NCBI RefSeq assembly: GCF_000013345.1
Contig: NC_007777.1
Coordinates: 3,968,001 to 4,032,000, forward strand
Length of the DNA stretch: 64,000 nt
Direction: 5' to 3'
Source of the DNA: Frankia casuarinae
GTDB taxonomy: Bacteria; Actinomycetota; Actinomycetes; Frankiales; Frankiaceae
The position numbers and the translations under genes are program-made. Under the pieces are notes generated by a model. That model had not been told where the DNA came from. It saw only the letters and a program-made list of their open reading frames with translations, and did no database searches. Below, piece after piece: positions 1 through 64,000 of the stretch. Position 1 is the stretch's first letter, and each line of letters starts with the position of its first letter.

Positions 1-131
1 TTCTTGGCTATAGTCACCACCGGTCGGACTCAATGCGTCGAGGCGGCGCCGCCAACGCCGCGAAGACACCCGGCCCTGGATTTCCGCCGAACACTCCGGG
101 GATGCCAGCGGATCCCGGCACACCCACCCCT
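1..131 (+). CDS. cas8c: Cas8c (Csd1), extreme C-terminus, partial
   Basis: The frame that starts at base 3 is open to a TGA at 129-131. It begins LGYSHHR, which resembles the LGYYHQR ending typical of Csd1/Cas8c large subunits, and continues as a Gly/Pro-rich tail. The position directly upstream of cas7 fits the type I-C order cas5-cas8c-cas7-cas4-cas1-cas2. Only about 43 residues are visible, so the call rests on one short motif plus gene order. The roughly 90 bases between this stop and cas7 hold no other credible gene. Confidence 0.5.
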
Positions 132-224
132 TGATCAATATGCTGTCCTACCTGGCGTACTACAGCAGATTCCTGAAGCCCACTACCGCCGTCATTTCAC
201 CAACTGCCCCCAGGAGTGCAATTC

Positions 225-1112
225 ATGGCCTTCAACCTTGATCCCGAGAAGAAGCACGACATGGTGCTGCTGTTCGACGTCACCGACGGCAACCCCAACG
301 GTGACCCGGACAACGGAAACCGGCCCCGCACCGACGACGAAACCGGCCATGGCCTGGTCACCGACGTCGCGATCAAGAGGAAGGTCCGCGACACCATCGG
401 CCTGGCCGCCGAAGCCGAAGGCCTCGACCTGACCCGCTACCAGATCTTCGTCGAAGCCGGCCACGCGCTGAACACCCGACTGGAAGAGTCCTACCTCGTC
501 AAGGGACTCGAACTCGGCAAGAAGATCGACGATGCGAAAGCCGCGAAGGCCCGGGAATGGCTCGCCAACCGGTACGTCGACATCCGCCTGTTCGGCGCGG
601 TCCTGTCCACCGGCAAGACCCAGTCGCTGGGGCAGATCCGCGGACCGATCCAGGTCGGCATGGCCCGGTCCCTCGACCCGGTCCTGCCCGTCGACCATGC
701 GATCACCCGGGTCACCCAGACCACCCAGGCCGACATCGACAAGGGCGAACGCACCGAGATGGGCGGCAAGTGGACCGTCCCCTACGGCCTGTACCGGGCA
801 GAGATCCACTACTCGGCGCCCCGAGGCCGCCAGACCGGTGTCAGCGCCGCCGACCTCGACCTGTTCCTGTGCACCCTGGTCAACATGTTCGACCACGACC
901 GGTCCGCGACCCGCGGCGAGATGGCCACCCGTGGCCTGTACGTGTTCAGCCACCACAACGCCTTCGGCGTCGCACCGGCCCACACCCTCTCCGCCCGCAT
1001 CACCGCCCGGAAGATCTCCGCGGGTGAACCGCGCAGCTTCGGCGATTACAAGATCGACGTCGATGACGCCGACCTGCCCGACGACGTGGCCCTCACCCGC
1101 GTGCTGGGATGA
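225..1112 (+). CDS. cas7: Type I-C Cascade backbone protein Cas7 (Csd2)
   Basis: A 295-residue protein with the Cas7/Csd2 signature near its N terminus (LLFDVTDGNPNGDPDNGNRP), a glycine-rich middle segment and the late FSHHNAFG stretch. Cas7 subunits polymerise along the crRNA to form the Cascade backbone. The ATG at 225 is preferred over an in-frame GTG at 216 because an AGGAG lies about 8 bases upstream of the ATG. Its stop overlaps the cas4 start (ATGA), so the genes are translationally coupled. Length and order match type I-C. Confidence 0.95.
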   Translation: MAFNLDPEKKHDMVLLFDVTDGNPNGDPDNGNRPRTDDETGHGLVTDVAIKRKVRDTIGLAAEAEGLDLTRYQIFVEAGHALNTRLEESYLVKGLELGKKIDDAKAAKAREWLANRYVDIRLFGAVLSTGKTQSLGQIRGPIQVGMARSLDPVLPVDHAITRVTQTTQADIDKGERTEMGGKWTVPYGLYRAEIHYSAPRGRQTGVSAADLDLFLCTLVNMFDHDRSATRGEMATRGLYVFSHHNAFGVAPAHTLSARITARKISAGEPRSFGDYKIDVDDADLPDDVALTRVLG

Positions 1113-1774
1113 ACCCCTCTGACTGGTGGCCCGGCGGGGACGCCCACGCCGGACGGCTTCCCATCTCCGCCCTGGAACACCACGCCTACTGCCCCCGCCA
1201 GGCCGCACTGATCCACCTCGACAACGTCTTCGCCGACAACATCGAGACGATGCGCGGCAACGTCGCCCACGCTCACGTCCACGAACCGTCCCCCGCCGTC
1301 CCCACCCCCCAGGGAAACCGGATCCGGCAGGTCACCGGCCTGCAGGTCTGGAGCGACCGGCTGGGCCTGTACGGGGTATGCGACGTCGTCGAGATCAGCT
1401 CGACCAGCGCAATCCCGATCGAGCACAAGGTTGGCCCCTACGTCCCCGGCGGGCCGGCCGATCTCCAGGCCGGCGCCCAGGCGTTGTGTCTGCGAGACAT
1501 GCTCACGCTCGACGTCCCCTACGCCGAAGTGTTTTCCCACACCGACCGTCGGCGCCACCGCGTCGACCTCACCGACACACTCGCCACCCGAATCATCACC
1601 GCAGCCGAGCGGATGCGAGACATCCTCACCACCGCGGCCCTCCCCGAGGCCGTCGCCGACCGCCGCTGCCGACGATGCTCCCTACACCACGACTGCCTCC
1701 CCGAGCTGGCCAACGCCGCGGCGGGCACCCACGACCTGTTCACCCCACGACCCGCAGGACACTGGCATGGCTGA
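1109..1774 (+). CDS. cas4: CRISPR adaptation exonuclease Cas4
   Basis: A 221-residue RecB-family nuclease that trims prespacers and helps select the PAM. CPRQAAL near residue 30 provides the first iron-sulfur cysteine, IEHK near residue 106 is the catalytic E-x-K motif, and CRRCSLHHDC near residue 185 supplies the remaining cluster cysteines. The start overlaps the cas7 stop and the end overlaps the cas1 start. Residues and length are those of an intact Cas4. Confidence 0.93.
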   Translation: MNPSDWWPGGDAHAGRLPISALEHHAYCPRQAALIHLDNVFADNIETMRGNVAHAHVHEPSPAVPTPQGNRIRQVTGLQVWSDRLGLYGVCDVVEISSTSAIPIEHKVGPYVPGGPADLQAGAQALCLRDMLTLDVPYAEVFSHTDRRRHRVDLTDTLATRIITAAERMRDILTTAALPEAVADRRCRRCSLHHDCLPELANAAAGTHDLFTPRPAGHWHG

Positions 1775-2801
1775 GCTCCTCAACACCCTCTACGCCACAA
1801 CACCCGGAACCAGCCTGCACCTCGACGGCGACGCCGTACGCATCTGGCATCCCGACAACGACAAAGGCCGCCGCCTTCTCCCCCTCGTCCGCGTCGATCA
1901 CATCGTCGTCTTCGGCGGCGTCACCATCACCGACGATCTCCTACAACGCTGCGCCACCGACCGCCGCTCCGTCACCTGGCTCACCGGCAACGGCCGCTTC
2001 CGCGCCCGCGTCGAAGGACCCACCGGCGGCAACCCCCACCTACGCATCGCCCAACACGATCACTTCCGCGACGACGAACGACGCCTCACTCTCGCCATGT
2101 CATACATAGCCGGGAAACTCCAGAACAGCCGCCAACTCCTCCTCCGCGCCGCCCGCGACGCCACCGGCACCCGCCAAACCGCACTCCGCGACACCGCCGC
2201 CCACCTCGCCGACGCCCTCCCCACCCTGCGTGACACCACCAACGTCGCCGAGGCCATGGGCGTCGAAGGACAGGCAGCCCGCCGCTACATCGCCACATGG
2301 CCGCACCTGCTCACCCCGCACGCGACCGTCACCGCCCCCGCCGGACGCACCAGCCGACCCGCCACCGACCCGGTCAACGCCGCCCTGTCCTTCGGCTACG
2401 GCATCCTGCGCATCGCCGTCCACGGCGCCCTCGACCACGTCGGCCTCGACCCCCACATCGGCTACCTCCACGGCATCCGCCCCGGCAAACCCGCCCTCGC
2501 CCTCGACCTCATGGAAGAATTCCGCGCCCTGCTCGTCGACCGCCTCGTCTTCACCGCCTTCAACCAGCGCCAGCTCACCGATGCCGACTTCGAACACCAC
2601 CCCGGCGGCTCCTGCCAGCTCACCGAGTCCGGCCGGAAAAACTACCTCACCCTGTGGAGCCAGGCACGCGCCCGAACCTGGCCCCACACCCTCCTCACCC
2701 ACGACACCCCCGCCGCCACCCTTCCCCTGCTCCAGGCCAGGATCCTCGCCCGACACCTCCGCGGCGACATCCCCCGGTACATCCCCTGGAGCCCTACCTG
2801 A
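1767..2801 (+). CDS. cas1: CRISPR integrase Cas1 (type I-C)
   Basis: A 344-residue Cas1, the metal-dependent integrase that inserts spacers together with Cas2. The ATG at 1767 lies 8 bases inside the end of cas4. Visible landmarks are GVEGQAARRY (first catalytic Glu), HIGYLHG (catalytic His) and LDLMEEFR (second catalytic Glu). The downstream NQRQLTDADF segment is typical of subtype I-C. It appears full length and intact. The stop overlaps the cas2 start (TGATG). Confidence 0.95.
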   Translation: MAELLNTLYATTPGTSLHLDGDAVRIWHPDNDKGRRLLPLVRVDHIVVFGGVTITDDLLQRCATDRRSVTWLTGNGRFRARVEGPTGGNPHLRIAQHDHFRDDERRLTLAMSYIAGKLQNSRQLLLRAARDATGTRQTALRDTAAHLADALPTLRDTTNVAEAMGVEGQAARRYIATWPHLLTPHATVTAPAGRTSRPATDPVNAALSFGYGILRIAVHGALDHVGLDPHIGYLHGIRPGKPALALDLMEEFRALLVDRLVFTAFNQRQLTDADFEHHPGGSCQLTESGRKNYLTLWSQARARTWPHTLLTHDTPAATLPLLQARILARHLRGDIPRYIPWSPT

Positions 2802-3091
2802 TGGACCTCCTCGTCACCTACGACGTAGACACCACCACCCCCGACGGCAACCGCCGCCTCCGTAAAGTCGCGAAAATCTGCGAAGGCCATGGCATCCGCG
2901 TGCAGAAATCCGTCTTCGAAATCGTCTGCACCGAACCCCAGCGCGTTCTCCTCGAACACAAAATCAGTCAGGTCATCGACGAGACCCTCGACAGCATCCG
3001 GATCTACCAGATGCCCCAGCACACCCTCGACAACGTCCACCACCTCGGCGCAGGCGTCCAACCCGTCCACCGCGCCGACCACATCATCTGA
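2801..3091 (+). CDS. cas2: CRISPR adaptation protein Cas2
   Basis: A 96-residue Cas2. It begins MDLLVTYDVDT, the usual first strand ending in the conserved Asp, followed by a GNRRLRKVAKICEGHG helix and the QKSVFEI strand. Cas2 dimers bridge two Cas1 dimers during spacer insertion. It is the last cas gene before the array and is coupled to cas1 by a one-base overlap. Length is normal. Confidence 0.95.
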   Translation: MDLLVTYDVDTTTPDGNRRLRKVAKICEGHGIRVQKSVFEIVCTEPQRVLLEHKISQVIDETLDSIRIYQMPQHTLDNVHHLGAGVQPVHRADHII

Positions 3092-3224
3092 CCGCCTCGG
3101 AACCCCAAGCACCTCCCCGACACCAGGCACCTCCCTAAGCCAGAAAGCACACAAAACGGTCAGAGACCCGGCCATAACAGTGACACTGGATCTTCTTCTA
3201 CGAAGAACTCCCTGCTCAGACAGG
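3092..3224 (+). promoter_or_regulatory. CRISPR leader region
   Basis: A 133-bp non-coding stretch between the cas2 stop and the first repeat, more A/T-rich than its surroundings (for example AGAAAGCACACAAAACGG and TCTTCTTCTACGAAG). Its position next to cas2 marks the end of the array where new spacers enter and where array transcription should start. GCACCTCCC occurs twice in its first half. No specific promoter or IHF-type site can be named. Confidence 0.65.
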
Positions 3225-4714
3225 GCAGCGCCGGGCGTCCGCGCCCGGCGAGGTTCCCAACCTCGAAGCCGTCCTCGGCGGCCTCGGCGCACTGGCCGCA
3301 GCGCCGGGCGTCCGCGCCCGGCGAGGTTCCCAACTGCAACACGGACAGGTTGGTGATCTGGTCGACGGAAGCAGCGCCGGGCGTCCGCGCCCGGCGAGGT
3401 TCCCAACAACACCGGCGGGACCATCCCAAAAAGTGATCACTTGCAGCGCCGGGCGTCCGCGCCCGGCGAGGTTCCCAACTACTGGCTGCGGAACGTCGCC
3501 CCAGCCGATCTGGGGCAGCGCCGGGCGTCCGCGCCCGGCGAGGTTCCCAACAACGAGAGGACGTTATGACCAGCCGTATAGATCAGCAGCGCCGGGCGTC
3601 CGCGCCCGGCGAGGTTCCCAACGCCCTGGAAGTCGACGAGATCGACGCTGCCGCGGCGCAGCGCCGGGCGTCCGCGCCCGGCGAGGTTCCCAACCTGGTC
3701 GCCTACGTGGTGCCCGCCGAGGGGGAGAGGCAGCGCCGGGCGTCCGCGCCCGGCGAGGTTCCCAACACCGGTTCGTTGACGAAATGCAGCCCGAATACGT
3801 CGCAGCGCCGGGCGTCCGCGCCCGGTGAGGTTCCCAACTGCACCGTTGACACATCCCCACTATTCGACACGGTCGAAGCAGCGCCGGGCGTCCGCGCCCG
3901 GCGAGGTTCCCAACGTCAACATCGCCGACGGATGGGCGCCGTCCTCGAACGCAGCGCCGGGCGTCCGCGCCCGGCGAGGTTCCCAACGAGGTGTACACCA
4001 CCTCAGACACTCTCGATGTCGTCGCAGCGCCGGGCGTCCGCGCCCGGCGAGGTTCCCAACTCCGCGAGGAGGTCGGCGAGGGTGGTCAGGCCATCGGCGC
4101 AGCGCCGGGCGTCCGCGCCCGGCGAGGTTCCCAACGCCATCCTGCTGTACGGCGTCGCGACGAAGATCGAGCAGCGCCGGGCGTCCGCGCCCGGCGAGGT
4201 TCCCAACACCAGCTCCTCGGCGCCGGGGATGTCCGCTGGGAGCAGCGCCGGGCGTCCGCGCCCGGCGAGGTTCCCAACGACAGCTCCGAGATCGGCCCGC
4301 TCGGGGACCGGCCGGGCAGCGCCGGGCGTCCGCGCCCGGCGAGGTTCCCAACCCGATCTGCTGGTCGACATCGCCCCCGAGGGGGAGCAGCGCCGGGCGT
4401 CCGCGCCCGGCGAGGTTCCCAACACCTCGTGGCAGCAGGTCCAGGACTACGTCGAGCAGCAGCGCCGGGCGTCCGCGCCCGGCGAGGTTCCCAACCGCTC
4501 GACAGGTCGATCTCGTACAGGGCGCCGTCCAGCAGCGCCGGGCGTCCGCGCCCGGCGAGGTTCCCAACGATGGCGCACCGGCGCAGCTCGGCGTTGCGCT
4601 CGGCGAGCAGCGCCGGGCGTCCGCGCCCGGCGAGGTTCCCAACTACTCCGGCACCGAGACCGCCGCGAACATCACAGGCAGCGCCGGGCGTCCGCGCCCG
4701 GCGAGGTTCCCAAC
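3225..4714 (+). CRISPR. CRISPR array 1: 21 repeats of 37 bp, 20 spacers
   Basis: Repeats start at 3225, 3298, 3371, 3443, 3515, 3586, 3658, 3730, 3802, 3878, 3951, 4024, 4099, 4171, 4242, 4316, 4387, 4459, 4532, 4607 and 4678. Each begins GCAGCGCCGGGCGTCC and ends GAGGTTCCCAAC. The repeat folds into a perfect 9-bp stem (CGCCGGGCG/CGCCCGGCG) with a TCCG loop, leaving an 11-base 3' tag AGGTTCCCAAC. Spacers are 34-39 bp. The only repeat change seen is C to T at 3826 in repeat 9, which turns a stem pair into G-T. The last repeat abuts an integrase relic, not a degenerate terminal repeat, so the old end of the array may have been cut away. Confidence 0.98.
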
Positions 4715-4745
4715 CCCGTGGTGGCGGCATCTGCCGCGATCGCGG

Positions 4746-4850
4746 CGGCGGGCCGTCGGGGGTCCATTTCCCACCGAGGACGATGCGCAGAAGGCGCTGA
4801 TGGCCTCGTTAGCGGAGCTTCACGGCGGCGACTGGCTGGAAGAGGCCTGA
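4746..4850 (+). pseudogene. Relic of a phage-type integrase N-terminal segment
   Basis: The reading frame ending at 4848-4850 gives VGGPFPTEDDAQKAL followed by MASLAELHGGDWLEEA. It parallels residues 48-77 of the intact integrase encoded at 5504-7042 (TGGPFETETEAEVAL, then TGSLAELHGG). No start codon or remainder exists: the upstream sequence is CRISPR repeat and a tRNA fragment follows directly. It looks like debris from an earlier related integrative element at this site. Confidence 0.6.
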
Positions 4851-4878
4851 CTCGAACCCACGACCGACGGATTATGAG
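4851..4878 (-). other. tRNA-Met 3'-end fragment (att-type direct repeat)
   Basis: Read on the minus strand, this is CTCATAA followed by the 3' anticodon stem, variable region and T arm of a tRNA (GTGGGTTCGAG). CAT is the methionine anticodon. The 5' half of the tRNA is missing and the acceptor strand does not follow, so this is not a functional tRNA. The same 28 bases occur at 7403-7430 and 47790-47817, and 24 of them at 50342-50365. This pattern is expected of att sites of tRNA-targeting integrases. Confidence 0.75.
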
Positions 4879-5503
4879 ATCATCGGCAGCCTGTTCGCCG
4901 GTCTCCATGGACGTCCGCCGGTCCTGATCACAGGTACACCCGGTCGCCCCGCCGCTTCTTGATGATCGACGCCACAATATGGACAATACATCCTTTGAAG
5001 CCATAATCGCACCGATCTGGTCGCGCAACGGTGCAGGTCGACCGGCGTACACCAGATCGTCGATCATAGCCAAAGAGGCATAAGTTATTCGCCAGCTAGG
5101 AAACTCAGGCTAGTCCAGAACATCCGCCGCGGCTACGACGAACTCGACGTCGAGGCCGATTCTCACCCGATACTGTCGCCCGTTCTCACCGAGCTCGCCC
5201 GCGCCATCTGACCGCCCGGCCGGCCAGAGCCTCGCACGCCCTACCCCTCACAACGCAACAGCCTTGTGTCGAGGCCATGCCAGGGTGACGCGCTCGATGT
5301 CAATGTGGATGCCTGCGCCTGCGACGATGTCTCTGCCGAGGGCCGCGACGATGCCGTCTGCGATGGCACCAGCCCGGACCGTCGGTGCGCATGAATCGTA
5401 TGCCCCGCCCCGTCCCACCAGCCGCGTCCGATGAACTTGGGCGCAGCTGCCCGTCATCCTCGGCCGCGGTAGCCCCCGGGACAGGCTGCCCGGATGGTGT
5501 CCA
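4879..5503. other. Intergenic region with gene debris
   Basis: Between the tRNA fragment and the integrase there is no complete gene. It contains a locally AT-rich patch (about 4955-5100) and the short relic at 5110-5211. Minus-strand frames near 5250-5550 lack a recognisable family. Identical sequence is present in the second copy (47818-48442). Confidence 0.5.
5110..5211 (+). pseudogene. C-terminal gene relic, probably transposase
   Basis: A frame without a start gives LVQNIRRGYDELDVEADSHP and ends SPVLTELARAI before TGA at 5209-5211. The NIRRGYDEL...ELARAI pattern recalls C-termini of actinomycete DDE transposases, but only 33 residues remain, so the family is uncertain. The copy lies at 48049-48150. 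Confidence 0.35.
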
Positions 5504-7042
5504 GTGAGGGGATCGGTGTTCAAACGGTGCGGCTGCCGCGATCCCCAGACAGGCAAGGATTACGGCGCCCGGTGTCCGAAACTGCCCCGGTCGGACCACG
5601 GTTCCTGGTTGTACATACACGACGTCCCACCCGGTCCCAATGGGCGGCGGCGGCGCACCACCGGCGGACCGTTCGAGACCGAGACGGAGGCCGAGGTCGC
5701 GTTGACCGGTTCCCTGGCCGAACTCCATGGCGGTGGGCGGCCCGACGACACCGGGCTCACCGTCGCCCGCTACCTCGACGACTGGCTCGATGGAAAGGCG
5801 AGTCTCGCCGCGTCCACCCGCCGCTCGTATGAGGAGCACGTCCGCCTCTATCTCAAACCCGGCCTGGGACACCTCAGACTCGCTGACCTGCGCGACCACC
5901 ACATCGAACAGCTCTACGCCGCCATGCGGCTCATCGGCCGGGATCTGCACGGCAGGAAACGCTCACCCCTGCTCGTCCGCCTCCTCGAAGTCCGCAAAGA
6001 CGACCCCAACCACCGCCGGCCCCTCAGCGCCTCCCGGCTACGCCGGGTGCACGCCACCACCATGAGCGCGCTCAACAGCGCCGTGAAACGTAAGAAACTT
6101 GGCGTCAATCCGGCCGAACACGTCGAACTACCCAAGGCCCGCAAGCCCCGACCGCTCGTCTGGACCGCACCGCGGATCGCCGCCTGGGAACGCACCGGTA
6201 AACGGCCCTCCCCCGTCATGGTCTGGACCCCGCAGCAGGCCGGTGCCTTCCTCGACTTCACCGTCGCCGACCGCCTTTACCCACTGTGGCATCTCATCGC
6301 CCACCGCGCCCTACGTCGCGGTGAAGCCGTCGCCCTCGGCTGGACCGAAATCGACATCGACGACGACAGTATCTACATCCTCGACAACCTCCCCGGATCC
6401 GTTTCCGGCGCCGACGACAACCTCGACCTGGACGGCGACGAATACACCGAACCCAAAAGCGACGCCGGCTACCGTACTGTCAGCCTGGACCCGGCTACAA
6501 AAAACGTCCTCACCACCTGGCAGGCGCGCCAAGACGAGGAACGCGCCGCTTACGGTAAGGCCTGGGTCGACAGCGGACGGATGTTCACTCATCCCGATGG
6601 CAGCAGGCTCACCCCCAACGGCGTCTCGCAACGCTTCGAACGGCTCATCACCCGATTCGCCACCATCCGCCATGAGCACGCCGAACACAGCTGGACCGTC
6701 GACCAGCTCGCCGCCCGGCATTTCATGCCCGAAGACGCCATTCAGACCGCGCTCGCCTTCGGCCCCCTGCCCCCGATCCGACTGCACGACCTGAGGCACA
6801 CCGCCGCCAGCCTCACCTACCGGGCCACCAAGGACCTCAAGGTCGTCTCCGAACTCCTCGGACACTCCTCCGTCCACTTCACCGGCGACGTCTACACCTC
6901 GGTCTTCGCCGACGCGGATCGCGCCGCGGCCAAAGCCGCCGCCGACATCGTCCCCCGCCGACACCCACCCGGCCAGGTGGAACCCGACAGCTTGGACGAC
7001 CCCACACCACCCCCCGCCAACGGACCTGGCCTCGACCTGTAG
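5504..7042 (+). CDS. Tyrosine site-specific recombinase (integrase), copy 1
   Basis: A 512-residue phage-type integrase starting at GTG. The N terminus has a Cys-rich patch (CGCRDPQTGKDYGARC) seen in some actinomycete integrases. A SAM-like core-binding domain lies at about residues 85-200. The catalytic domain has RALRRGEAVALGW (Arg I), HDLRHTAAS (His/Arg), LLGHSS and DVYTSVF (nucleophile Tyr). All catalytic residues are present, so it should be active. Flanking tRNA-Met 3' fragments suggest tRNA-Met as its target. The translation is identical to the copy at 48443-49981. Confidence 0.93.
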   Translation: MRGSVFKRCGCRDPQTGKDYGARCPKLPRSDHGSWLYIHDVPPGPNGRRRRTTGGPFETETEAEVALTGSLAELHGGGRPDDTGLTVARYLDDWLDGKASLAASTRRSYEEHVRLYLKPGLGHLRLADLRDHHIEQLYAAMRLIGRDLHGRKRSPLLVRLLEVRKDDPNHRRPLSASRLRRVHATTMSALNSAVKRKKLGVNPAEHVELPKARKPRPLVWTAPRIAAWERTGKRPSPVMVWTPQQAGAFLDFTVADRLYPLWHLIAHRALRRGEAVALGWTEIDIDDDSIYILDNLPGSVSGADDNLDLDGDEYTEPKSDAGYRTVSLDPATKNVLTTWQARQDEERAAYGKAWVDSGRMFTHPDGSRLTPNGVSQRFERLITRFATIRHEHAEHSWTVDQLAARHFMPEDAIQTALAFGPLPPIRLHDLRHTAASLTYRATKDLKVVSELLGHSSVHFTGDVYTSVFADADRAAAKAAADIVPRRHPPGQVEPDSLDDPTPPPANGPGLDL

Positions 7043-7758
7043 GACACCCCGGGTCAGGTTCGCAGCAAACTCCGGTCGCACCGACCGCATCGGCTCTTGA
7101 TCCACCAGCAGCGCGGGAGGCCACACCAACCGCGCACGGTCAAGATCGGTCAAACAGCCGGTAGACCAGGCCATCCCCACGACCGCGGCGGGGCCGCCGA
7201 GGGCCACCAAGAGCTCGTCCGCATCGACCGGCACCGAGGCACCCTCACCAGCCACGGCCACTCTCCGCAACCAGCGGAGGAGGCTCGGAAAATGGTTGCG
7301 GTCGCAACGTCACCAGCACGTCACCACCAGGGCCCGTTGTTGATCTCCACGGCCACCTGGCCGCTGCAAAAGGCCAGGTCAGGAGGGGTGGGGCGGGTGG
7401 GGCTCGAACCCACGACCGACGGATTATGAGGACTATCCGGCTATGCGGTGTGCTGAGCTGCATCGACGCACGTCACGCGCGACCGTGAACGTCGAATACT
7501 CCTCTGTACAGAGATCCGTCTGGTTGCAATCCTGTCGAGGAGATCACACCACCCAGCGGTGGTCACAGACCGGCGCGGCCGTGGCCGGTCCGGGGCACGG
7601 CCCTGCCGCGGAGGGGCGCCCCGACGGCGGCTGCGGCTTCGACGCGGTCGCGTTGCCTTGCGATGCGCATCCACGCGAGCCCAGGATCTACGCTGGGATC
7701 GGATGGTCGCGTCCCACCGACGTCTTGGACGCGTGACGACTCATCCGCCCGGGAGGCG
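7043..7758. other. Intergenic region, end of duplicated block and island junction
   Basis: 7043-7426 belongs to the duplicated block. It includes 7374-7430, where the minus strand carries the tRNA T arm plus a CCGCCCC acceptor strand. 7427-7758 is unique. I see no convincing gene: open frames on both strands have no recognisable domains. Read leftward from 7470, the D arm and 5' acceptor of a tRNA are absent. Confidence 0.5.
7403..7430 (-). other. tRNA-Met 3'-end fragment with acceptor strand (att site)
   Basis: The same 28-base sequence as at 4851-4878. Here it is followed on the minus strand by the rest of a T stem and an acceptor 3' strand CCGCCCC plus A, so the full 3' third of a tRNA is present. 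The sequence upstream of the anticodon loop does not pair to make an anticodon stem, so the tRNA is not intact. It probably marks one end of an integrated element. Confidence 0.7.
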
Positions 7759-8394
7759 ATGGTGACGACGGCCTTGCCAGAGGACAGCTGGCTGCGCGAC
7801 CTGCGCCCGCAGCCCGCGCGCGTGACGGCAGCCGAGTACGAGGCGCTGTCGGAGGAGATCGCCCGGTCGATCGAGATCGTCGACGGTTACATCATCTTCT
7901 GTGAGGCTCCCGCCCCGGACCACCAGACCGCGGGACGGCGGCTCGCCAACCTGCTGGAGCGGCACGCCCGGAACGCCGTGAAGTCAGGCCGGTACGGCTG
8001 CCTGACGGTCAACAACGACGTCGACCTGCGGCTCCGCGACATCCCCCTGCTCAACCGCCGGCCCGACGTCATCCTTTACCGCTGCCTCGATCGTGACCGC
8101 GGCGAACGGCTCCGCGCCGAACACGCCCTGCTCGTCATCGAGATCGTCTCGCCCGGCTCAGAGACCCAGGACACCACCGACAAGCTCGGCGAATACGCCC
8201 GCGCCGGCATCCAGCACTACTGGATCATCCGACTCGACAACGACGGCGTCACCAGCATCGAACGCTACGCCCTCGACCGCGCCAGCATGCTCTACAAACA
8301 CCTCGGCACCCTCATGAAAGACGAGGCCGGCGGACCACCGGAAATCACCAACCCCATCCCGATCACCATCACCTGGGATGACCTGGCTTTCTGA
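7759..8394 (+). CDS. Uma2-family (DUF820) PD-(D/E)XK nuclease-like protein
   Basis: A 211-residue protein of the Uma2/DUF820 family, abundant in actinomycetes and cyanobacteria, with a restriction-endonuclease-like fold and unknown role. Visible core: VDGYI, RRPDVILYR (Asp), LLVIEIVSPGSE (E-x-V motif) and the DKLGEYARAGIQHYWI helix and strand. The ATG at 7759 follows a GGGAGG ribosome site. An upstream in-frame ATG at 7663 would add 32 uncharacteristic residues. It is the first intact gene inside the region bracketed by the long repeats. Confidence 0.8.
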   Translation: MVTTALPEDSWLRDLRPQPARVTAAEYEALSEEIARSIEIVDGYIIFCEAPAPDHQTAGRRLANLLERHARNAVKSGRYGCLTVNNDVDLRLRDIPLLNRRPDVILYRCLDRDRGERLRAEHALLVIEIVSPGSETQDTTDKLGEYARAGIQHYWIIRLDNDGVTSIERYALDRASMLYKHLGTLMKDEAGGPPEITNPIPITITWDDLAF

Positions 8395-8521
8395 GCGTCC
8401 CGACAGGTCGACAGGACCAATTTTGGCCCTCCCAGTCATTTGTTACAAGCCGTGCGAGACGATCTTGGCACGGTTGGATGTCGCGGATCAGCGTGGCGCC
8501 ATCGCTTCACTCGTCCCGGGG

Positions 8522-9212
8522 GTGCGGGAGTTCGGCCCGCCGGGGGTCCCGCGGGTCGAGGAAATCGAGGATCCCAAGCCGTCGGTCGGCGAGGTGCTGG
8601 TCGCTGTCGAGGTGGCCGGGGTCGGCTACGGCGACGTCATCGTGCGGTCCGGCCGGTATCCGTTTCCGAAGCCGTACATCCCGGGCCTGGAGGTTGGCGG
8701 CCGGGTCGCCGCCGTCGGACCGGACGTCGATTCGTCGCTGACCGGCAAGCGGGTGGTGGCGAGCACGGCTGGGATGACCGGCGGGTACGCGGAGCTGGCC
8801 CTGGCCGAGGCCGACAGCGTCTACGAGGTGCCCGAGGGGCTCACCCTCGGGTCCGCTGTGGCGGTGTTCCAGGCCGGCGCCATCGCCGTCGGCCTGGTGT
8901 CGGCCATCCAGGTCCGGCCCGACGAGTCCGCTCTGATCACTGCGGCGGCGGGCAGGATCGGCTCGCTTCTGGTGCAGCGGGCCAAGGCTGCCGGGGCCGC
9001 GACCGTGATTGCTGCCGTGGGCAGTCCCGCGAAGGCGGACGTCGCGGTCGAGTTCGGGGCCGATGCCGTCGTCGACTACACGACGCCCGGCTGGGTGGCG
9101 AAGGTGCGCTGGGCGGTCCGGGCTGACCCTGGAGTCGGCCAGGACATACCCGATGGCCGGAACTGCCCTGGTCGGCTTCGCCTACGAGGGTGTCGCGTCG
9201 AAACCGGCCTGA
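8522..9212 (+). pseudogene. Broken quinone oxidoreductase (zinc-type ADH superfamily)
   Basis: The frame from a GTG at 8522 encodes REFGPPGVPRVEEI, PGLEVGGRVAAVG and ITAAAGRIGSLLVQRAKAAG, the GroES-like and Rossmann parts of an NADPH:quinone reductase. Similarity fades after about residue 195 (KVRWA). A short ending with the right flavour (GTALVGFAYEG) appears in another frame near 9160-9205. Roughly the last 100 residues are missing and low-complexity repeats follow. It is frameshifted and truncated. Confidence 0.65.
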
Positions 9213-9243
9213 CGGCCGGCGGCGGGAAACGCGCCCACGTCGA

Positions 9244-9348
9244 GGACCCGGCCTTTGCGACCCGGCCCCCGCGGACCCGGCCTCTGCGACCCGGCCTCTG
9301 CGACCCGGCCTCTGCGACCCGGCCCCCGCGGACCCGGCCCCCACGGGG
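9244..9348. repeat. 14/15-bp tandem repeat (GACCCGGCCTCTGC type)
   Basis: About seven head-to-tail copies of a unit alternating between GACCCGGCCTCTGC and GACCCGGCCCCCGCG. It sits between the broken quinone reductase and the broken ung. The number of copies and the mixed 14/15 period suggest slippage. Confidence 0.8.
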
Positions 9349-9450
9349 ACAGCCGGCACCGCCGAGCGCCACCACGCCCGACGGCGCCACCCGGCCGACG
9401 GCGCAGCGGGCCTCCCCGGGCCCCGGGACAGCACGGGACACCCGCCGCCT

Positions 9451-9518
9451 CATCGGCCACCACGCCACCGGCCACCACGCCACCACGCCATCGGCCATCG
9501 GCCATCGGCCATCGGCGA
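9451..9518. repeat. Short-period simple repeat (CATCGGC / CACCACGC)
   Basis: A run of CCACCACGCCACCGG-type units followed by four copies of the heptamer CATCGGC. It is non-coding, about 80 bases upstream of the ung start. With the repeat at 9244 it makes up most of the 9213-9594 gap, which holds no gene. Confidence 0.75.
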
Positions 9519-9594
9519 CATTCCCGGCTGGAAGTTCGGCCGCGGTGGGGCGTAGGCAGGGGCGGTCGGTGGTGCGCAGTAGGCATGGCCGGCC

Positions 9595-10273
9595 ATGCCG
9601 GCGCAACCACTGCGGGACCTTGTCGAGCCAGGCTGGGCGCATGCCCTCGAACCGGTGGCGGGGCAGATCAGCGCCATGGGCGACTTCCTGCGGGCGGAGA
9701 TCGCCGCCGGGCGCGGCTACCTGCCGGCCGGCCCGCATGTCCTGCGGGCCTTCCAGCAGCCGTTCGACGACGTGCGGGTGCTGATCGTCGGACAGGATCC
9801 CTACCCGACCCCGGGAATGGCCATCGGCTACAGCTTTGCGGTGGCACCCGAGGTGCGCCGGCTGCCGGGCAGTCTGCTGAACATCTTCCAGGAGCTGTGC
9901 GCGGACGTCGGCGTGCCGAGGCCCTCGACCGGCGACCTGACCGGCTGGACGCGCCAGGGGGTGCTGCTGCTGAACCGGGCGCTGACGACGGCGCCGCGCC
10001 AGCCCGGGCTCGCACCGGGGCAAAGGCTGGGAGCCGGTCACCGAACAGGCCATCCGGGCGCTGGCCGGGCGGGGCAGGCCGCTGGTCGCGATCCTGTGGG
10101 GTGCCGAGGCCCGCAGCCTGCGGCCGTTCCTGGACGGTGCCGCGACCATCGAGTCCGCCCACCCGTCACCGCGGTCGGCCGACCGGGGCTTCTTCGGGTC
10201 CCGGCCGTTCAGCCGGGCCAACGACCTCCCGCGCCGCCAGGGTGCCGAGCCGGTCGACTGGAGCCTCCCGTGA
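9595..10273 (+). pseudogene. ung: Uracil-DNA glycosylase, one-base frameshift
   Basis: The first part gives the family-1 UDG motif GQDPYPTPG and [10 protein letters not shown]. After APRQPG the frame breaks. Removing one G from GGG at 10006-10008 restores SHRGKGWEP, then [11 protein letters not shown], and the second catalytic motif SAHPSPRSA, ending DWSLP at 10273. UDG removes uracil from DNA. Everything else is intact, so this is either a very recent pseudogene or a sequencing error in a G run. A second ung elsewhere would make loss tolerable. Confidence 0.85.
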
Positions 10274-10390
10274 CCCGCCCGCCGCTCGGCCCGGAAGCTC
10301 CGGGACACGGCGCCTGACCGTGGCCGACACCGGCGCCCCGGCAGACGTGAGATGCCCTGCCCCGCGGGCTGCGGTCCGGGAGGGTGCCGG

Positions 10391-11634
10391 TCAGCGTTGC
10401 GCGGGGGCACCGGCGGGGGTGGGGCCGCGGCGCAGGGCGGCGCGGACGAGGAGGCCGGCGGCGAGGGCCCAGAAGGCGGCGCCGACGCGGGCGAGGGTGA
10501 CGCCGCTGGCCGCGACGACGAAGGTGACGACCGCGGCCTGCCGCTCGGCCGGGTCGGCCAGGGCCGACGTCAGCGCCGAGGCGAGTGTGCCGACGAGGGC
10601 GAGGCCCGCGAGGGCCGTGGTGACGCCGGTGGGGGCGGCGGCCGCGACCGTCACCAGGAGCGTGGACAGCAGGGCGAGGGCGAGGAAGGTCCAGGCGGCG
10701 AGGTGGGCGACGACCCAGCGTCGTCGCGGGTCGGGGTGCGCGTCGGGGCTCGCGGCGAGCGCCGCGGTGATCGCGGCCAGGTTGATCGCGTGGCCGCCGG
10801 CGAACGCGCCGAGAACGGTGCCGACCCCGGTCACCGTCATCGCCTCCCGCCAGGGGACCGCATACCCGTAGGAGGACAGCACCGCGACACCCGGCACGTT
10901 CTGCGAGGCCATCGTGACGACGTAGAGCGGAACCGCGAGCGAGAGCATCGACGCCCAGTTTAGCGTCGGTGCCGTCAGCGCGACCCGGGGCAGCAGCGGC
11001 CTGTCGGGCCCGCCGTGCCGGCCGAACCAGATCCCGACCGCCACCACCGCGGCGGCGAACGCCGCCGGCACCGCCCAGCGCGGCGCGACCCGCAGCAGCA
11101 CCAGCCACACCACGACCTCCGGCGCGACGAGCGCCGGATGGTCCACCAGCCCGTGGACGGGCACGAGGCACAGCGAGAGCAGGACACCGGCGAGCATCGC
11201 CTGCGCGATCGGCGCTGGGATCGCGGCGATGAGCGTCCCGAGGCGGGGCCACAGCGCGGTCAGCAGGATCAGGCCGCCGAGACCGCGAAGGCCCCGACCG
11301 CCGCCGCCCAGCCACCGTCGACCGCGCCGGTCGAGGCGAGTAGCGCCGCGCCCGGCGTCGACCAGGCGAGCAGGATCGGCATCCGGTGCCGGCGGCTGAG
11401 CCACAGCGTCCCGAGCGCCTGGGTGACGGTGACGGCAAGCAGGCCCGAGGCTGCCTGCGCGGGGTCCGCCCCGACCGCCCGCAGCCCGGCCAGCACCACG
11501 ACGGCCGTGCTCGCGAACCCGACCAGCGCCGTGACGGCGCCTGCGCTGACCAGATGGGTGCCCCGAACCCCCGAAGCCGCCTCGCCGTCCGCGGGATCCG
11601 GCGGATCCGACCGGCCTGAACCGCCGTCGCTCAC
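10391..11634 (-). pseudogene. BenE-family benzoate/H+ symporter-like protein, frameshifted
   Basis: The N-terminal 121 residues (11634 to about 11270: SAGAVTALVGFASTAVVVLA, ILLAWSTPGAALL) run into a stop after AFAVSAA. The rest continues in another frame as LILLTALWPRLG, then PVHGLVDHPALVAPE and GHAINLAAITAALAAS. Together they make a BenE-type transporter of about 410 residues with about 12 hydrophobic segments. The break is a one-base slip near 11275. Known BenE proteins import benzoate; the substrate here is unproven. Confidence 0.75.
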
Positions 11635-12136
11635 GGTGACAGCGGGATCGGCGCCGACGGTAGGTCCGGAAGGTCACGATCGCGCTGTTCCATCCCCGGA
11701 ACACTACTGTCGGCCGTTCGGCGGCGGACCATGAAAACGGACCGCGGATACGGCACCCGTCACGAGGCCACGGCCGCCACCGGCACCCGGCCGCGGGTGA
11801 CCAGCCCGGCCCCGGGCTCTCCCGGGGCGCGAGCGGTGGGGGTGTGGGGCGGCGGGATCGTCCGCTCACACGAAGTTCCCGTCTCCACAACCTGGCGCCC
11901 TGGAAGGTGCTGCCCGACGGACGTTCGCCGGACAGCGTCACGACCGGGCGTCCCCACCCCTCCGATGCCCAGGCCCGCCGGGAGGCGCTGCACGTCCTGT
12001 CACTGCACGTCCTGTCACTGCACGGCCTGTCACTGCACGGCCTGTAGTGGGAGGATGCCGCGGTCCGGACGCGGGAAGGTGGTGCGCCGGGCCGCCGGGC
12101 CGGGCCATCCGGTCATCCCCGCGCGGGATCCGAGGG
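11635..12136. other. Intergenic region with a 15-bp minisatellite
   Basis: About 500 bp between the broken BenE gene and the epoxide hydrolase. Apart from the 15-bp tandem repeat at 11986-12045, I see no supported gene or RNA. Confidence 0.5.
11986..12045. repeat. 15-bp tandem repeat, four copies
   Basis: Four consecutive units of CACTGCACGTCCTGT or CACTGCACGGCCTGT; the first copy has GCTGCACG at its left edge. It lies about 90 bp downstream of the epoxide hydrolase stop. Confidence 0.85.
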
Positions 12137-13288
12137 TCAGCATTCGGCGAAGAAGGCGAGCATGTCGGCGGCGAGCCGGTCGGGAACCTCCACCGCGGGG
12201 AAGTGCCCGCCCTCGTCGTGCACCGTGGAGCGCACCACGCGGCACAGCCGTCCGACGAACTCGGGCGGGGGCGGGCGAAGGTCATCCAGGCCGTTCCCGA
12301 AACGCCCGAACGCGGTGGGGGCGAGGACCCGGTCACCGACCGTCATGCCCTCCTGGACCTGGCGGTTGTCGTGGAAGTCGCGCAGCGTGCTCCCGACGCA
12401 ACCGGTGGCCCAGTAGAGCGTGAGCGTGGTCAGCAGGAACTCCCGGGACACTCGGGGCACCCGGCCTTCGGCGCAGTCCGACCAGGCACGCCACTTCTCC
12501 AGCAGCCATGCGGCCAGCCCGGCGGGCGAGTCGGTCAGCCCGTACGCGAGGGTCTGGGGCCGGGTGGACGCGATCGCGTGATAGCCGCCTTCGGTCAGCG
12601 ACCACCGTTCGCCGGCGTCCAGATACGCACGCTCGGCCGGGGACAGCGGTGTCGGGTCGACGGCCGGGTCCAGGACGGGGTCGAGTTCGAGATCGGTCAG
12701 GTACAGCCCGGCCACCGTGTCGGGATGGTCGAGTGCCAGGAAGGTGCTGACCCCGGAACCGAAGTCGCTGCCCGCGGCCAGGTACCGGGGATAGCCGAGC
12801 CCGGTCATCAGGTCGTGCCAGACACGCGCGGTGTCCCGCAGCGTGTGTTCCCCGGCCGGACGCTCGGAGAAGGGATACCCGGGCAGGGACACGGCGACGA
12901 CATCCCGCGCGGGAGCGTCGATGCCGTACGCCGCGGGGTCGCGCAGGCGGTCGACGAGCGGGAGCATCTCCACGAAGCTGCTCGGCCAGCCGTGGGTCAG
13001 GATGACCGGCGGACCGTCGGCCCCCGGCACCCGATGATGGACGTAGTGCACCCGCAGCCCGGACACCTCGGCGACGAACTGGTCGTACCCGCCGTTGATT
13101 CTCTCCTCGGCCGCACGCCAGTCGAAGGTGGCCCAGTCGGCGAGCATTCCCTGGAGGAACGCCAGGTCGGTGCCCTGGGACCAGGCCGGGCCGGGGGCCG
13201 GTTGCGGCCAGCGCACCCGCGCGATCCGCTGCCGCAGTCCGGTCAGGACGTCCTCGGGCACCCGGATCCGGGACGGTGTGATCAGCAC
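12137..13288 (-). CDS. Epoxide hydrolase (alpha/beta fold, EHN domain)
   Basis: A 383-residue protein with the N-terminal EHN domain ([18 protein letters not shown]) and an alpha/beta-hydrolase core: HGWPSSF (oxyanion region), AGSDFGSG (nucleophile Asp) and [13 protein letters not shown] (catalytic His). It resembles microsomal-type epoxide hydrolases. The GTG start at 13288 overlaps the end of the radical SAM gene, so the two are co-translated. In the cluster it could open an epoxide or act as another hydrolase; the substrate is unknown. Confidence 0.85.
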
Positions 13289-14307
13289 GCGGTCCGTCCG
13301 GCCCGGGCGAGCACCCGTTCCAGGGCCGCCACCCGGGCCGGGTCGCTCAGGGCCCGCAGGCAGAAATCGCAGATGTTGGTGAACCGCGCGTCGGCGAGGT
13401 CCTGGAACTGCGGATCCTCGGCGACCATGGTCCGGAAGTAGGCTGGGGACTGCGGGTCGTGGAAGGCGTGCACGAGCCGTTCCCGCCGGGCCTGCTCCGC
13501 CGGGTCCGATCCCGGGCCGCGCACGGGCCCCAGGAACACCGGCGTCCGCTTCATGTCGTCGACGCCGATGTCGAGCTGGCAGCATGCATAGGCGTCACCG
13601 GTGGCGTGCACGGTGGTGGTCAGATCGTCGCAGTCGGGCAGCTCGGTGACCGGACGTCCCCGCCAGATCCGGTGCATCTCCCGGGCGCGGCCCCGATCGA
13701 GCAGCTCGAGCACCACGAACGGCTCGCCGGCCGCGATCAGGGCCGCCCTGATCTGCTCGTCGGCCTGTTCGTCGGCCGAGGTGCAGAACTGGATCTCGGT
13801 GGCCAGGCCGCTGGCCCGGGCCGCCCGGGCGGCGTTGATCGGTCGCTCCACGGGGAAGTACCGCATGTGGTGGACGTCCGCGCTGAGGGACAGGCCGTGG
13901 ATGCCGGCCTCGACGAAGGGCCGCAGTCTGGCCTCGGCCTGGGCGGGGTTGCGGGCCCAGAAGGCGTTGGACTCCACGTCGACGACATAGCCGAGCCGGA
14001 CGCCGTGGGCGATGGCCTGGCACATGACCTGTGGGTAGAGGAAGACCTCGCCCCCGCTGAAGGTGACGTGTCGCTTCCCGGTGCGCTGCCCCTGCTCGAG
14101 TACGGACCGGACCTCGTCGAGGGTCAGCCGCTCCCGGCGGGTCGGATTCGACTCCACAATGCAGTGATCGCACGCAAGATTGCAGGTCAGAGTGTAGTTG
14201 ATGACCATTCTCTGGGTCGGGGGGAAACGGTCCCAGATCGCGATGCCGCCGGCCACATCGGCCCCCACGTCATTCTTGGCCCCCGTGTCATTGGCGCTCC
14301 GTGTCAT
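13282..14307 (-). CDS. Radical SAM protein A
   Basis: A 341-residue radical SAM enzyme. CNLACDHC at residues 42-49 binds the 4Fe-4S cluster, [10 protein letters not shown] is the GGE motif that holds AdoMet, and a Cys cluster near the C terminus (NICDFC) may bind a further cluster. It shares NAFWAR...A...FVPVER with the radical SAM protein at 37576-38863, so the two are paralogues. The start at 14307 follows GTGGGGGGGC; upstream ATGs at 14436 and 14562 are possible. The reaction is unknown. Confidence 0.8.
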
Positions 14308-14681
14308 TGCCCCCCCACGTCGGTCCACCCGAAGCACGTCCTTCTCCTTTGGCACGGTAGCCAGCGGGGAGCGAAACGTCCACCATTTTTTCTCCTGCAA
14401 CCATCTCGGGTCGGGACTGATGCGCTCGGGCATCATGGTGGCACCGGCCCGAACGTCGGCTGAAAGAGCCTGGTGGGCGGGCGGGATCGGTAGGGTCCCG
14501 GTGTCGCGTAGAAGACGGCGCCCTTGACGTTCGATTCGAGGCGTAGGTACCGTCGGGACCAAGTTGGCTGGGGCGGACCGGTTGGCGGTAAACGCTCCAC
14601 GGACCTTCTGGCTGTCGGCCGTCCGTGGAGGCGCGCTCCGCGCTCTTGAACCTCGATCTGGCAGATTGTCATGGAGGAATT
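14308..14681. promoter_or_regulatory. Divergent promoter region
   Basis: About 370 bp between the minus-strand radical SAM gene and the plus-strand flavoprotein-like gene. It must carry promoters for both arms unless the radical SAM protein starts further upstream. A TTGACG occurs at 14524, but no well-spaced -10 is evident. ATGGAGGAATT directly precedes the plus-strand start. Confidence 0.4.
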
Positions 14682-16688
14682 ATGGGCGTGGACGTTCGTC
14701 GTGTCCTGAACTCTTTTGTTCCCCGGCGGCAGGCCTGGGCCCGGCTGGACGAGACCGTCCAGGACACGGGCCTGGCCGATGACACCACCGGAGTCCTCAA
14801 TCCCGACTTCCTGGCCCTCGGCCTGGGCGCCACCAACATGATGGGAATGCTCTGGTCGCTGGCCCTGGGCCGGCGGGTGGTGGGCGTCGAGCTGCGGGGT
14901 GACCCCTCGCTGGGCGTGCACTGGAACATTCGCGAGGACCTTTACCACCACCTCGGCCTGATCGACCAGATGATGCTCGAGCGCTACGGCGAGGCGGGTA
15001 TCCCCCGCCGGGGCGACGGGAGCCTGTTCATCCTGGCCGAGTGCTTCTACCGGCCGGACACGCCCGCCGGCGCCGTCACGGCCGACGAGGTGGTCAGCGG
15101 ATTCCTGGACGCGCTGGTCGGCGAGCCCGCGCGGATCGGCGGCCGGATCTTCCACACCGAGTTCATCGACGACCGTTGGAAGGACGGGAAGCCGCACCGC
15201 ACGGTGACCGTGCTGACGCCGCCGGAGCCCCCGCGCCGGCCCGACCCCACCCGGGTGGGGCGCAGCACCCTCGAGGCGCTGGAGGGGCCCTCCACGTTCC
15301 AGAGCGCGGCCTCCGAGGTGATGGTGCTGATGCGCCGCTACCTCGAAGGGGTCGAGCGGATGGACCTGGCCCGGGGCGTCACGCCGCGGGTGCGGTTGTT
15401 CCTGTCCCACCGGGTGGTCACCACCGGGACCGGGAGCGACGCGGGCTATCTGAAGTGGCTGCGCCGCGAGGAGGGATTCGGGGACGCCTCCGGCGGTCGC
15501 AAGTCCATCCGCATCGAGCAGGTAAGGGAGCTGGACTACAACGGCAGGTTCCACCGCGTGCGGGTGCCGGGCAGCAAGGTGATCGACATCGGGATTCCCG
15601 AGCTGTTCATGATCGCGCAGGGTTTCAACAGCACCGACGCCGACCGCCTAGGCTTCAGGCAGGAGGACGTGCTGGTGGACCACCACGACGGCCGCGGGCC
15701 GGTCGTGGCGCAGGCCGACTACCTCGCCGGCCTGCTGGAGGTGCTGGTCGACGGCCGGCTGCGGCGCAGGATCGCCTCCGACTTCGACAAGGAGGGCAAC
15801 GAGTACTGGGTGCGGCAGATCGCGGTGGGGCATGAGGACGACGCCGAGGTCGGCTGGATCCTGGTGCAGGTTCCCGACTACAAGACGTTCGACCCGATCC
15901 TGTCCGGCCTGGTGCCGCCCGGTACCTACCGCAAGTCCAAGCAGTACCGGGCCGGCGTGCAGCACCTGATGCGGGAGTTCTACCTGGACCAGGTCTCGCA
16001 GATCTGCGAGATGCCGGTGTCGGAACTGGAGAGGATCCAGATGCCGTACGGTCCGAAGCTGTTCAGCCTGGTCGAGCGGGCCGGGGTGGACGCCCAGGTC
16101 GCGGCCAACGGGGTCGTCGCCGGGGACACCTTCGGCAACGGCCATTTCCTCACCAGCGGCGGCGCCATCACGGGCATGATCGGTCACGGGCACCGCGTCA
16201 AGCTGTACTGGGAGGCCCGGGACGCCGGAGTGCCCCACGAGCAGGCCATACGCGGCCTGGCCGACGGCATCAAGCAGGACACCGACGACTGGTTCGCGGT
16301 GAGCGCGCAGGAGTTCAGCACCGCCCTGCCGATCAACTTCGGCTCCGAACGGATCGCCACGATCGAGGCGGCCGGCGGACACCGGTCGTCCGCCCGGGCG
16401 ACCACGATCGACGCCACCCGCCGTCACCGGCACACCCTGGTGCCGCTCGACCCGTCGGACTGGCGCCGGTTGCTGGTGCGCAGCGGGCGGATGCACGCCC
16501 TGGCCCTGCCCCCGATCCCGATGACCCACCCGGTCGTGCGCGGCGGTGGTGGGCTGCCTGATCCTGCCGACGCCCAGCAGGACGGTGCTACGGCCGGGAT
16601 GGGGGCCGGGATGGGCGGTTGCATGGTCCAGCCGGGCGGTGCCATGGGCGGGATGGACGGTGCGATGGCCGAGGTGGCAGCTCAGTGA
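14682..16688 (+). CDS. Rossmann-fold (probable FAD-dependent) oxidoreductase-like protein
   Basis: A 668-residue protein I cannot assign to a named enzyme. Residues about 43-72 (LALGLGATNMMGMLWSLALG, then RRVVGVELRG) have the glycine-rich turn and terminal acidic residue of a dinucleotide-binding beta-alpha-beta unit. Near residue 480, GDTFGNGHFLTSGGAITGM resembles the C-terminal GD motif of flavoproteins. The tail is Gly/Met-rich (GMGAGMGGCM). The ATG at 14682 has GGAGG four bases upstream. It ends overlapping the next gene (GTGA), whose C-terminal half is a clear paralogue. It may oxidise or halogenate an intermediate; that is a guess. Confidence 0.55.
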   Translation: MGVDVRRVLNSFVPRRQAWARLDETVQDTGLADDTTGVLNPDFLALGLGATNMMGMLWSLALGRRVVGVELRGDPSLGVHWNIREDLYHHLGLIDQMMLERYGEAGIPRRGDGSLFILAECFYRPDTPAGAVTADEVVSGFLDALVGEPARIGGRIFHTEFIDDRWKDGKPHRTVTVLTPPEPPRRPDPTRVGRSTLEALEGPSTFQSAASEVMVLMRRYLEGVERMDLARGVTPRVRLFLSHRVVTTGTGSDAGYLKWLRREEGFGDASGGRKSIRIEQVRELDYNGRFHRVRVPGSKVIDIGIPELFMIAQGFNSTDADRLGFRQEDVLVDHHDGRGPVVAQADYLAGLLEVLVDGRLRRRIASDFDKEGNEYWVRQIAVGHEDDAEVGWILVQVPDYKTFDPILSGLVPPGTYRKSKQYRAGVQHLMREFYLDQVSQICEMPVSELERIQMPYGPKLFSLVERAGVDAQVAANGVVAGDTFGNGHFLTSGGAITGMIGHGHRVKLYWEARDAGVPHEQAIRGLADGIKQDTDDWFAVSAQEFSTALPINFGSERIATIEAAGGHRSSARATTIDATRRHRHTLVPLDPSDWRRLLVRSGRMHALALPPIPMTHPVVRGGGGLPDPADAQQDGATAGMGAGMGGCMVQPGGAMGGMDGAMAEVAAQ

Positions 16689-19600
16689 GCATCTTCCAGC
16701 CGAAGGGCGACTCGTTCGGGAGCCTGAACGAGACCGTCCAGTCGCGGCGCCTGATCGTGAGCCGCTACCGCAGCCTGCGTGAACGGCAGTGGGCCCTGCT
16801 GGTGCTCTGCACCGGCGCCCTCGCCATCGTGATCGACACCTCCATCGTGAACGTGGCCCTGCCCTCCATCGGCCAGGACCTGGGGTTCTCCGCCGCCGGG
16901 CTCTCGTGGGTGGTGAACGCCTATCTGATCCCGTTCGGCGGACTGCTCCTGTTCGCCGGACGGCTGGGCGACCTGGTCGGCGCCAAGCGGATGTTCCTCG
17001 CCGGAATCGCGCTGTTCACGCCGGCCTCCCTCGTCTGCGGCCTGGCCCAGAACCCGGAGACGCTGGTCGCCGCCCGTTTCGTTCAGGGGGTGGGGGGTGC
17101 GCTGGCGGCGGCTGTCGTGCTCGGTCTGGTCGTCTCCACCTTCCCCAACGCGATCGAGCAGGCCAAGGCGATCGGCCTGTACGCGTTCGTCTCCTCCGCC
17201 GGTGCCGCCCTGGGGCTGCTGCTCGGGGCCTGGATCACCGAGGCGCTGAGCTGGCACTGGACCTTCTTCATCAACGTTCCGTTGGGCCTGCTGGTCCTGC
17301 CGCTCGGCGCGCGGCTGGTGGACGACGAACGAGTGGTGCTCGACGACCGCAGCATCGACGTCCCGGGCGTCCTGCTGATCACGAGCGGACTGATGCTCAC
17401 GGTCTACACGATCGTGCGCTTCGCCGACGGCGCGACACCGCTGACCTGGGCGCTGGTGGGGATCAGCGCAGCCCTGCTGGCGGCCTTCGTCGTGCGGCAG
17501 CGGACGGCCCGCAATCCGCTCGTCCCGTTGTCGATCTTCCGGGCGCGGAACGTCGCCTGGGCCAACATGGTGCAGGCGCTGATGATCGCCGGCATGGGCG
17601 GCATGTTCTTCCTCGGGACCCTATACCTGCGCCAGGTGCTGGGGCTCAGCGCCATGGAGGTCGGGCTGGCCTTCCTGCCCACCGCCCTCATGGTGGCCGT
17701 GATCTCCCTCAAGGCGACGCCGCGACTGATGGAGAAGATCGACCCCAAGACCGTGCTGGTGCCCGGCCTCCTGCTCATCACCGCGGGCCTCGCCCTGCTG
17801 GCCGTTGCTCCGGCGGACGGTGACTACTGGCGCGACGTCCTGCCCGCCATGGTGCTTCTGGGCGCCGGCGCCGGCCTCGGGTACCCGTCCTCCCTGACCA
17901 TGGTGATGGCCGATGCCACCGCCGCCGACCGGGGACTGCGCTCCGGGCTTGTCAACACCACCCAGCAGGTCGGACCGGCGATCGGCCTGGCCGTCCTGGC
18001 GACCGTGGCCGCCGACCGCACCACGACGCTCGTCTCGCGGGGGAGCACGCACGCCGAGGCCCTGACCGGCGGATATCACCTGGCCTTCTGGATCGGGAGC
18101 GGGGCCAGCCTGGTCGCGCTGGTGCTGACGGTGCTGTTCCTCAGGCCGGCGGTGCCGACGAGCGTACCGAAGACCCTCGACCGGGCCCGGGCCTCGCAGC
18201 GTCTGACCCAGGACCACACCGGCCTGTCCGACCCGGATTTCCTGGCTCTGGGCCTGGGCGGAACCAACATGATGGCCATGCTCTGGTCGGTGGCCATGGG
18301 CAGGCGTGCAGTGGGAGTGGAACTGCGCGGCTCGCCCTACGTGTCGGTGATGCGCTGGACGATGCGCGAGGAGATCTACCACCACCTCGCGATGATCGAT
18401 TCGATGATGCTGGAGCGGTACGGCGAGGATCTGCTGCCGCGCCTCGGCGACGGCCGGCCGTTCAGACTGGCCGACTGCTTCTTCTCCCGGCACACCAGGG
18501 CAGGATCCGTGCGGGGCGACGAGGTGGTGACCGGCTTCGAGTCGGACGCGCACATCGGCGGTCTCGCCCGGCACTACGAGACCATCGACGACCGCTACCG
18601 GGAGGGCCGGGCGCATCGTGAGATCAACGTCCTCGACCCCCTGGAGGGCCCGGAGGGGCTCGACCCCGCGGCGTTGGAGCACGACCTCTCGGACGTGCTG
18701 GGCAGCCAGTCGATGTTCCAGGTCGGGGCCGAGGAACTGCTCGTCATGCTCCGCCGGTACCTGGAGGGGCTGGAACAGATCGACCGGGACCGGGGCGAAG
18801 CCCTGCCGCGGGTGCGCGTCCTGCCCTACCACCGGGTCGCCACGTCGGAGTCCTCCGACCGCGAGCGCCGGTGGCTGCCCTCGGCGCTGCGCCGGACCCC
18901 GGTCGCGGAACGGGGCTTCGAGCGCACGGCGGACGGCCGGGTGCGGGTCCGGGTCGAGGCCGTGCGCGAGCTGGACTACCGGGGTGCCTTCCGCCGTGTG
19001 CGGGTGCCGTACAGCGAGACGGTCGACCTCGGCACCCCCGGGCTGATCATGATTGCCGAGGGGCTGGACAGCCCGGACGCGGCCCGGCTGGGATTCCGTC
19101 AGGAGACGGTGTGCGTGGACCGGGGCGACGGGCGGGGCCCTGTGCCGGCCGAGGCCGACTTCCTGGTCGGCAACGTCGACATCTACCTCGCCGACCGGAT
19201 CCGTGTCCGTCGCGCGTCGGAGTTCGACCAGGCGGGCAACGAGTACTGGGTCCACCAGCGGTGCGTGGGGCACGAGGAGGACGCGCAGATCGGCTGGACG
19301 ATGCTGGAGGTCCCGCCGTACAAGACGTTCGACCCGATCCAGGCCGGCCTGGTCCCGGCCGGGACGCCGAAGGACTCCAAGCCCTACTTCGCCGGGCATC
19401 AGTTCCTGCTCCGGCGCTACTTCCTGGACCAGACGGCACAGCTGACGGAGATCCCACGCCGGGCCATCGAGTACAACCAGCTCTCCTACGGCCCCAAGCT
19501 CTTCACCGTGACGGAGCGGATCGGGCTCGACGCCCTGGTGGCCGCGAACGCGGTCGTGGCCGGTGACTCCTTCGGCAACTCCCACCACCTGACCAGCGGC

Positions 19601-20023
19601 GGCATCAACACCGGCATGCTCGGTCACGGCCTGCGGGTGCTGCGTTACTGGCAGGCCAGGGAGTCCGGTAGCAGCGCCAGCGACGCGGCGCGTGACCTGG
19701 CCGACGGGATCAGGGCGGACACCCGGGCGCTGATCGACCTGTGCGAGCAGGACTTCCGAGCGGCGCCGCCCGCGGCGCCCCCGAGGAAGCAGCAGCGACT
19801 GCTGGCGGGAGCCACCCGTCAGCGGCGTTCGATCTTCCCGCAGCGCTACCCGGACGAGTGGAGCCGCATCCAGCTCCGCACCGGCAAGATCTTCGCCTAC
19901 AACCTGCCCATGCTCGATCCCGAGCACCCCGACACCCGCGAGGCCCAGCCGGTCGGCGCCATGTCGGGTGCCCCGCCGTCCGCCAGCGAGCGGAAGGACC
20001 CGCTCGGCGCGGCTCGGGCATGA
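16685..20023 (+). CDS. MFS exporter embedded in a Rossmann oxidoreductase-like protein (fusion)
   Basis: A 1,112-residue fusion. Residues about 34-500 are a complete DHA2-type MFS transporter: DTSIVNVALPSIG, GRLGDLVGAKRMF and ARFVQGVGGALAAA are its hallmark segments, with about 14 hydrophobic helices. Residues about 505-1090 are a full paralogue of the preceding protein (LALGLGGTNMM, VGVELRGSP, GDSFGNSHHLTSGGINTGM). The first 19 residues, including LNETVQ, match the upstream protein's LDETVQ, so the transporter seems inserted near the N terminus of an ancestral copy. The GTG start overlaps the previous stop. It likely exports the cluster product; the fused domain may act on it at the membrane. 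Confidence 0.85.
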   Translation: MSIFQPKGDSFGSLNETVQSRRLIVSRYRSLRERQWALLVLCTGALAIVIDTSIVNVALPSIGQDLGFSAAGLSWVVNAYLIPFGGLLLFAGRLGDLVGAKRMFLAGIALFTPASLVCGLAQNPETLVAARFVQGVGGALAAAVVLGLVVSTFPNAIEQAKAIGLYAFVSSAGAALGLLLGAWITEALSWHWTFFINVPLGLLVLPLGARLVDDERVVLDDRSIDVPGVLLITSGLMLTVYTIVRFADGATPLTWALVGISAALLAAFVVRQRTARNPLVPLSIFRARNVAWANMVQALMIAGMGGMFFLGTLYLRQVLGLSAMEVGLAFLPTALMVAVISLKATPRLMEKIDPKTVLVPGLLLITAGLALLAVAPADGDYWRDVLPAMVLLGAGAGLGYPSSLTMVMADATAADRGLRSGLVNTTQQVGPAIGLAVLATVAADRTTTLVSRGSTHAEALTGGYHLAFWIGSGASLVALVLTVLFLRPAVPTSVPKTLDRARASQRLTQDHTGLSDPDFLALGLGGTNMMAMLWSVAMGRRAVGVELRGSPYVSVMRWTMREEIYHHLAMIDSMMLERYGEDLLPRLGDGRPFRLADCFFSRHTRAGSVRGDEVVTGFESDAHIGGLARHYETIDDRYREGRAHREINVLDPLEGPEGLDPAALEHDLSDVLGSQSMFQVGAEELLVMLRRYLEGLEQIDRDRGEALPRVRVLPYHRVATSESSDRERRWLPSALRRTPVAERGFERTADGRVRVRVEAVRELDYRGAFRRVRVPYSETVDLGTPGLIMIAEGLDSPDAARLGFRQETVCVDRGDGRGPVPAEADFLVGNVDIYLADRIRVRRASEFDQAGNEYWVHQRCVGHEEDAQIGWTMLEVPPYKTFDPIQAGLVPAGTPKDSKPYFAGHQFLLRRYFLDQTAQLTEIPRRAIEYNQLSYGPKLFTVTERIGLDALVAANAVVAGDSFGNSHHLTSGGINTGMLGHGLRVLRYWQARESGSSASDAARDLADGIRADTRALIDLCEQDFRAAPPAAPPRKQQRLLAGATRQRRSIFPQRYPDEWSRIQLRTGKIFAYNLPMLDPEHPDTREAQPVGAMSGAPPSASERKDPLGAARA

Positions 20024-21669
20024 GGCGAGGCATGGTCCCACCGGGCTACGGACCGGCTCCCACCCCGCAGGAGCTGGCGGACGAGTACGACATCTGCGTG
20101 GTGGGCAGCGGGGCGGCGGGTTCGGTCGTCGCCTGGCTGCTCGCCCGGGCCGGGCTGTCGGTGGCCGTGGTGGAGCAGGGTGGGTTCGTCACGGACGAGG
20201 ACAGCTACGACGACGTGCTGGCCGCGGGGGAGTCCGCCTGGGTGCGGCAGGAGAACGGCACCTGGGCCAAGGTGGGCTCACCCTGGACGACCTGCAACGT
20301 GGGTGGCGGCACGCTGTTCTTCGGGGGGGTCCTGTTCCGCCACCGCCCGCTCGACTTCGACCCGGAGACCGTTCTGGGCCGGGCCGACCTGCCGCTGCGC
20401 TGGCCGCTTGAGCCGGCGGAGCTGACGGACTACTACGACGCCGTCGAGGATCTGATCGGCGTCGCGGGTGTCGCGGACGGCGACCCCAGCCTGCCGGTCC
20501 GGTCCAGGCCGTATCCGCTGCCCCCGGTGGCCACCACGGCGGAGGGGCGGCGGCTGACGGAGGCCGCGAGGTCCATGGGCTGGGCACCGTTTCCCACCCC
20601 CCTGGGCGTCAACAGCATCGAGTACCGCGGTCGCCCGGTGTGCGCCGCGGATGCCCCCTGCATCTCACGGCGCTGCCCGATCCACGCCAAGGGGGACGCG
20701 CTGGACCGCTTCCTGCGGCCGGCGATGGCCGCGGGCGCACGCCTGTTCACCGGGCTGAAGGCGGAGGCCCTGCTCGGGGACGCGCGTCGCGACGCCACCG
20801 CGTTGCGGTGCGTCCGGATGCCGGACGGCGAGCGCGTCGTCCTGCGGGCCCGGCACTTCGTGCTGTGCGCGAACGCCGTGCAGACTGCCGCGCTGCTGCT
20901 GCGTTCGACCACCGTGCGGCATCCGGCCGGGCTGGGCAACTCACACGACATGGTCGGCCGGGGGCTCTGCTTCAAGATCGGTGAATATCTGGTCGGGTAC
21001 TGCCACGAGCCGACCTCGGCGCCCGCCCGCAGCCGGCTGATGGGCCTGGGACCCATCTCCACCTGCTGCGTGACCGACCTCTACCAGGACCCGGCGGCGC
21101 CGGGCGGGCTGGGTGGCCTGCTCTACGAGAACCGGCCCGAGCGGACCTACCGGTTACGGGACACCGAACACCTGCTGCGGATCGAGGCGCTGGTACCGGA
21201 CGAACCCCAACCGGGCAACCGGGTCCGGCTGGGGCCGGGGACCGACGCCCACGGCGTGCCCGACGTCCTGATGGACTACCAGGCCCATCCGCGCGACCTC
21301 GCCCGCTCCGAGTACATGCTCGGGCAGGGCGAGGCGCTGCTGCGGGCCGCCGGCTGCGACGTCATCGTGCGGGAGGCGTCCGGGTGGGCGCTCGGCAGCG
21401 GGCACCTGCACGGCACCTGCCGCATGGGTGAGGACCCGGCCACCAGCGTGACCGGGCCCGACGGCCGCCTGCACGACGCGGACAACGTCTTCGTAGCCGA
21501 CGGCGGCCTGTTGCCGTTCCCCGGCGGGGTCAATCCGACGCTGACCATCCAGGCGCTCGCGCTACGGGTGGCCCATCGGCTCCTCGCGGAGCGCTACGCC
21601 ACCGGTCGCGTCCCGATCGGGGAACTGGTCGGGCCGAGCGTGACCGCGGCGAACCGGTCGCCGAGGTAG
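20020..21669 (+). CDS. GMC-type FAD oxidoreductase, paromamine 6'-oxidase-like
   Basis: A 549-residue GMC-family flavoprotein. VVGSGAAGSVVAWLLARAG at residues 27-45 is the FAD-binding turn, VGGGTLFFGGVLFR the second GMC motif, and the C terminus has HGTCRMGED and NVFVADGGLLP with the FPGGVNPT ending. NeoG/BtrQ-type enzymes of this shape oxidise the 6'-hydroxyl of paromamine before transamination, and this cluster has the matching class III aminotransferase. Its start overlaps the fusion gene stop (ATGA). Its 3' end overlaps the convergent gene by 76 bp. Confidence 0.8.
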   Translation: MRRGMVPPGYGPAPTPQELADEYDICVVGSGAAGSVVAWLLARAGLSVAVVEQGGFVTDEDSYDDVLAAGESAWVRQENGTWAKVGSPWTTCNVGGGTLFFGGVLFRHRPLDFDPETVLGRADLPLRWPLEPAELTDYYDAVEDLIGVAGVADGDPSLPVRSRPYPLPPVATTAEGRRLTEAARSMGWAPFPTPLGVNSIEYRGRPVCAADAPCISRRCPIHAKGDALDRFLRPAMAAGARLFTGLKAEALLGDARRDATALRCVRMPDGERVVLRARHFVLCANAVQTAALLLRSTTVRHPAGLGNSHDMVGRGLCFKIGEYLVGYCHEPTSAPARSRLMGLGPISTCCVTDLYQDPAAPGGLGGLLYENRPERTYRLRDTEHLLRIEALVPDEPQPGNRVRLGPGTDAHGVPDVLMDYQAHPRDLARSEYMLGQGEALLRAAGCDVIVREASGWALGSGHLHGTCRMGEDPATSVTGPDGRLHDADNVFVADGGLLPFPGGVNPTLTIQALALRVAHRLLAERYATGRVPIGELVGPSVTAANRSPR

Positions 21670-22511
21670 TCCGCCACCTGCTCCAGACGGGCGACCTGGT
21701 ACGGATGCCGCCGGGCGCCGACCACCACCGTGCGGGGGGAACAGCCGAGTCGGTCCGGGAGATCCCGGTACACCCGGTGCACCAGATGTCCCGACCGTCC
21801 CTCCGCCTCGGTCAGCGGAAACCGCAGCACGCCGACGGCGTCCAGCCCGCCGTCCTGCACCGACCAGGCCAGTACCCCGGCGAGCAGGACGTCGATCCAG
21901 TAGCGCTGGAAGGTCCGCCGTAACAGCGGCACGTGCGATCCCCACCGGGCCGCCAGTACCGTGGTGTCGCCGTGCACCACCTCCTCGCCGACCCGCACGT
22001 GGGTCCGCCCGCCGTGGGCCTGGAAGAGATAGGCGTAACGGGCGGCCAGGTCACTTTGCAGGCCGGCCAGGTAGAGGGTATCCCCGTGCCGGACGCCGTA
22101 GCAGTAGCCGAGGAAGCCGTCCCGGCCGGCGTCCATGAAGTTCCAGTCGGCGGCCTCCAGCATCCCCCGGGGCAGCAGCCCCGGGGGGTCGAGGAAGCAG
22201 CGCAGCGTCACCGGGCTGCCGAAGCGGGGAAAGCGCCCGCCCACGATGTCGTCGCACACCCCCGCCATGCCGACGACGGCGTAGCCGGTGCGCCGGTAGC
22301 CGAAGCGGACCGGCTCCTGCAGCGGGGCGGTGTCGTTGAACGAGTACAGCAGTCGTCCGAGCGGGACAGCCAGGCGGGCAGCGATCTCCTCGCGGTCCGT
22401 CGGATCGTCCAGCCACCGCGCCAGCAGCGCCTGCCGTGCGCCCAGCCACGGGTTGCGCGCGACGAACCGGCCGAGGAAGTCCTCGTCCGGGGGATGGATG
22501 AACGCGCTCAT
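21594..22511 (-). CDS. Conserved-looking protein of unknown function, last gene of the main operon
   Basis: A 305-residue protein not recognised. It is soluble-looking, with an N-terminal helical segment (DEDFLGRFVARNPWLGARQ) and a central DWNFMDAGRDGFLGYCYGV. No catalytic motif is evident. The ATG at 22511 overlaps the glycosyltransferase stop (ATGA), so it belongs to the operon running from 34206. Its C terminus overlaps the end of the GMC gene on the other strand. Confidence 0.6.
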   Translation of the reverse strand: MSAFIHPPDEDFLGRFVARNPWLGARQALLARWLDDPTDREEIAARLAVPLGRLLYSFNDTAPLQEPVRFGYRRTGYAVVGMAGVCDDIVGGRFPRFGSPVTLRCFLDPPGLLPRGMLEAADWNFMDAGRDGFLGYCYGVRHGDTLYLAGLQSDLAARYAYLFQAHGGRTHVRVGEEVVHGDTTVLAARWGSHVPLLRRTFQRYWIDVLLAGVLAWSVQDGGLDAVGVLRFPLTEAEGRSGHLVHRVYRDLPDRLGCSPRTVVVGARRHPYQVARLEQVADYLGDRFAAVTLGPTSSPIGTRPVA

Positions 22512-23809
22512 CCGCGGCTGTGGGCGAGGACGAGCCGGTAGACGTCGAGCAGGCGGCGCGTGACCGACTCCTGGTCGAACTGGCGCGCCCGGTGCGCCCC
22601 GGCCGCACCGAGCCGGGCGCACCGCTGCGGCGAGTCGAGCAGCTCCGCGACCGCCTCGGCCAGGGCCGGGGGATCGCAGGGAGGCACGATGATGCCGGCC
22701 ATGCCGTGGCCGACCACGGTCGGCAGTCCGCCGACGTCGGTCACCACGACCGGCCTGCCGGCCGCCATGGCCTCGATGACCGTGCCACCCATCTCCTCGT
22801 GCCGGGACGGGATGACGACCACGGCCGCCTCCCGGACGACGTCGGGGAGGCGGGAGCGATCCAGATGACCCGGCAGTTCGATGCGATCGGCGATGCCGAG
22901 CCGGCGTGCGCGGGCCCGGCAGCGTTCCAGCTCGTTGCCGTCGCCGCACATCACGAAGCGGGCCGGGACGCCCTTGGCGACGATCAGGGCCGCGGCGTCG
23001 ACGAAGTCGGCCCATCCCTTCTCCGGAGCGAACCGGCCGCAGTACAGCACGACCGGCGGTTCCGAGGGCGGTTCGGACGGCGCTTCGGCCCCCGGGCGCT
23101 GGAAGTCGGCCAGGTGAACGCCGTCGGTGACCACGTGCACCCGGTCCGGCCCGGTCAGGCCGCGCTCCAGGTAGGCCCGCCGGACCCGGTCGGTGAGCAC
23201 CACCACCGCGTCGGCCCGCCGGACGGCGTGCCGTTCGAAGAACCGGGCCGGGCCGATCAGCACCCAGCCGAGGGGCGTCTCCGGATGGAAGGTCGCGATG
23301 GCGCTGCAGTGCACGGTGAGCACCAGCGGCCGCCCCAGGAGCAGCCTGGCCAGCACGGCGAACAGGAAGGTCCAGGGCAGCTCGCTGCAGTGGACGTGGA
23401 TCAGGGAGTACTGGCGACGAGTCCCGCGCAGTCGCTTGCCGACGCAGGCGACGACGACGGCGAGTCCCCAGGAGACGAGTAACCCGATGTAGCCCTTGGA
23501 ACGGGTGGGAATCGGCGCCACCGGCAGGGTGAGCAGTTCCAGCCGGGTGCGCGGGTCGAGCATCAGCGAGCGGGGCATCCCCGGCCGGCGGGGCAGCAGC
23601 ACGGACTGGCGCACGCCGAGCGCCGACATCTGCTCGGTGGTCTGCATGATCTGGACCTGCATGCCGCCGATCGGCTCGTACTGCAGCTCCCGATGGGTGA
23701 GCTCCCGGTCGGCGAGGAAGTAGTAGGGCGTCAGCCGCAGAACGTGCGGCGGACTCCCACCGTCGGGTCCGGCCGCTGCCTGCCGGGGCCCGGTCGTCCG
23801 GGTGGTCAC
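22508..23809 (-). CDS. GT4 glycosyltransferase, BtrM/NeoM-like
   Basis: A 433-residue GT-B retaining glycosyltransferase. The N terminus (LRLTPYYF, YEPIGGMQVQIMQTTEQM) matches the pattern of pseudodisaccharide-forming aminoglycoside glycosyltransferases. The C-terminal donor domain has YCGRFAPEKGW, CGDGNELE and HEEMGGTVIEAMAAG (E-x7-E motif). Homologues add GlcNAc from UDP-GlcNAc to an aminocyclitol, the step before PIG-L deacetylation. It starts directly at the DegT stop. Confidence 0.85.
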   Translation of the reverse strand: MTTRTTGPRQAAAGPDGGSPPHVLRLTPYYFLADRELTHRELQYEPIGGMQVQIMQTTEQMSALGVRQSVLLPRRPGMPRSLMLDPRTRLELLTLPVAPIPTRSKGYIGLLVSWGLAVVVACVGKRLRGTRRQYSLIHVHCSELPWTFLFAVLARLLLGRPLVLTVHCSAIATFHPETPLGWVLIGPARFFERHAVRRADAVVVLTDRVRRAYLERGLTGPDRVHVVTDGVHLADFQRPGAEAPSEPPSEPPVVLYCGRFAPEKGWADFVDAAALIVAKGVPARFVMCGDGNELERCRARARRLGIADRIELPGHLDRSRLPDVVREAAVVVIPSRHEEMGGTVIEAMAAGRPVVVTDVGGLPTVVGHGMAGIIVPPCDPPALAEAVAELLDSPQRCARLGAAGAHRARQFDQESVTRRLLDVYRLVLAHSRG

Positions 23810-25081
23810 TCAGAGGTCCGGGTGGCGGTCGCGCACCTTGGCCAGAGCGGCCACGATGTCGTCCGCGTCGGTCGAGTCCCCGAGCAGCGCCGAGTGATGG
23901 AACAGGAGGGTGGTCTCGCAGTAGCGGCGCGCGCCGCCGAAGTCACGGGAGAACGCCCGGTCGCGGGCGGCCTCGGTCCAGGCGGCCGCGAAGCGGCGCT
24001 TGGTGTGCGGGCGCAGCATCACGCTGCGGTGCAGGGGAGCGTCCGGTGGATACCAGGTCATGCCCAGCTCGGCCGTCAGGGCCTGGGCCACCCGGTCCAG
24101 CGGCACCGCGCCGAAGGTTCCCGCGGGGAAACGGACCCCGTACTCGTAGATCGAACGCAGTTGTACCTGCTCGGGCACGGGGATGGGGCCGAACCCCCCG
24201 AGCCGGGCCAGCCCCTGCTCGAGGTCGGCGGCGGTCTTCGCCCGGTGCCGGTGCTGGTCCTGCAACCGGGGAAGCTGGTCGAGCAGGAGGGCGGCCGTCA
24301 GCTCCGACATGCAGTAGTTCGCCCCCATCACCTCGCCGTCCTCGACCAGTTCGAGGGTGCCGGCCACCGGGGGGCCGGGGTGATAGCGGCGCGAGTCGGC
24401 CCGCAGCTGCTGGGCGCGCCGGTACAGCCGCTCGTCGGCGGTGATGACGGCGCCGCCCTCGCCGCCGGCCAGGACCTTTCCGTTCTGGAAGCTGAACGCT
24501 CCGATCGCCCCGAAGGAGCCGACGGCCCGGTCCCCCCAGCGCGCACCGTGCGCCTGCGCACAGTCCTCGATCAGGTGGATGCCGGCGTCCTCGGTCAGGG
24601 CGGTGATGGCGGGCAGGTCGGCGACCGTCGCGGCCAGGTGGACGACGATCACCGCCTTCGTCCGGGGGCCCATGGCGTCCCGAATGCTCTGCGCGGTCAG
24701 GCAGCCGGTCTCGGGGTCGCTGTCGGCGAGCACGGGCAGCGCCCCCACCCGCAGCACGGCCGTCACCGGGGCGACCCAGGTCAGCGTGGGCACCACGACC
24801 TCGTCGCCGGGACCGATGTCCAACGCCTCCAGCGCCACCACGAGGGCGCTGGACCCGTGGTCGACACTCACCCCGTAGGGAACGTCGCTGTAGGCGGCGA
24901 AGGCCTCGGCGAACCGCCGCTCACAGGCGTGGGTGCCGTCGCTGGCCCAGCTCACCGCCCACCGGCGGGATCGCAGCGCGTCGAGCAGAGCCTGTTCGCT
25001 GGCCGCGTCGTACTGGGGCCACTTCGGCCAGGGACGGTCCCGCCGGACCGGCGTACCACCGAGAAGGGCCAGTTCACTCAT
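23810..25081 (-). CDS. DegT/StrS aminotransferase, scyllo-inosose type
   Basis: A 423-residue PLP enzyme of the StsC/BtrS group. GGTPVRRDRPWPKWPQYD is the N-terminal signature of L-glutamine:scyllo-inosose/DOI aminotransferases. EDCAQAHGA carries the PLP-binding Asp and SFQNGKVLAGGEGG the Schiff-base Lys. It should convert an inosose to an aminocyclitol, the defining early step of aminoglycoside synthesis. The ATG overlaps the dehydrogenase stop (ATGA). Confidence 0.88.
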   Translation of the reverse strand: MSELALLGGTPVRRDRPWPKWPQYDAASEQALLDALRSRRWAVSWASDGTHACERRFAEAFAAYSDVPYGVSVDHGSSALVVALEALDIGPGDEVVVPTLTWVAPVTAVLRVGALPVLADSDPETGCLTAQSIRDAMGPRTKAVIVVHLAATVADLPAITALTEDAGIHLIEDCAQAHGARWGDRAVGSFGAIGAFSFQNGKVLAGGEGGAVITADERLYRRAQQLRADSRRYHPGPPVAGTLELVEDGEVMGANYCMSELTAALLLDQLPRLQDQHRHRAKTAADLEQGLARLGGFGPIPVPEQVQLRSIYEYGVRFPAGTFGAVPLDRVAQALTAELGMTWYPPDAPLHRSVMLRPHTKRRFAAAWTEAARDRAFSRDFGGARRYCETTLLFHHSALLGDSTDADDIVAALAKVRDRHPDL

Positions 25082-26124
25082 GCCGTTACCCCCTGCTCCT
25101 GGCTGGTGGCGCCGGCCGTCCGGTCGCCGCCGACGTGGAAGAAGAGGCGCAACGGTGCCGGTCCGTCGCGCTCGAGCACACTGCGGTACGAGGTCAGCGG
25201 GACCGGGTCGCCGGTCAGGGGACCCAGGCGGACCTCGCCGGCAACGACCTTGGCCAGGGCGGTGCGCAGCTGCCCCTGACCGGACAGCACACCCTGCACG
25301 GTCAGTTCGCGCAGCATCACCGTGCTCGGTTCGACGGTGACCGCCTCGGCTCCCGAGTAGCCCACGAGCACGTAGACGCCGCCGACCGCGGTCGCCGTCA
25401 GGCCACGGGGGAACACGCCGGCCGCTCCGGTGGCGTCGAAGACAACCTCCGGCAGGTCCGGGTGCCAGCCCTCGATACCCGGGTCGGCGTCGACGCCGAG
25501 GTCGGCGGCGATCCGCCGGCGGGACTGCAGGGGATCGGCCACCCGTACCCGGGACGCCCCGGCGCCGCGGGCCAGCTGGGCGACGAGCAGGCCGATCGTT
25601 CCGGCGCCGATCACGCCGACCGACCGGCCGGACACCGCCCCGGCCCGTTCCACGGCGTGCAGGGCCACGCCGAGCGGCTCCAGCAGGCAGGCCTGGGGGC
25701 CCGGGACCTGTGGCGGCAGCGCGACCAGGTTGGCGGCGGGGATGGTGAACAGCTGGGCGAAGGCACCCGGGCGGGTGAAGCCCACCTCGTCGATGTCGGT
25801 GCACAGGTTCGGCCGTCCCGCGAGGCAGGCGGGGCACCGGCCGCAGAGCCGGAAGTTGTCGCCCACCACCGCCCGGCCCACCAGCTCGGGGCGGTCGGGG
25901 GCCGCCAGCACCGTGCCGGACCACTCGTGCCCGGGAATCACCGGGTACTCGGCGTCGTGCAGGGTCCCGTCCAGCAACCGCAGGTCGGTACCGCACATGG
26001 CGGCGAAGTCGGTCGCGACCAGGGCCTCGCCCGGACCGGGCTCGGGCCGGGGACGCCGCTCCAGGCCGTGGTCACGGTGCCCCCGGACCACCAGGGCCAG
26101 CATGTCGTCATCGGTCATGATCAT
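25078..26124 (-). CDS. Zinc-dependent alcohol dehydrogenase
   Basis: A 348-residue MDR enzyme. MCGTD and GHEWSG hold the catalytic zinc, CGRCPACLAGRPNLC the structural zinc, and GVIGAGTIGLLVAQLARGAG the NAD(P)-binding turn. Family members in aminoglycoside clusters (NeoA, KanE type) oxidise the aminocyclitol before a second transamination. The start at 26124 overlaps the methyltransferase stop; an ATG at 26118 is possible. Confidence 0.87.
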   Translation of the reverse strand: MIMTDDDMLALVVRGHRDHGLERRPRPEPGPGEALVATDFAAMCGTDLRLLDGTLHDAEYPVIPGHEWSGTVLAAPDRPELVGRAVVGDNFRLCGRCPACLAGRPNLCTDIDEVGFTRPGAFAQLFTIPAANLVALPPQVPGPQACLLEPLGVALHAVERAGAVSGRSVGVIGAGTIGLLVAQLARGAGASRVRVADPLQSRRRIAADLGVDADPGIEGWHPDLPEVVFDATGAAGVFPRGLTATAVGGVYVLVGYSGAEAVTVEPSTVMLRELTVQGVLSGQGQLRTALAKVVAGEVRLGPLTGDPVPLTSYRSVLERDGPAPLRLFFHVGGDRTAGATSQEQGVTA

Positions 26125-26870
26125 GCGTCCGGATTCGGGCTGTCGCCCAGCCGGTGGACGAAGAACGCGCGACCGTGCCATCCATAGCGCAGGAACTCGC
26201 TGTAGTCGTAGAACCCGTCGGTGCGGGCGAAACACTCGCGCATGGCCCGTCGCATTCCGAACCGGGGATTCGCGCGGTTGCAGTTGTAGTCGTCCATCAG
26301 CAGCACCGCACCGTCGGGCATCAACCGGTGGGTCAACAGGTGGTCGAGCACCTGGGACGTGGACGCGTAGAGGTCGCAGTCCAGGTTGGCGATGGCCACC
26401 GGGCGGGTGATGGGTGTGGACAGCAACGTCTCCTCGTACATCCCGCGCACGACGGTCCAGTCCCGGTCGCCGAAACGGGCGGTGAACTCCCGGCGCAGCA
26501 TCTCCTCGGTGCCGGGTGGGGCCGCGTCCTCCGATTCGCGCCAGTAACCGGTGTCGGCGACCTCGTAGGAGGCGACGTCCACCGGATCGACGCTCTTGGG
26601 GAAGCCCGCGAAGGAGTCGTACAGGTACAGATTCCGGGGATGCAGGACGTCGTAGAATTCGTGCATGGCGTTGAACTCCACGAGGAGATCGGCCAGGAGC
26701 AGCGAGCTGAATCCCTGGAAGCAGCCGAACTCCGCCACCGCACCGGGGATGTGGCACCCGTAGACGTACTCGAAGGTGGCTCGGAAGGCCTCGCCGTAGA
26801 TTCTCCGAGCACGATCCTGGTCGTGGTAGGTGGCGTTTTCTATACGGTCGGGCGTTGGCATGTGTTCCAC
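26121..26870 (-). CDS. TylF/MycF-family O-methyltransferase
   Basis: A 249-residue AdoMet- and Mg-dependent methyltransferase. VAEFGCFQGFSSLLLA is the AdoMet site; YDSFAGFP, NLDCDLYAST and LLMDDYNC carry the metal-binding acidic residues typical of TylF sugar O-methyltransferases. It lies 13 bp downstream of the radical SAM gene. It predicts an O-methylated product, as in fortimicin. Confidence 0.87.
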   Translation of the reverse strand: MEHMPTPDRIENATYHDQDRARRIYGEAFRATFEYVYGCHIPGAVAEFGCFQGFSSLLLADLLVEFNAMHEFYDVLHPRNLYLYDSFAGFPKSVDPVDVASYEVADTGYWRESEDAAPPGTEEMLRREFTARFGDRDWTVVRGMYEETLLSTPITRPVAIANLDCDLYASTSQVLDHLLTHRLMPDGAVLLMDDYNCNRANPRFGMRRAMRECFARTDGFYDYSEFLRYGWHGRAFFVHRLGDSPNPDA

Positions 26871-26883
26871 CTCGTCAGATCGC

Positions 26884-28008
26884 TCACCGGGCCACCGCGT
26901 CGTACAGGGTCGGGTCCACGTCGATGTCCATGTTCAACTCGCAGCAGCGGTAGCAGATCGGCTGCAGCCCCTGCCGGAGGGTCTCCCGCATCCGGGTGTA
27001 GGTCTCGCCGTGGAACACCTCCCGCAGGGATCCGTCCCGCAGCGACCCCATGACCGTGTCGGCGAACGTGGTGCAGCTCACGACCTGGCCGTTGGGAAGC
27101 ACCGTGGTCTGGGCCCAGAGCTTCACACAGGTCCGCTCCCGGACGGTCTGGTGCCACCGGGGGGTGAAGAACCTGCTCTTGTCCTCGTTGCTGTAGCGGA
27201 CGGGGGGGACCAGGACCGACACCGAGTCGGAGGTGTTCATCGCCTCGTCGAGCAGGTCGCGCAGCCGCTGCGGATCGAGGTCGGCGTGCTGGTGTTCGTT
27301 GCAGTACCCGGCCCAGGACAGGAAGGGCCGGCCGGTCACGGCCTCGAAGGCGGCCCGGGAACCCTCGCCCTCCGTGCGGGTGAAGAAGCTCGACAGGCCC
27401 ACCGTGATCTCGGACAGGCCCAGCCGTTCGGTGAGCCGGACCATCTCGGGCAGGTGGGTGTAGTTCATGCCGGTAACCACGAAGTTGATCGCGACCTTCG
27501 GCCCCCGGCCGGCGCGCCGCGTCTCCTCCTGCAGGGCGGCCAGGCCCCTCATGGCCCGCCCGAAGGCGTTGCGCCCGCGGATGGGGTCGTTGACCTCGGG
27601 AGAGGGGCCGTCGACGGACAGGTAGACGTCGTCGATGCCGCTGGCCACGATGCCGGCCGCATGCCGGTCGAGCAGCGTGCCGTTCGTGCTCATGTCCAGG
27701 TTGCAGGACGGCAGCCGTTCCTTGGCGATCCGCATCAGCTCGACCGCGTGATCGTGCATGAGCGGCTCGCCGCCCATCATGGTCAGGTAGGTCGTCTCCG
27801 GGGTGCCGGTGTCCGCGGCGAGCTCGTCGACCAGCGCGGTCCACATCTCGAGGCTCATCTGGTCGCGGCGGACGTCCGCCAGCCAGCCGCTCTCGGCGGC
27901 CGAGTCCCCGTACATCCAGCACTCACGACAGGTCAGGTTGCACGACCAGTTCACGAACACCGTCACGTACCGGGGCATGGTCCTGACCACCGGGGTCAGT
28001 GGAATCAT
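26884..28008 (-). CDS. Radical SAM protein B with C-terminal SPASM-like cysteines
   Basis: A 374-residue radical SAM enzyme. CNLTCREC at residues 23-30 binds the cluster and MMGGEPLMH is the GGE motif. The C-terminal third has Cys in CVKLWAQ, VVSCTT and ICYRCCELN, the spacing of auxiliary-cluster (SPASM/twitch) domains. BtrN, a twitch enzyme, oxidises an aminocyclitol alcohol in butirosin synthesis, which is a possible analogy. The start overlaps the deacetylase stop (ATGA). Confidence 0.85.
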   Translation of the reverse strand: MIPLTPVVRTMPRYVTVFVNWSCNLTCRECWMYGDSAAESGWLADVRRDQMSLEMWTALVDELAADTGTPETTYLTMMGGEPLMHDHAVELMRIAKERLPSCNLDMSTNGTLLDRHAAGIVASGIDDVYLSVDGPSPEVNDPIRGRNAFGRAMRGLAALQEETRRAGRGPKVAINFVVTGMNYTHLPEMVRLTERLGLSEITVGLSSFFTRTEGEGSRAAFEAVTGRPFLSWAGYCNEHQHADLDPQRLRDLLDEAMNTSDSVSVLVPPVRYSNEDKSRFFTPRWHQTVRERTCVKLWAQTTVLPNGQVVSCTTFADTVMGSLRDGSLREVFHGETYTRMRETLRQGLQPICYRCCELNMDIDVDPTLYDAVAR

Positions 28009-28751
28009 CGCTGGGCTCCGAATCTCGTGTCCGACAGGTCCGCTCGACCGAGCAGGTTGGCCAGGGCCTCGGTCGCCCATGGTTCGTCGGTGCGCAGCCG
28101 CTCACCGCCTTCCGCCGCGAGGTACCGGTGCAGGACGGGCAGGTGCTCGCCGGGCAGCTGGGAGGGGTAGTACAGCACCCCGCGCTCGATGGCCCGCCGG
28201 TACGGACCGGCCGCCACGAGGGTCCCGGCCCGCGTCGGCGCCGGGCCGGTCGCCGCGGCGTAGGGCAGGTCGGCGTACCAGACCACCGAGGGTTCCGGGA
28301 CGAGGCAGGGGGCCACCGCGTCCACCGCCCGGCGGACCACCTCGTGATCGACATGGCCGCCGACGGCCATCGGGGCCAGCAGGAACCGCGGCCGCACGGC
28401 GGCCGCCAGCGCGGCCAGCCCGTCGGCCACCCGGCGGACCAGCCCGGGGTCGGCGGCAGCACCCATCTCCGTGTCGTCCGTGTACCCGCGCAGGCTGGCG
28501 TCCGGTAGCCGCAACGACACCAGGGCGGCGCCGGCATGCCGGTCGGCCCACGCCGCGTCCTCGGCCGTACGCAGCGCGGTGACCGAGGCGGCGTCCCCGT
28601 GCGCCGCCGACCCCGGCGCATAGCGGCTGCGCCCGAAGACGGTCACCGCGTGCAGGTCGTGTCCCGCGCCGGCCAGCGTGGCGACGGTCGCACCGACGGA
28701 CCAGGCGAGGTCGTCCGGGTGCGGGGACACCAGCAGCACCGTCGACCCCAT
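28005..28751 (-). CDS. PIG-L family N-acetylglucosaminyl deacetylase
   Basis: A 248-residue zinc deacetylase: SPHPDDLAWS near residue 9 and GGHVDHE near residue 125 give the His/Asp/His zinc site. BtrD/NeoD-type members remove the acetyl group from N-acetylparomamine after GlcNAc transfer. It is coupled to the kinase gene upstream (TGATG) and the radical SAM gene downstream. Confidence 0.88.
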   Translation of the reverse strand: MGSTVLLVSPHPDDLAWSVGATVATLAGAGHDLHAVTVFGRSRYAPGSAAHGDAASVTALRTAEDAAWADRHAGAALVSLRLPDASLRGYTDDTEMGAAADPGLVRRVADGLAALAAAVRPRFLLAPMAVGGHVDHEVVRRAVDAVAPCLVPEPSVVWYADLPYAAATGPAPTRAGTLVAAGPYRRAIERGVLYYPSQLPGEHLPVLHRYLAAEGGERLRTDEPWATEALANLLGRADLSDTRFGAQR

Positions 28752-29557
28752 CAGATGAACTCGTCCAGGAGCCGGTAGTAGTGCTCGCGCACGGGATCGG
28801 GCTGTCGGCCGCAGCGGGCCAGCAACCGGGCCGCGTGGCCCGGACCGTAGCCCCAGCGGGTGCATTCCTCGCCGATGTTGCGCACCGCCACGGCCAGGTC
28901 CAGCCACACGTCGGCGACACCGCAGCGGCCGACGTCGAGCAGCGCGGTCGGGGCCAGGGTGTCCGGGTCGAGCAGCACGTTGTCCAGGCAGAGATCGCCG
29001 TGACAGACCACGAGCTGCTCCTGCTCCGGTGCCGGGGTGGCGTCGAGTTCCCGCTGCAGGTCCTGCGCACTCCAGCCGCGGTGGCGTGGTTCCAGGTCGG
29101 CCAGGTCGACGGTGCCCGTCCGCACGGCGTGCCGGGCGGCCGGGAGGGTGATCCGCAGGGTGCGGTCGAAGGGACACCGGGCGGCGGGCAGGCCGTGCAA
29201 GGCGAGGACGAGTTCGGCCACCGCGTCGATCACCCGGTCGAGCCGGTCCGCCGGCCAGGGTCCCGCCGCGGGGACCCCGGGCACCTCCCGGGTGACCAGC
29301 CACATGTGCGTCTCGTCGGCGCCGACGTCGACCACCTCGGGAACCGGAATCCCCTGCCGGGCCAGCCACGAGAGCCGCTCGGCCTCGGCCTCGGCCTGAA
29401 AGCGATGGTCCTCGCGCCCGCGTCGCGGCGCCGACTTCAGGTAGTGCCCGTCGAGCCGGTACACCCGGGTGCCGTAGGAGCGGGTCACGACGTGTGCCCA
29501 GGCCCGGTCCGGGCCGGGTCCCGGTGCCGCGACGGGTCGGGACGGAGCCTCAACCAC
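28751..29557 (-). CDS. Aminoglycoside 3'-phosphotransferase-like kinase
   Basis: A 268-residue APH. Residues about 25-60 form the nucleotide-binding lobe (RSYGTRVYRLDGHYLK). VCHGDLCLDNVLLDPDTL is the catalytic loop with its Asp and Asn, and LLDVGRCGVADVWLDLA has the metal-binding Asp. HGDLCLDN and DVGRCG closely follow the APH(3') pattern. It may protect the producer or phosphorylate an intermediate. The GTG at 29557 overlaps the aminotransferase stop and gives the family's usual length. Confidence 0.85.
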   Translation of the reverse strand: MVEAPSRPVAAPGPGPDRAWAHVVTRSYGTRVYRLDGHYLKSAPRRGREDHRFQAEAEAERLSWLARQGIPVPEVVDVGADETHMWLVTREVPGVPAAGPWPADRLDRVIDAVAELVLALHGLPAARCPFDRTLRITLPAARHAVRTGTVDLADLEPRHRGWSAQDLQRELDATPAPEQEQLVVCHGDLCLDNVLLDPDTLAPTALLDVGRCGVADVWLDLAVAVRNIGEECTRWGYGPGHAARLLARCGRQPDPVREHYYRLLDEFI

Positions 29558-30884
29558 AGGACGGATCCAGCCGGCGGGCCAGGGCCGGGTCCCGCTCCAC
29601 CACCGCCTGCACGGTCTGTTCGATGCGCTGCCGGACCACCTCGTCGTCGAGCTCACCGCCGAACGCCTCGGCGCGGAACTGGGCCAGGCGTTCCGGCGAC
29701 AGCGCGTCCGCCTCGAAGGTGTGCCGTTCGGCGACCTCGCGGGCGCCCTTCTCGAAGGCGGCCAGGGCATGATCCACGTCGGCGTCGGTGAAGGCGGTGG
29801 TGACCATGTGGGTCCCGCTGTCCTCGAAGTAGGCGCCGTGGTCGAAGGCGGCCCGGTAGACGTCCCACGAGATCTGCTCGGAGGGCATCACGACGTCGAA
29901 CATCATCGGCGGGCCGGCGACCACGGCCGGGATACCGACCGCGGCGAGGACGTCGCGCATCCCGTCGCGCAGGACCCCGCCCAGCCGTTCGGCGTTGGCA
30001 TGGGCCTGCGTGCCGTCGATCTCGTCCAGCACCGCCAGGGCGGCGGCCATCGGCGGTACCTCACGGGTGTACGTGCCCGCGACCCCGGCGGTGTCGTAGG
30101 CGTCGATCACGTCCCGCCGGCCCACCACCGACGAGATCGAGTGCCCGTTGCCCAGGCCCTTGCTCATGGTGATGAGATCCGCCGGGACGTTCCCGGTCCC
30201 GTTCAGCCCCCGCACCCCCCACCGGAAGGCGGTGATCACCTCGTCGATGATGAACAGGACGCCCTTGCTGGCACACAGCCGCGACAGGCCGCGGTAGTAC
30301 TCCTCGTCGAACCAGGCCGGCTCCGGTGTGACGATCACCGCGGCCACGTCGTCGCCGAACGCGTCCAGCATCCGGGCCAGGGCGTGCCTGCTGTAGCCGA
30401 AGCAGCCGATCCGGTTGCCCGCGTCATAGCCGATGCGCAGGTAGGACAGGTGCCAGTCGTGCCAGCCGTGATAGCCGGAGGTGAGGATGACGTCGCGTCC
30501 GGACGCGGCCCGCGCCAGGCGGATGGCCGCCGTGGTCGCCTCCGACCCGGTCTTGCTGAACACGGCCTTCTCCCCGGCCGGGTAGCGCTCGCACAGTCGC
30601 TCGGCCAGCTCGATGCGGGGCAGCGAGAGGGTGCTCGCGAAGACGGTGCCGTGCTCGGCGATGCAACGGGTGATCGACTCCACCACCCGCGGATGGCGGT
30701 TGCCCAGCAGGAGGGCACCGCTGGCGGCCGTGACGTCGAGGATCCGCCGACCTTCGACGTCCTCCATCCAGGAACCTTGGGCCGAGACGAAGACCGAGGG
30801 AAACCGGGTGCCGATGTCGTAGTCCTCCGCGGCGGTGCACCGCCGGGCCCGCTGGATCGTCTCCTGGTTGGTCAGCGCAGTCAC
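29550..30884 (-). CDS. Class III PLP aminotransferase (6'-aminotransferase-like)
   Basis: A 444-residue glutamate-1-semialdehyde-mutase-like aminotransferase. GSEATTAAIRLARA, YHGWHDW, FIIDEVITAFRWG (PLP Asp) and ITMSKGLGNGHSIS (PLP Lys) are present. NeoN/BtrB-type enzymes of this class aminate the 6'-aldehyde made by a GMC oxidase. The GTG at 30884 overlaps the upstream stop by four bases and removes an artefactual 85-residue extension. Confidence 0.87.
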   Translation of the reverse strand: MTALTNQETIQRARRCTAAEDYDIGTRFPSVFVSAQGSWMEDVEGRRILDVTAASGALLLGNRHPRVVESITRCIAEHGTVFASTLSLPRIELAERLCERYPAGEKAVFSKTGSEATTAAIRLARAASGRDVILTSGYHGWHDWHLSYLRIGYDAGNRIGCFGYSRHALARMLDAFGDDVAAVIVTPEPAWFDEEYYRGLSRLCASKGVLFIIDEVITAFRWGVRGLNGTGNVPADLITMSKGLGNGHSISSVVGRRDVIDAYDTAGVAGTYTREVPPMAAALAVLDEIDGTQAHANAERLGGVLRDGMRDVLAAVGIPAVVAGPPMMFDVVMPSEQISWDVYRAAFDHGAYFEDSGTHMVTTAFTDADVDHALAAFEKGAREVAERHTFEADALSPERLAQFRAEAFGGELDDEVVRQRIEQTVQAVVERDPALARRLDPSCG

Positions 30885-32737
30885 CCGAGAACCTCCATGT
30901 TCGTTGTCAGCGCCGTTTCCAGTTCGGTGAGCACGGTGGCCGCCACCGCGGCGCCGACCGGATCGGCCAAGGTCGTGCTGATGGTGAAAGCACAGGGGGA
31001 ACCGGTCCCGGCGTTCTGACGCCCACCGTGCGCGACACCCGTGTGGAGGGTGACGGCCGCGGCGATGACGTCCCCGGTGAAGGTGCAGGAGTCCGCCGGT
31101 AGCCGGGCCGGGTCCAGGCGCTGCATGCTGTGGAAGCACCCGTCGGGATGCACGCGCACGGTCTGCCGGTCGACCGCCACCGGCACCGCCGGGACCTCGA
31201 GCTCGCCGTGCGGGCCGAACAGGTCACCGCTGTGCTGGACCAGCCGTTCCAGGGCCTGCTCGGTGGTCGCCGCGGCTCCCCGGCGGCGCGCGTGCGCCCC
31301 CTCCAGGAGATAGCCGGTCCACTGGGCCATCGCCTGGGTGACCACACAGGCCCAGTACAGCTCGGCCGGGCTGAGCCGGTCCGAACCGATGGCGAAGTTG
31401 AACTGGTCGTACAGCGCCAGTTCGGTGGTGGGGGTGATCAGTCCGGTGCGCAGGCAGCGCTCGAAGTCGGGGGAGCCGGGGATCGGGTAGAAGGGGTTGG
31501 TCCAGAAACGCACCCCGGCGAGCATGAGGTTGACCGAGTCGCGGGCGAGCTCGCTGCACTCCTGGCCGAGCAGGCCGACGATCAGCGAGGCGCCGACGTC
31601 CACCCCCTGTTCCCGGAACAGGGCCGCACCGTCGTTGACCTTCTGCAGCGAGGTGAAACCCTTGCGGATGCGGCGCAGGCGGACGGGGTCGGTGGTCTCC
31701 AGGCCCAGGAACAGGCTGCGGAACCCGGCCGACACCATGTCGTCCACCAGGGAGCCGTCCAGGTCGACCACGGTCATCCCGTTGGGCAGGTGCAGTTCGA
31801 CGTCCAGCCCACGGCGGGTGATCTCGCGGCAGATCTCGCGCACCCTGGGCACGTCGAAGGTGAAGTTGTCGTCCTCGACGAAGAACCGGCGGATGCCGTG
31901 GTCGGTCACGTAGTGCTCGATCTCGTCGGCGACGTTGTGCGGGCTGCGGGCCCGGAACTTCCTGCCCACGGTGGCGTGCACCGTGCAGAAGGAGCACGAG
32001 AAGGGGCAGCCGCGACTGGTGATCAGCGTCGCGGTGGAGTCGTAGCTGCTCATCTCGAGCAGGTTGACCGCCGGCAGGGGCAGGCCGTCCAGATCGGTGA
32101 GGAACTCGGTACGCGGCTGCACGTGGACGCCAGGGCCGCCCGGCGGACACCCGCACAGGCCGGTGCCGCAGCGATAGGCCACGCCGGCCAGCCCGGTCAG
32201 GGGCGCTCCGTCCAGCAGGGCCTGCACGATCTCGACCACGTTCGACTCGGCCTCGCCCAGCACCAGCGCGTCGAAGGCGGGCTCGGTCATGGCGTGCTGG
32301 AAGGCGACCGTGGGGTGCTGACCGCCGAGCACGACCCGGGCGTGCGGCAGGATCCGCCTGGCGAGCCGACCGAGTTCGTAGGCCGGCTCGTAGTACGGGG
32401 TGAACATGCAGGACACGCCGACCAGGTCGTAGCCGCGGCGTAGCTGCTGCTCCAGCCGGTCCCAGCGCGCGCCCCAGTGGACCAGGTGCCCCCAGCGCGG
32501 ATGTGCGGCGACCTTGGCACGGTCGGCCGCCGTGTAGTCGGCCGGGTCGACCACGTGGTTGTCCTCGGTGTTGGCCAGCGCGTCGAAGATGTCGACCTGC
32601 ATGCCCGCCGCACGCAGGCGGGACGCCAGGTAGGCCAGGCCGATCGGCATGTGTCGACCGATCTCGATCATGCAGGCCCGGATCGGCGGTTTGATCAGAA
32701 GTATCCGAGGGGCCCCCTCGGCGGGCGTCCAGGTCAT
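30881..32737 (-). CDS. B12-binding-type radical SAM protein
   Basis: A 618-residue protein. Residues 1-170 form a cobalamin-binding-like Rossmann domain (ILLIKPPIR, RHMPIGLAYLASRLR, VLGGQHPTVAF). The radical SAM core has CPFSCSFC at residues 244-251, and the last ~200 residues are unassigned. Class B members such as GenK and ForK methylate unactivated sugar carbons, so C-methylation is the leading guess, but anaerobic cyclase-type roles are possible. The ATG follows the DAO gene stop by two bases. Confidence 0.83.
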   Translation of the reverse strand: MTWTPAEGAPRILLIKPPIRACMIEIGRHMPIGLAYLASRLRAAGMQVDIFDALANTEDNHVVDPADYTAADRAKVAAHPRWGHLVHWGARWDRLEQQLRRGYDLVGVSCMFTPYYEPAYELGRLARRILPHARVVLGGQHPTVAFQHAMTEPAFDALVLGEAESNVVEIVQALLDGAPLTGLAGVAYRCGTGLCGCPPGGPGVHVQPRTEFLTDLDGLPLPAVNLLEMSSYDSTATLITSRGCPFSCSFCTVHATVGRKFRARSPHNVADEIEHYVTDHGIRRFFVEDDNFTFDVPRVREICREITRRGLDVELHLPNGMTVVDLDGSLVDDMVSAGFRSLFLGLETTDPVRLRRIRKGFTSLQKVNDGAALFREQGVDVGASLIVGLLGQECSELARDSVNLMLAGVRFWTNPFYPIPGSPDFERCLRTGLITPTTELALYDQFNFAIGSDRLSPAELYWACVVTQAMAQWTGYLLEGAHARRRGAAATTEQALERLVQHSGDLFGPHGELEVPAVPVAVDRQTVRVHPDGCFHSMQRLDPARLPADSCTFTGDVIAAAVTLHTGVAHGGRQNAGTGSPCAFTISTTLADPVGAAVAATVLTELETALTTNMEVLG

Positions 32738-32739
32738 GG

Positions 32740-34206
32740 TTACCGATCCTCGGCGGGCGTCGCGGCGTTCTCATGGGCCGCGTAGTACGACAGCAACAGT
32801 TCGTGGATGTCCTCGTCGGCGAAGAAGAGCATCTCCGGGGGCGGCACGAACGCCGAGTCGATGCGGTCCAGCATGGTGGTGAAGGCGGAGCGGAAATGCT
32901 CCTCGATCATCGGAGGCCAGTCCTCCATGATCTTCCAGTCGTGCTCGTAGGCGGTCCCCATGGTGTGCAGGACGGCGGTCGCCAGGCACTCGTCCCGGGT
33001 CATCGCCTGGATCGGTGGCCGGATCGGGGTGAAGACGGACAGGTCCATCCCCACGGCGCCCGGGCCGTCGAGGATCAGGTCCGCCATGTGGGTGGCCAGT
33101 AGCGGTGACTGGTGCAGCCCGTCCCGGTAGGTCCCCGTCATGAGCCACAGCCCGGCCAGACCGGTCGAACCGAGCAGCGGGAAACCGTCGAGCGGGATGG
33201 GCCGGTTGCCGATCAGGGTGCGCTCGACCCAGCCGGCGTTCAGGTCGGCGCGCAACTGCCGGGTGCCACCGAGGAGCAGGTTGAGCTCGCCGATGGCGGC
33301 GGAGGTGCCGGGGTGCCGTTCGACCTCGTTGGTGGCCCCCAGGTAGATCAGGCCGTCGCCGCGCGGGACCACGTGCAGACCGCAGGCGAAGGCCCGGTTG
33401 GGCGTGCGGATCACCCCGGTGGGGATCGCCCCGGTGACGGTGCGGACCATCAGGGCGACCCCCCGTCCGGCGACCACCGGCGGGATCAGGGCGCGGACGT
33501 CCGGCGGCAGGCAGTCCAGCAGCCCGGTGGTGTGTGCCCCGGCGGCGAGCACCACCTGTCCGGCCGCCACGCTCCGCCCGGAGGCGAGCCTGACTCCGGT
33601 GGCCCGGCCGGCGGAGACGACCACCTCGGTGACGAGGTCGTCGATCAGCGTGCCGCCGCGGCGCCGGATCGCCGTCTCCAGAGCGGTCAGCAGGGCCGGG
33701 CTGTCGACGGCGTGCTCGCCGGGGATGTGCATCGCCCGCAGGGGACGGGAGGTGGGGACCGGATCGAGCCAGTCGAGCGAGGCCGGATCCACCTCCTCGT
33801 AGGGCTCCTTGTACTCCTCCAGCGCGGTCCGGATCGCCTCGTACCCGCCGGTGTCGATGTCGTGGACACCGATCGTGTTCAGGATGACGGTGGTGCCGTG
33901 CGCGGTCCGGATCGCGGTCTCGTCGGACTCCTCCAGCAGGGCCTGTTCCCAGTCCGTCCACAGGGCTGTGGCGCGGAAGTCCATCTCCAGCTTGAGCCGG
34001 CCGACCTCACTGCGCAGGAGCTGCGGGGTGACCTCCCCGAAGCACCCGTTCATGGCGCCGGCAGCCGCCGACGCGGCCCACGGCCGTGCGGACTCGCCGA
34101 CCACCGCGACCCTGAGGCTCCGACGGGCGAGCACCAGTCCCAGTGACATGCCGACCGAACCGTTACCGACGACGACGACATCACACGTAGCCGACGGATC
34201 GCCCAT
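32740..34206 (-). CDS. FAD-dependent oxidoreductase, D-amino acid/glycine oxidase (DAO) family
   Basis: A 488-residue DAO-fold flavoprotein: VVVVGNGSVGMSLGLVLARR near residue 10 is the FAD turn and VVLAAGAHTTGLL the second FAD contact. GNRPIPLDGFPLLGSTG...GLWLMTGTYRDGLHQSPL is the usual C-terminal DAO segment. It is the first gene of the large leftward operon. Glycine-oxidase-like proteins occur in fortimicin-type clusters, but its substrate is unknown. Confidence 0.82.
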   Translation of the reverse strand: MGDPSATCDVVVVGNGSVGMSLGLVLARRSLRVAVVGESARPWAASAAAGAMNGCFGEVTPQLLRSEVGRLKLEMDFRATALWTDWEQALLEESDETAIRTAHGTTVILNTIGVHDIDTGGYEAIRTALEEYKEPYEEVDPASLDWLDPVPTSRPLRAMHIPGEHAVDSPALLTALETAIRRRGGTLIDDLVTEVVVSAGRATGVRLASGRSVAAGQVVLAAGAHTTGLLDCLPPDVRALIPPVVAGRGVALMVRTVTGAIPTGVIRTPNRAFACGLHVVPRGDGLIYLGATNEVERHPGTSAAIGELNLLLGGTRQLRADLNAGWVERTLIGNRPIPLDGFPLLGSTGLAGLWLMTGTYRDGLHQSPLLATHMADLILDGPGAVGMDLSVFTPIRPPIQAMTRDECLATAVLHTMGTAYEHDWKIMEDWPPMIEEHFRSAFTTMLDRIDSAFVPPPEMLFFADEDIHELLLSYYAAHENAATPAEDR

Positions 34207-34327
34207 GACTTCTGCTCCTCTCGCGCAACACTTCTCACCAGTCCGTACCGGTCGGGTCCCGGCGGGGGATCATGTGGGCCGCGGCTATGCTGACCGGTGG
34301 CGACCGGGAGCCGGCGTAGGGAGAACA
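34207..34327. promoter_or_regulatory. Divergent promoter region between main operon and resistance gene
   Basis: 121 bp separating the leftward 11-gene operon from the rightward rRNA methyltransferase gene. Both must initiate here or in overlapping sequence. AGGGAGAACA is the ribosome site for the GTG at 34328. No operator repeat is obvious. Confidence 0.5.
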
Positions 34328-35182
34328 GTGGCGGTCCGTGACGGTGGCGGTTCGGCCCCTGTGGGCTCGCAGGAGCAGGCAGTGGACCGGGTGCGGGAGA
34401 CCGTGGCCCGCAGCCGCAGGTACGGGGCGGTGGCCCCCGAGACGGTGCGTCGTCTCGCCGAGCGTGCCCTGGTCGCCTCCCGGGGGGACGAGCCGGAGGC
34501 GGTGAAGCGCACCAAGCGGTCGCTGCACGAGATCTACGGCGCCTACCTGCCGGAGCGGGCCCCCGGCTACCCGGGGCTGCTGCGCGACATCGGTGCGGCG
34601 GTCGGGGGCGGGGATCCGGACGCCGTCGCGGCGGCCGTGTCCCGGGCGATGCGGGTGCACGCCTCCACCCGTGAGCGGCTTCCGTACCTGCGGGAGTTCT
34701 ACGCCGCGGTGTTCGGCGCCGTTCCCACGCCGGCCGTGGTGCAGGATCTGGCCTGCGGTCTGAACCCGCTGGCCTTCGGATCGATGGGCCTGCCCGCGCA
34801 GACCACCTACCTGGCCTCGGACATCGACTCCCAGCAGATGGAGTTCCTGGACCGGGCGCTGGACCTGCTGGAGGTCGAGCACCGGGTCGAGGTGGTCGAC
34901 CTCGTGTCGGGTGCCGTGCCCGCGCAGCACGCCGACGTGACGCTGGTGCTGAAGACGTTGCCCCTGCTGGAGCGCCAGCGCGCCGGCGCCGGCTGGGAAC
35001 TCGTCGACGCGCTGAGGTCGCCGTTCGTGGTGGTGAGCTTTCCGACCAGATCGCTGGGGCAGCGTTCGAAGGGCATGTTCCAGACGTACTCGGCCGCCTT
35101 CGAGGCGCAGGCGGCCGAGCGGGGCTGGACCTTCGACCAGGCCGAGATCGCCAACGAGCTCATCTACATCGTGCGCAGGTGA
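34328..35182 (+). CDS. 16S rRNA (guanine-1405-N7) methyltransferase, Arm/Sgm family
   Basis: A 284-residue protein that fits the producer methyltransferases Sgm, GrmA and FmrO throughout: KRTKRSLHEIYGAYLP, HASTRERLPYLREFY, DLACGLNPLA (AdoMet site near residue 140), YLASDID, LKTLPLLERQR and SLGQRSKGMFQ. Such enzymes methylate G1405 in 16S helix 44 and give high resistance to 4,6-disubstituted deoxystreptamines and fortimicin-like drugs. It is therefore the likely self-resistance gene and the best evidence that the cluster makes an aminoglycoside. The GTG at 34328 has AGGGAG upstream. Confidence 0.93.
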   Translation: MAVRDGGGSAPVGSQEQAVDRVRETVARSRRYGAVAPETVRRLAERALVASRGDEPEAVKRTKRSLHEIYGAYLPERAPGYPGLLRDIGAAVGGGDPDAVAAAVSRAMRVHASTRERLPYLREFYAAVFGAVPTPAVVQDLACGLNPLAFGSMGLPAQTTYLASDIDSQQMEFLDRALDLLEVEHRVEVVDLVSGAVPAQHADVTLVLKTLPLLERQRAGAGWELVDALRSPFVVVSFPTRSLGQRSKGMFQTYSAAFEAQAAERGWTFDQAEIANELIYIVRR

Positions 35183-35184
35183 CC

Positions 35185-35203
35185 GGCCGGGGATTTCCCG
35201 GCC
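35185..35203 (+). terminator. Hairpin after the rRNA methyltransferase gene
   Basis: GGCCGGG-GATTT-CCCGGCC, a 7-bp perfect stem three bases after the stop and between convergent genes. No U-tract follows, so it may be a Rho-assisted or weak terminator. Confidence 0.45.
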
Positions 35204-35292
35204 CGCGGCCGGATCGACCCGGCAGGCATCGGCCCGGCAGACACGGCCCCCGGGCGGTCTCCCGGTACTCGGAACAGGTCCACCGACCATGG

Positions 35293-36093
35293 TCACCGGT
35301 CCTCCGGGCGACGCAGCACCATGAGGACGTCCCGCGGACCCGGGCGGGTGGGGGCGCCGCGGCGGGCGGACCACCGGGCGGCGAGCTGCCCGGGGTCGAC
35401 CGTGCGCAGGAGGCTCGGGTCGAAGGCGGGAAGATCCAGGCGGTAGTCCAGCTCGTGCGTGGCACTCACCTGCACCCAGTCCAGACCGGACCCGAGCGCG
35501 GCCTGCACGTAGTCCTCGAAGAACATCCGGTTGACGGTGTCGCTGTCGAACACGTGCCAGACCAGGAGATCGATGAGGTCGGCAGGCAGTGCACTGGCCA
35601 GCAACGCCCGCAGCTCGTCCCGGGAGTAGGCGAGATGGGCCCAGGGCGGTAACAGGGTGTCGCGCCAGAAGAGCAGGTCCTGCTCCCGGTAGCGCACGTA
35701 CTCGAGCTGGTGCCCGTCCACCGCACTCCAGATCGGGCCGAAGTGCGCGTACAGCAGGCCCCCGGGACGCAGGACCCGGTGGACCTCGGCGAGCACGGCG
35801 GGTACGTCCACGAACTGGAAGGCGTTGCTGGAGAACACGGCGTCCGCGCCGCCGTCGGGTACCGGCATCTGCTCGGCCGGCACGGGCAGGACACGGTACC
35901 GGTCCCGGGCGTCCCCCCGGGCCGGGCGACGGGGGTCGACGGCGACCCAGGAAGCCACGTCGCAGGCCCGTGCGTGGTGGGGGGGAAGAGACCCACCGAT
36001 CTCGACCACGTCCGCTCCGGCCAGTGGTACCCGGGCGGCGAAGTCGGCGAACACCGCCTCCTCGTCCAGGGCGAGCCCCCCGATGACGCTCAT
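35293..36093 (-). CDS. Class I AdoMet-dependent methyltransferase
   Basis: A 266-residue methyltransferase: VVEIGGSLPPHHA (motif I, unusual in lacking GxGxG), VFSSNAFQFVDVP (motif II/post) and EVHRVLRPGGLLYAHFG (motif III). It overlaps the Gfo/Idh gene (ATGA) and ends the short leftward operon 38863-35293. Small-molecule N- or O-methylation is likely; the target is unknown. Confidence 0.78.
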   Translation of the reverse strand: MSVIGGLALDEEAVFADFAARVPLAGADVVEIGGSLPPHHARACDVASWVAVDPRRPARGDARDRYRVLPVPAEQMPVPDGGADAVFSSNAFQFVDVPAVLAEVHRVLRPGGLLYAHFGPIWSAVDGHQLEYVRYREQDLLFWRDTLLPPWAHLAYSRDELRALLASALPADLIDLLVWHVFDSDTVNRMFFEDYVQAALGSGLDWVQVSATHELDYRLDLPAFDPSLLRTVDPGQLAARWSARRGAPTRPGPRDVLMVLRRPEDR

Positions 36094-37109
36094 CGGGCTC
36101 CCGGTGCGGTGAGCGTCGCGTGCTCCAGGGCCACCGGGCGGCGGCGGAGACGGGACTGGGTCACCGCCTCCGCGATGCGCAGCGCGGCGAGGGCGTCGTC
36201 GAGCGTGCAGGGACTGGGACCGCCGGTGCTCACCATGGTCACGAACGCCTCCATCTCGGCCCGGTACGCCGTGGCGAACCGGTCCATGAAGGACGACCAG
36301 GGCTGCGCGGCGGGTACCGGCCCGTCGGGTTCGACCGAACGCAGCGGCACCCGGGCGTCGAGGCCCACCGAGATGCTGGCGGAGGTTCCGGCCAGATCCA
36401 TCCGCACGTCGTAGCCGTGCCCGTTGTAACGGGACGCCTGCAGGGTGGCCAGGGAACAGTCGTCGAGGGTCAGCAGCACCACGGTCTCGTCCACGTCGCC
36501 GACGTCACCGAAGTACTCGGCGCCGCGCCGGGCACCTGCGGCGAACGCCTCGACCACCTCGCGTCCGCTCACCCAGCGCAGGGCGTCGAAGTCGTGGATC
36601 TGGCAGTCACGATGGATGCCGCCGGACACCGCCACGTAGTCGAACGGCGGCGGCTGAGGATCCGCGGTGACCATGTGCACGCGCCGCAGCTGACCCAGGG
36701 CACCGGATCTCAGGGCCTCCCGCCCGTTGCCGAACCCGGTGTCGAACCGGCGCTGGAAGCCCACCTGCACCGGGATCCCCGAAAGCCTGACCTCGGTGGC
36801 CACGCGTTCACCGACGCTTAGCTCCCGGAAGACCGGCTTCTCGCAGAAGGTCGGAATGCCCAGGGCGCAACACCGCAGGACGATGTCGGCGTGGGTGTCG
36901 GTGGGAGAGGCGATCGCCACCGCGTCCGGGCGGAGGGCGATCAGCGCCTCGAGATCCGCCGCGACCCGGGCCCCGGCCGCGCTCGCCCCGCGGGCGGCCT
37001 GCTCCTGGTCGACGTCGGTGATGACCAGTTCGTCCACCCGGGGGTCGTCGGCCAGCGTGCGGGCGTGCACGGCGCCGATTCGGCCGGCCCCGACGAGTCC
37101 GATCCGCAT
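36090..37109 (-). CDS. Gfo/Idh/MocA oxidoreductase, inositol 2-dehydrogenase-like
   Basis: A 339-residue enzyme: GLVGAGRIGAVHARTL is the NAD(P) turn, CEKPV the catalytic Lys motif, and GGIHRDCQIHDFDALRW a metal-free catalytic His region typical of inositol dehydrogenases. It would oxidise myo-inositol to scyllo-inosose, feeding the DegT aminotransferase. This matters because no DOI synthase is present. It starts two bases downstream of the AhpD-like gene. Confidence 0.85.
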   Translation of the reverse strand: MRIGLVGAGRIGAVHARTLADDPRVDELVITDVDQEQAARGASAAGARVAADLEALIALRPDAVAIASPTDTHADIVLRCCALGIPTFCEKPVFRELSVGERVATEVRLSGIPVQVGFQRRFDTGFGNGREALRSGALGQLRRVHMVTADPQPPPFDYVAVSGGIHRDCQIHDFDALRWVSGREVVEAFAAGARRGAEYFGDVGDVDETVVLLTLDDCSLATLQASRYNGHGYDVRMDLAGTSASISVGLDARVPLRSVEPDGPVPAAQPWSSFMDRFATAYRAEMEAFVTMVSTGGPSPCTLDDALAALRIAEAVTQSRLRRRPVALEHATLTAPGAR

Positions 37110-37110
37110 G

Positions 37111-37575
37111 TCAGGCCACTGGCCAGGGACGCGCGGTACCGGCGACGCGGTTCCAGACGTTGATCGCCGCGATCACCCAGACCAGTTCGGCCAGCTCCAC
37201 CTCGGTGAGGACCACCGAGACCTCGCCCCACATCTCGTCCGTGACCGGCCGGCGGTCCATCTGGGTGATGGCCTCGGTGAGGGTCAGCGCCGCACGTTCC
37301 TGTGCCGAGAAGTGCGGCGACTCGCGCCAGACGGGCAGGGCCAGCAGCTGCTTCTGGGTCGCGCCGGCCTCGAGGGCGGCCGGGCTGTGGGCGCCGACGC
37401 AGAAGGCGCACCCGTTGATCTGGGAGGCCCGGGTGCGGACCAGTTCCAGGAGCGAGGCCGGCAGGCTGACCTTGTCGGTGGCGGCGTCGAAAGCCTCCAT
37501 GGCCGACATGATGTGGGGAGCCAGGAGGTCCACACGGAGACGAAAAGAGCTGGAGGTTAGCGTTTTCTCCGCCAT
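37111..37575 (-). CDS. AhpD/carboxymuconolactone decarboxylase-family protein
   Basis: A 154-residue helical protein with NGCAFCVGAHS, the CxxC...H redox motif of AhpD-like peroxidases, and LTEAITQMDRRPVTDE downstream. It has the normal length. Its ribosome site GAGAGGAATTC lies inside the readthrough tail of the upstream radical SAM frame. It may have a redox-protective role or simply be co-expressed. Confidence 0.85.
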   Translation of the reverse strand: MAEKTLTSSSFRLRVDLLAPHIMSAMEAFDAATDKVSLPASLLELVRTRASQINGCAFCVGAHSPAALEAGATQKQLLALPVWRESPHFSAQERAALTLTEAITQMDRRPVTDEMWGEVSVVLTEVELAELVWVIAAINVWNRVAGTARPWPVA

Positions 37576-38863
37576 CGATGAATTCCTCTCGACCAGGCGT
37601 TGAATCGGATCGCGGATTACCGGCGGGCCGGCGGTTCCCGGCGGGGTCTAGACGTGGGGACGCGCGGGAGATCACCGGGTGGAACCTGCCGGGAACCGCT
37701 GTGCTGGCATGGGACGCGCTGGCATGGGACGCGCGGGTATCGGACGCGCGGGCGATGGCGCGCTCCGCGGCCGGCACGTTCTCGTCGCGCAGCAGGTCGG
37801 CGAGGTAGTCCGTGACGCTGTGATAGGTGCGATCCGCATACCGGTGCCGGTATCCCCCGCCTTCCTGCGGATCGGCGAGCAGCAGATCGTGCAGCGCGGC
37901 CGGCGGGTTATGATAGAGGAACTGCAGCACGGCCGTGTCCCGTTCGGCTTCCAGGAGCTGCTCGAACGGCGTCCGGGTGAAATCTCCGATGAACAGTGCG
38001 GTGCCGCGGAACTTCTCGTTGAGATTGGTCATCTCGCAGGTGGCTATCACATGCCCGCGCGGGTTGACGCCCAGTTGCAGACTTCCACAGTCGGGGAGCC
38101 GGTCCGGCGTGAACCGGCTGTAGTGCCTGGTGAGAGCCGCCATGACTTCCGGGTCGTTGCCCTCGGTGGTCAGGCTGTTGGGGTAGACCGTCTCACCGCC
38201 CAGGTCCAGGTCGTCCAGCAGCTGGGCGTCCACGTCGGGCAGGTGGGAGGCCACCCAGCTCAGCTCGTGCACCATGCCGAGGTCGGCGCAGGCCCGGCGG
38301 AGGTGGCGCAGCCGCTCGACCGGCACGAACGGCAGGTGAAAGGCGCTCGCACTCGGGAAGATCGCCTGGACCCCGGCCTGCTGGAGACGGCTCACGAGCG
38401 TACGGGCGCGTTCGGGGGTGCGGGCCCAGAAGCCGTTCGTGTTGAGGGAGACGTAGTACCCGAGATCCGTGGCGGCGCGGGCGAGCGCACAGGTGTCCTC
38501 CGGATGAAGCATGATCTCGCCGCCGCCCAGGTCGAGGAACCTGCGACCGAACCTGGCTGCCGTCCGCAGGATTTCTATCGCGGTGGCCAGGTCGAACCTC
38601 TCCCGGCGATGTGGACTCGATTGGACCAGGCAATGTGCGCAGGTCGCGTTGCAGGCATAGGTGTAGATCAGGTACACGCGCTCGTGGTTCCCGTAGGTGT
38701 AGCACACCCCGGTATGCGGATAGACCTGTTCCAAAATTCCCCCAAACCCATTGCTTTTACCTGGGCGGATTCGGCCGCGAACGAGCGATCTCGACAAGTG
38801 CGGGAACGCCGTCGGGAACTGTCGGTGGAGAGCAGGGTTGTCTCCCGGCAAAGATTGCGTCAC
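37576..38863 (-). CDS. Radical SAM protein C with a repeat-extended, stopless C-terminus
   Basis: A radical SAM enzyme of about 350 core residues: CNATCAHC at residues 71-78 (from an ATG at 38863), LDLGGGEIMLHP (GGE motif) and a paralogous NGFWAR...FVPVER with protein A (13282-14307). After DLLRDENVPAAERAIARAS the frame enters a 15-bp tandem repeat (ASDTRASHASASHAS) and has no stop until 36941, far inside the next genes. The true end is uncertain: repeat change or a frameshift probably removed it. The start is also uncertain; a TTG near 38732 after GGGGGA would shorten it. Confidence 0.7.
37703..37763. repeat. 15-bp tandem repeat at the 3' end of radical SAM gene C
   Basis: Two exact copies of GCTGGCATGGGACGC followed by two diverged copies (GCGGGTATCGGACGC, GCGGGCGATGGCGCG). 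In frame they encode the Ala/Ser/His tail of the minus-strand protein. Confidence 0.8.
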
Positions 38864-39694
38864 TGTAGGACAACATGGCGAGATTGGTCAACTGTGGCTC
38901 ACCGGCTTCATCCGCGACGACGGCGGGTGACGTTGAGGTGGAACTGTGACTGGCGTAGCAACCAGTTCTGCGTTGCCGGGGTCCTGTGGAGGGCATGGTT
39001 GTCCGGGATCAGGCACGGGTCGTACGCGGAGGTACTGAGGCGCCGATCCGCTTCAGGAAACGACGGGGAACTCCCCGTGTCGGCGCCGCCGGTCGGGCCG
39101 CGGGTTGCCCGTGCCATTGTTTGCGCTGGTCAGGTCGGGTCTTCGCGGTCAGGGGTGGGACGGGGCGGGGTTGTGGGGCGGCGGGGTCGGCGCCGGGCGG
39201 CGGCGATCCCGGTGTGACCCGCGCGGCGGACGGGGCCGATCATGTCGTGACGGAGCGTGAGTGCGGTGTGGGGCCGGTCGCCGGCCCGGGCTCGGGAAGC
39301 CATCTCACGGAACGTCACGTCCCTTACCTGTGAGGCTGCCGTCCCCCGTCGTGCTGTCGTCTTTCTGTCATCCGGCCCCTCCGGGGCGGGCGGCGCTACG
39401 GGCGGGAGCGGCCTGTGGGGGCGGTCACACCGGCGGTCATGGGAGACGACCGCCGCGGTCCTGACGCCCGGCCCGGCCTGGTCGTGCGGGCGTCGCGGGT
39501 GACCCGCGTCGCGCGGCGGTGTGGTGCTCGAGGTGCACGCCCCGTCCCGGGCAACCCCGGCAGGGCAGGATCCGCAGGGCGCTCCTAGGATGGCCGACGC
39601 AGGAACGCGGCGCCGCCGCGTCGGCGGCGGAGTCGGGCCGGAAAGCGGAGTCGGGCCGGAGAAAAGCGGAGTCGGGCCGGAGAGGAGTGCCACC
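38864..39694. other. Intergenic region, boundary of biosynthetic cluster and rsmI-que operon
   Basis: 830 bp with no supported gene on either strand. The left 100 bases are AT-richer and should hold the promoter of the leftward radical SAM operon. At 39627-39683, three copies of GCGGAGTCGGGCCGG separated by short A-rich linkers end at the ribosome site of rsmI. I see no tRNA or riboswitch. Confidence 0.5.
39627..39683. repeat. Tandem repeat upstream of rsmI, three copies
   Basis: GCGGAGTCGGGCCGGA repeated three times with AA/GAAAA spacers (17-20 bp period). It lies immediately before the AGAGGAGTG ribosome site of rsmI, so copy number could influence its 5' untranslated region. Confidence 0.75.
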
Positions 39695-40573
39695 GTGCCG
39701 GGCACGCTCTATCTGGTCCCGGTGCCCATCGGGGACCCCGGCGACATCACCGCCCGAGCCGTCGACGTGCTGCGGCAGGTCCCGGTGGTCGCGGCGGAGG
39801 ACACCCGCAACGCGCGGCGCCTGTTGCAGCCGCTCGGGACGTCGCCCCGGTTGCTCAGCTACCACGACCACAACGAGCAGGAGCGGGGTCCCCAACTGCT
39901 GTCGCTGCTGCAGGAGGGCGCGGACGTCGCCGTGATGTCGGACGCGGGCACCCCGCTGGTCAACGACCCCGGCTACCGCCTGGTCGCCGCGGCCATCGAG
40001 GCAGGGATCCCGGTCCGCCCGCTGCCGGGGGCCAGCGCGCCGGTCACCGCGCTCGTCGGATCCGGCCTGCCGGTACACCGGTTCCACTTCCTCGGGTTCC
40101 TGCCCCGCCGACCGGCCGCCCGCCGGGCGGCCCTGGAGCAGGTGCGCGGTCTCGACGCCTCCCTGGTGCTGTTCGAGGCGCCACACCGGATGACCGAGTG
40201 CCTGGCCGACCTGACCGCCGTGCTGGGTGAGCGGCGGGCGGCGCTGGCACGCAACCTGACCAAGCCGGACGAGCAGTTCATCCGGGGGACGCTCGACGAG
40301 GTCCGTGCCGTGCTGGCCGGGGAGCAGCCGGTCCGCGGGCAGTTCACGGTGGTCGTGGAGGGGGCGGGGACGCGGGCCGCCGCCGGGGAGACGGAGCTGG
40401 CCGACCGCGTCGCCGAGGCGATGCTGCGGCACGGAGCGGGTGCCCGGCTGGCCCGCGAGGTGGTCCGTGAGGTCACCGGCCTGCCGCGCAACCAGGTGTA
40501 CGCACTGGTCGGGGAGGCCGAGGGCCGGGTCCGGTCCGGTACCTGCCCGCCCGCGGGTGGACCGGCCGACTAG
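39695..40573 (+). CDS. rsmI: 16S rRNA (cytidine-1402-2'-O)-methyltransferase RsmI
   Basis: A 292-residue SPOUT-independent (tetrapyrrole-methylase fold) enzyme: TLYLVPVPIGDPGDITARA, AAEDTRNARRLL, SYHDHNE, DAGTPLVNDPGYRLV and LPGASAPVTALVGSGLP are RsmI landmarks. It methylates the ribose of C1402 in the 16S decoding site. The GTG at 39695 follows GAGGAG and removes a repeat-encoded extension. It is normally housekeeping; here it precedes tgt by 12 bp. Confidence 0.93.
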   Translation: MPGTLYLVPVPIGDPGDITARAVDVLRQVPVVAAEDTRNARRLLQPLGTSPRLLSYHDHNEQERGPQLLSLLQEGADVAVMSDAGTPLVNDPGYRLVAAAIEAGIPVRPLPGASAPVTALVGSGLPVHRFHFLGFLPRRPAARRAALEQVRGLDASLVLFEAPHRMTECLADLTAVLGERRAALARNLTKPDEQFIRGTLDEVRAVLAGEQPVRGQFTVVVEGAGTRAAAGETELADRVAEAMLRHGAGARLAREVVREVTGLPRNQVYALVGEAEGRVRSGTCPPAGGPAD

Positions 40574-40585
40574 ACTGGTTCTGAG

Positions 40586-41746
40586 ATGCCGAGGATGAGT
40601 CCGCCCGTCATGCCTGTTGTGCCGGCTCCCGTGCTGGCGACGCCGCACGGGACGGTCGAGCTACCGACGTTCCTGCCGGATGGCACCCGGGCGGCGGTGC
40701 GCAGCACGGATCCCCGTGACCTGCGCGAGGTCGGGATCGAGGCGGTGATGTGCAACGCCTTCCATCTTGCCCAGCGGCCCGGTGTCAGGCCGGTGAAGCG
40801 GGTCGGCGGGTTGCGTCGCTTCATGGCCTGGGACGGCGTGGTGGTCACCGACTCGGGCGGGTTCCAGGTGCTGTCCCTGCTGCGGCGGCAGGGGCAGCAC
40901 AGCGCGATCCGCCCCGGCGGGGTGGTCTTCCGCAATCCTGCCGACGGCACGAAGGTCGAGCTCACCCCGCAGCGGGTGATCGAGTGGCAGTTCGGGCTGG
41001 GCTCGGGCGTCGTCATCGCGCTCGACGACTGCACGGGTCCGGAGGACTCGCCGGCCGAGGTGGTGGCCTCGGTCGACCGCACGATCCGCTGGTTCCGCGA
41101 CACCCGTACCGCCTTCGATCTCCAGTGTCGGCAGCGCCGGCTGGAGAACCCGCCGCTGCTGGTCGGTGTGGTGCAGGGCGGTGCGGATCCCGACCAGCGC
41201 AAGCGCTGCGTGGAAGCCCTGGTGGAGGCGGGCGCGCAGGGGTTCGGCTTCGGCGGCTGGCCCCTGGACGGCAACGGCGTGCTCGAACGGGAGATGTTCG
41301 CCCTGCTCTCGGCGTCCACGCCGCCCGAGGCCCCGCTCTTCGCGCTCGGGGTGGGCAAACCCGAGCATCTCGTGGCGCTGTGCCAGATCGATCGCCGGTG
41401 GGTGTTCGACTGCACCATTCCCACCCGGGACGCACGGCATGGTCGCCTGTACGCCTTCAACAACGCCCCGCTGGCCGCCGACGGGTCGTTCTACCAGAAC
41501 GTCCACATCCTGGACGAACGCAACCATCGCATCGACGAGCCGATCTGTCCCACCTGCGACTGCCCCACCTGCACCCGGTACGGCCGGTCGTACCTGCACC
41601 ATCTCTTCCGGGTCAGGGACGGGCAGGCCGACCGGCTGGCCACGCTGCACAACCTGCGCTTCTACACTCGACTTATCGAGCAGCTGCGGGCGGGCGGGCG
41701 CGCGCTGGCAGCCGGCCCGGCCGAGATTGGGGACGACGACACGTGA
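40586..41746 (+). CDS. tgt: tRNA-guanine transglycosylase
   Basis: A 386-residue [16 protein letters not shown] contains the catalytic Asp, IALDDCTGP the base-recognition Asp and Cys (Cys favours preQ1), [13 protein letters not shown] the nucleophile Asp, and CPTCDCPTC followed by HH the zinc site. It exchanges G34 of GUN-anticodon tRNAs for a 7-deazaguanine. GGWPLDG and [11 protein letters not shown] differ from the E. coli-type sequence, so it is a divergent branch. It is coupled to queC (GTGA). Confidence 0.9.
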
Positions 41747-42459
41747 CGGTGAACCCGACCCGGGGCGCGGTCGGAGGGACGGACCCCCGACCCGCCGCGG
41801 TGGTGCTGTTGAGCGGGGGGCTGGACTCGGCAACCGTGCTCGCCATCGCCAACCAGCAGGGATTCGCCTGCCACGCGTTGAGCTTCCGCTACGGCCAGCG
41901 GCACGAGGTCGAACTCGCCGCGGCCCGGCGGGTGGCCTCCGCGCTCGGGGTGGTCCGGCATGTGGTGGTCGACATCGACCTGGGGGTCTTCGGCGGGTCG
42001 GCGCTGACCGACCCGACCATCGCCGTCCCGGCGGCCGGAACGGCGGAGGAGATCCCGGTCACCTATGTCCCGGCCCGGAACACGATCTTCCTGTCCTTCG
42101 GGCTGGCCCTGGCCGAGACCGCGGGTGCCTGGGACGTGTTCATCGGCGCGAGTTCGGTCGACTACAGCGGCTACCCGGACTGCCGTCCCGAGTACCTGGC
42201 CGCCTACCAGGCGATGGCCAACCTGGCGACGAAGGCCACCGTGTCGGGTGAGCGCACCCTGTCGGTCCATGCCCCGCTGATGCACCTGAGCAAGGCGGAC
42301 ACGATTCGCCTTGGTCTCTCGCTCGGGGTTGACTACGGGCTGACGCACAGCTGCTACGACCCGGGGCCGGACGGCCGGCCCTGTGGGCGGTGCGACTCCT
42401 GCTCGCTGCGGGAGCGTGGTTTCACCGAGGTGGGAGTCCCTGACCCGGCGGGGGGCTGA
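41743..42459 (+). CDS. queC: 7-cyano-7-deazaguanine synthase QueC
   Basis: A 238-residue ATP-dependent PP-loop enzyme: [14 protein letters not shown] is the PP-loop, [10 protein letters not shown] and [16 protein letters not shown] the substrate region, and [17 protein letters not shown] the zinc site. It converts CDG to preQ0. The GTG at 41743 overlaps the tgt stop. Confidence 0.95.
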
Positions 42460-42460
42460 C

Positions 42461-43099
42461 ATGGTTTATCGGATCAAGGAGATCTTCTACACGCTGCAGG
42501 GGGAGGGCGTGCGGTCCGGCCGCCCGGCGGTGTTCTGCCGGTTCGCCCTGTGCAACCTGTGGACCGGGCGGGAACGCGACCGTCACCGGGCGGTGTGCCA
42601 GTTCTGCGACACCGACTTCGTGGGTACCGACGGCCCCGACGGCGGCGTGTTCGACACCCCGGACGACCTGGCCGACGCCGTGGCCGCGCGGTGGCCGTCC
42701 GATGCCCCCGGGGCACTGCCCTACGTGGTCTGCACCGGCGGTGAGCCGTTGTTGCAGCTCGACACCCCGGCCGTGTCCGCCCTGCACACACGAGGTTTCG
42801 AAGTGGCCGTCGAGACCAACGGCACCTGCCCGGCGCCGGCCGGGCTGGACTGGGTGTGCGTGTCCCCCAAGGCGGGGGCGCCGCTGCGGCTGACCACCGG
42901 TGACGAGCTGAAACTGGTCTTCCCGCAGCCCGGCGCCGGACCGGAGCTGTTCGCCGGCCTGGAGTTCGGCCATCACCTGCTGCAGCCGATGGACGGGCCG
43001 CACCGGGAGGCCAACACCCGGGCGGCGCTCGACTACTGCCTGGCCCACCCACGCTGGAGGCTCAGCATTCAGACCCACAAGATCCTGGGGATCCGCTGA
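42461..43099 (+). CDS. queE: 7-carboxy-7-deazaguanine synthase QueE
   Basis: A 212-residue radical SAM enzyme with the QueE-type insertion between its first two cluster cysteines ([20 protein letters not shown]-x14-C-x2-C) and CTGGEPLLQ. It turns carboxy-tetrahydropterin into CDG. The start is one base after the queC stop and the end overlaps queD. Confidence 0.95.
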
Positions 43100-43473
43100 T
43101 GGAGATCTTCCGCGAGTTCACCTTCGAGGCCGCGCACCGCCTGCCGGAGGTGCCGGAGGGTCACAAGTGCGCCCGGCTGCACGGGCATTCCTTCCGGATC
43201 GCGATCCAGGTGGTCGGCCCGGTCGACCCCCGGGCTGGATGGGTGATGGACTTCGCCGACCTCCGGGCGGCGTTCGCTCCGCTGCACGACCAGCTGGACC
43301 ACCGCTACCTCAACGAGGTGCCGGGCCTGGACAACCCGACCAGCGAGAACCTCGCCCGGTGGATCTGGGACCGGCTGGCCGGCGAGCTCCCGCTGAGCGC
43401 GGTCACCGTCCGCGAGACCTGCACGTCGGGGTGCATCTACCGAGGTGACGAGCCGGACCGGACACCGGCGTGA
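43099..43473 (+). CDS. queD: 6-carboxy-5,6,7,8-tetrahydropterin synthase QueD
   Basis: A 124-residue PTPS-family enzyme. [24 protein letters not shown] supplies the catalytic Cys and the His zinc ligands. [22 protein letters not shown] is the usual downstream segment. It takes dihydroneopterin triphosphate from GTP cyclohydrolase I (not in the window) into the pathway. Confidence 0.95.
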
Positions 43474-44336
43474 CCCCGCCGGGCGCCGACCAGGAGGCCG
43501 TGGCGGCGGCCGCCGCCCGGATCGCCCGTTCGGCCAAGTACCGGGGCGTGCACCCCGAGACCATCGCCCATGTCGTGGAGCAGGAGGCGAGCGCCGGGGG
43601 AACCGGCCCGGTCGAGCACCGGGCCCGGGTGCGGCTGCACCGGGTCGCCGCCCTGCACCTGCTGAGCGGGCGGACAGCGGTGCTGCGCCGCGAGGTGGCA
43701 CGGTTGCCGACCGGCGATCCGCAGGCCCTGAAGGCCGGCTGCCGGGCCGTGCTGGCCCGGCACGTCTCCACCGCCGAGCGCCTTGCCGACCTGGACGACT
43801 TCTACCCCGCGCTGCTGTCGATCCTGCCCGCCCCGGACACCGTTGTCGACATCGCCTGTGCGTTGAACGTCCTCACCGTCCCCTGGCTGCTGGAGACCTG
43901 TGACGCCACGTACACGGGCTACGACCTCAACGCCGACTTCGTCGAGATCGGCAACGCCTTCCTCGCCATGGTGCATCCGCAGGGCTGGGTGGTCCACCAC
44001 GACGTGGTGGCCCAGGGTCCCCCACCGCGGGCCGATCTGGCACTGCTGCTGAAGACCTACCACTGCCTGGAGGACCGTCGGCGGGGCAGCGGCCTGCGGC
44101 TGGTCGAGACCGTCGACGCCCGGCACGTCGCCGTCTCCTTCCCCACCCGGGCGATGAACGGGCGGCCGGCCGTCTTCGCGCCGCCGATGCAGGAGGAGCT
44201 GGAGCGGCTGGCCGACCGGCGCGGCTGGTCGGTGGACCGGGTGCGGCTGAGCACCGAGGAGCTGGTCGTCCTCGGCCGGTCGCCGCAGGACATGTCGTCG
44301 CCCGAGGCGCTCCCGACCCGGGCGCACCAGGGCTGA
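43470..44336 (+). CDS. Divergent Arm/FmrO-family rRNA methyltransferase homologue in the que operon
   Basis: A 288-residue paralogue of the m7G1405 methyltransferase at 34328: [48 protein letters not shown] (motif I, with Ala-Leu where Arm enzymes have Gly-Leu), [19 protein letters not shown] and [10 protein letters not shown]. The SLGQRSKGMFQ segment that follows in true Arm enzymes is replaced. The GTG overlaps the queD stop. Target RNA and position are unknown; the context suggests decoding-site or tRNA modification. Confidence 0.75.
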
Positions 44337-44407
44337 GGATCGGCGGGTTATGCTCGTCAGCGGTGCCGGTGTGCGGGAACGGGAGAGGGAGCGTCGGTGA
44401 TGCGGCA

Positions 44408-44785
44408 GTGGCCCTGACGAAGCTGGGCAACCCGGAGGCGAAGGCCGACCGGTCCCTGGAGACGTTCCCGATCGACGACACCTCGCAGGAGATCAGGATC
44501 GACTGCCGGGAGTTCACCTGCCGGTGCCCGATCACCGGCCAGCCGGACTGGGCGACGATCCGCATCGACTACCGGCCGGGCGGGCGTGGTCTGGAGACCA
44601 AGAGCCTCAAGCTCTACCTGGAGACCTTCCGGGAGGAAGGGATCTTCCACGAACACCTGGCCACCCTGATACGTGACGATCTGGTGGCCGCGCTCGCTCC
44701 GGTGCAGCTCACCGTCACCGTGAACTTCAACGCCCGGGGCGGCATCGCGCTGGCGGCCTCCAGCACCTACCGTCGCGAGGCCTGA
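44408..44785 (+). CDS. queF: preQ0 reductase QueF (unimodular type)
   Basis: A 125-residue NADPH-dependent 7-cyano-7-deazaguanine reductase: REFTCRCPITGQPDWA holds the Cys that forms the thioimide with preQ0, and GLETKSLKLYLETFREEGIFHEH is the QueF motif plus acid-base region. It makes preQ1, completing the set with QueD, QueE, QueC and Tgt. The GTG at 44408 is the likely start; an in-frame start at 44363 would add 15 residues. Confidence 0.92.
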   Translation: MALTKLGNPEAKADRSLETFPIDDTSQEIRIDCREFTCRCPITGQPDWATIRIDYRPGGRGLETKSLKLYLETFREEGIFHEHLATLIRDDLVAALAPVQLTVTVNFNARGGIALAASSTYRREA

Positions 44786-45309
44786 CCCCGCCCCTGCCGG
44801 ACGGTCCTGGACCTCGGCCGAGCTCACCAGCGCCCCTACGACGGCACGCACCGTGTTCGTCGGACGGCGCTCCTGCCCGGAGTGCCTCCCGCGCGGAGCG
44901 CGGTCACCCTGGTCGACGGCTGCCGCGTTTTCGCCTCCGGACTCAGGGTCACTGCCCGGGGGTGCGGACCGCCGTCGGCATCGCGGCGTGGGAGACGCCA
45001 CGATCGCCAGCGGCTTCTCCTTCTGAGCCACATGGCCGGAACGGCGCCCGGATGAACATCTTCCCCTCGTCGCTGACACCCCCACACGTCAGCTGATAAA
45101 CCAGTCTTCCGTCAGAATCCGTGCCGACCCATACGGCCAGAGAAAAGTGGCATGTCAGCGGCTTCGCCACACCTGTCAGGGAAAAAGCCAGCCCGTCGGA
45201 GTTGGCTCAGAACTGCCTTTCGTCGGGCCGACGCCGGGCCGAAGGCAATCCCCGCCGCCTTCTTCCAAAGGAGCCGCTGTGCCATGAGCGTTTTCCATCC
45301 TCGGTTCTC
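44786..45309. other. Intergenic region between queF and the IS cluster
   Basis: About 520 bp. I see no supported gene. 45170-45300 may include an end of the interrupted IS element, but no matching terminal inverted repeat could be paired with confidence. Confidence 0.4.
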
Positions 45310-46034
45310 CTAAATTCCTTCGTGCGTCAGGACGAGGATGGCTTGGGAAATTGTGCCGACGCGGCGGGGGCAGCCGCGGTACCGGTCGAGGACATGCCAG
45401 TTCTTGAGGACGGCGAATCCTCGTTCGCCGACAGCGCGGGTGGCCGAGAGGCTGCGGTTCTTCTCCTTGTCGGCGTCGGGTAGTTCGGCGTTCTGGGGTT
45501 TCTTGCGGGGGGTGAGGAGTTGTTCGCTCTCGCCGCCGACGTAGCCCTTGTCGGCGTAAAGGTAGATCGTCTCCGCCTGGTTGATCAGGTGGAGGATGTT
45601 GTGGGACCTCGCGGCGGTGATGTCGTGGGTGGATCCGGGCAGTCCGTCGGAGATCCAGATCATCCGGCCGTAGGGGTCCATCAGGCCCTGGAGGTTGACG
45701 CCGTGGTGTTTGTGTTTGCCGGAGTAGTAGAGCCTGTTGTGGGCGCGGATCCGGTTGATGCGGATGACGGTGCCGTCGAGGATGAGGAAGTTGCTCCGGC
45801 ACCAGGCGAAGGCCCAGACGGCGGCGAGCAGGGTCCGGCCACGGCCGGCGAGCAGCGCGACGGCCTCGTGGACGTAGCGGCACACAGTGGCCACCCCGAC
45901 CTGGAATCCCTCGACGAGGCGGGTGTAGGTGTCTCCGTTGCGCAGGTGGGCCAAGGCAAGAAGTGCCTGGTCACGGGCCGGGACCTTGCGCCAGTTCCCG
46001 TGGCGTTCGCGGTCGTCGGCGAGCAGCGCCGTCA
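45310..46034 (-). pseudogene. DDE transposase (IS5-like, DDE_Tnp_4) interrupted by another IS
   Basis: Encodes LAHLRNGDTYTRLVEGFQVG (helix-turn-helix), LDGTVIRINR (first Asp), GSTHDITAAR (second Asp region) and GERGFAVLKNW (Glu). Its N terminus is cut by the element at 46035-47016. On the far side the minus strand continues in frame (RRLNDKL joined to TALLADDRERHG) once the IS and one TCA are removed. A start codon for that part could not be identified, so the gene was probably defective or starts unusually. Confidence 0.75.
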
Positions 46035-47016
46035 GAAGGTGTTTGAGATCGTCGTTTAGATGATTCTCTGTAGCGGTCGGGGTCCGGGCCGCTGGGCGGG
46101 GGTGCGCCGGTCGATGCGGCGGACCATGGTGGCGATCATGGCCCAGCGGATGAGGGATTCGGCGTGGTCGGGGCGGCGTTCGTAGTCGCGGGCGTGCCGG
46201 CGGTAGCCGGTGATCCACGACCACGTTCGTTCGACGACCCAGCGACGTGGCAGGACGGAGAAGCCCTTCTGCCCGGCGGGTTTGCGCACCACCTGCAGGG
46301 TGAGGGTCAGGATCCGGGCGGCCCAGTCCATGAAGACACCCGCGAACCCGGCGTCGGCGAATACGAGCCGTAGCCGCCGGCCGGCGAAGAAACTGTCGAG
46401 GAGGAGCTGCCGGCCACTGGCGGTGTCATGGGTGCTGGCCGGGACCACGAGCACGGCCAGCAGCAGTCCCATCGTGTCCACAGCGATGAACCGCTTACGA
46501 CCGTTGACCTTCTTGCCGGCGTCGTAGCCGCGGGAGGAGGCGGGCACGGTGTCGGCGCCCTTCACCGACTGGGAATCGATGATCCCCGCCGACGGTTCGA
46601 CATCGCGTCCTTCCGCCCGGCGGGCCTGCTCCCGCAGCACGTCGTGAACACGTTCGGTGACACCCAGATCGTGCCAGAGGGCGAAGTAGTAGTACACGGT
46701 CTGCCACGGCGGATAGTCCGACGGCAACGCCCGCCACGCACACCCCGAGCGCACCACATACAGGATCGCGTCCACCAGATCACGCCGATCATGCTTCTCC
46801 GGCCGGCACACCGCCGCCGGCGGCGGGAGCAACGGCCCGACCAGAGCCCACTGCGAGTCCGACAGATCCGACGGATACCGATGACGGTGAGCATGCGCCA
46901 TCCGTCCACCGTCAGCCCCCAGCCACCCCCACCCGGCCATGATCCGACGAGTGCACCCCCATCGCGCACCCCGGAAGATCACACACCGTCACCAGCGGGC
47001 ATTCTCAAACACCTTC
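46035..47016 (-). mobile_element. IS5-family (IS427-group-like) insertion sequence
   Basis: 982 bp bounded by perfect 14-bp terminal inverted repeats, GAAGGTGTTTGAGA at 46035-46048 and its complement at 47003-47016. They are flanked by a 3-bp target duplication TCA (46032-46034 and 47017-47019). The TNA-type duplication is characteristic of this IS5 subgroup. It carries one transposase gene on the minus strand. Confidence 0.9.
46056..46901 (-). CDS. IS5-family transposase
   Basis: A 281-residue DDE transposase beginning MAHAHRHRYPSDLSDSQWALV. It has CAWRALPSDYPPWQTVYYYF in the N-terminal domain, IIDSQSVKG (first Asp), FADAGFAG (second Asp) and RRWVVERTWSWI (Glu). The ATG at 46901 is chosen from the family's usual N terminus. 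The gene appears intact and the element potentially mobile. Confidence 0.92.
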   Translation of the reverse strand: MAHAHRHRYPSDLSDSQWALVGPLLPPPAAVCRPEKHDRRDLVDAILYVVRSGCAWRALPSDYPPWQTVYYYFALWHDLGVTERVHDVLREQARRAEGRDVEPSAGIIDSQSVKGADTVPASSRGYDAGKKVNGRKRFIAVDTMGLLLAVLVVPASTHDTASGRQLLLDSFFAGRRLRLVFADAGFAGVFMDWAARILTLTLQVVRKPAGQKGFSVLPRRWVVERTWSWITGYRRHARDYERRPDHAESLIRWAMIATMVRRIDRRTPAQRPGPRPLQRII

Positions 47017-47141
47017 TCAGCTTGTCGTTTAACCTTCGGGTGTCACTCTGTGTGATAGTCGCTGGTGGTTTGGGGTGGGCCGGCGTGTCGCCGTGACGTG
47101 AAGCGGCCTCCTGTTGATCCTGGTTTCTCACCAAAGACACC

Positions 47142-47490
47142 GTGATCAGACAGAAGGCCGTGGAGGACAGCTTGGCCCACGATGTCCCCATCGTCGAGCA
47201 CCTTGGGGTGCTGTGTCGGTTCCGCCAGGAGTTCTATGGCTGTCTGACCCGGCGGGCGGATGCCCTGTTCGAGCTCACCGACGCCGTGCTGTGCGCGGAC
47301 GGCCCGGTCCGTGACCTGGTCGGCCTGTCGCCGGCAGCGGAGCACCGCCGAGGGCACGGCGCGTTGTACGGCGCGATCAACCACGGCCGGGTCGAGATCA
47401 GCCGGCTGCGCCGCGCGCTGGCCGGGCTGCCGCTGCCGCGGGCCGCCGACGGCCGGATCGTGCTGGGTGTGGACGTCAGCCCGTGGCTGC
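47142..47490 (+). pseudogene. IS701-like transposase, truncated at a CRISPR-repeat junction
   Basis: About 116 residues of an actinomycete DDE transposase: FRQEFYGCLTRRADALFELT, RRGHGALYGAINHGR and IVLGVDVSPWLRP, which contains the first catalytic Asp. At GCGCCCGG the sequence switches from transposase to the second half of a CRISPR repeat, leaving a short chimeric tail to 47525. About 300 residues are missing. The GTG at 47142 is the start. Confidence 0.8.
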
Positions 47491-47653
47491 GCCCGGCGAG
47501 GTTCCCAACTCCTCACACCAGGTGAGGCCACATGTGAGTCCGCGGGCAGCGCCGGGCGTCCGCGCCCGGCGAGGTTCCCAACTACTCCGGCACCGAGACC
47601 GCCGCGAACATCACAGGCAGCGCCGGGCGTCCGCGCCCGGCGAGGTTCCCAAC
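47490..47653 (+). CRISPR. CRISPR array 2: tail fragment, one partial and two full repeats
   Basis: Contains the last 20 bases of a repeat (47490-47509), a 36-bp spacer (47510-47545, starting TCCTCACACCAGGTGAGG), a full repeat (47546-47582), a 34-bp spacer identical to the last spacer of array 1 (47583-47616) and a full repeat (47617-47653). There is no leader and no cas genes nearby. The 47510 spacer does not occur in array 1. Confidence 0.95.
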
Positions 47654-47684
47654 CCCGTGGTGGCGGCATCTGCCGCGATCGCGG

Positions 47685-47789
47685 CGGCGGGCCGTCGGGG
47701 GTCCATTTCCCACCGAGGACGATGCGCAGAAGGCGCTGATGGCCTCGTTAGCGGAGCTTCACGGCGGCGACTGGCTGGAAGAGGCCTGA
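47685..47789 (+). pseudogene. Integrase N-terminal relic, copy 2
   Basis: Same as 4746-4850: VGGPFPTEDDAQKAL then MASLAELHGGDWLEEA and a stop, between the array tail and a tRNA fragment. Confidence 0.6.
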
Positions 47790-47817
47790 CTCGAACCCAC
47801 GACCGACGGATTATGAG
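47790..47817 (-). other. tRNA-Met 3'-end fragment, copy 2 of the first att-type site
   Basis: The 28 bases are identical to 4851-4878. On the minus strand they read from the CAT anticodon loop to the T loop; the acceptor strand and 5' half are missing. Confidence 0.75.
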
Positions 47818-48442
47818 ATCATCGGCAGCCTGTTCGCCGGTCTCCATGGACGTCCGCCGGTCCTGATCACAGGTACACCCGGTCGCCCCGCCGCTTCTTG
47901 ATGATCGACGCCACAATATGGACAATACATCCTTTGAAGCCATAATCGCACCGATCTGGTCGCGCAACGGTGCAGGTCGACCGGCGTACACCAGATCGTC
48001 GATCATAGCCAAAGAGGCATAAGTTATTCGCCAGCTAGGAAACTCAGGCTAGTCCAGAACATCCGCCGCGGCTACGACGAACTCGACGTCGAGGCCGATT
48101 CTCACCCGATACTGTCGCCCGTTCTCACCGAGCTCGCCCGCGCCATCTGACCGCCCGGCCGGCCAGAGCCTCGCACGCCCTACCCCTCACAACGCAACAG
48201 CCTTGTGTCGAGGCCATGCCAGGGTGACGCGCTCGATGTCAATGTGGATGCCTGCGCCTGCGACGATGTCTCTGCCGAGGGCCGCGACGATGCCGTCTGC
48301 GATGGCACCAGCCCGGACCGTCGGTGCGCATGAATCGTATGCCCCGCCCCGTCCCACCAGCCGCGTCCGATGAACTTGGGCGCAGCTGCCCGTCATCCTC
48401 GGCCGCGGTAGCCCCCGGGACAGGCTGCCCGGATGGTGTCCA
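47818..48442. other. Intergenic region, copy 2
   Basis: Copy of 4879-5503: no complete gene, only the small relic at 48049-48150. Confidence 0.5.
48049..48150 (+). pseudogene. C-terminal gene relic, copy 2
   Basis: Identical to 5110-5211 (NIRRGYDELDV...ELARAI then stop). Possibly a transposase remnant. Confidence 0.35.
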
Positions 48443-49981
48443 GTGAGGGGATCGGTGTTCAAACGGTGCGGCTGCCGCGATCCCCAGACAGGCAAGGATT
48501 ACGGCGCCCGGTGTCCGAAACTGCCCCGGTCGGACCACGGTTCCTGGTTGTACATACACGACGTCCCACCCGGTCCCAATGGGCGGCGGCGGCGCACCAC
48601 CGGCGGACCGTTCGAGACCGAGACGGAGGCCGAGGTCGCGTTGACCGGTTCCCTGGCCGAACTCCATGGCGGTGGGCGGCCCGACGACACCGGGCTCACC
48701 GTCGCCCGCTACCTCGACGACTGGCTCGATGGAAAGGCGAGTCTCGCCGCGTCCACCCGCCGCTCGTATGAGGAGCACGTCCGCCTCTATCTCAAACCCG
48801 GCCTGGGACACCTCAGACTCGCTGACCTGCGCGACCACCACATCGAACAGCTCTACGCCGCCATGCGGCTCATCGGCCGGGATCTGCACGGCAGGAAACG
48901 CTCACCCCTGCTCGTCCGCCTCCTCGAAGTCCGCAAAGACGACCCCAACCACCGCCGGCCCCTCAGCGCCTCCCGGCTACGCCGGGTGCACGCCACCACC
49001 ATGAGCGCGCTCAACAGCGCCGTGAAACGTAAGAAACTTGGCGTCAATCCGGCCGAACACGTCGAACTACCCAAGGCCCGCAAGCCCCGACCGCTCGTCT
49101 GGACCGCACCGCGGATCGCCGCCTGGGAACGCACCGGTAAACGGCCCTCCCCCGTCATGGTCTGGACCCCGCAGCAGGCCGGTGCCTTCCTCGACTTCAC
49201 CGTCGCCGACCGCCTTTACCCACTGTGGCATCTCATCGCCCACCGCGCCCTACGTCGCGGTGAAGCCGTCGCCCTCGGCTGGACCGAAATCGACATCGAC
49301 GACGACAGTATCTACATCCTCGACAACCTCCCCGGATCCGTTTCCGGCGCCGACGACAACCTCGACCTGGACGGCGACGAATACACCGAACCCAAAAGCG
49401 ACGCCGGCTACCGTACTGTCAGCCTGGACCCGGCTACAAAAAACGTCCTCACCACCTGGCAGGCGCGCCAAGACGAGGAACGCGCCGCTTACGGTAAGGC
49501 CTGGGTCGACAGCGGACGGATGTTCACTCATCCCGATGGCAGCAGGCTCACCCCCAACGGCGTCTCGCAACGCTTCGAACGGCTCATCACCCGATTCGCC
49601 ACCATCCGCCATGAGCACGCCGAACACAGCTGGACCGTCGACCAGCTCGCCGCCCGGCATTTCATGCCCGAAGACGCCATTCAGACCGCGCTCGCCTTCG
49701 GCCCCCTGCCCCCGATCCGACTGCACGACCTGAGGCACACCGCCGCCAGCCTCACCTACCGGGCCACCAAGGACCTCAAGGTCGTCTCCGAACTCCTCGG
49801 ACACTCCTCCGTCCACTTCACCGGCGACGTCTACACCTCGGTCTTCGCCGACGCGGATCGCGCCGCGGCCAAAGCCGCCGCCGACATCGTCCCCCGCCGA
49901 CACCCACCCGGCCAGGTGGAACCCGACAGCTTGGACGACCCCACACCACCCCCCGCCAACGGACCTGGCCTCGACCTGTAG
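48443..49981 (+). CDS. Tyrosine site-specific recombinase (integrase), copy 2
   Basis: 512 residues, the same translation as the gene at 5504-7042, with RALRRGE, HDLRHT, LLGHSS and the Tyr in DVYTSVF all present. Two identical active-looking integrases with the same att-type fragments flank the 40-kb region between them. Confidence 0.93.
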   Translation: MRGSVFKRCGCRDPQTGKDYGARCPKLPRSDHGSWLYIHDVPPGPNGRRRRTTGGPFETETEAEVALTGSLAELHGGGRPDDTGLTVARYLDDWLDGKASLAASTRRSYEEHVRLYLKPGLGHLRLADLRDHHIEQLYAAMRLIGRDLHGRKRSPLLVRLLEVRKDDPNHRRPLSASRLRRVHATTMSALNSAVKRKKLGVNPAEHVELPKARKPRPLVWTAPRIAAWERTGKRPSPVMVWTPQQAGAFLDFTVADRLYPLWHLIAHRALRRGEAVALGWTEIDIDDDSIYILDNLPGSVSGADDNLDLDGDEYTEPKSDAGYRTVSLDPATKNVLTTWQARQDEERAAYGKAWVDSGRMFTHPDGSRLTPNGVSQRFERLITRFATIRHEHAEHSWTVDQLAARHFMPEDAIQTALAFGPLPPIRLHDLRHTAASLTYRATKDLKVVSELLGHSSVHFTGDVYTSVFADADRAAAKAAADIVPRRHPPGQVEPDSLDDPTPPPANGPGLDL

Positions 49982-50341
49982 GACACCCCGGGTCAGGTTC
50001 GCAGCAAACTCCGGTCACACCGACCGCATCGGCTCTTGATCCACCAGCAGCGCGGGAGACCACACCAACCGCGCACGGTCAAGATCGGTCAAACAGCCGG
50101 TAGACCAGGCCATCCCCACGACCGCGGCGGGGCCGCCGAGGGCCACCAAGAGCTCGTCCGCATCGACCGGCACCGAGGCACCCTCACCAGCCACGGCCAC
50201 TCTCCGCAACCAGCGGAGGAGGCTCGGAAAATGGTTGCGGTCGCAACGTCACCAGCACGTCACCACCAGGGCCCGTTGTTGATCTCCACGGCCACCTGGC
50301 CGCTGCAAAAGGCCAGGTCAGGAGGGGTGGGGCGGGTGGGG

Positions 50342-50365
50342 CTCGAACCCACGACCGACGGATTA
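50342..50365 (-). other. tRNA-Met 3' end, left attachment site of the AICE
   Basis: 24 bases shared with the other tRNA fragments (CTCGAACCCACGACCGACGG plus ATTA on the plus strand), with the T stem and CCGCCCC acceptor strand at 50313-50341. Immediately to the right the sequence becomes unique and leads to a second integrase, so this is the probable attL/attR of the element that follows. Confidence 0.75.
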
Positions 50366-50556
50366 GCAATCCCATTGATTCGTTATCCGTCGCTACTCGC
50401 GAAAACATGCTGATACCTGCGGATTATGCTTGCAGGCAAGCATCGTCATTTGCCGCCATTCACCCTTATTGATCACTCAAAGTACGGGGTAAGTACGGGA
50501 CGATCAGGCTAGTATGAGGGCGTTCGTTCCACTCCCGAAGGATGCGGCGGTGTGGC
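50366..50556. promoter_or_regulatory. Putative attP arm and integrase promoter region
   Basis: A locally AT-rich 190 bp. It has an inverted repeat ATGCTTG-CAGG-CAAGCAT (50426-50443) and two direct copies of AGTACGGG at 50481-50488 and 50492-50499, one helical turn apart. These are suitable integrase or excisionase binding sites, by inference only. Confidence 0.45.
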
Positions 50557-51699
50557 ATGGCTCGTCCCAGTCTAGATCTCGGTGTCGGCGGAAAGATCTT
50601 CTACAGCGCCACGGCGAAGGGCTCCCGGGCACGCTGCTTCTACCGCGACCATGACGGGGTACGCCGCGAAGTCGAACGCGGCGGCACCTCCAAGGCGGCG
50701 GCCACACGGGCACTGAAACTCGCGCTGCGTGACCGGCTGCGGGTCGCGGTCGGCGACGGCGACATCACACCGGAGACGACTATGAAGGTCCTCGGTGAGG
50801 CGTGGTTTGCCGAACAGCAGAAGAAAGACCGCTCTCCCAACACCCTCGCGGCCTACCGCACCACCCTCGACCGGCACGTCTACCCCGCACTCGGCGGAGT
50901 GAAGGCCCGACAGGTCACGGTCGGAACCGCGGACCGGTTTTTCAGCGCGGTCACGACCAAAAGCGGCCCCGGTGCGGCGCGGATCGCGCGAACAGTGCTG
51001 TCCGGCATGTGCGCGATGGCCGCCCGGCTCGACGCAATGGACCGCAACGTGGTCCGCGACGCCGGGCAGATCACCCGACCGGAACCGAAGCCGGTATCCA
51101 AGGCGCTCGGCGCAGCCCAACTGCGGCAGTTGCGGGCGCTGCTCACCTACGACGAACGGGCGCGGCGCCGCGACATCCCCGATCTTGTGGACATGCTCAT
51201 CGCCACCGGCGCGCGCATCGGGGAGGTATGCGGGATCGTCTGGGACGCGGTCGACCTGGACGCGGGCACCGTGGAAATCCGGTCCACCGTGGTGCGGATT
51301 ACCGGCCAGGGTCTGATCAACAAGCCTCGTCCGAAGTCGAAGGCGGGCCACCGGCTGTTGCTACTCCCGGCCTGGGCCGTGGCCATGCTGCGCACCCGCC
51401 ACCACGGACAGAACAGTGACGAGGTGGTGTTCCCCGCGCAGATGGGCGGCCTACGCGACCCGAGTAACACTCAGGCCGACATCCGCGACGCCGTGAACGA
51501 TGCCGGCTTCCCCGGCCTGACGTCCCACCTGTTCGGCCGCAGGTCCGTTGCCACCCTCCTCGATGGGGATGGGCATACCCCCCGCCAGATCGCCGATGTC
51601 CTCGGCCACGCCAACCCGTCCATCACCCTGTCCACCTACATGGGCCGGAAGGTCTCGAACCCCGGCGCGGCGGAAACCCTCGCGGTCCTGGCCATATGA
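50557..51699 (+). CDS. int: AICE tyrosine integrase
   Basis: A 380-residue tyrosine recombinase: core-binding domain (NTLAAYRTTLDRHVYPALGG), ATGARIGEVCGIVW (catalytic Arg), SHLFGRRSVATLLD (His/Arg box), GHANPSITLSTYMGRK (Tyr). pSAM2-like integrases usually read H-x-x-R in the second box (HVFRKTVATLL). Here a Gly is inserted, giving H-L-F-G-R, which might affect catalysis. The ATG at 50557 (MARPSLDLG) is preferred; an ATG at 50542 adds five residues. Confidence 0.88.
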   Translation: MARPSLDLGVGGKIFYSATAKGSRARCFYRDHDGVRREVERGGTSKAAATRALKLALRDRLRVAVGDGDITPETTMKVLGEAWFAEQQKKDRSPNTLAAYRTTLDRHVYPALGGVKARQVTVGTADRFFSAVTTKSGPGAARIARTVLSGMCAMAARLDAMDRNVVRDAGQITRPEPKPVSKALGAAQLRQLRALLTYDERARRRDIPDLVDMLIATGARIGEVCGIVWDAVDLDAGTVEIRSTVVRITGQGLINKPRPKSKAGHRLLLLPAWAVAMLRTRHHGQNSDEVVFPAQMGGLRDPSNTQADIRDAVNDAGFPGLTSHLFGRRSVATLLDGDGHTPRQIADVLGHANPSITLSTYMGRKVSNPGAAETLAVLAI

Positions 51700-51940
51700 C
51701 CCCAACCGCTAATCTGGAGCCCTTCGGTCTCCGCGGGCCGTCCACCGTCCCGACCGCGTACACCCGCCCGATCCATGCCGTGAAGATGCCAGAGCCCTTT
51801 GTGAGGGAATCTTATGTGTTCACAACCTAAAGCGAATTAGCGATGATGTAGGTACACAACAAAGCGGCCCGGAACGGTGCGCCAACACCGCAACCCGGGC
51901 CTGAGCCCCGAACCCCTGCGACCACAGGAGTACGTGACCT

Positions 51941-52651
51941 ATGGCCATCATGCCACCACCACATGACGGGTGGACACCCACCATCAACCCGATGATCACA
52001 ATCGTTCCATCGTACCGTCCGATTGCGGTCGACGTCCACACGTGGGACGGGCACGACGGGATGAAGCTCGAAGCTGTGCTGATGTTGCCGGGCCTCGACC
52101 TGCGTCTGATCGACGGTGTGAGCGATGTGAACGCGGCTGCCTACTGGCTGCAAGTGGCTCAAGCCGTGCTACTGGCGGCGGGACGCCTGCTCCGGCGTGC
52201 CCAGACCCCGATACCGGACGATGAGCTAGCTGCCCAGACTCACGCGTTGGGTCCGCTGGTGCGTCTACTCGGCCTGTTCCAAACCCCCCGGATGTCACCG
52301 GATGACTACGCCCATCTCTACACGCTGCTACGCACGGTAGACGACGCGATGACCGCTCGCCGTGCCGCGCTGCCCACCGAGAACGCCCCGACCGACAATG
52401 GAGCGGGGCAGACCTGGGCGACGATCGCCTGTGCGGCGCTCGACGCTGCGATGCGGGCGTACGGGACGACGGAGGATGTATCCGGCGACGAAACCCCGCC
52501 CGACCGCGGCCCACGCCGCGACGTGATGCACCTACTGTGGTCTCTGACACACATGGCTAAGGACACAGACACGACCCTCGACGAACTTGACACCATGAAT
52601 CGTCTACTTCAGACCGTTCAACAAACGGTAATCCTCGGTCAGCAGCCCTAG
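51941..52651 (+). CDS. Hypothetical AICE protein
   Basis: A 236-residue protein not recognised. It looks soluble and mainly helical in its second half, with several Asp/Thr-rich stretches (KDTDTTLDELDTMNRLLQTV). It is followed by a strong hairpin terminator, so it is probably transcribed alone. The 51700-51940 spacer is AT-richer than average. Confidence 0.6.
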   Translation: MAIMPPPHDGWTPTINPMITIVPSYRPIAVDVHTWDGHDGMKLEAVLMLPGLDLRLIDGVSDVNAAAYWLQVAQAVLLAAGRLLRRAQTPIPDDELAAQTHALGPLVRLLGLFQTPRMSPDDYAHLYTLLRTVDDAMTARRAALPTENAPTDNGAGQTWATIACAALDAAMRAYGTTEDVSGDETPPDRGPRRDVMHLLWSLTHMAKDTDTTLDELDTMNRLLQTVQQTVILGQQP

Positions 52652-52660
52652 GCCGCGTCT

Positions 52661-52698
52661 GTCCTGGGTAGCTGCCACACCCGGCGGCTACCCAGGAC
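52661..52698 (+). terminator. Strong hairpin terminator after the 51941 gene
   Basis: GTCCTGGGTAGC (52661-52672) pairs perfectly with GCTACCCAGGAC (52687-52698) around a 14-base loop, ten bases after the stop. There is no U-tract, but a 12-bp perfect stem is convincing. Confidence 0.7.
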
Positions 52699-53129
52699 CC
52701 GGGTCCGTAGTCCTGGCCCCCGGTGAGCTGCGCTGGCTCTCGTCACTCGACCGGTTTCAGTGACCATCCTTGACGCCTGACCCGGGTTGCTCCGTGGGCA
52801 AGCCTGCTCGTCCTGCGGGTGCGCTCTGCGCACTCGTGGGGCGAGTGGGCGCGGCAGCACTGCTTCTAACCCACACCCCTCGACCGGTGACATTCCCTGA
52901 TCTCCTCGACGCTCCGAACGGGTGGCCGGGCCGACGCGCCCGGGTGGGGTGCCGACCGAAGGGAGGCCGGGCCCCGCCCGGCGCGCGGCGGGTCCGGACG
53001 GGTCCTGTTCGGCGCGGCGCGTGCGGCACATGTGACACGAACCACCCGGCGCCCCGAAGGGGCGCCCTTGAACCCGTACAGAACATTAGCGACGATCAAA
53101 CATCGTTGCTGTTTATGCAGGTTATCCGG
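52699..53129. other. Intergenic region
   Basis: About 430 bp between the hairpin and the 3' end of the leftward regulator gene. Open frames on both strands lack recognisable domains. Around 53080-53120 it is AT-rich (ACATTAGCGACGATCAAAC). Confidence 0.4.
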
Positions 53130-54569
53130 TTAGACGAGGTCGATGGGCCTGTTGCGGCTGATCCGCCAGGTGTGGGCCTCGTCGGCCAATGATCGAATCG
53201 CGGGATAGTCGCGGTCAGTCACGGCGAGGACGACGTTGACCCGGCTTGCGATGTGAGCGGTCTGGAACGGGCCAGCGAGACGCAAACTTTCGCGGGCAAG
53301 TGCGGCCACCCTGTCAAGATCCGGTGACTTGCTCCGTGCAACGGCTACTGCCTCATCCGCGCGGAACACGGACGTCCGTGAGCTACTGCCCTGCTCGATG
53401 GCGGGTCGGACGTCGGCCGTTACCTCCATGAAGCGGCCTATCTCGCCAAGGCGGGAATACACTCGGCCGACGTCGAGAGAGAAGATCGGCAATCCGATGC
53501 TGGTAAGGCTGTCAACGACGGTACGATGATCCTCTCGCGGGCCGCGCTCGTCTGGAGTCAGCCTGCTAACGATGCTTTCGGCCTCGCTGACGGCCGCGTC
53601 AACTCCTCGGATGTCGCCATGGGCGGCGCGGGCCCCGGCAAGGCTGCCCACCAGCAAGATAGCCCGTTGTGGTCCGCTGGGTGCGTGGCGCAGGCCGTCG
53701 AGCGCGTACTGTTCGGCTCCGGCGGGGTTGCCGGCGTAGTCCTCGATGGTGGCCTGCATGAAGCGCGTCCAGGCGATCAACTGATTGTCTTCGAGGAGTT
53801 CGCCTCTGCGGTGGGCTTCCCGCAAGGACAGCCGGGCGTCGGTGGTGTGTCCGGCGTTGTTCTCCAGCCATCCGCGGATGCCGGTGGCGACACCGGATAC
53901 GCGCCAGACCCGGGCCTGGTCGGCGGGCCGTAGCGGGTATTGGGCGGTGATGGCGTCGGTGAGCTGCTGCAACGCGATGGCCCGGCGCAATGTCTCGGCG
54001 GGGGGATGGTGCAGGTAGTCGGCCACCACGGCCTGTAGGGCCCCTTCGGCCGCGGATGCCGCGCCGCTGCCGGCGGTGGCGCGTTCCAGGATGGCCAACC
54101 TGTCGGCGGGCGCGATCATCGCTGCGGCTGTGCCGGTGGCGGTGAGTCCTATGGCTGCGGCGGTGAGGCTGAGTAGGTCTCTGCGGTTCGCGGTCTCCAC
54201 CCCCTCGGTCTGCGGCGTGGGCTGGTGTTGTGAGGGTATCCCGGCTAGCGGTGGTGTAACAGACCCCGCATGATCGTCTTTGTGTTCGTGGGGGTAGGGG
54301 TAGCGGAATCCGAGTTCGGGTTCGCTGGCCTGGAAAAAGTGGCAGTAAGCCGCCTGGTAGGACGTGCCGGGGAAGTTGACGCCCCGCTCGTGCTTGCTGA
54401 TCATCTCGGGGCCGGCGGCCGGTGGGGTGAACCCCGCTTCCTTGGCCACGACAGGGTCAATGTTGGCGATCTTGTCGGCGAGGGCGGCCCGGCTCAGTCC
54501 GAGTTGTTCGCGGTGGCGGCGTAGCTGGCCGGGGTTCCATCCCGGGTGTGTGCTGGGCTGAGGGGGCAT
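53130..54569 (-). CDS. XRE-family transcriptional regulator with TPR-like C-terminal region
   Basis: A 479-residue protein. Residues about 13-70 form an HTH_3/XRE DNA-binding domain (LRRHREQLGLSRAALADKIA, then ISKHERGVNFPG). A hydrophobic Ala/Thr-rich stretch (LLSLTAAAIGLTATGTAAAM) and long helical repeats follow. This architecture is common among actinomycete regulators in AICEs and secondary metabolism. It is transcribed against the rest of the element and may control transfer. Confidence 0.8.
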   Translation of the reverse strand: MPPQPSTHPGWNPGQLRRHREQLGLSRAALADKIANIDPVVAKEAGFTPPAAGPEMISKHERGVNFPGTSYQAAYCHFFQASEPELGFRYPYPHEHKDDHAGSVTPPLAGIPSQHQPTPQTEGVETANRRDLLSLTAAAIGLTATGTAAAMIAPADRLAILERATAGSGAASAAEGALQAVVADYLHHPPAETLRRAIALQQLTDAITAQYPLRPADQARVWRVSGVATGIRGWLENNAGHTTDARLSLREAHRRGELLEDNQLIAWTRFMQATIEDYAGNPAGAEQYALDGLRHAPSGPQRAILLVGSLAGARAAHGDIRGVDAAVSEAESIVSRLTPDERGPREDHRTVVDSLTSIGLPIFSLDVGRVYSRLGEIGRFMEVTADVRPAIEQGSSSRTSVFRADEAVAVARSKSPDLDRVAALARESLRLAGPFQTAHIASRVNVVLAVTDRDYPAIRSLADEAHTWRISRNRPIDLV

Positions 54570-54966
54570 GACGTCTCGCTTCCCTGGTTACCGGATTTCC
54601 CGGGAGAAAGCGTAGCCGGATGCTTACTGCTATCCGGTGATGTCGGTGGGCCTTGTCTGGCGTGTTTCCTGGTGGACCACATGTTTTCTGATCGTTTGCC
54701 GGATGAATACCTGATCGTTTGCCGTTCGGCTGCCGGTTCGGGCGCGGGAACGGTCGTCTAGGTGAGCACGGCTGTCCGGCATCGATAACCGTCTGTTTGC
54801 TCTCGATGCCTCCGGCTTGACGCGGTGGACTTCTCGGCGGCGGTTCCTGCCGGGTTGGCCTTCGTGTCCTCGGCGGGCGCCGTGAACGGTTCCGGGCGGG
54901 CTGTTCCACGCAGGTGGGGCCTGCCCGGGGCCACCTTGTGATCACGAGACGAGGGGGGTCCTGGCC
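54570..54966. promoter_or_regulatory. Divergent region between regulator and small-gene operon
   Basis: About 400 bp with no gene. It includes an AT-richer section (54580-54730) where CTGATCGTTTGCCG and TTCTGATCGTTTGCCGG form a near-direct repeat of TGATCGTTTGCCG (54685-54725), a possible operator for the XRE regulator. Confidence 0.45.
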
Positions 54967-55293
54967 GTGGGCCGGTGGGAGGACGAGCATTTTGCCCGGT
55001 TGGAGTGTGAGGTGCCGGTGCGGGGCCGGGATCGTCTGGCCTGGTGGCGGACGGCGCGGGCCGGCCTGGGGGCGGTGGAGGTGGCCGCGGTGCCGGTCGG
55101 CGTGCTCGGGCTGCTGGATGCCCCGGGGGTAGCGGTGCGGCACGGCCGGATCCCGGCGGGGGCGGGGTTGCTGTTCGAAGCCGGGGAGTGGGCGGTGTTC
55201 CTGGCCGGGGTGGGTCGCGGTGAGTTCGGGTTCGCCCGGTTAGCGGCGTTGCCGGTTCCCCCGGCTGCCGGTGCGGGGGCCGGTGATGGGTGA
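54967..55293 (+). CDS. Hypothetical AICE protein
   Basis: 108 residues from a GTG, Gly/Ala/Val-rich with alternating hydrophobic strands (VAAVPVGVLGLLDAPG). Not recognised. It is the first of five overlapping genes. Confidence 0.6.
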   Translation: MGRWEDEHFARLECEVPVRGRDRLAWWRTARAGLGAVEVAAVPVGVLGLLDAPGVAVRHGRIPAGAGLLFEAGEWAVFLAGVGRGEFGFARLAALPVPPAAGAGAGDG

Positions 55294-55558
55294 GCAGGCC
55301 TGCGTCGGGGATGGGACGGGGTCGGGCTGGTCGGAGGCATGGTCACGGATCCTGGCCGGCACGGGTGGGCGTGAGGCGGCCACGGTGTGGGTGGTGGCGG
55401 TGGTCGACGGGCCGGAGCGGGACGTGGACGGGGTGGTCGGCTACTTCGCCACCCCCCGGGACGCGGACCGGCATGCCTGTGCCCATGGGTATGGGGAGTG
55501 GCTGGTGGTGCCGGCGTTGGTGCTGCACCGGCCGGATGATCCGGTGGTGGTCCTGTGA
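55286..55558 (+). CDS. Hypothetical AICE protein
   Basis: 90 residues from an ATG overlapping the previous gene by 8 bases. Contains VWVVAVVDGPERDVDGVVGYF and HACAHGYGEW. No family recognised; the overlap on both sides supports a real operon member. Confidence 0.55.
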   Translation: MGEQACVGDGTGSGWSEAWSRILAGTGGREAATVWVVAVVDGPERDVDGVVGYFATPRDADRHACAHGYGEWLVVPALVLHRPDDPVVVL

Positions 55559-55839
55559 CCGGGGGGTGGCCGTTGCTGGTCCTGGACGGCGACGGCGTAC
55601 TGATCACCAGCTTTCCGCGGGCGGAGTTCGACCGGGCGCACCGGTGGGCGCATGCCCGGGCCGGGGAACCGGTGGTGGAACTGCCCATTCTGGTGGAAGA
55701 CCTGCTGGTACGGGTGACGTGGACGATCGGGCGGACCTCGTGCACGGCGACCCGCTGGGGGGTGCTGCCGGACGGGCCGGCACCACGGCTGGGTTGCCTG
55801 CTCCACGGTGGCGCCCGGCCGGGGCGGGAGACACGGTGA
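55555..55839 (+). CDS. Hypothetical AICE protein
   Basis: 94 residues from a GTG that overlaps the previous stop by four bases. LLVLDGDGVLITSFPRAEFDRA gives it the look of a HAD-like or SpdB-type strand, but no catalytic pattern is complete. Confidence 0.55.
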   Translation: MTGGWPLLVLDGDGVLITSFPRAEFDRAHRWAHARAGEPVVELPILVEDLLVRVTWTIGRTSCTATRWGVLPDGPAPRLGCLLHGGARPGRETR

Positions 55840-56309
55840 CCCGGCTGTGGGAGGTGCAGGCCGGCAACGTTCCAGACGTGGAGCTCCCCGGTGGCGACGG
55901 GCTGCTTCTGGCCGGGCCGGTGCTGGAGGTGGACTGTAACCGCGCTGTGCAGGTGAGGGTCCGGCCGGTGGAGGACGGGCCGTTGCTGCCCGCGGCGGTG
56001 GCGGCCACGGCACAGGACGGGGTGGCCACGGTGACGGCGCACCCCCGGACCTGCCCGCCGGGCAGTACCCGGCTGGCGTTTCTGCTCGGCCGGTACATCC
56101 ACGGGGACCGGGTGGCGGCCGGGGTGGACATGCCGGTGGTCACGGTCGGCTGTGCGCTGCGACCCGAAGAGTTCGGGGGGGTCGGCATCATGCCGGTGTC
56201 GCATCGGGTTCGCCTGCTGGGCGGCGGTGGCCGGTGGGTGGAACACACGATGTGGGAAGTGATGTCCCTGCCCCGGTACGCGGCCTTGACAGCGGGGGAC
56301 CGGCTGTGA
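55836..56309 (+). CDS. Hypothetical AICE protein
   Basis: 157 residues from a GTG coupled to the previous gene (GTGA). Beta-rich, with VRVRPVEDGPLLP and LAFLLGRYIHGDRVAAGVDMP. Not recognised. It is followed by another overlapping gene. Confidence 0.55.
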   Translation: MTRLWEVQAGNVPDVELPGGDGLLLAGPVLEVDCNRAVQVRVRPVEDGPLLPAAVAATAQDGVATVTAHPRTCPPGSTRLAFLLGRYIHGDRVAAGVDMPVVTVGCALRPEEFGGVGIMPVSHRVRLLGGGGRWVEHTMWEVMSLPRYAALTAGDRL

Positions 56310-56734
56310 ACGGCACCGACCGGCCTGAGTCCGACAAGGGGTCCGGGCTTGATGAGTCCTTCGTGGCCCGGCTGGAGTTGGCGTTGACCGCCCGTATCCG
56401 AGCGGAGCATCCCGGGCGGAACGCGGACCTGATCGGGCTGGTGGTCGGCCGGACGGTGGAACTTCTCGCCGGGTCCGCCGCGCATAACATGCGGCATCCC
56501 CTCGCGGACGCCGTAGTGTATCTACTCGCGCACGGTTTGCGGGACGGGCGGTACCATCAGGTGCTGGCGGATACCCGGTTGGACCTGCCGGGTCTCACCC
56601 GTGACGTGGATGCTTTCAACCGGGAAGTCGCGCTTCTCGACAGGCTGCATGAACGGCATCGCGCCCCGGGCGGCAGGGGTGACGATGGCTCTGCGGCCAC
56701 CACCCCAAGGGAGCCAGGCGGCCCGGGCGGGTAG
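56306..56734 (+). CDS. Hypothetical AICE protein
   Basis: 142 residues from a GTG overlapping the previous stop. Helical (FVARLELALTARIRAEHPG, GRTVELLAGSAAHNMRHPLA) with a Gly/Pro-rich tail. Not recognised. It ends the five-gene unit, and a hairpin follows 155 bases later. Confidence 0.55.
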   Translation: MNGTDRPESDKGSGLDESFVARLELALTARIRAEHPGRNADLIGLVVGRTVELLAGSAAHNMRHPLADAVVYLLAHGLRDGRYHQVLADTRLDLPGLTRDVDAFNREVALLDRLHERHRAPGGRGDDGSAATTPREPGGPGG

Positions 56735-57042
56735 TACCGGCCCGTTGCGGGTTCCCCGCCGGTCTTGATCCTCGTAGGCCTGCTGTGGCTGTCCGCCTGC
56801 TTCTCGGCGTGGTCGACCTGCCGCGGGCGTGCTGGTCCCGGTGACCCACAGATCTGTGACGGGTAGAGGTCCGCCTGCCTGTCACTGCGGGGAGGACCCT
56901 GCCCTGCCCCCCAACACCGGGCGGGGTCCTCCCATCCTTCGAGCGACCCCGGGCCGCGCGCTGTCGTCCCCGACTGCCGCCGGTCCCGGGGTCTTTCCCT
57001 GCCGGGTGGGGTAGGCGGCCTGTTCCGGGCGGGTTGGTGGGG
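56735..57042. other. Intergenic region between convergent genes
   Basis: 308 bp holding the hairpin at 56890-56933 and nothing else that I can support. Confidence 0.5.
56890..56933. terminator. Hairpin between convergent transcription units
   Basis: GGGAGGACCC (56890-56899) is complementary to GGGTCCTCCC (56924-56933), with further partial pairing inside. It lies between the rightward small-gene operon and the leftward kinase gene and could terminate both. Confidence 0.6.
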
Positions 57043-59232
57043 TTAGGGGCAGGGGGGTTGGTAGGGGAAGGTGGGGAGGTAGCGGTGCCATTCGTCTTCG
57101 CTGAGTCGGCCGGTGGGGGTGGTGCAGGCGCGGCGGGTGAGGCTGGTGGGGTTGAGATCCCACAGGCGGGCGGTGGTGTCGTCACCGGCGGTGGCGAGCA
57201 TCGTCCCGTCGAAGGCGAGGGTTTCCACGGGTCCGGTGTGGCCGGTGAGGGTGGCCAGCGGGCGGGGGGTGCGCGGGTTGGTGAGATCCCACAGGTGGGC
57301 GGTGCCGTCGGTGCTGGCGGTGGCCAGCGTCGTGCCGTCGGGGGCGAAGACGGCGGTGGTGGTCATGCCGGTTTCGGGGATGGTGGCGGCGGGCTGCGGC
57401 TGGGTGGGGGTGGTGAGGGTCCACAGGAGGGTGGTGCCGTCCTGCTGGGCGGTGGCGAGCATCGTGCCGTCGGGGCTGAAGGTGGCGTCGAAGGTGGGGC
57501 CGGGGGCGAGGGTGGCCAATGGTCGGGGGGTGCGCGGGTCGGTGACGTCCCATAGGCGGGCGGTGCCGTCAAGGCTGGCCGTCGCAAGGGTGTGGCCGTC
57601 GGGGCTGAACGCCACGTTTCCGGCGATGTAGCTGTGGGGGGTGAATGTGGCGAGGGTGGAGGTGGCGCGGGGGTCGGTGATGTCGATTAGGAGCACGGCG
57701 CCGGTGGAGGTGCTGATCGCGAGCAGGGTGCCGGCGGGGTTGAACGCGGCGCCGTAGGGGGTTCCGCCCGTGTGCAGGGTGAGGGTGTTGACCTGGTCGG
57801 GGTGGTGGGGGTCGGTGATGTTCCACAGGCGGATGGTGGTGTCGTCGCTGGTGGTGGCGAGCAGGGTGCCGGCGGGGTTGAACGCCACGTGGTTCACCCC
57901 GTCGTCGTGGCCCAGGGTGGCTACCGGCTGGTCGGGGTGGGTGGGGTTCCACAGGCGTGCGGTGTGGTCGGCGCTGCCGGTGGCGAGGGTGTGCCCGTCC
58001 GGGCTGATGGCGACGGACAGGATTTTGCCGCTGTGGCGGAACGTTGCCAGCGGGGGCAGACCTCGGGCGGCGGCGGCCAGCAGGGCGATGCGCGCGGCCG
58101 GGTCGGGGTTGAGCCGGTAGGCGGCGACGGCGAGACGGACCGCGAGATCCGGATCATCGGTGGTGGCCTGGTCGGCGAGGATCGCGGCGGCGCCGTGCCG
58201 GTCGGGGCGGTTCGCCGTGGTCGGGGTGTGCCGGGGGCGGTCCGTGATGAGCAGGACAGCGGCGGCGAGGACCACGGCGGTCGCGGTGGCGAGGATCGTG
58301 ATCCGGGTTCGGCGAGCCGGCGGTATGGGCCGGGCGTAGTGCGGGGGGATTGCCGGTGGTGGTGGGGCGGGCTGCGGTCCCTGCCTGCCGTGCCGGGTGG
58401 GTGCGGCGGGGGGCGGTGTTGGGGGTTGGGTGCTGGTGAGCATCCGGTATAGCTGCTCGGCGGTCGGCCGCTGCTCGGGGGCTTTGGCCATGGCGGCGGT
58501 GACGGTGTCGTGTAGTCGGCCGTGAAGCTGGTTTAGGTGGGTGGGATGGTCGTACCGGATGCGGTGCAGGAGTAGTTCGGATGATCGGTCCCCGAAGGGG
58601 GGTTGGCCGGTCGCGGCGTAGAGGACGACACCGCCCCAGGCGAAGATGTCGGCGGCCGGATCGGGTGGGGCGCCGTCGATGTTTTCGGGGGCCGTGTAGG
58701 CGGGGGTGCCGATCTGCTCGTCGATGTGGAACATGGTCATGCCGTGGGCGCGGGCGATGCCGAAGTCGATGACGCGAGCGCCCGTGGGCGAGAGTATGAC
58801 GTTCGACGGTTTGAGGTCGCGGTGGACGACTCCGGCGCCGTGGATGACCGTCAACGCCACTGCGATGTGGACCGCAACCTGTTCCAGCTCGGCGCCGCGT
58901 AACGGGCGGCGGGCGGCCTGGGCGAGGGTCGGGCCGGGCACGTAGTCGGTGACCAGGTAGGGCCGTTCGGCGTTGGGGTCGGCGTCGAGGAAGGCGGCGG
59001 TGCAGAACCGCGGCACCCGCCGGGCGGCTTCCGCTTCGTGGCGGAACCGGGCGCGAAACTCCGGGTCGGCGGCGAACTCTACGCGGATCACCTTCACGGC
59101 GACCGGATGATGGTGCGGGTCCTCGGCGAGGTAGACCACGCCCATCCCCCCGACCCCTAACCGGCCGCGCAGACGGTAGACCCCGATGTGGGTGGGGTCG
59201 TCGATACGAAGCGCCGTGGCAGGCTGGGGCAT
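57043..59232 (-). CDS. Ser/Thr protein kinase with WD40 sensor domain
   Basis: A 729-residue membrane kinase. The Hanks-type kinase domain at residues about 15-275 has GVGGMGVVYLAED (P-loop), AVKVIR (Lys), VVHRDLKPSNVIL (catalytic loop) and VIDFGIAR (DFG). One transmembrane helix (ILATATAVVLAAAVLLI) lies near residue 315. About seven WD40 repeats follow (SPDGHTLATGSADHTARLWN is the clearest). The architecture is common in actinomycetes but unusual as AICE cargo. All kinase residues are present. Confidence 0.9.
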   Translation of the reverse strand: MPQPATALRIDDPTHIGVYRLRGRLGVGGMGVVYLAEDPHHHPVAVKVIRVEFAADPEFRARFRHEAEAARRVPRFCTAAFLDADPNAERPYLVTDYVPGPTLAQAARRPLRGAELEQVAVHIAVALTVIHGAGVVHRDLKPSNVILSPTGARVIDFGIARAHGMTMFHIDEQIGTPAYTAPENIDGAPPDPAADIFAWGGVVLYAATGQPPFGDRSSELLLHRIRYDHPTHLNQLHGRLHDTVTAAMAKAPEQRPTAEQLYRMLTSTQPPTPPPAAPTRHGRQGPQPAPPPPAIPPHYARPIPPARRTRITILATATAVVLAAAVLLITDRPRHTPTTANRPDRHGAAAILADQATTDDPDLAVRLAVAAYRLNPDPAARIALLAAAARGLPPLATFRHSGKILSVAISPDGHTLATGSADHTARLWNPTHPDQPVATLGHDDGVNHVAFNPAGTLLATTSDDTTIRLWNITDPHHPDQVNTLTLHTGGTPYGAAFNPAGTLLAISTSTGAVLLIDITDPRATSTLATFTPHSYIAGNVAFSPDGHTLATASLDGTARLWDVTDPRTPRPLATLAPGPTFDATFSPDGTMLATAQQDGTTLLWTLTTPTQPQPAATIPETGMTTTAVFAPDGTTLATASTDGTAHLWDLTNPRTPRPLATLTGHTGPVETLAFDGTMLATAGDDTTARLWDLNPTSLTRRACTTPTGRLSEDEWHRYLPTFPYQPPCP

Positions 59233-59234
59233 GG

Positions 59235-59765
59235 TCAGGGCTGGCCGGTCGGGGTCTTCGTCGGTGTCGGGCGAGGCTGGAAGCTGGCGGCGGGTGGGGG
59301 TGGGGTCATGGCGCGGCTGCGGCGCTGCGGGTCGGTGCGGGTCGTGCCCTCCTGGCCGCGTAGCTGCTGGTCTAGCTCCATCGCCAGGGCGAGCGTGACG
59401 CCTGCTTCGTGGCGGCGTTGGAACCAGTCGGCCGAGATGCCGCCGTAGTGGGCGGCGGCCTCGTCGCGGCGGGCGGTGCGTGTGGCGGCGGTACCGGACC
59501 GGCCGGGAACAAGACCGAGTAGGGCGGCGGCGGCGTCACCGCGGGGGCTGCCGAGTGCCTGCACGGCCGTGAGGATCATCCGGTGTGCGGCGAGGGCACG
59601 CCGGTGCTCGCTGAGGCCGGGGTGCGGGGGGCTGAGCATGTCCAGCATGGGCCGTGCCTCGGGATAGCTGGCAAGGTCGGCGGGATGGCGGACACCGACC
59701 TTGAAGCAGCCATCGAGCAGGGTGCGAAGCAGGTCAACGCGATCCGGTTCGTGGGGGGCCGTCAT
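59235..59765 (-). CDS. Hypothetical protein upstream of the kinase
   Basis: 176 residues starting MTAPHEPDRVDLLRTLLDGC, mainly helical with a Pro/Thr-rich tail. It ends two bases before the kinase start, so they form an operon. It may be a kinase partner or substrate; no family was recognised. An upstream in-frame ATG at 59885 is less likely given the repeat-rich sequence. Confidence 0.6.
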   Translation of the reverse strand: MTAPHEPDRVDLLRTLLDGCFKVGVRHPADLASYPEARPMLDMLSPPHPGLSEHRRALAAHRMILTAVQALGSPRGDAAAALLGLVPGRSGTAATRTARRDEAAAHYGGISADWFQRRHEAGVTLALAMELDQQLRGQEGTTRTDPQRRSRAMTPPPPAASFQPRPTPTKTPTGQP

Positions 59766-60166
59766 CGGCGTTCGTTCCTTCCTGTCGATGCCGACTCCGG
59801 GTCGGCTCCGCGGATACTCCGGGTTGTGTCCGTGTTTGCTCCGGGCTGAGCCCGTCCCGATGATGGCCCGTGACAGGCCGGTCACGCTGCTGGTTTGCGT
59901 GGGTGTTTGGCCGGGCTTGTGATCGCACCTCCGGGGCTGATCCGTGCACAGCGCATCCCGGGCACCGTGGATGATCCGTGTGGACTCCGGTTCCGCTCCG
60001 GGCCGGCTCCGTGTCCGCTTCCGGGGATAGTCCGTGCAGATTCCGTGGAAATACCGGGTTCAGTGCCTTTCGCGTGGCCGCTGCGGCGGGCAGAGTGAGG
60101 AACACGGAACGCGGTCCGCGTTTCCCGCCCCTCGCCTGATCTTCTCTGTGTGGAGGCTGATTTACT
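59766..60166. other. Intergenic region with iterated TCCG motifs
   Basis: 400 bp with no gene, dominated by the TCCG-rich segment at 59793-60050. It separates the leftward kinase operon from the rightward tra/rep operon, so it should contain both promoters. Confidence 0.5.
59793..60050. repeat. Iterated TCCG(G/T) motif region
   Basis: About 16 occurrences of TCCG, mostly as ACTCCGG, GCTCCGG, GTCCGTG or ATTCCGTGG, at irregular 8-40 base spacing within 260 bp. This is denser than in neighbouring sequence. It could be a protein-binding cluster (transfer or replication control). Confidence 0.45.
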
Positions 60167-60340
60167 ATGCCCCGCTACTACGTCCGCACATCCTACGGGT
60201 TTTGGCGGATAGTGGTCTTCTTCTGGGTGCTGTACCTGGGCCTGTTTCTGTTCTCCAACGTGTCTGCCCTGGTGCCTGTCGTCCTGGTCGGGATGATCGT
60301 TGCCGCGGTGTTCTGGCTGGCTTCCCGGGTGATCCGCTGA
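60167..60340 (+). CDS. Small membrane protein
   Basis: 57 residues with two hydrophobic helices (IVVFFWVLYLGLFLFSNVSA, VPVVLVGMIVAAVFWLA). GGAGG lies ten bases before the ATG. It is coupled to the next gene by TGATG. AICE transfer operons often contain such Spd-like spread proteins, so that role is inferred. Confidence 0.65.
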   Translation: MPRYYVRTSYGFWRIVVFFWVLYLGLFLFSNVSALVPVVLVGMIVAAVFWLASRVIR

Positions 60341-60597
60341 TGGCACGTCCTGGCGCGGTCGACCGGCGGCATGGGCGGCTGCTTGTCGCCGCGCTGGTGC
60401 TCTGGACGGCGGGACTGTTCTTCCTGTCCCTCGCCACGTCCCTAGCTATCGCATTGATGGACCGGTCCGCGTCTACTCCCACGCCGGTGTTGGTGACCGC
60501 GGCTGACCCGTGCACCACGACCATGCAAGCGTCCTATTCCCTGTCCTTCGGCTATTCCCCGTTGCATAAGGAGATGTCATGCGCGCTATCCCGGTGA
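60340..60597 (+). CDS. Small membrane-anchored hypothetical protein
   Basis: 85 residues with one N-terminal transmembrane helix (LLVAALVLWTAGLFFLSLAT) and a short outer tail. The start overlaps the previous stop and the end overlaps the next gene by 19 bases, so it lies within the tra/rep operon. Confidence 0.6.
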   Translation: MARPGAVDRRHGRLLVAALVLWTAGLFFLSLATSLAIALMDRSASTPTPVLVTAADPCTTTMQASYSLSFGYSPLHKEMSCALSR

Positions 60598-60914
60598 ACG
60601 AATCGCTGTTGGAAAACGTCGTCGCGGTCAGCGGCGCGATGCCGGAAACGGATCTGGACGGCAAGCAGAAGGCGAACCGTGACGGCCTGCCGGTCTACGG
60701 GGTGCAGGTCGCGGTCACCTACGACGGCACCGCATCTGTGATCAAGGTGAAGGTGGCGGGTGAGGCACCGCGGGTGCAGGTCGGGATGCCGGTCACCCTG
60801 GTCGGCCTGATCGGTACGCAGTGGGCGATCGGCGAGCGGCACGGGATCTCCTGGAGCGCACAGGCGATCCGTCCGCTTCCCACCCCGAACCCGGCCCCGG
60901 CGTCGAAGAGCTGA
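60579..60914 (+). CDS. Hypothetical AICE protein, beta-rich
   Basis: 111 residues (MRAIPVNESLLENVVAVSG, YGVQVAVTYDGTASVIKVKV). It is probably an OB-like small barrel. Proteins of this size and start commonly precede traSA in AICEs. GAGATG upstream serves as its ribosome site. Confidence 0.65.
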   Translation: MRAIPVNESLLENVVAVSGAMPETDLDGKQKANRDGLPVYGVQVAVTYDGTASVIKVKVAGEAPRVQVGMPVTLVGLIGTQWAIGERHGISWSAQAIRPLPTPNPAPASKS

Positions 60915-60998
60915 CGGTCTGCCGGGGGCGGCATCCCTGACCCGGTGCCGCCGTCCCCGGGGCTGCTCCTTGCGCCGGTTCAGTGAGGGACGGTTGTC

Positions 60999-62681
60999 AT
61001 GGCAGTGCTGCGGGTCCGGCAGGGCCGAATCAGAAAAGATCAATTTCGGTTGGCGTTACGGCCGTCCGTCCCTGAACTGCTGCTGCGCTACGGGCTGCGC
61101 TACGTCGCCTCGTGGTGGCGGGAAGCGCTCGCCGTTGTCCTCGCGCTGCTGATCTACCGGCGGGCGGTCGATGCCCTCGGGCCGGTCGGCGGGCGGGGGC
61201 TGCTCGTCGGCCTGGTGCTCGTCGTCGCCGGAGTGCCGCGGCTGCGCGCTGCCGTTCTCGGCTGGCTGCTCGGCGGGCGGCTACGCCGACGGTGGGCGGC
61301 GGCCTGCCGGGCCTGCGGCCTGGAAACCACGAGGCACACCGTGCTGCGAACACCACGGATTCGCCGGGCCTGGCGCGGTGCGGCCGGCTGGCATCTGCGG
61401 ATCACCCTCGCCCCCGGACAGTCCGTGGACGACCTCCAGCAGGCCGCACCCCGGCTGACCGCCACGTTAAAACTCCGGGAACTGCGGATCTCCCCGAACC
61501 TTGCCCGCGCCGACCGGGTCGGCGCGGTCCTGGTGCACCGGGAAGTCCTGGGCCGACCGATCCGCGCGGACCTGCTTCCCCCCGGCGATCCTGGTGATCT
61601 CGACCGGCTGCCCATCGGCGCCCGGGAAGACGGCACGGCCTGGCTGCTGCCCCTGCGCGGCTCGCATGTCCTCGTCGCCGGTGCGACCGGCGCGGGCAAA
61701 GGATCGGTGTTGTGGTCGACGATCCGGGCGTTGGCCCCGGCGATCCGTGGCGGCCTGGTTGAAATCTGGGCCTGTGATCCCAAAGGTGGCATGGAGTTAG
61801 CGTTCGGCGAGCCGCTGTTTCACCGCTTCGCGGTCGACACCCCATCGATCGCGGATCTACTCGCGGACGCGGTCCGGGTGATGAACCGGCGCACCGGCCG
61901 GCTACGCGGGGTCTCCCGGCTGCACAAACCGTCCACCGATGATCCGCTGATCATCGTCCTGGTCGACGAAATCGCCAGCCTCACCGCATATGTCGCGAAC
62001 CCGAAGCTGAAAAAGCAGATCGCGGCATCCCTGTCCCTGCTGCTCTCCCAGGGACGCGCCCCCGGGGTCGTCGTGGTCGGCGCGGTCCAAGACCCCCGGA
62101 AAGAGGTACTGCCGCTACGAGACCTGTTCCCCGTGCGCATCGCGCTGCGGATGACCGAAGCCGACCAAGCCGACATGGTCCTCGGCAACGGCGCGCATGA
62201 CCGCGGCGCACGGTGCGAACGCATCCCCCGCGCCCTGCCCGGTGTCGGCTACGTCCTCGTCGACGGCGACCCCACCCCCGTCCGGGTACGGGCCGGCTGG
62301 CTGGCTGACGACGACATCCGCACCATGGCCGCGCACCACACCCAACCCGCCGCGCAGCCCCCGACGCACCGCCCGGCAACCCCGCCCGTCCGACCGGCCG
62401 CGCTACCGCCCACCACCGCCGGGCAGGGCTGGACCCCCGACCTGACCGCTTTCCCCCCGCCCCCGGTAGGCCGCACCCGACCGGGGGCACCCGGCAGCGT
62501 CCAAGGCGGCGGGAAAGCCGGGGAGGAAGACGATCCGACGATCCCGCTCCGCGGCTGGCGGTCACCTCCACCCCCCGCTCTACCCCCCGCACCCCCGTCG
62601 ATCGACGCGGACGACGGCAGTCCCGAAGCCGAAGCCGCCTGGCGGGCCTGGGAAGCCCACTTCCCCGGCGAACCCGGCTAA
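60999..62681 (+). CDS. traSA: Conjugative DNA translocase TraSA (FtsK/SpoIIIE family)
   Basis: A 560-residue protein: two N-terminal membrane helices near residues 40-90 (ALAVVLALLIYR, GLLVGLVLVVAGVP), Walker A AGATGAGKGS near residue 227 and Walker B IIVLVDEIASL near 316. RAPGVVVVGAVQDPRKE follows, then a Pro-rich tail. Such proteins alone move double-stranded DNA between mycelial cells in actinomycete conjugation. The family match is clear, and length and motifs are intact. Confidence 0.9.
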   Translation: MAVLRVRQGRIRKDQFRLALRPSVPELLLRYGLRYVASWWREALAVVLALLIYRRAVDALGPVGGRGLLVGLVLVVAGVPRLRAAVLGWLLGGRLRRRWAAACRACGLETTRHTVLRTPRIRRAWRGAAGWHLRITLAPGQSVDDLQQAAPRLTATLKLRELRISPNLARADRVGAVLVHREVLGRPIRADLLPPGDPGDLDRLPIGAREDGTAWLLPLRGSHVLVAGATGAGKGSVLWSTIRALAPAIRGGLVEIWACDPKGGMELAFGEPLFHRFAVDTPSIADLLADAVRVMNRRTGRLRGVSRLHKPSTDDPLIIVLVDEIASLTAYVANPKLKKQIAASLSLLLSQGRAPGVVVVGAVQDPRKEVLPLRDLFPVRIALRMTEADQADMVLGNGAHDRGARCERIPRALPGVGYVLVDGDPTPVRVRAGWLADDDIRTMAAHHTQPAAQPPTHRPATPPVRPAALPPTTAGQGWTPDLTAFPPPPVGRTRPGAPGSVQGGGKAGEEDDPTIPLRGWRSPPPPALPPAPPSIDADDGSPEAEAAWRAWEAHFPGEPG

Positions 62682-62803
62682 ATCACCCACCGGCCAGGAC
62701 CCCGGCCGCCCGGCACCCTTCCCCTTTTTCTCCTTCGTCGTGCCCCCCGGACACCGCTGCCGGCGTCGGGCGGCTCGACCCTGCCCACAAGGAGCCACCC
62801 ACA

Positions 62804-64000
62804 GTGACACGCCCTATCGATACCGTGACCAAACCGGGTGAAGGGACGGTGGCCGGGGGCTGCACACACCCCATCCGCCTCGCTGGCCACACCGATCATG
62901 TGGACATCACGACCGGGGAGGTACGTCGGGCGTTCTCCTCAGCCGGACAGCCGGGCGGGGTGGTACACGTGCGGTGCAACAACCGGCGCGCTTCCGTCTG
63001 CCCCTCCTGCTCCAAGCTCTACCAGCGAGACGCCCGGCGGATCGTGCTGTCCGGGCTGGCCGGTGGCACGAGCGTGCCCGACACGGTCAGCGGTCATCCG
63101 GCGCTGTTCGTGACGTTGACCGCCCCGAGTTTCGGCGCGGTGCACTCCCGCCGCAGCAAAGGGAAGCGGGGCGAGGCGCGGGCGTGCCGGCCTCGGCGGG
63201 GCGAATGCCCGCATGGACGGCCGGCGGGCTGCCACGCCCGGCACCGGGACGGGGATCGGTTGCTCGGAACACCGCTGTGCCCGGACTGCTTCGACTATCC
63301 GGGCGCGGTTACGTGGAACAGTCTCGCGCCGATGCTATGGAAGGTCACCCGGGATCGAATGGAATCGGCGGTCGCGGCGGCGGCGGGGTTGACGGTGGCC
63401 GGTCTGCGCCGCGTCATACGGATCACCTGCGTGAAGGCAGCGGAAATGCAGGCCCGCGGCCTGGTCCACCTACACGCCGTCATCCGGATCGACGGGCGCG
63501 GCGAGAACCCGAATGACCTCGTGGCACCACCCGCGTGGGCGACAACAAAGCTTGTCGCCCACTGCCTGCGCACAGTCCTCGGGGAAGTGGCCATACCTGC
63601 TCCCGACCCGAACCACCCCGGCGGCGTGACCCTCGTGCGCTGGGGTGACCAGCATGACCTACGCCCCATCACCCTGGACGGACCCGCCACAAGCGGGAAG
63701 ATCGCAAACTACCTCGCCAAGTACCTCACCAAGAGTGTCACCGCCGGCGGCCTGCTCGACCGGCCCGTACGTAGCCTCGGGCATCTCGCCCGCATCCCCC
63801 TCAACCCCCACGCCCGGCGGATGGTGGAAACCTGCTGGCAGCTCGGCCAGGACGAGGACTTCACCGCGGCACTCGACGAAGCCACCGGACGGCAACCCGG
63901 CCGTCTCCCCGCTCTGATCCGCTGGTCCCACGCGTTCGGCTGGGGCGGACACTGGATTTCCAAGAGCCGCCGGTACTCCACCACCTTCGGCACACTGCGC
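62804..64000 (+). CDS. repSA: Replication initiator RepSA, partial (runs off the window)
   Basis: From a GTG at 62804 with AAGGAG upstream the frame is open for 399 codons to the window end. It has a Cys-rich zinc-like N-terminal region (CNNRRASVCPSCSKLYQRDA) and PALFVTLTAPSFGAVHS, an HUH-like beta strand. The C-terminal visible part HAFGWGGHWISKSRRYSTTF is characteristic of pSAM2-type RepSA rolling-circle initiators. The C terminus is missing. Confidence 0.9.
   Translation, partial: MTRPIDTVTKPGEGTVAGGCTHPIRLAGHTDHVDITTGEVRRAFSSAGQPGGVVHVRCNNRRASVCPSCSKLYQRDARRIVLSGLAGGTSVPDTVSGHPALFVTLTAPSFGAVHSRRSKGKRGEARACRPRRGECPHGRPAGCHARHRDGDRLLGTPLCPDCFDYPGAVTWNSLAPMLWKVTRDRMESAVAAAAGLTVAGLRRVIRITCVKAAEMQARGLVHLHAVIRIDGRGENPNDLVAPPAWATTKLVAHCLRTVLGEVAIPAPDPNHPGGVTLVRWGDQHDLRPITLDGPATSGKIANYLAKYLTKSVTAGGLLDRPVRSLGHLARIPLNPHARRMVETCWQLGQDEDFTAALDEATGRQPGRLPALIRWSHAFGWGGHWISKSRRYSTTFGTLR

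Follow-up and report, generated by a model that had tools for sequence, protein, structure and literature searches.

An MFS exporter fused to a diverged twin of the adjoining flavoprotein-fold enzyme in Frankia casuarinae

A single open reading frame of Frankia casuarinae, P0001, joins an MFS exporter to a paralogue of P0002, the enzyme encoded immediately upstream. The frame lies in the window, by which we mean the whole stretch of 64,000 nucleotides that was analysed (contig NC_007777.1, positions 3,968,001 to 4,032,000). Reading from the DNA, we found the fusion uninterrupted in 15 genomes, this one and 14 others, and in each it stands directly behind the unfused paralogue. The arrangement suggests that drug making and export may be physically linked. 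The features discussed here, in window positions, are as follows.

13282..14562 (start not fixed), minus strand: radical SAM protein, the divergent neighbour
14682..16688, plus strand: P0002, the unfused paralogue, 668 aa, with a PHBH-type flavoprotein fold in its model
16685..20023, plus strand: P0001, the exporter-enzyme fusion, 1,112 aa, an open frame with a GTG start
16685..16792, plus strand: predicted N-terminal cytoplasmic tail, P0001 residues 1-36, containing PKGDSFGSLNETVQ (a motif that a pattern search recovered from 12 of 15 fusions)
16793..18142, plus strand: MFS exporter half, P0001 residues 37-486, with 14 helices in a low-confidence model and helix limits set by hand
18176..18229, plus strand: junction, P0001 residues 498-515, corresponding to the N tail (LD...) of the unfused paralogue
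18230..20020, plus strand: enzyme half, P0001 residues 516-1112, a full-length P0002 paralogue
18251..18268, plus strand: GLGGTN, putative GxGxx(N/G) nucleotide-binding loop, P0001 residues 523-528
19562..19576, plus strand: GDSFG, GD-type motif, P0001 residues 960-964, seen in all 14 fused copies shown
20023..21669 (start not fixed), plus strand: GMC-type oxidoreductase, next downstream of P0001
23810..25102, minus strand: DegT/DnrJ/EryC1 aminotransferase
28751..29770, minus strand: APH(3') aminoglycoside phosphotransferase (equivalog, 216.9 bits against a cut-off of 205)
36090..37109, minus strand: inositol-2-dehydrogenase-like protein (298.8 bits, below the cut-off of 355)

The preliminary description of this DNA gave P0001 as a frame of 1,112 codons, and this is borne out: the frame is open without interruption from its GTG to position 20023. 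Read from the DNA, the TGA of P0002 and the GTG of P0001 share four bases. When the start codon candidate nearest the upstream stop is taken as the start, the fusion overlaps that stop in all 15 genomes, by four bases in 12 of them and by one base in three. The enzyme half was said to be a full-length copy of the upstream protein, and indeed the sequence from about residue 498 onward aligns along the whole of P0002 with about 50% identity.

Residues 41-434 of P0001 match the Pfam family MFS_1 at 214.6 bits against a cut-off of 33.4, which places the protein among the MFS transporters. The best NCBIfam matches of the exporter half are drug exporters of the LmrA, TcmA and EmrB types, known from antibiotic producers, at 221 to 164 bits. 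P0001 differs from these in carrying a second, enzyme-like half, and no curated cut-off is reached among the best 25 of 50 NCBIfam matches. For the DHA2-type efflux permease family TIGR00711, the score is 219.8 bits, under the cut-off of 230.2; the exporter half is therefore filed simply as an MFS exporter of DHA2 style. Fourteen long helices, spanning residues 31-485, were counted by hand in a model of the whole fusion that is of low confidence (pLDDT 48.6) and was used for the helix count alone, and a hydropathy scan gives 12 peaks above 1.5. Thus, of the 14-helix MFS transporter first described, the MFS assignment stands, and the number of helices is that of a weak model.

The orientation of the exporter bears on what the enzyme half could do. 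The motif A loop is cytoplasmic in MFS proteins, and in P0001 this loop, GRLGD..GAKR, falls between helices 2 and 3. With helix limits set by hand from hydropathy and the weak model, the inside loops hold 23 K/R residues and the outside loops two. Taken with the 14 helices of that model, the loop position and the charge distribution predict a cytoplasmic position for both ends of P0001 and for the enzyme half. On this topology, it is unlikely that the fused enzyme finishes the drug outside the cell.

The P0002-type enzyme is covered by no family in Pfam or NCBIfam. None of 30 members of the P0002 family matches the flavin families of Pfam (E up to 0.1), and searches of the PDB by sequence returned no match for P0002 (E up to 10) or for a 30-row profile (E up to 1). 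Prediction of structure, which had been recommended, gave a weak result for the whole fusion and a better one for P0002, whose model, built from 30 sequences, has a pLDDT of 80.2 and a pTM of 0.84. Compared with known structures, the model has a PHBH fold (best Z 23.9, 331 residues at 3.7 A), and Foldseek gave E values down to 4.3e-13. By title, the best 50 structure matches listed per search are flavoprotein monooxygenases and their kin. Group A flavoprotein monooxygenases are marked by a GxGxxG loop and a GD motif. P0002 resembles this group in its modelled fold (Z 23.9 to 21.8 over 320 to 364 aligned residues among the best 50 listed) and in its GD-type motif, present as GD(S/T)FGN in all 14 unfused copies and as GDSFG in all 14 fused ones. 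It is unlike the group in its sequence, being just 8 to 15% identical among the matches listed, in the lack of Pfam flavin matches among those 30 members, and in the loop, where N or S replaces the third Gly in all 14 unfused copies shown; among the fused copies, that Gly is kept in four of 14 and is N in the other 10. On its model, P0002 is a divergent member of the PHBH (p-hydroxybenzoate-hydroxylase) fold, and the term Rossmann-fold enzyme, used at the outset, was incomplete. A relative of P0002 lies on a Streptomyces plasmid, in a cluster whose marker genes suggest that it is of the enediyne type.

How the two halves came together can be asked of the residues at the N terminus and at the junction. 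The preliminary description held that a tandem duplication was followed by insertion of the exporter into one copy, close to its N terminus. The shared stretch GACGAGACCGTCCAG behind this proposal is real, with 14 of 15 bases common to the P0001 N terminus and P0002 (SLNETVQ and RLDETVQ), and shuffling gives p 0.001 for the likeness of the unfused N tail to the fusion N terminus in this genome. However, in the shuffle test, which covered nine of the 15 fusions, the other eight pairs gave p 0.063 to 0.949, so that the N-terminal match is seen in one pair of nine. Furthermore, the segment that the insertion should have left in front of the transporter is found behind it. In the unfused paralogues, an LD stands in the N tail, 18 to 23 residues ahead of DPDFLALG, within a complete LDxT in 12 of 14. 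In the fusions, the LD stands after the last helix and ahead of the enzyme in all 14 shown, 12 of which have the complete LDxT, and the same was read by eye in L103. In P0001, the spacing from LD to enzyme is identical to that in P0002. The fusions' own N termini carry instead a P(K/R)GD..G..xETV motif, which a pattern search detects in 12 of 15 and of which L103 has, by eye, a variant; L008 and L057 are without it, and it is absent from the N tails of 13 aligned unfused proteins. The corresponding shuffle test at the junction, over the same number of pairs, gave p < 0.05 in five, 0.053 here, and 0.17 to 0.80 in L004, L005, and L056. This genome is the only one in which the likeness at the N terminus (score 26) exceeds that at the junction (23), a point against an end-to-end reading. 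Given the LD segment after the transporter and an N-terminal likeness that is significant in this genome only, the evidence nonetheless points to a plain end-to-end fusion as the origin of P0001, with insertion very improbable. The ETVQ match is presumably chance or a small local exchange.

A search for the same architecture had been proposed, and the 15 genomes are its outcome. They are a lower bound, because the whole-genome searches that met the P0002 family in 10 of 297, eight of 350, and three of 200 genomes were even samples of larger families. Among these carriers, two unfused copies were found in three of 10, none of eight, and none of three, respectively; a single kind with no fused copy was found in one of 10, two of eight, and one of three. 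Scanning genome contigs for P0002 brought up 12 loci, in six of which an exporter-enzyme frame lies directly behind the P0002 homologue. The family ranges over Actinomycetota, Chloroflexota, and one genome placed in Myxococcota. In the order to which G400, a Dictyobacter, belongs, nine of 47 genomes have it. Among 393 genomes sampled evenly from the window's class, it occurs in one, the window's own, and none of 34 other genomes of the window's own family has it (E up to 0.001). On viral contigs, 39 stretches fitted the search pattern, with no relatives among them. A sequencing or frame artefact was considered and rejected, as all 15 fusions are uninterrupted; a TGA flagged for the G522 match proved not to be a break, the G522 frame spanning both halves. 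None of the 15 was split or broken.

Single clades of the fused halves and matching trees indicate that the fusion most probably had one origin and that P0002 and the fusion have since been inherited as a pair. In trees covering nine of the 15 fusions, the fused enzyme halves form one clade (99/99), as do the fused exporters (100/99). Across 14 genomes, the exporter-half and enzyme-half trees have 11 of 11 splits in common, and the trees of unfused and fused enzymes 10 of 11, with label shuffles giving at most two in 200 trials in both cases. L103 was left out of the split comparison and the motif counts (n = 14), having been missed by the anchor pattern. The enzyme tree was made without two degenerate third paralogues (L003, L014), and alignments A4 and A5 without two near-identical rows, the unfused copy of L054 and the second copy of L055.

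Related clusters in three genomes, G447, G587, and G562 (the last two nearly identical), contain two unfused copies, with the exporter as a gene of its own. Of the refuting case named at the outset, close homologues with separate genes joined by a stop missed here, one part applies: exporter and second paralogue are separate in these clusters, but the window has no missed stop. It follows that the fusion is not required. The separate exporters have 46-47% identity, sit between radical SAM and aminotransferase genes, and are weakly sister to the fused exporters (83/79), which makes them candidate counterparts. The second unfused copies of these clusters come from a separate duplication in the tree (94/91), in a placement that long branches make unsure.

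Nine fused copies retain 71-81% of the 198 positions that are invariant in the unfused family. Two segments, PINFGxER and RAxxIDATRRHRH, are present in 14 of 14 unfused partners and missing from every one of the 14 fused copies. In G447 and G587, the second copy, though unfused, likewise differs at most of these positions, and one of the two retains F553. All eight close pairs give the fused enzyme a dN/dS between 0.16 and 0.59, from which we infer that the domain is maintained; the value exceeds that of the unfused copy in seven of the eight. Judged from these sequences, the fused domain is maintained but altered.

We tentatively propose that the fused domain acts as a membrane-anchored partner that docks soluble P0002 at the exporter for hand-over of a late product. 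The domain would sit on the cytoplasmic face of the membrane, anchored through the exporter. Soluble P0002, the product of the overlapping gene, would dock on it there, and the late product would be oxidised and then passed to the transporter rather than accumulating free in the cytosol. Binding of FAD may persist in the fused copy, which probably no longer catalyses the reaction of P0002. The proposal draws on the position of every fusion directly behind the unfused paralogue with its start on the stop, on the single clades and common splits, on purifying dN/dS, on the keeping of GDSFG alongside the loss of PINFGxER and RAxxIDATRRHRH, and on the K/R distribution of the loops. Counted against it are the poor model of the whole fusion, the degenerate GxGxxG, and the separate genes of G447, G587, and G562.

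The main rival, somewhat less likely, has the fused domain working as a flavin enzyme in its own right, with a late step unlike that of P0002, and tethered to the exporter for direct transfer of its product. Purifying selection in all eight pairs, the retained GDSFG, and the share of invariant positions still present would suit such an enzyme; the loss of two segments invariant in the unfused partners, and an evolution faster than that of the P0002 homologue in most pairs, would not. It is improbable that the fusion is fortuitous, equalising expression of two halves that do not cooperate: separate genes do suffice in related clusters, and the fused domain outpaces its free twin, but 15 genomes have retained the frame, its two halves have matching trees, and no broken form is among them. 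Slightly less probable again is a sensor role, in which the domain would gate the exporter on binding product or flavin and carry out no turnover. A domain altered yet maintained on the cytoplasmic side would be apt for this, but a sensor would need less than the full enzyme length that is retained. To return to the docking of P0002 on its fused twin, it is tempting to extend this to a two-part biosynthesis-export machine, a soluble flavoenzyme and a diverged exporter-fused twin on the inner membrane face, in which the last oxidation and export would be one event and export would be set by the flavin or product state of the complex. We regard this extension as unlikely.

The surroundings of the pair suggest what kind of product might be handled. 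The gene content of the window and the nearby APH(3') gene, a self-resistance gene of the kind looked for in such clusters, suggest an aminoglycoside-type biosynthetic cluster. As to cyclitol-forming enzymes, both candidate dehydrogenases score below their cut-offs, the scyllo-inosose-dehydrogenase-like match with 135.2 bits against 450, and the DegT aminotransferase is present. The window also holds a Zn dehydrogenase, two aminotransferases, a GT4 glycosyltransferase, a DAO-type oxidase, two methyltransferase-like genes, and four radical SAM proteins, one with a B12 domain. In L003 and L014, too, the fusion is followed by a homologue of the GMC oxidoreductase, about 74% identical. Published transcript ranks for Frankia CcI3 (PMC3188489) could not be mapped to P0001.

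Fusion of an MFS transporter to an enzyme has a precedent in LplT-Aas, in which, according to the published account, transporter and partner enzyme are encoded by adjacent genes in some bacteria and by a single fused ORF in others, and the two proteins interact in E. coli (PMC11416262). The likeness to P0001 lies in the joining of MFS transporter and enzyme in one ORF. The enzyme of LplT-Aas is an acyltransferase and its transporter a 12-helix lipid flippase, whereas P0001 has an efflux-type exporter, a flavoprotein-fold domain, a free paralogue adjoining it, and an antibiotic-type cluster around it. Narrow queries of the open-licence literature, a weak guide to absence, turned up no description of an exporter fused to a flavoenzyme in an antibiotic cluster. 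Hence, MFS-enzyme fusion as such was already known, and the exporter-flavoenzyme form in an antibiotic cluster is, on this partial view of the literature, apparently undescribed.

Antibiotic producers have to avoid poisoning themselves, and a physical joining of late biosynthesis to export is rarely testable. The fusion in 15 genomes, together with the related clusters in which the genes are separate, offers a natural comparison, and it draws attention to a family of flavoprotein fold that Pfam does not cover.

Several copies of the enzyme, both unfused and fused to the exporter, have a C-terminal tail with many Met, Gly, and Ala residues. These are P0002, the unfused paralogue of the window, and copies at the loci L003, L014, L098, L100, L101, and L102 of other genomes. 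The Met content of such tails reaches a maximum of 11 in the last 45 residues, at L014. The tail of P0002 is located as follows.

16600-16688: C tail of P0002

In the exporter–enzyme fusion, the N-terminal motif, in the cytoplasmic tail (16685-16792), contains a GDSFG that echoes the GDSFG in the GD motif of the enzyme half. This likeness is probably due to chance.

The clusters of L003, L014, and L098 carry a third, far-diverged paralogue, with an identity of about 30%; no such match was found in the genome of the window.

L003:18055-19404 and L014:17016-18596 (- strand): third paralogue
L098:931-2232: third paralogue

In the Chloroflexota, the P0002 homologues of L010 and L013 have an extra C-terminal part, which by eye resembles an FHA domain.

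A further gene is conserved as a neighbour, and its counterparts adjoin exporter–enzyme genes in several clusters. Its product has no match in Pfam or NCBIfam.

21594-22508: conserved neighbour gene

Finally, the aminoglycoside-type gene cluster of the window lies in a 40-kb stretch bounded by two direct repeats, which are nearly identical to each other (99.9% over the 2,366 bases compared).

about 4600-7434: direct repeat, copy 1, holding a predicted 512-aa frame
47539-50373: direct repeat, copy 2, holding a predicted 512-aa frame

Flanking the 40-kb cluster stretch in this way, the repeats resemble the termini of a mobile element.
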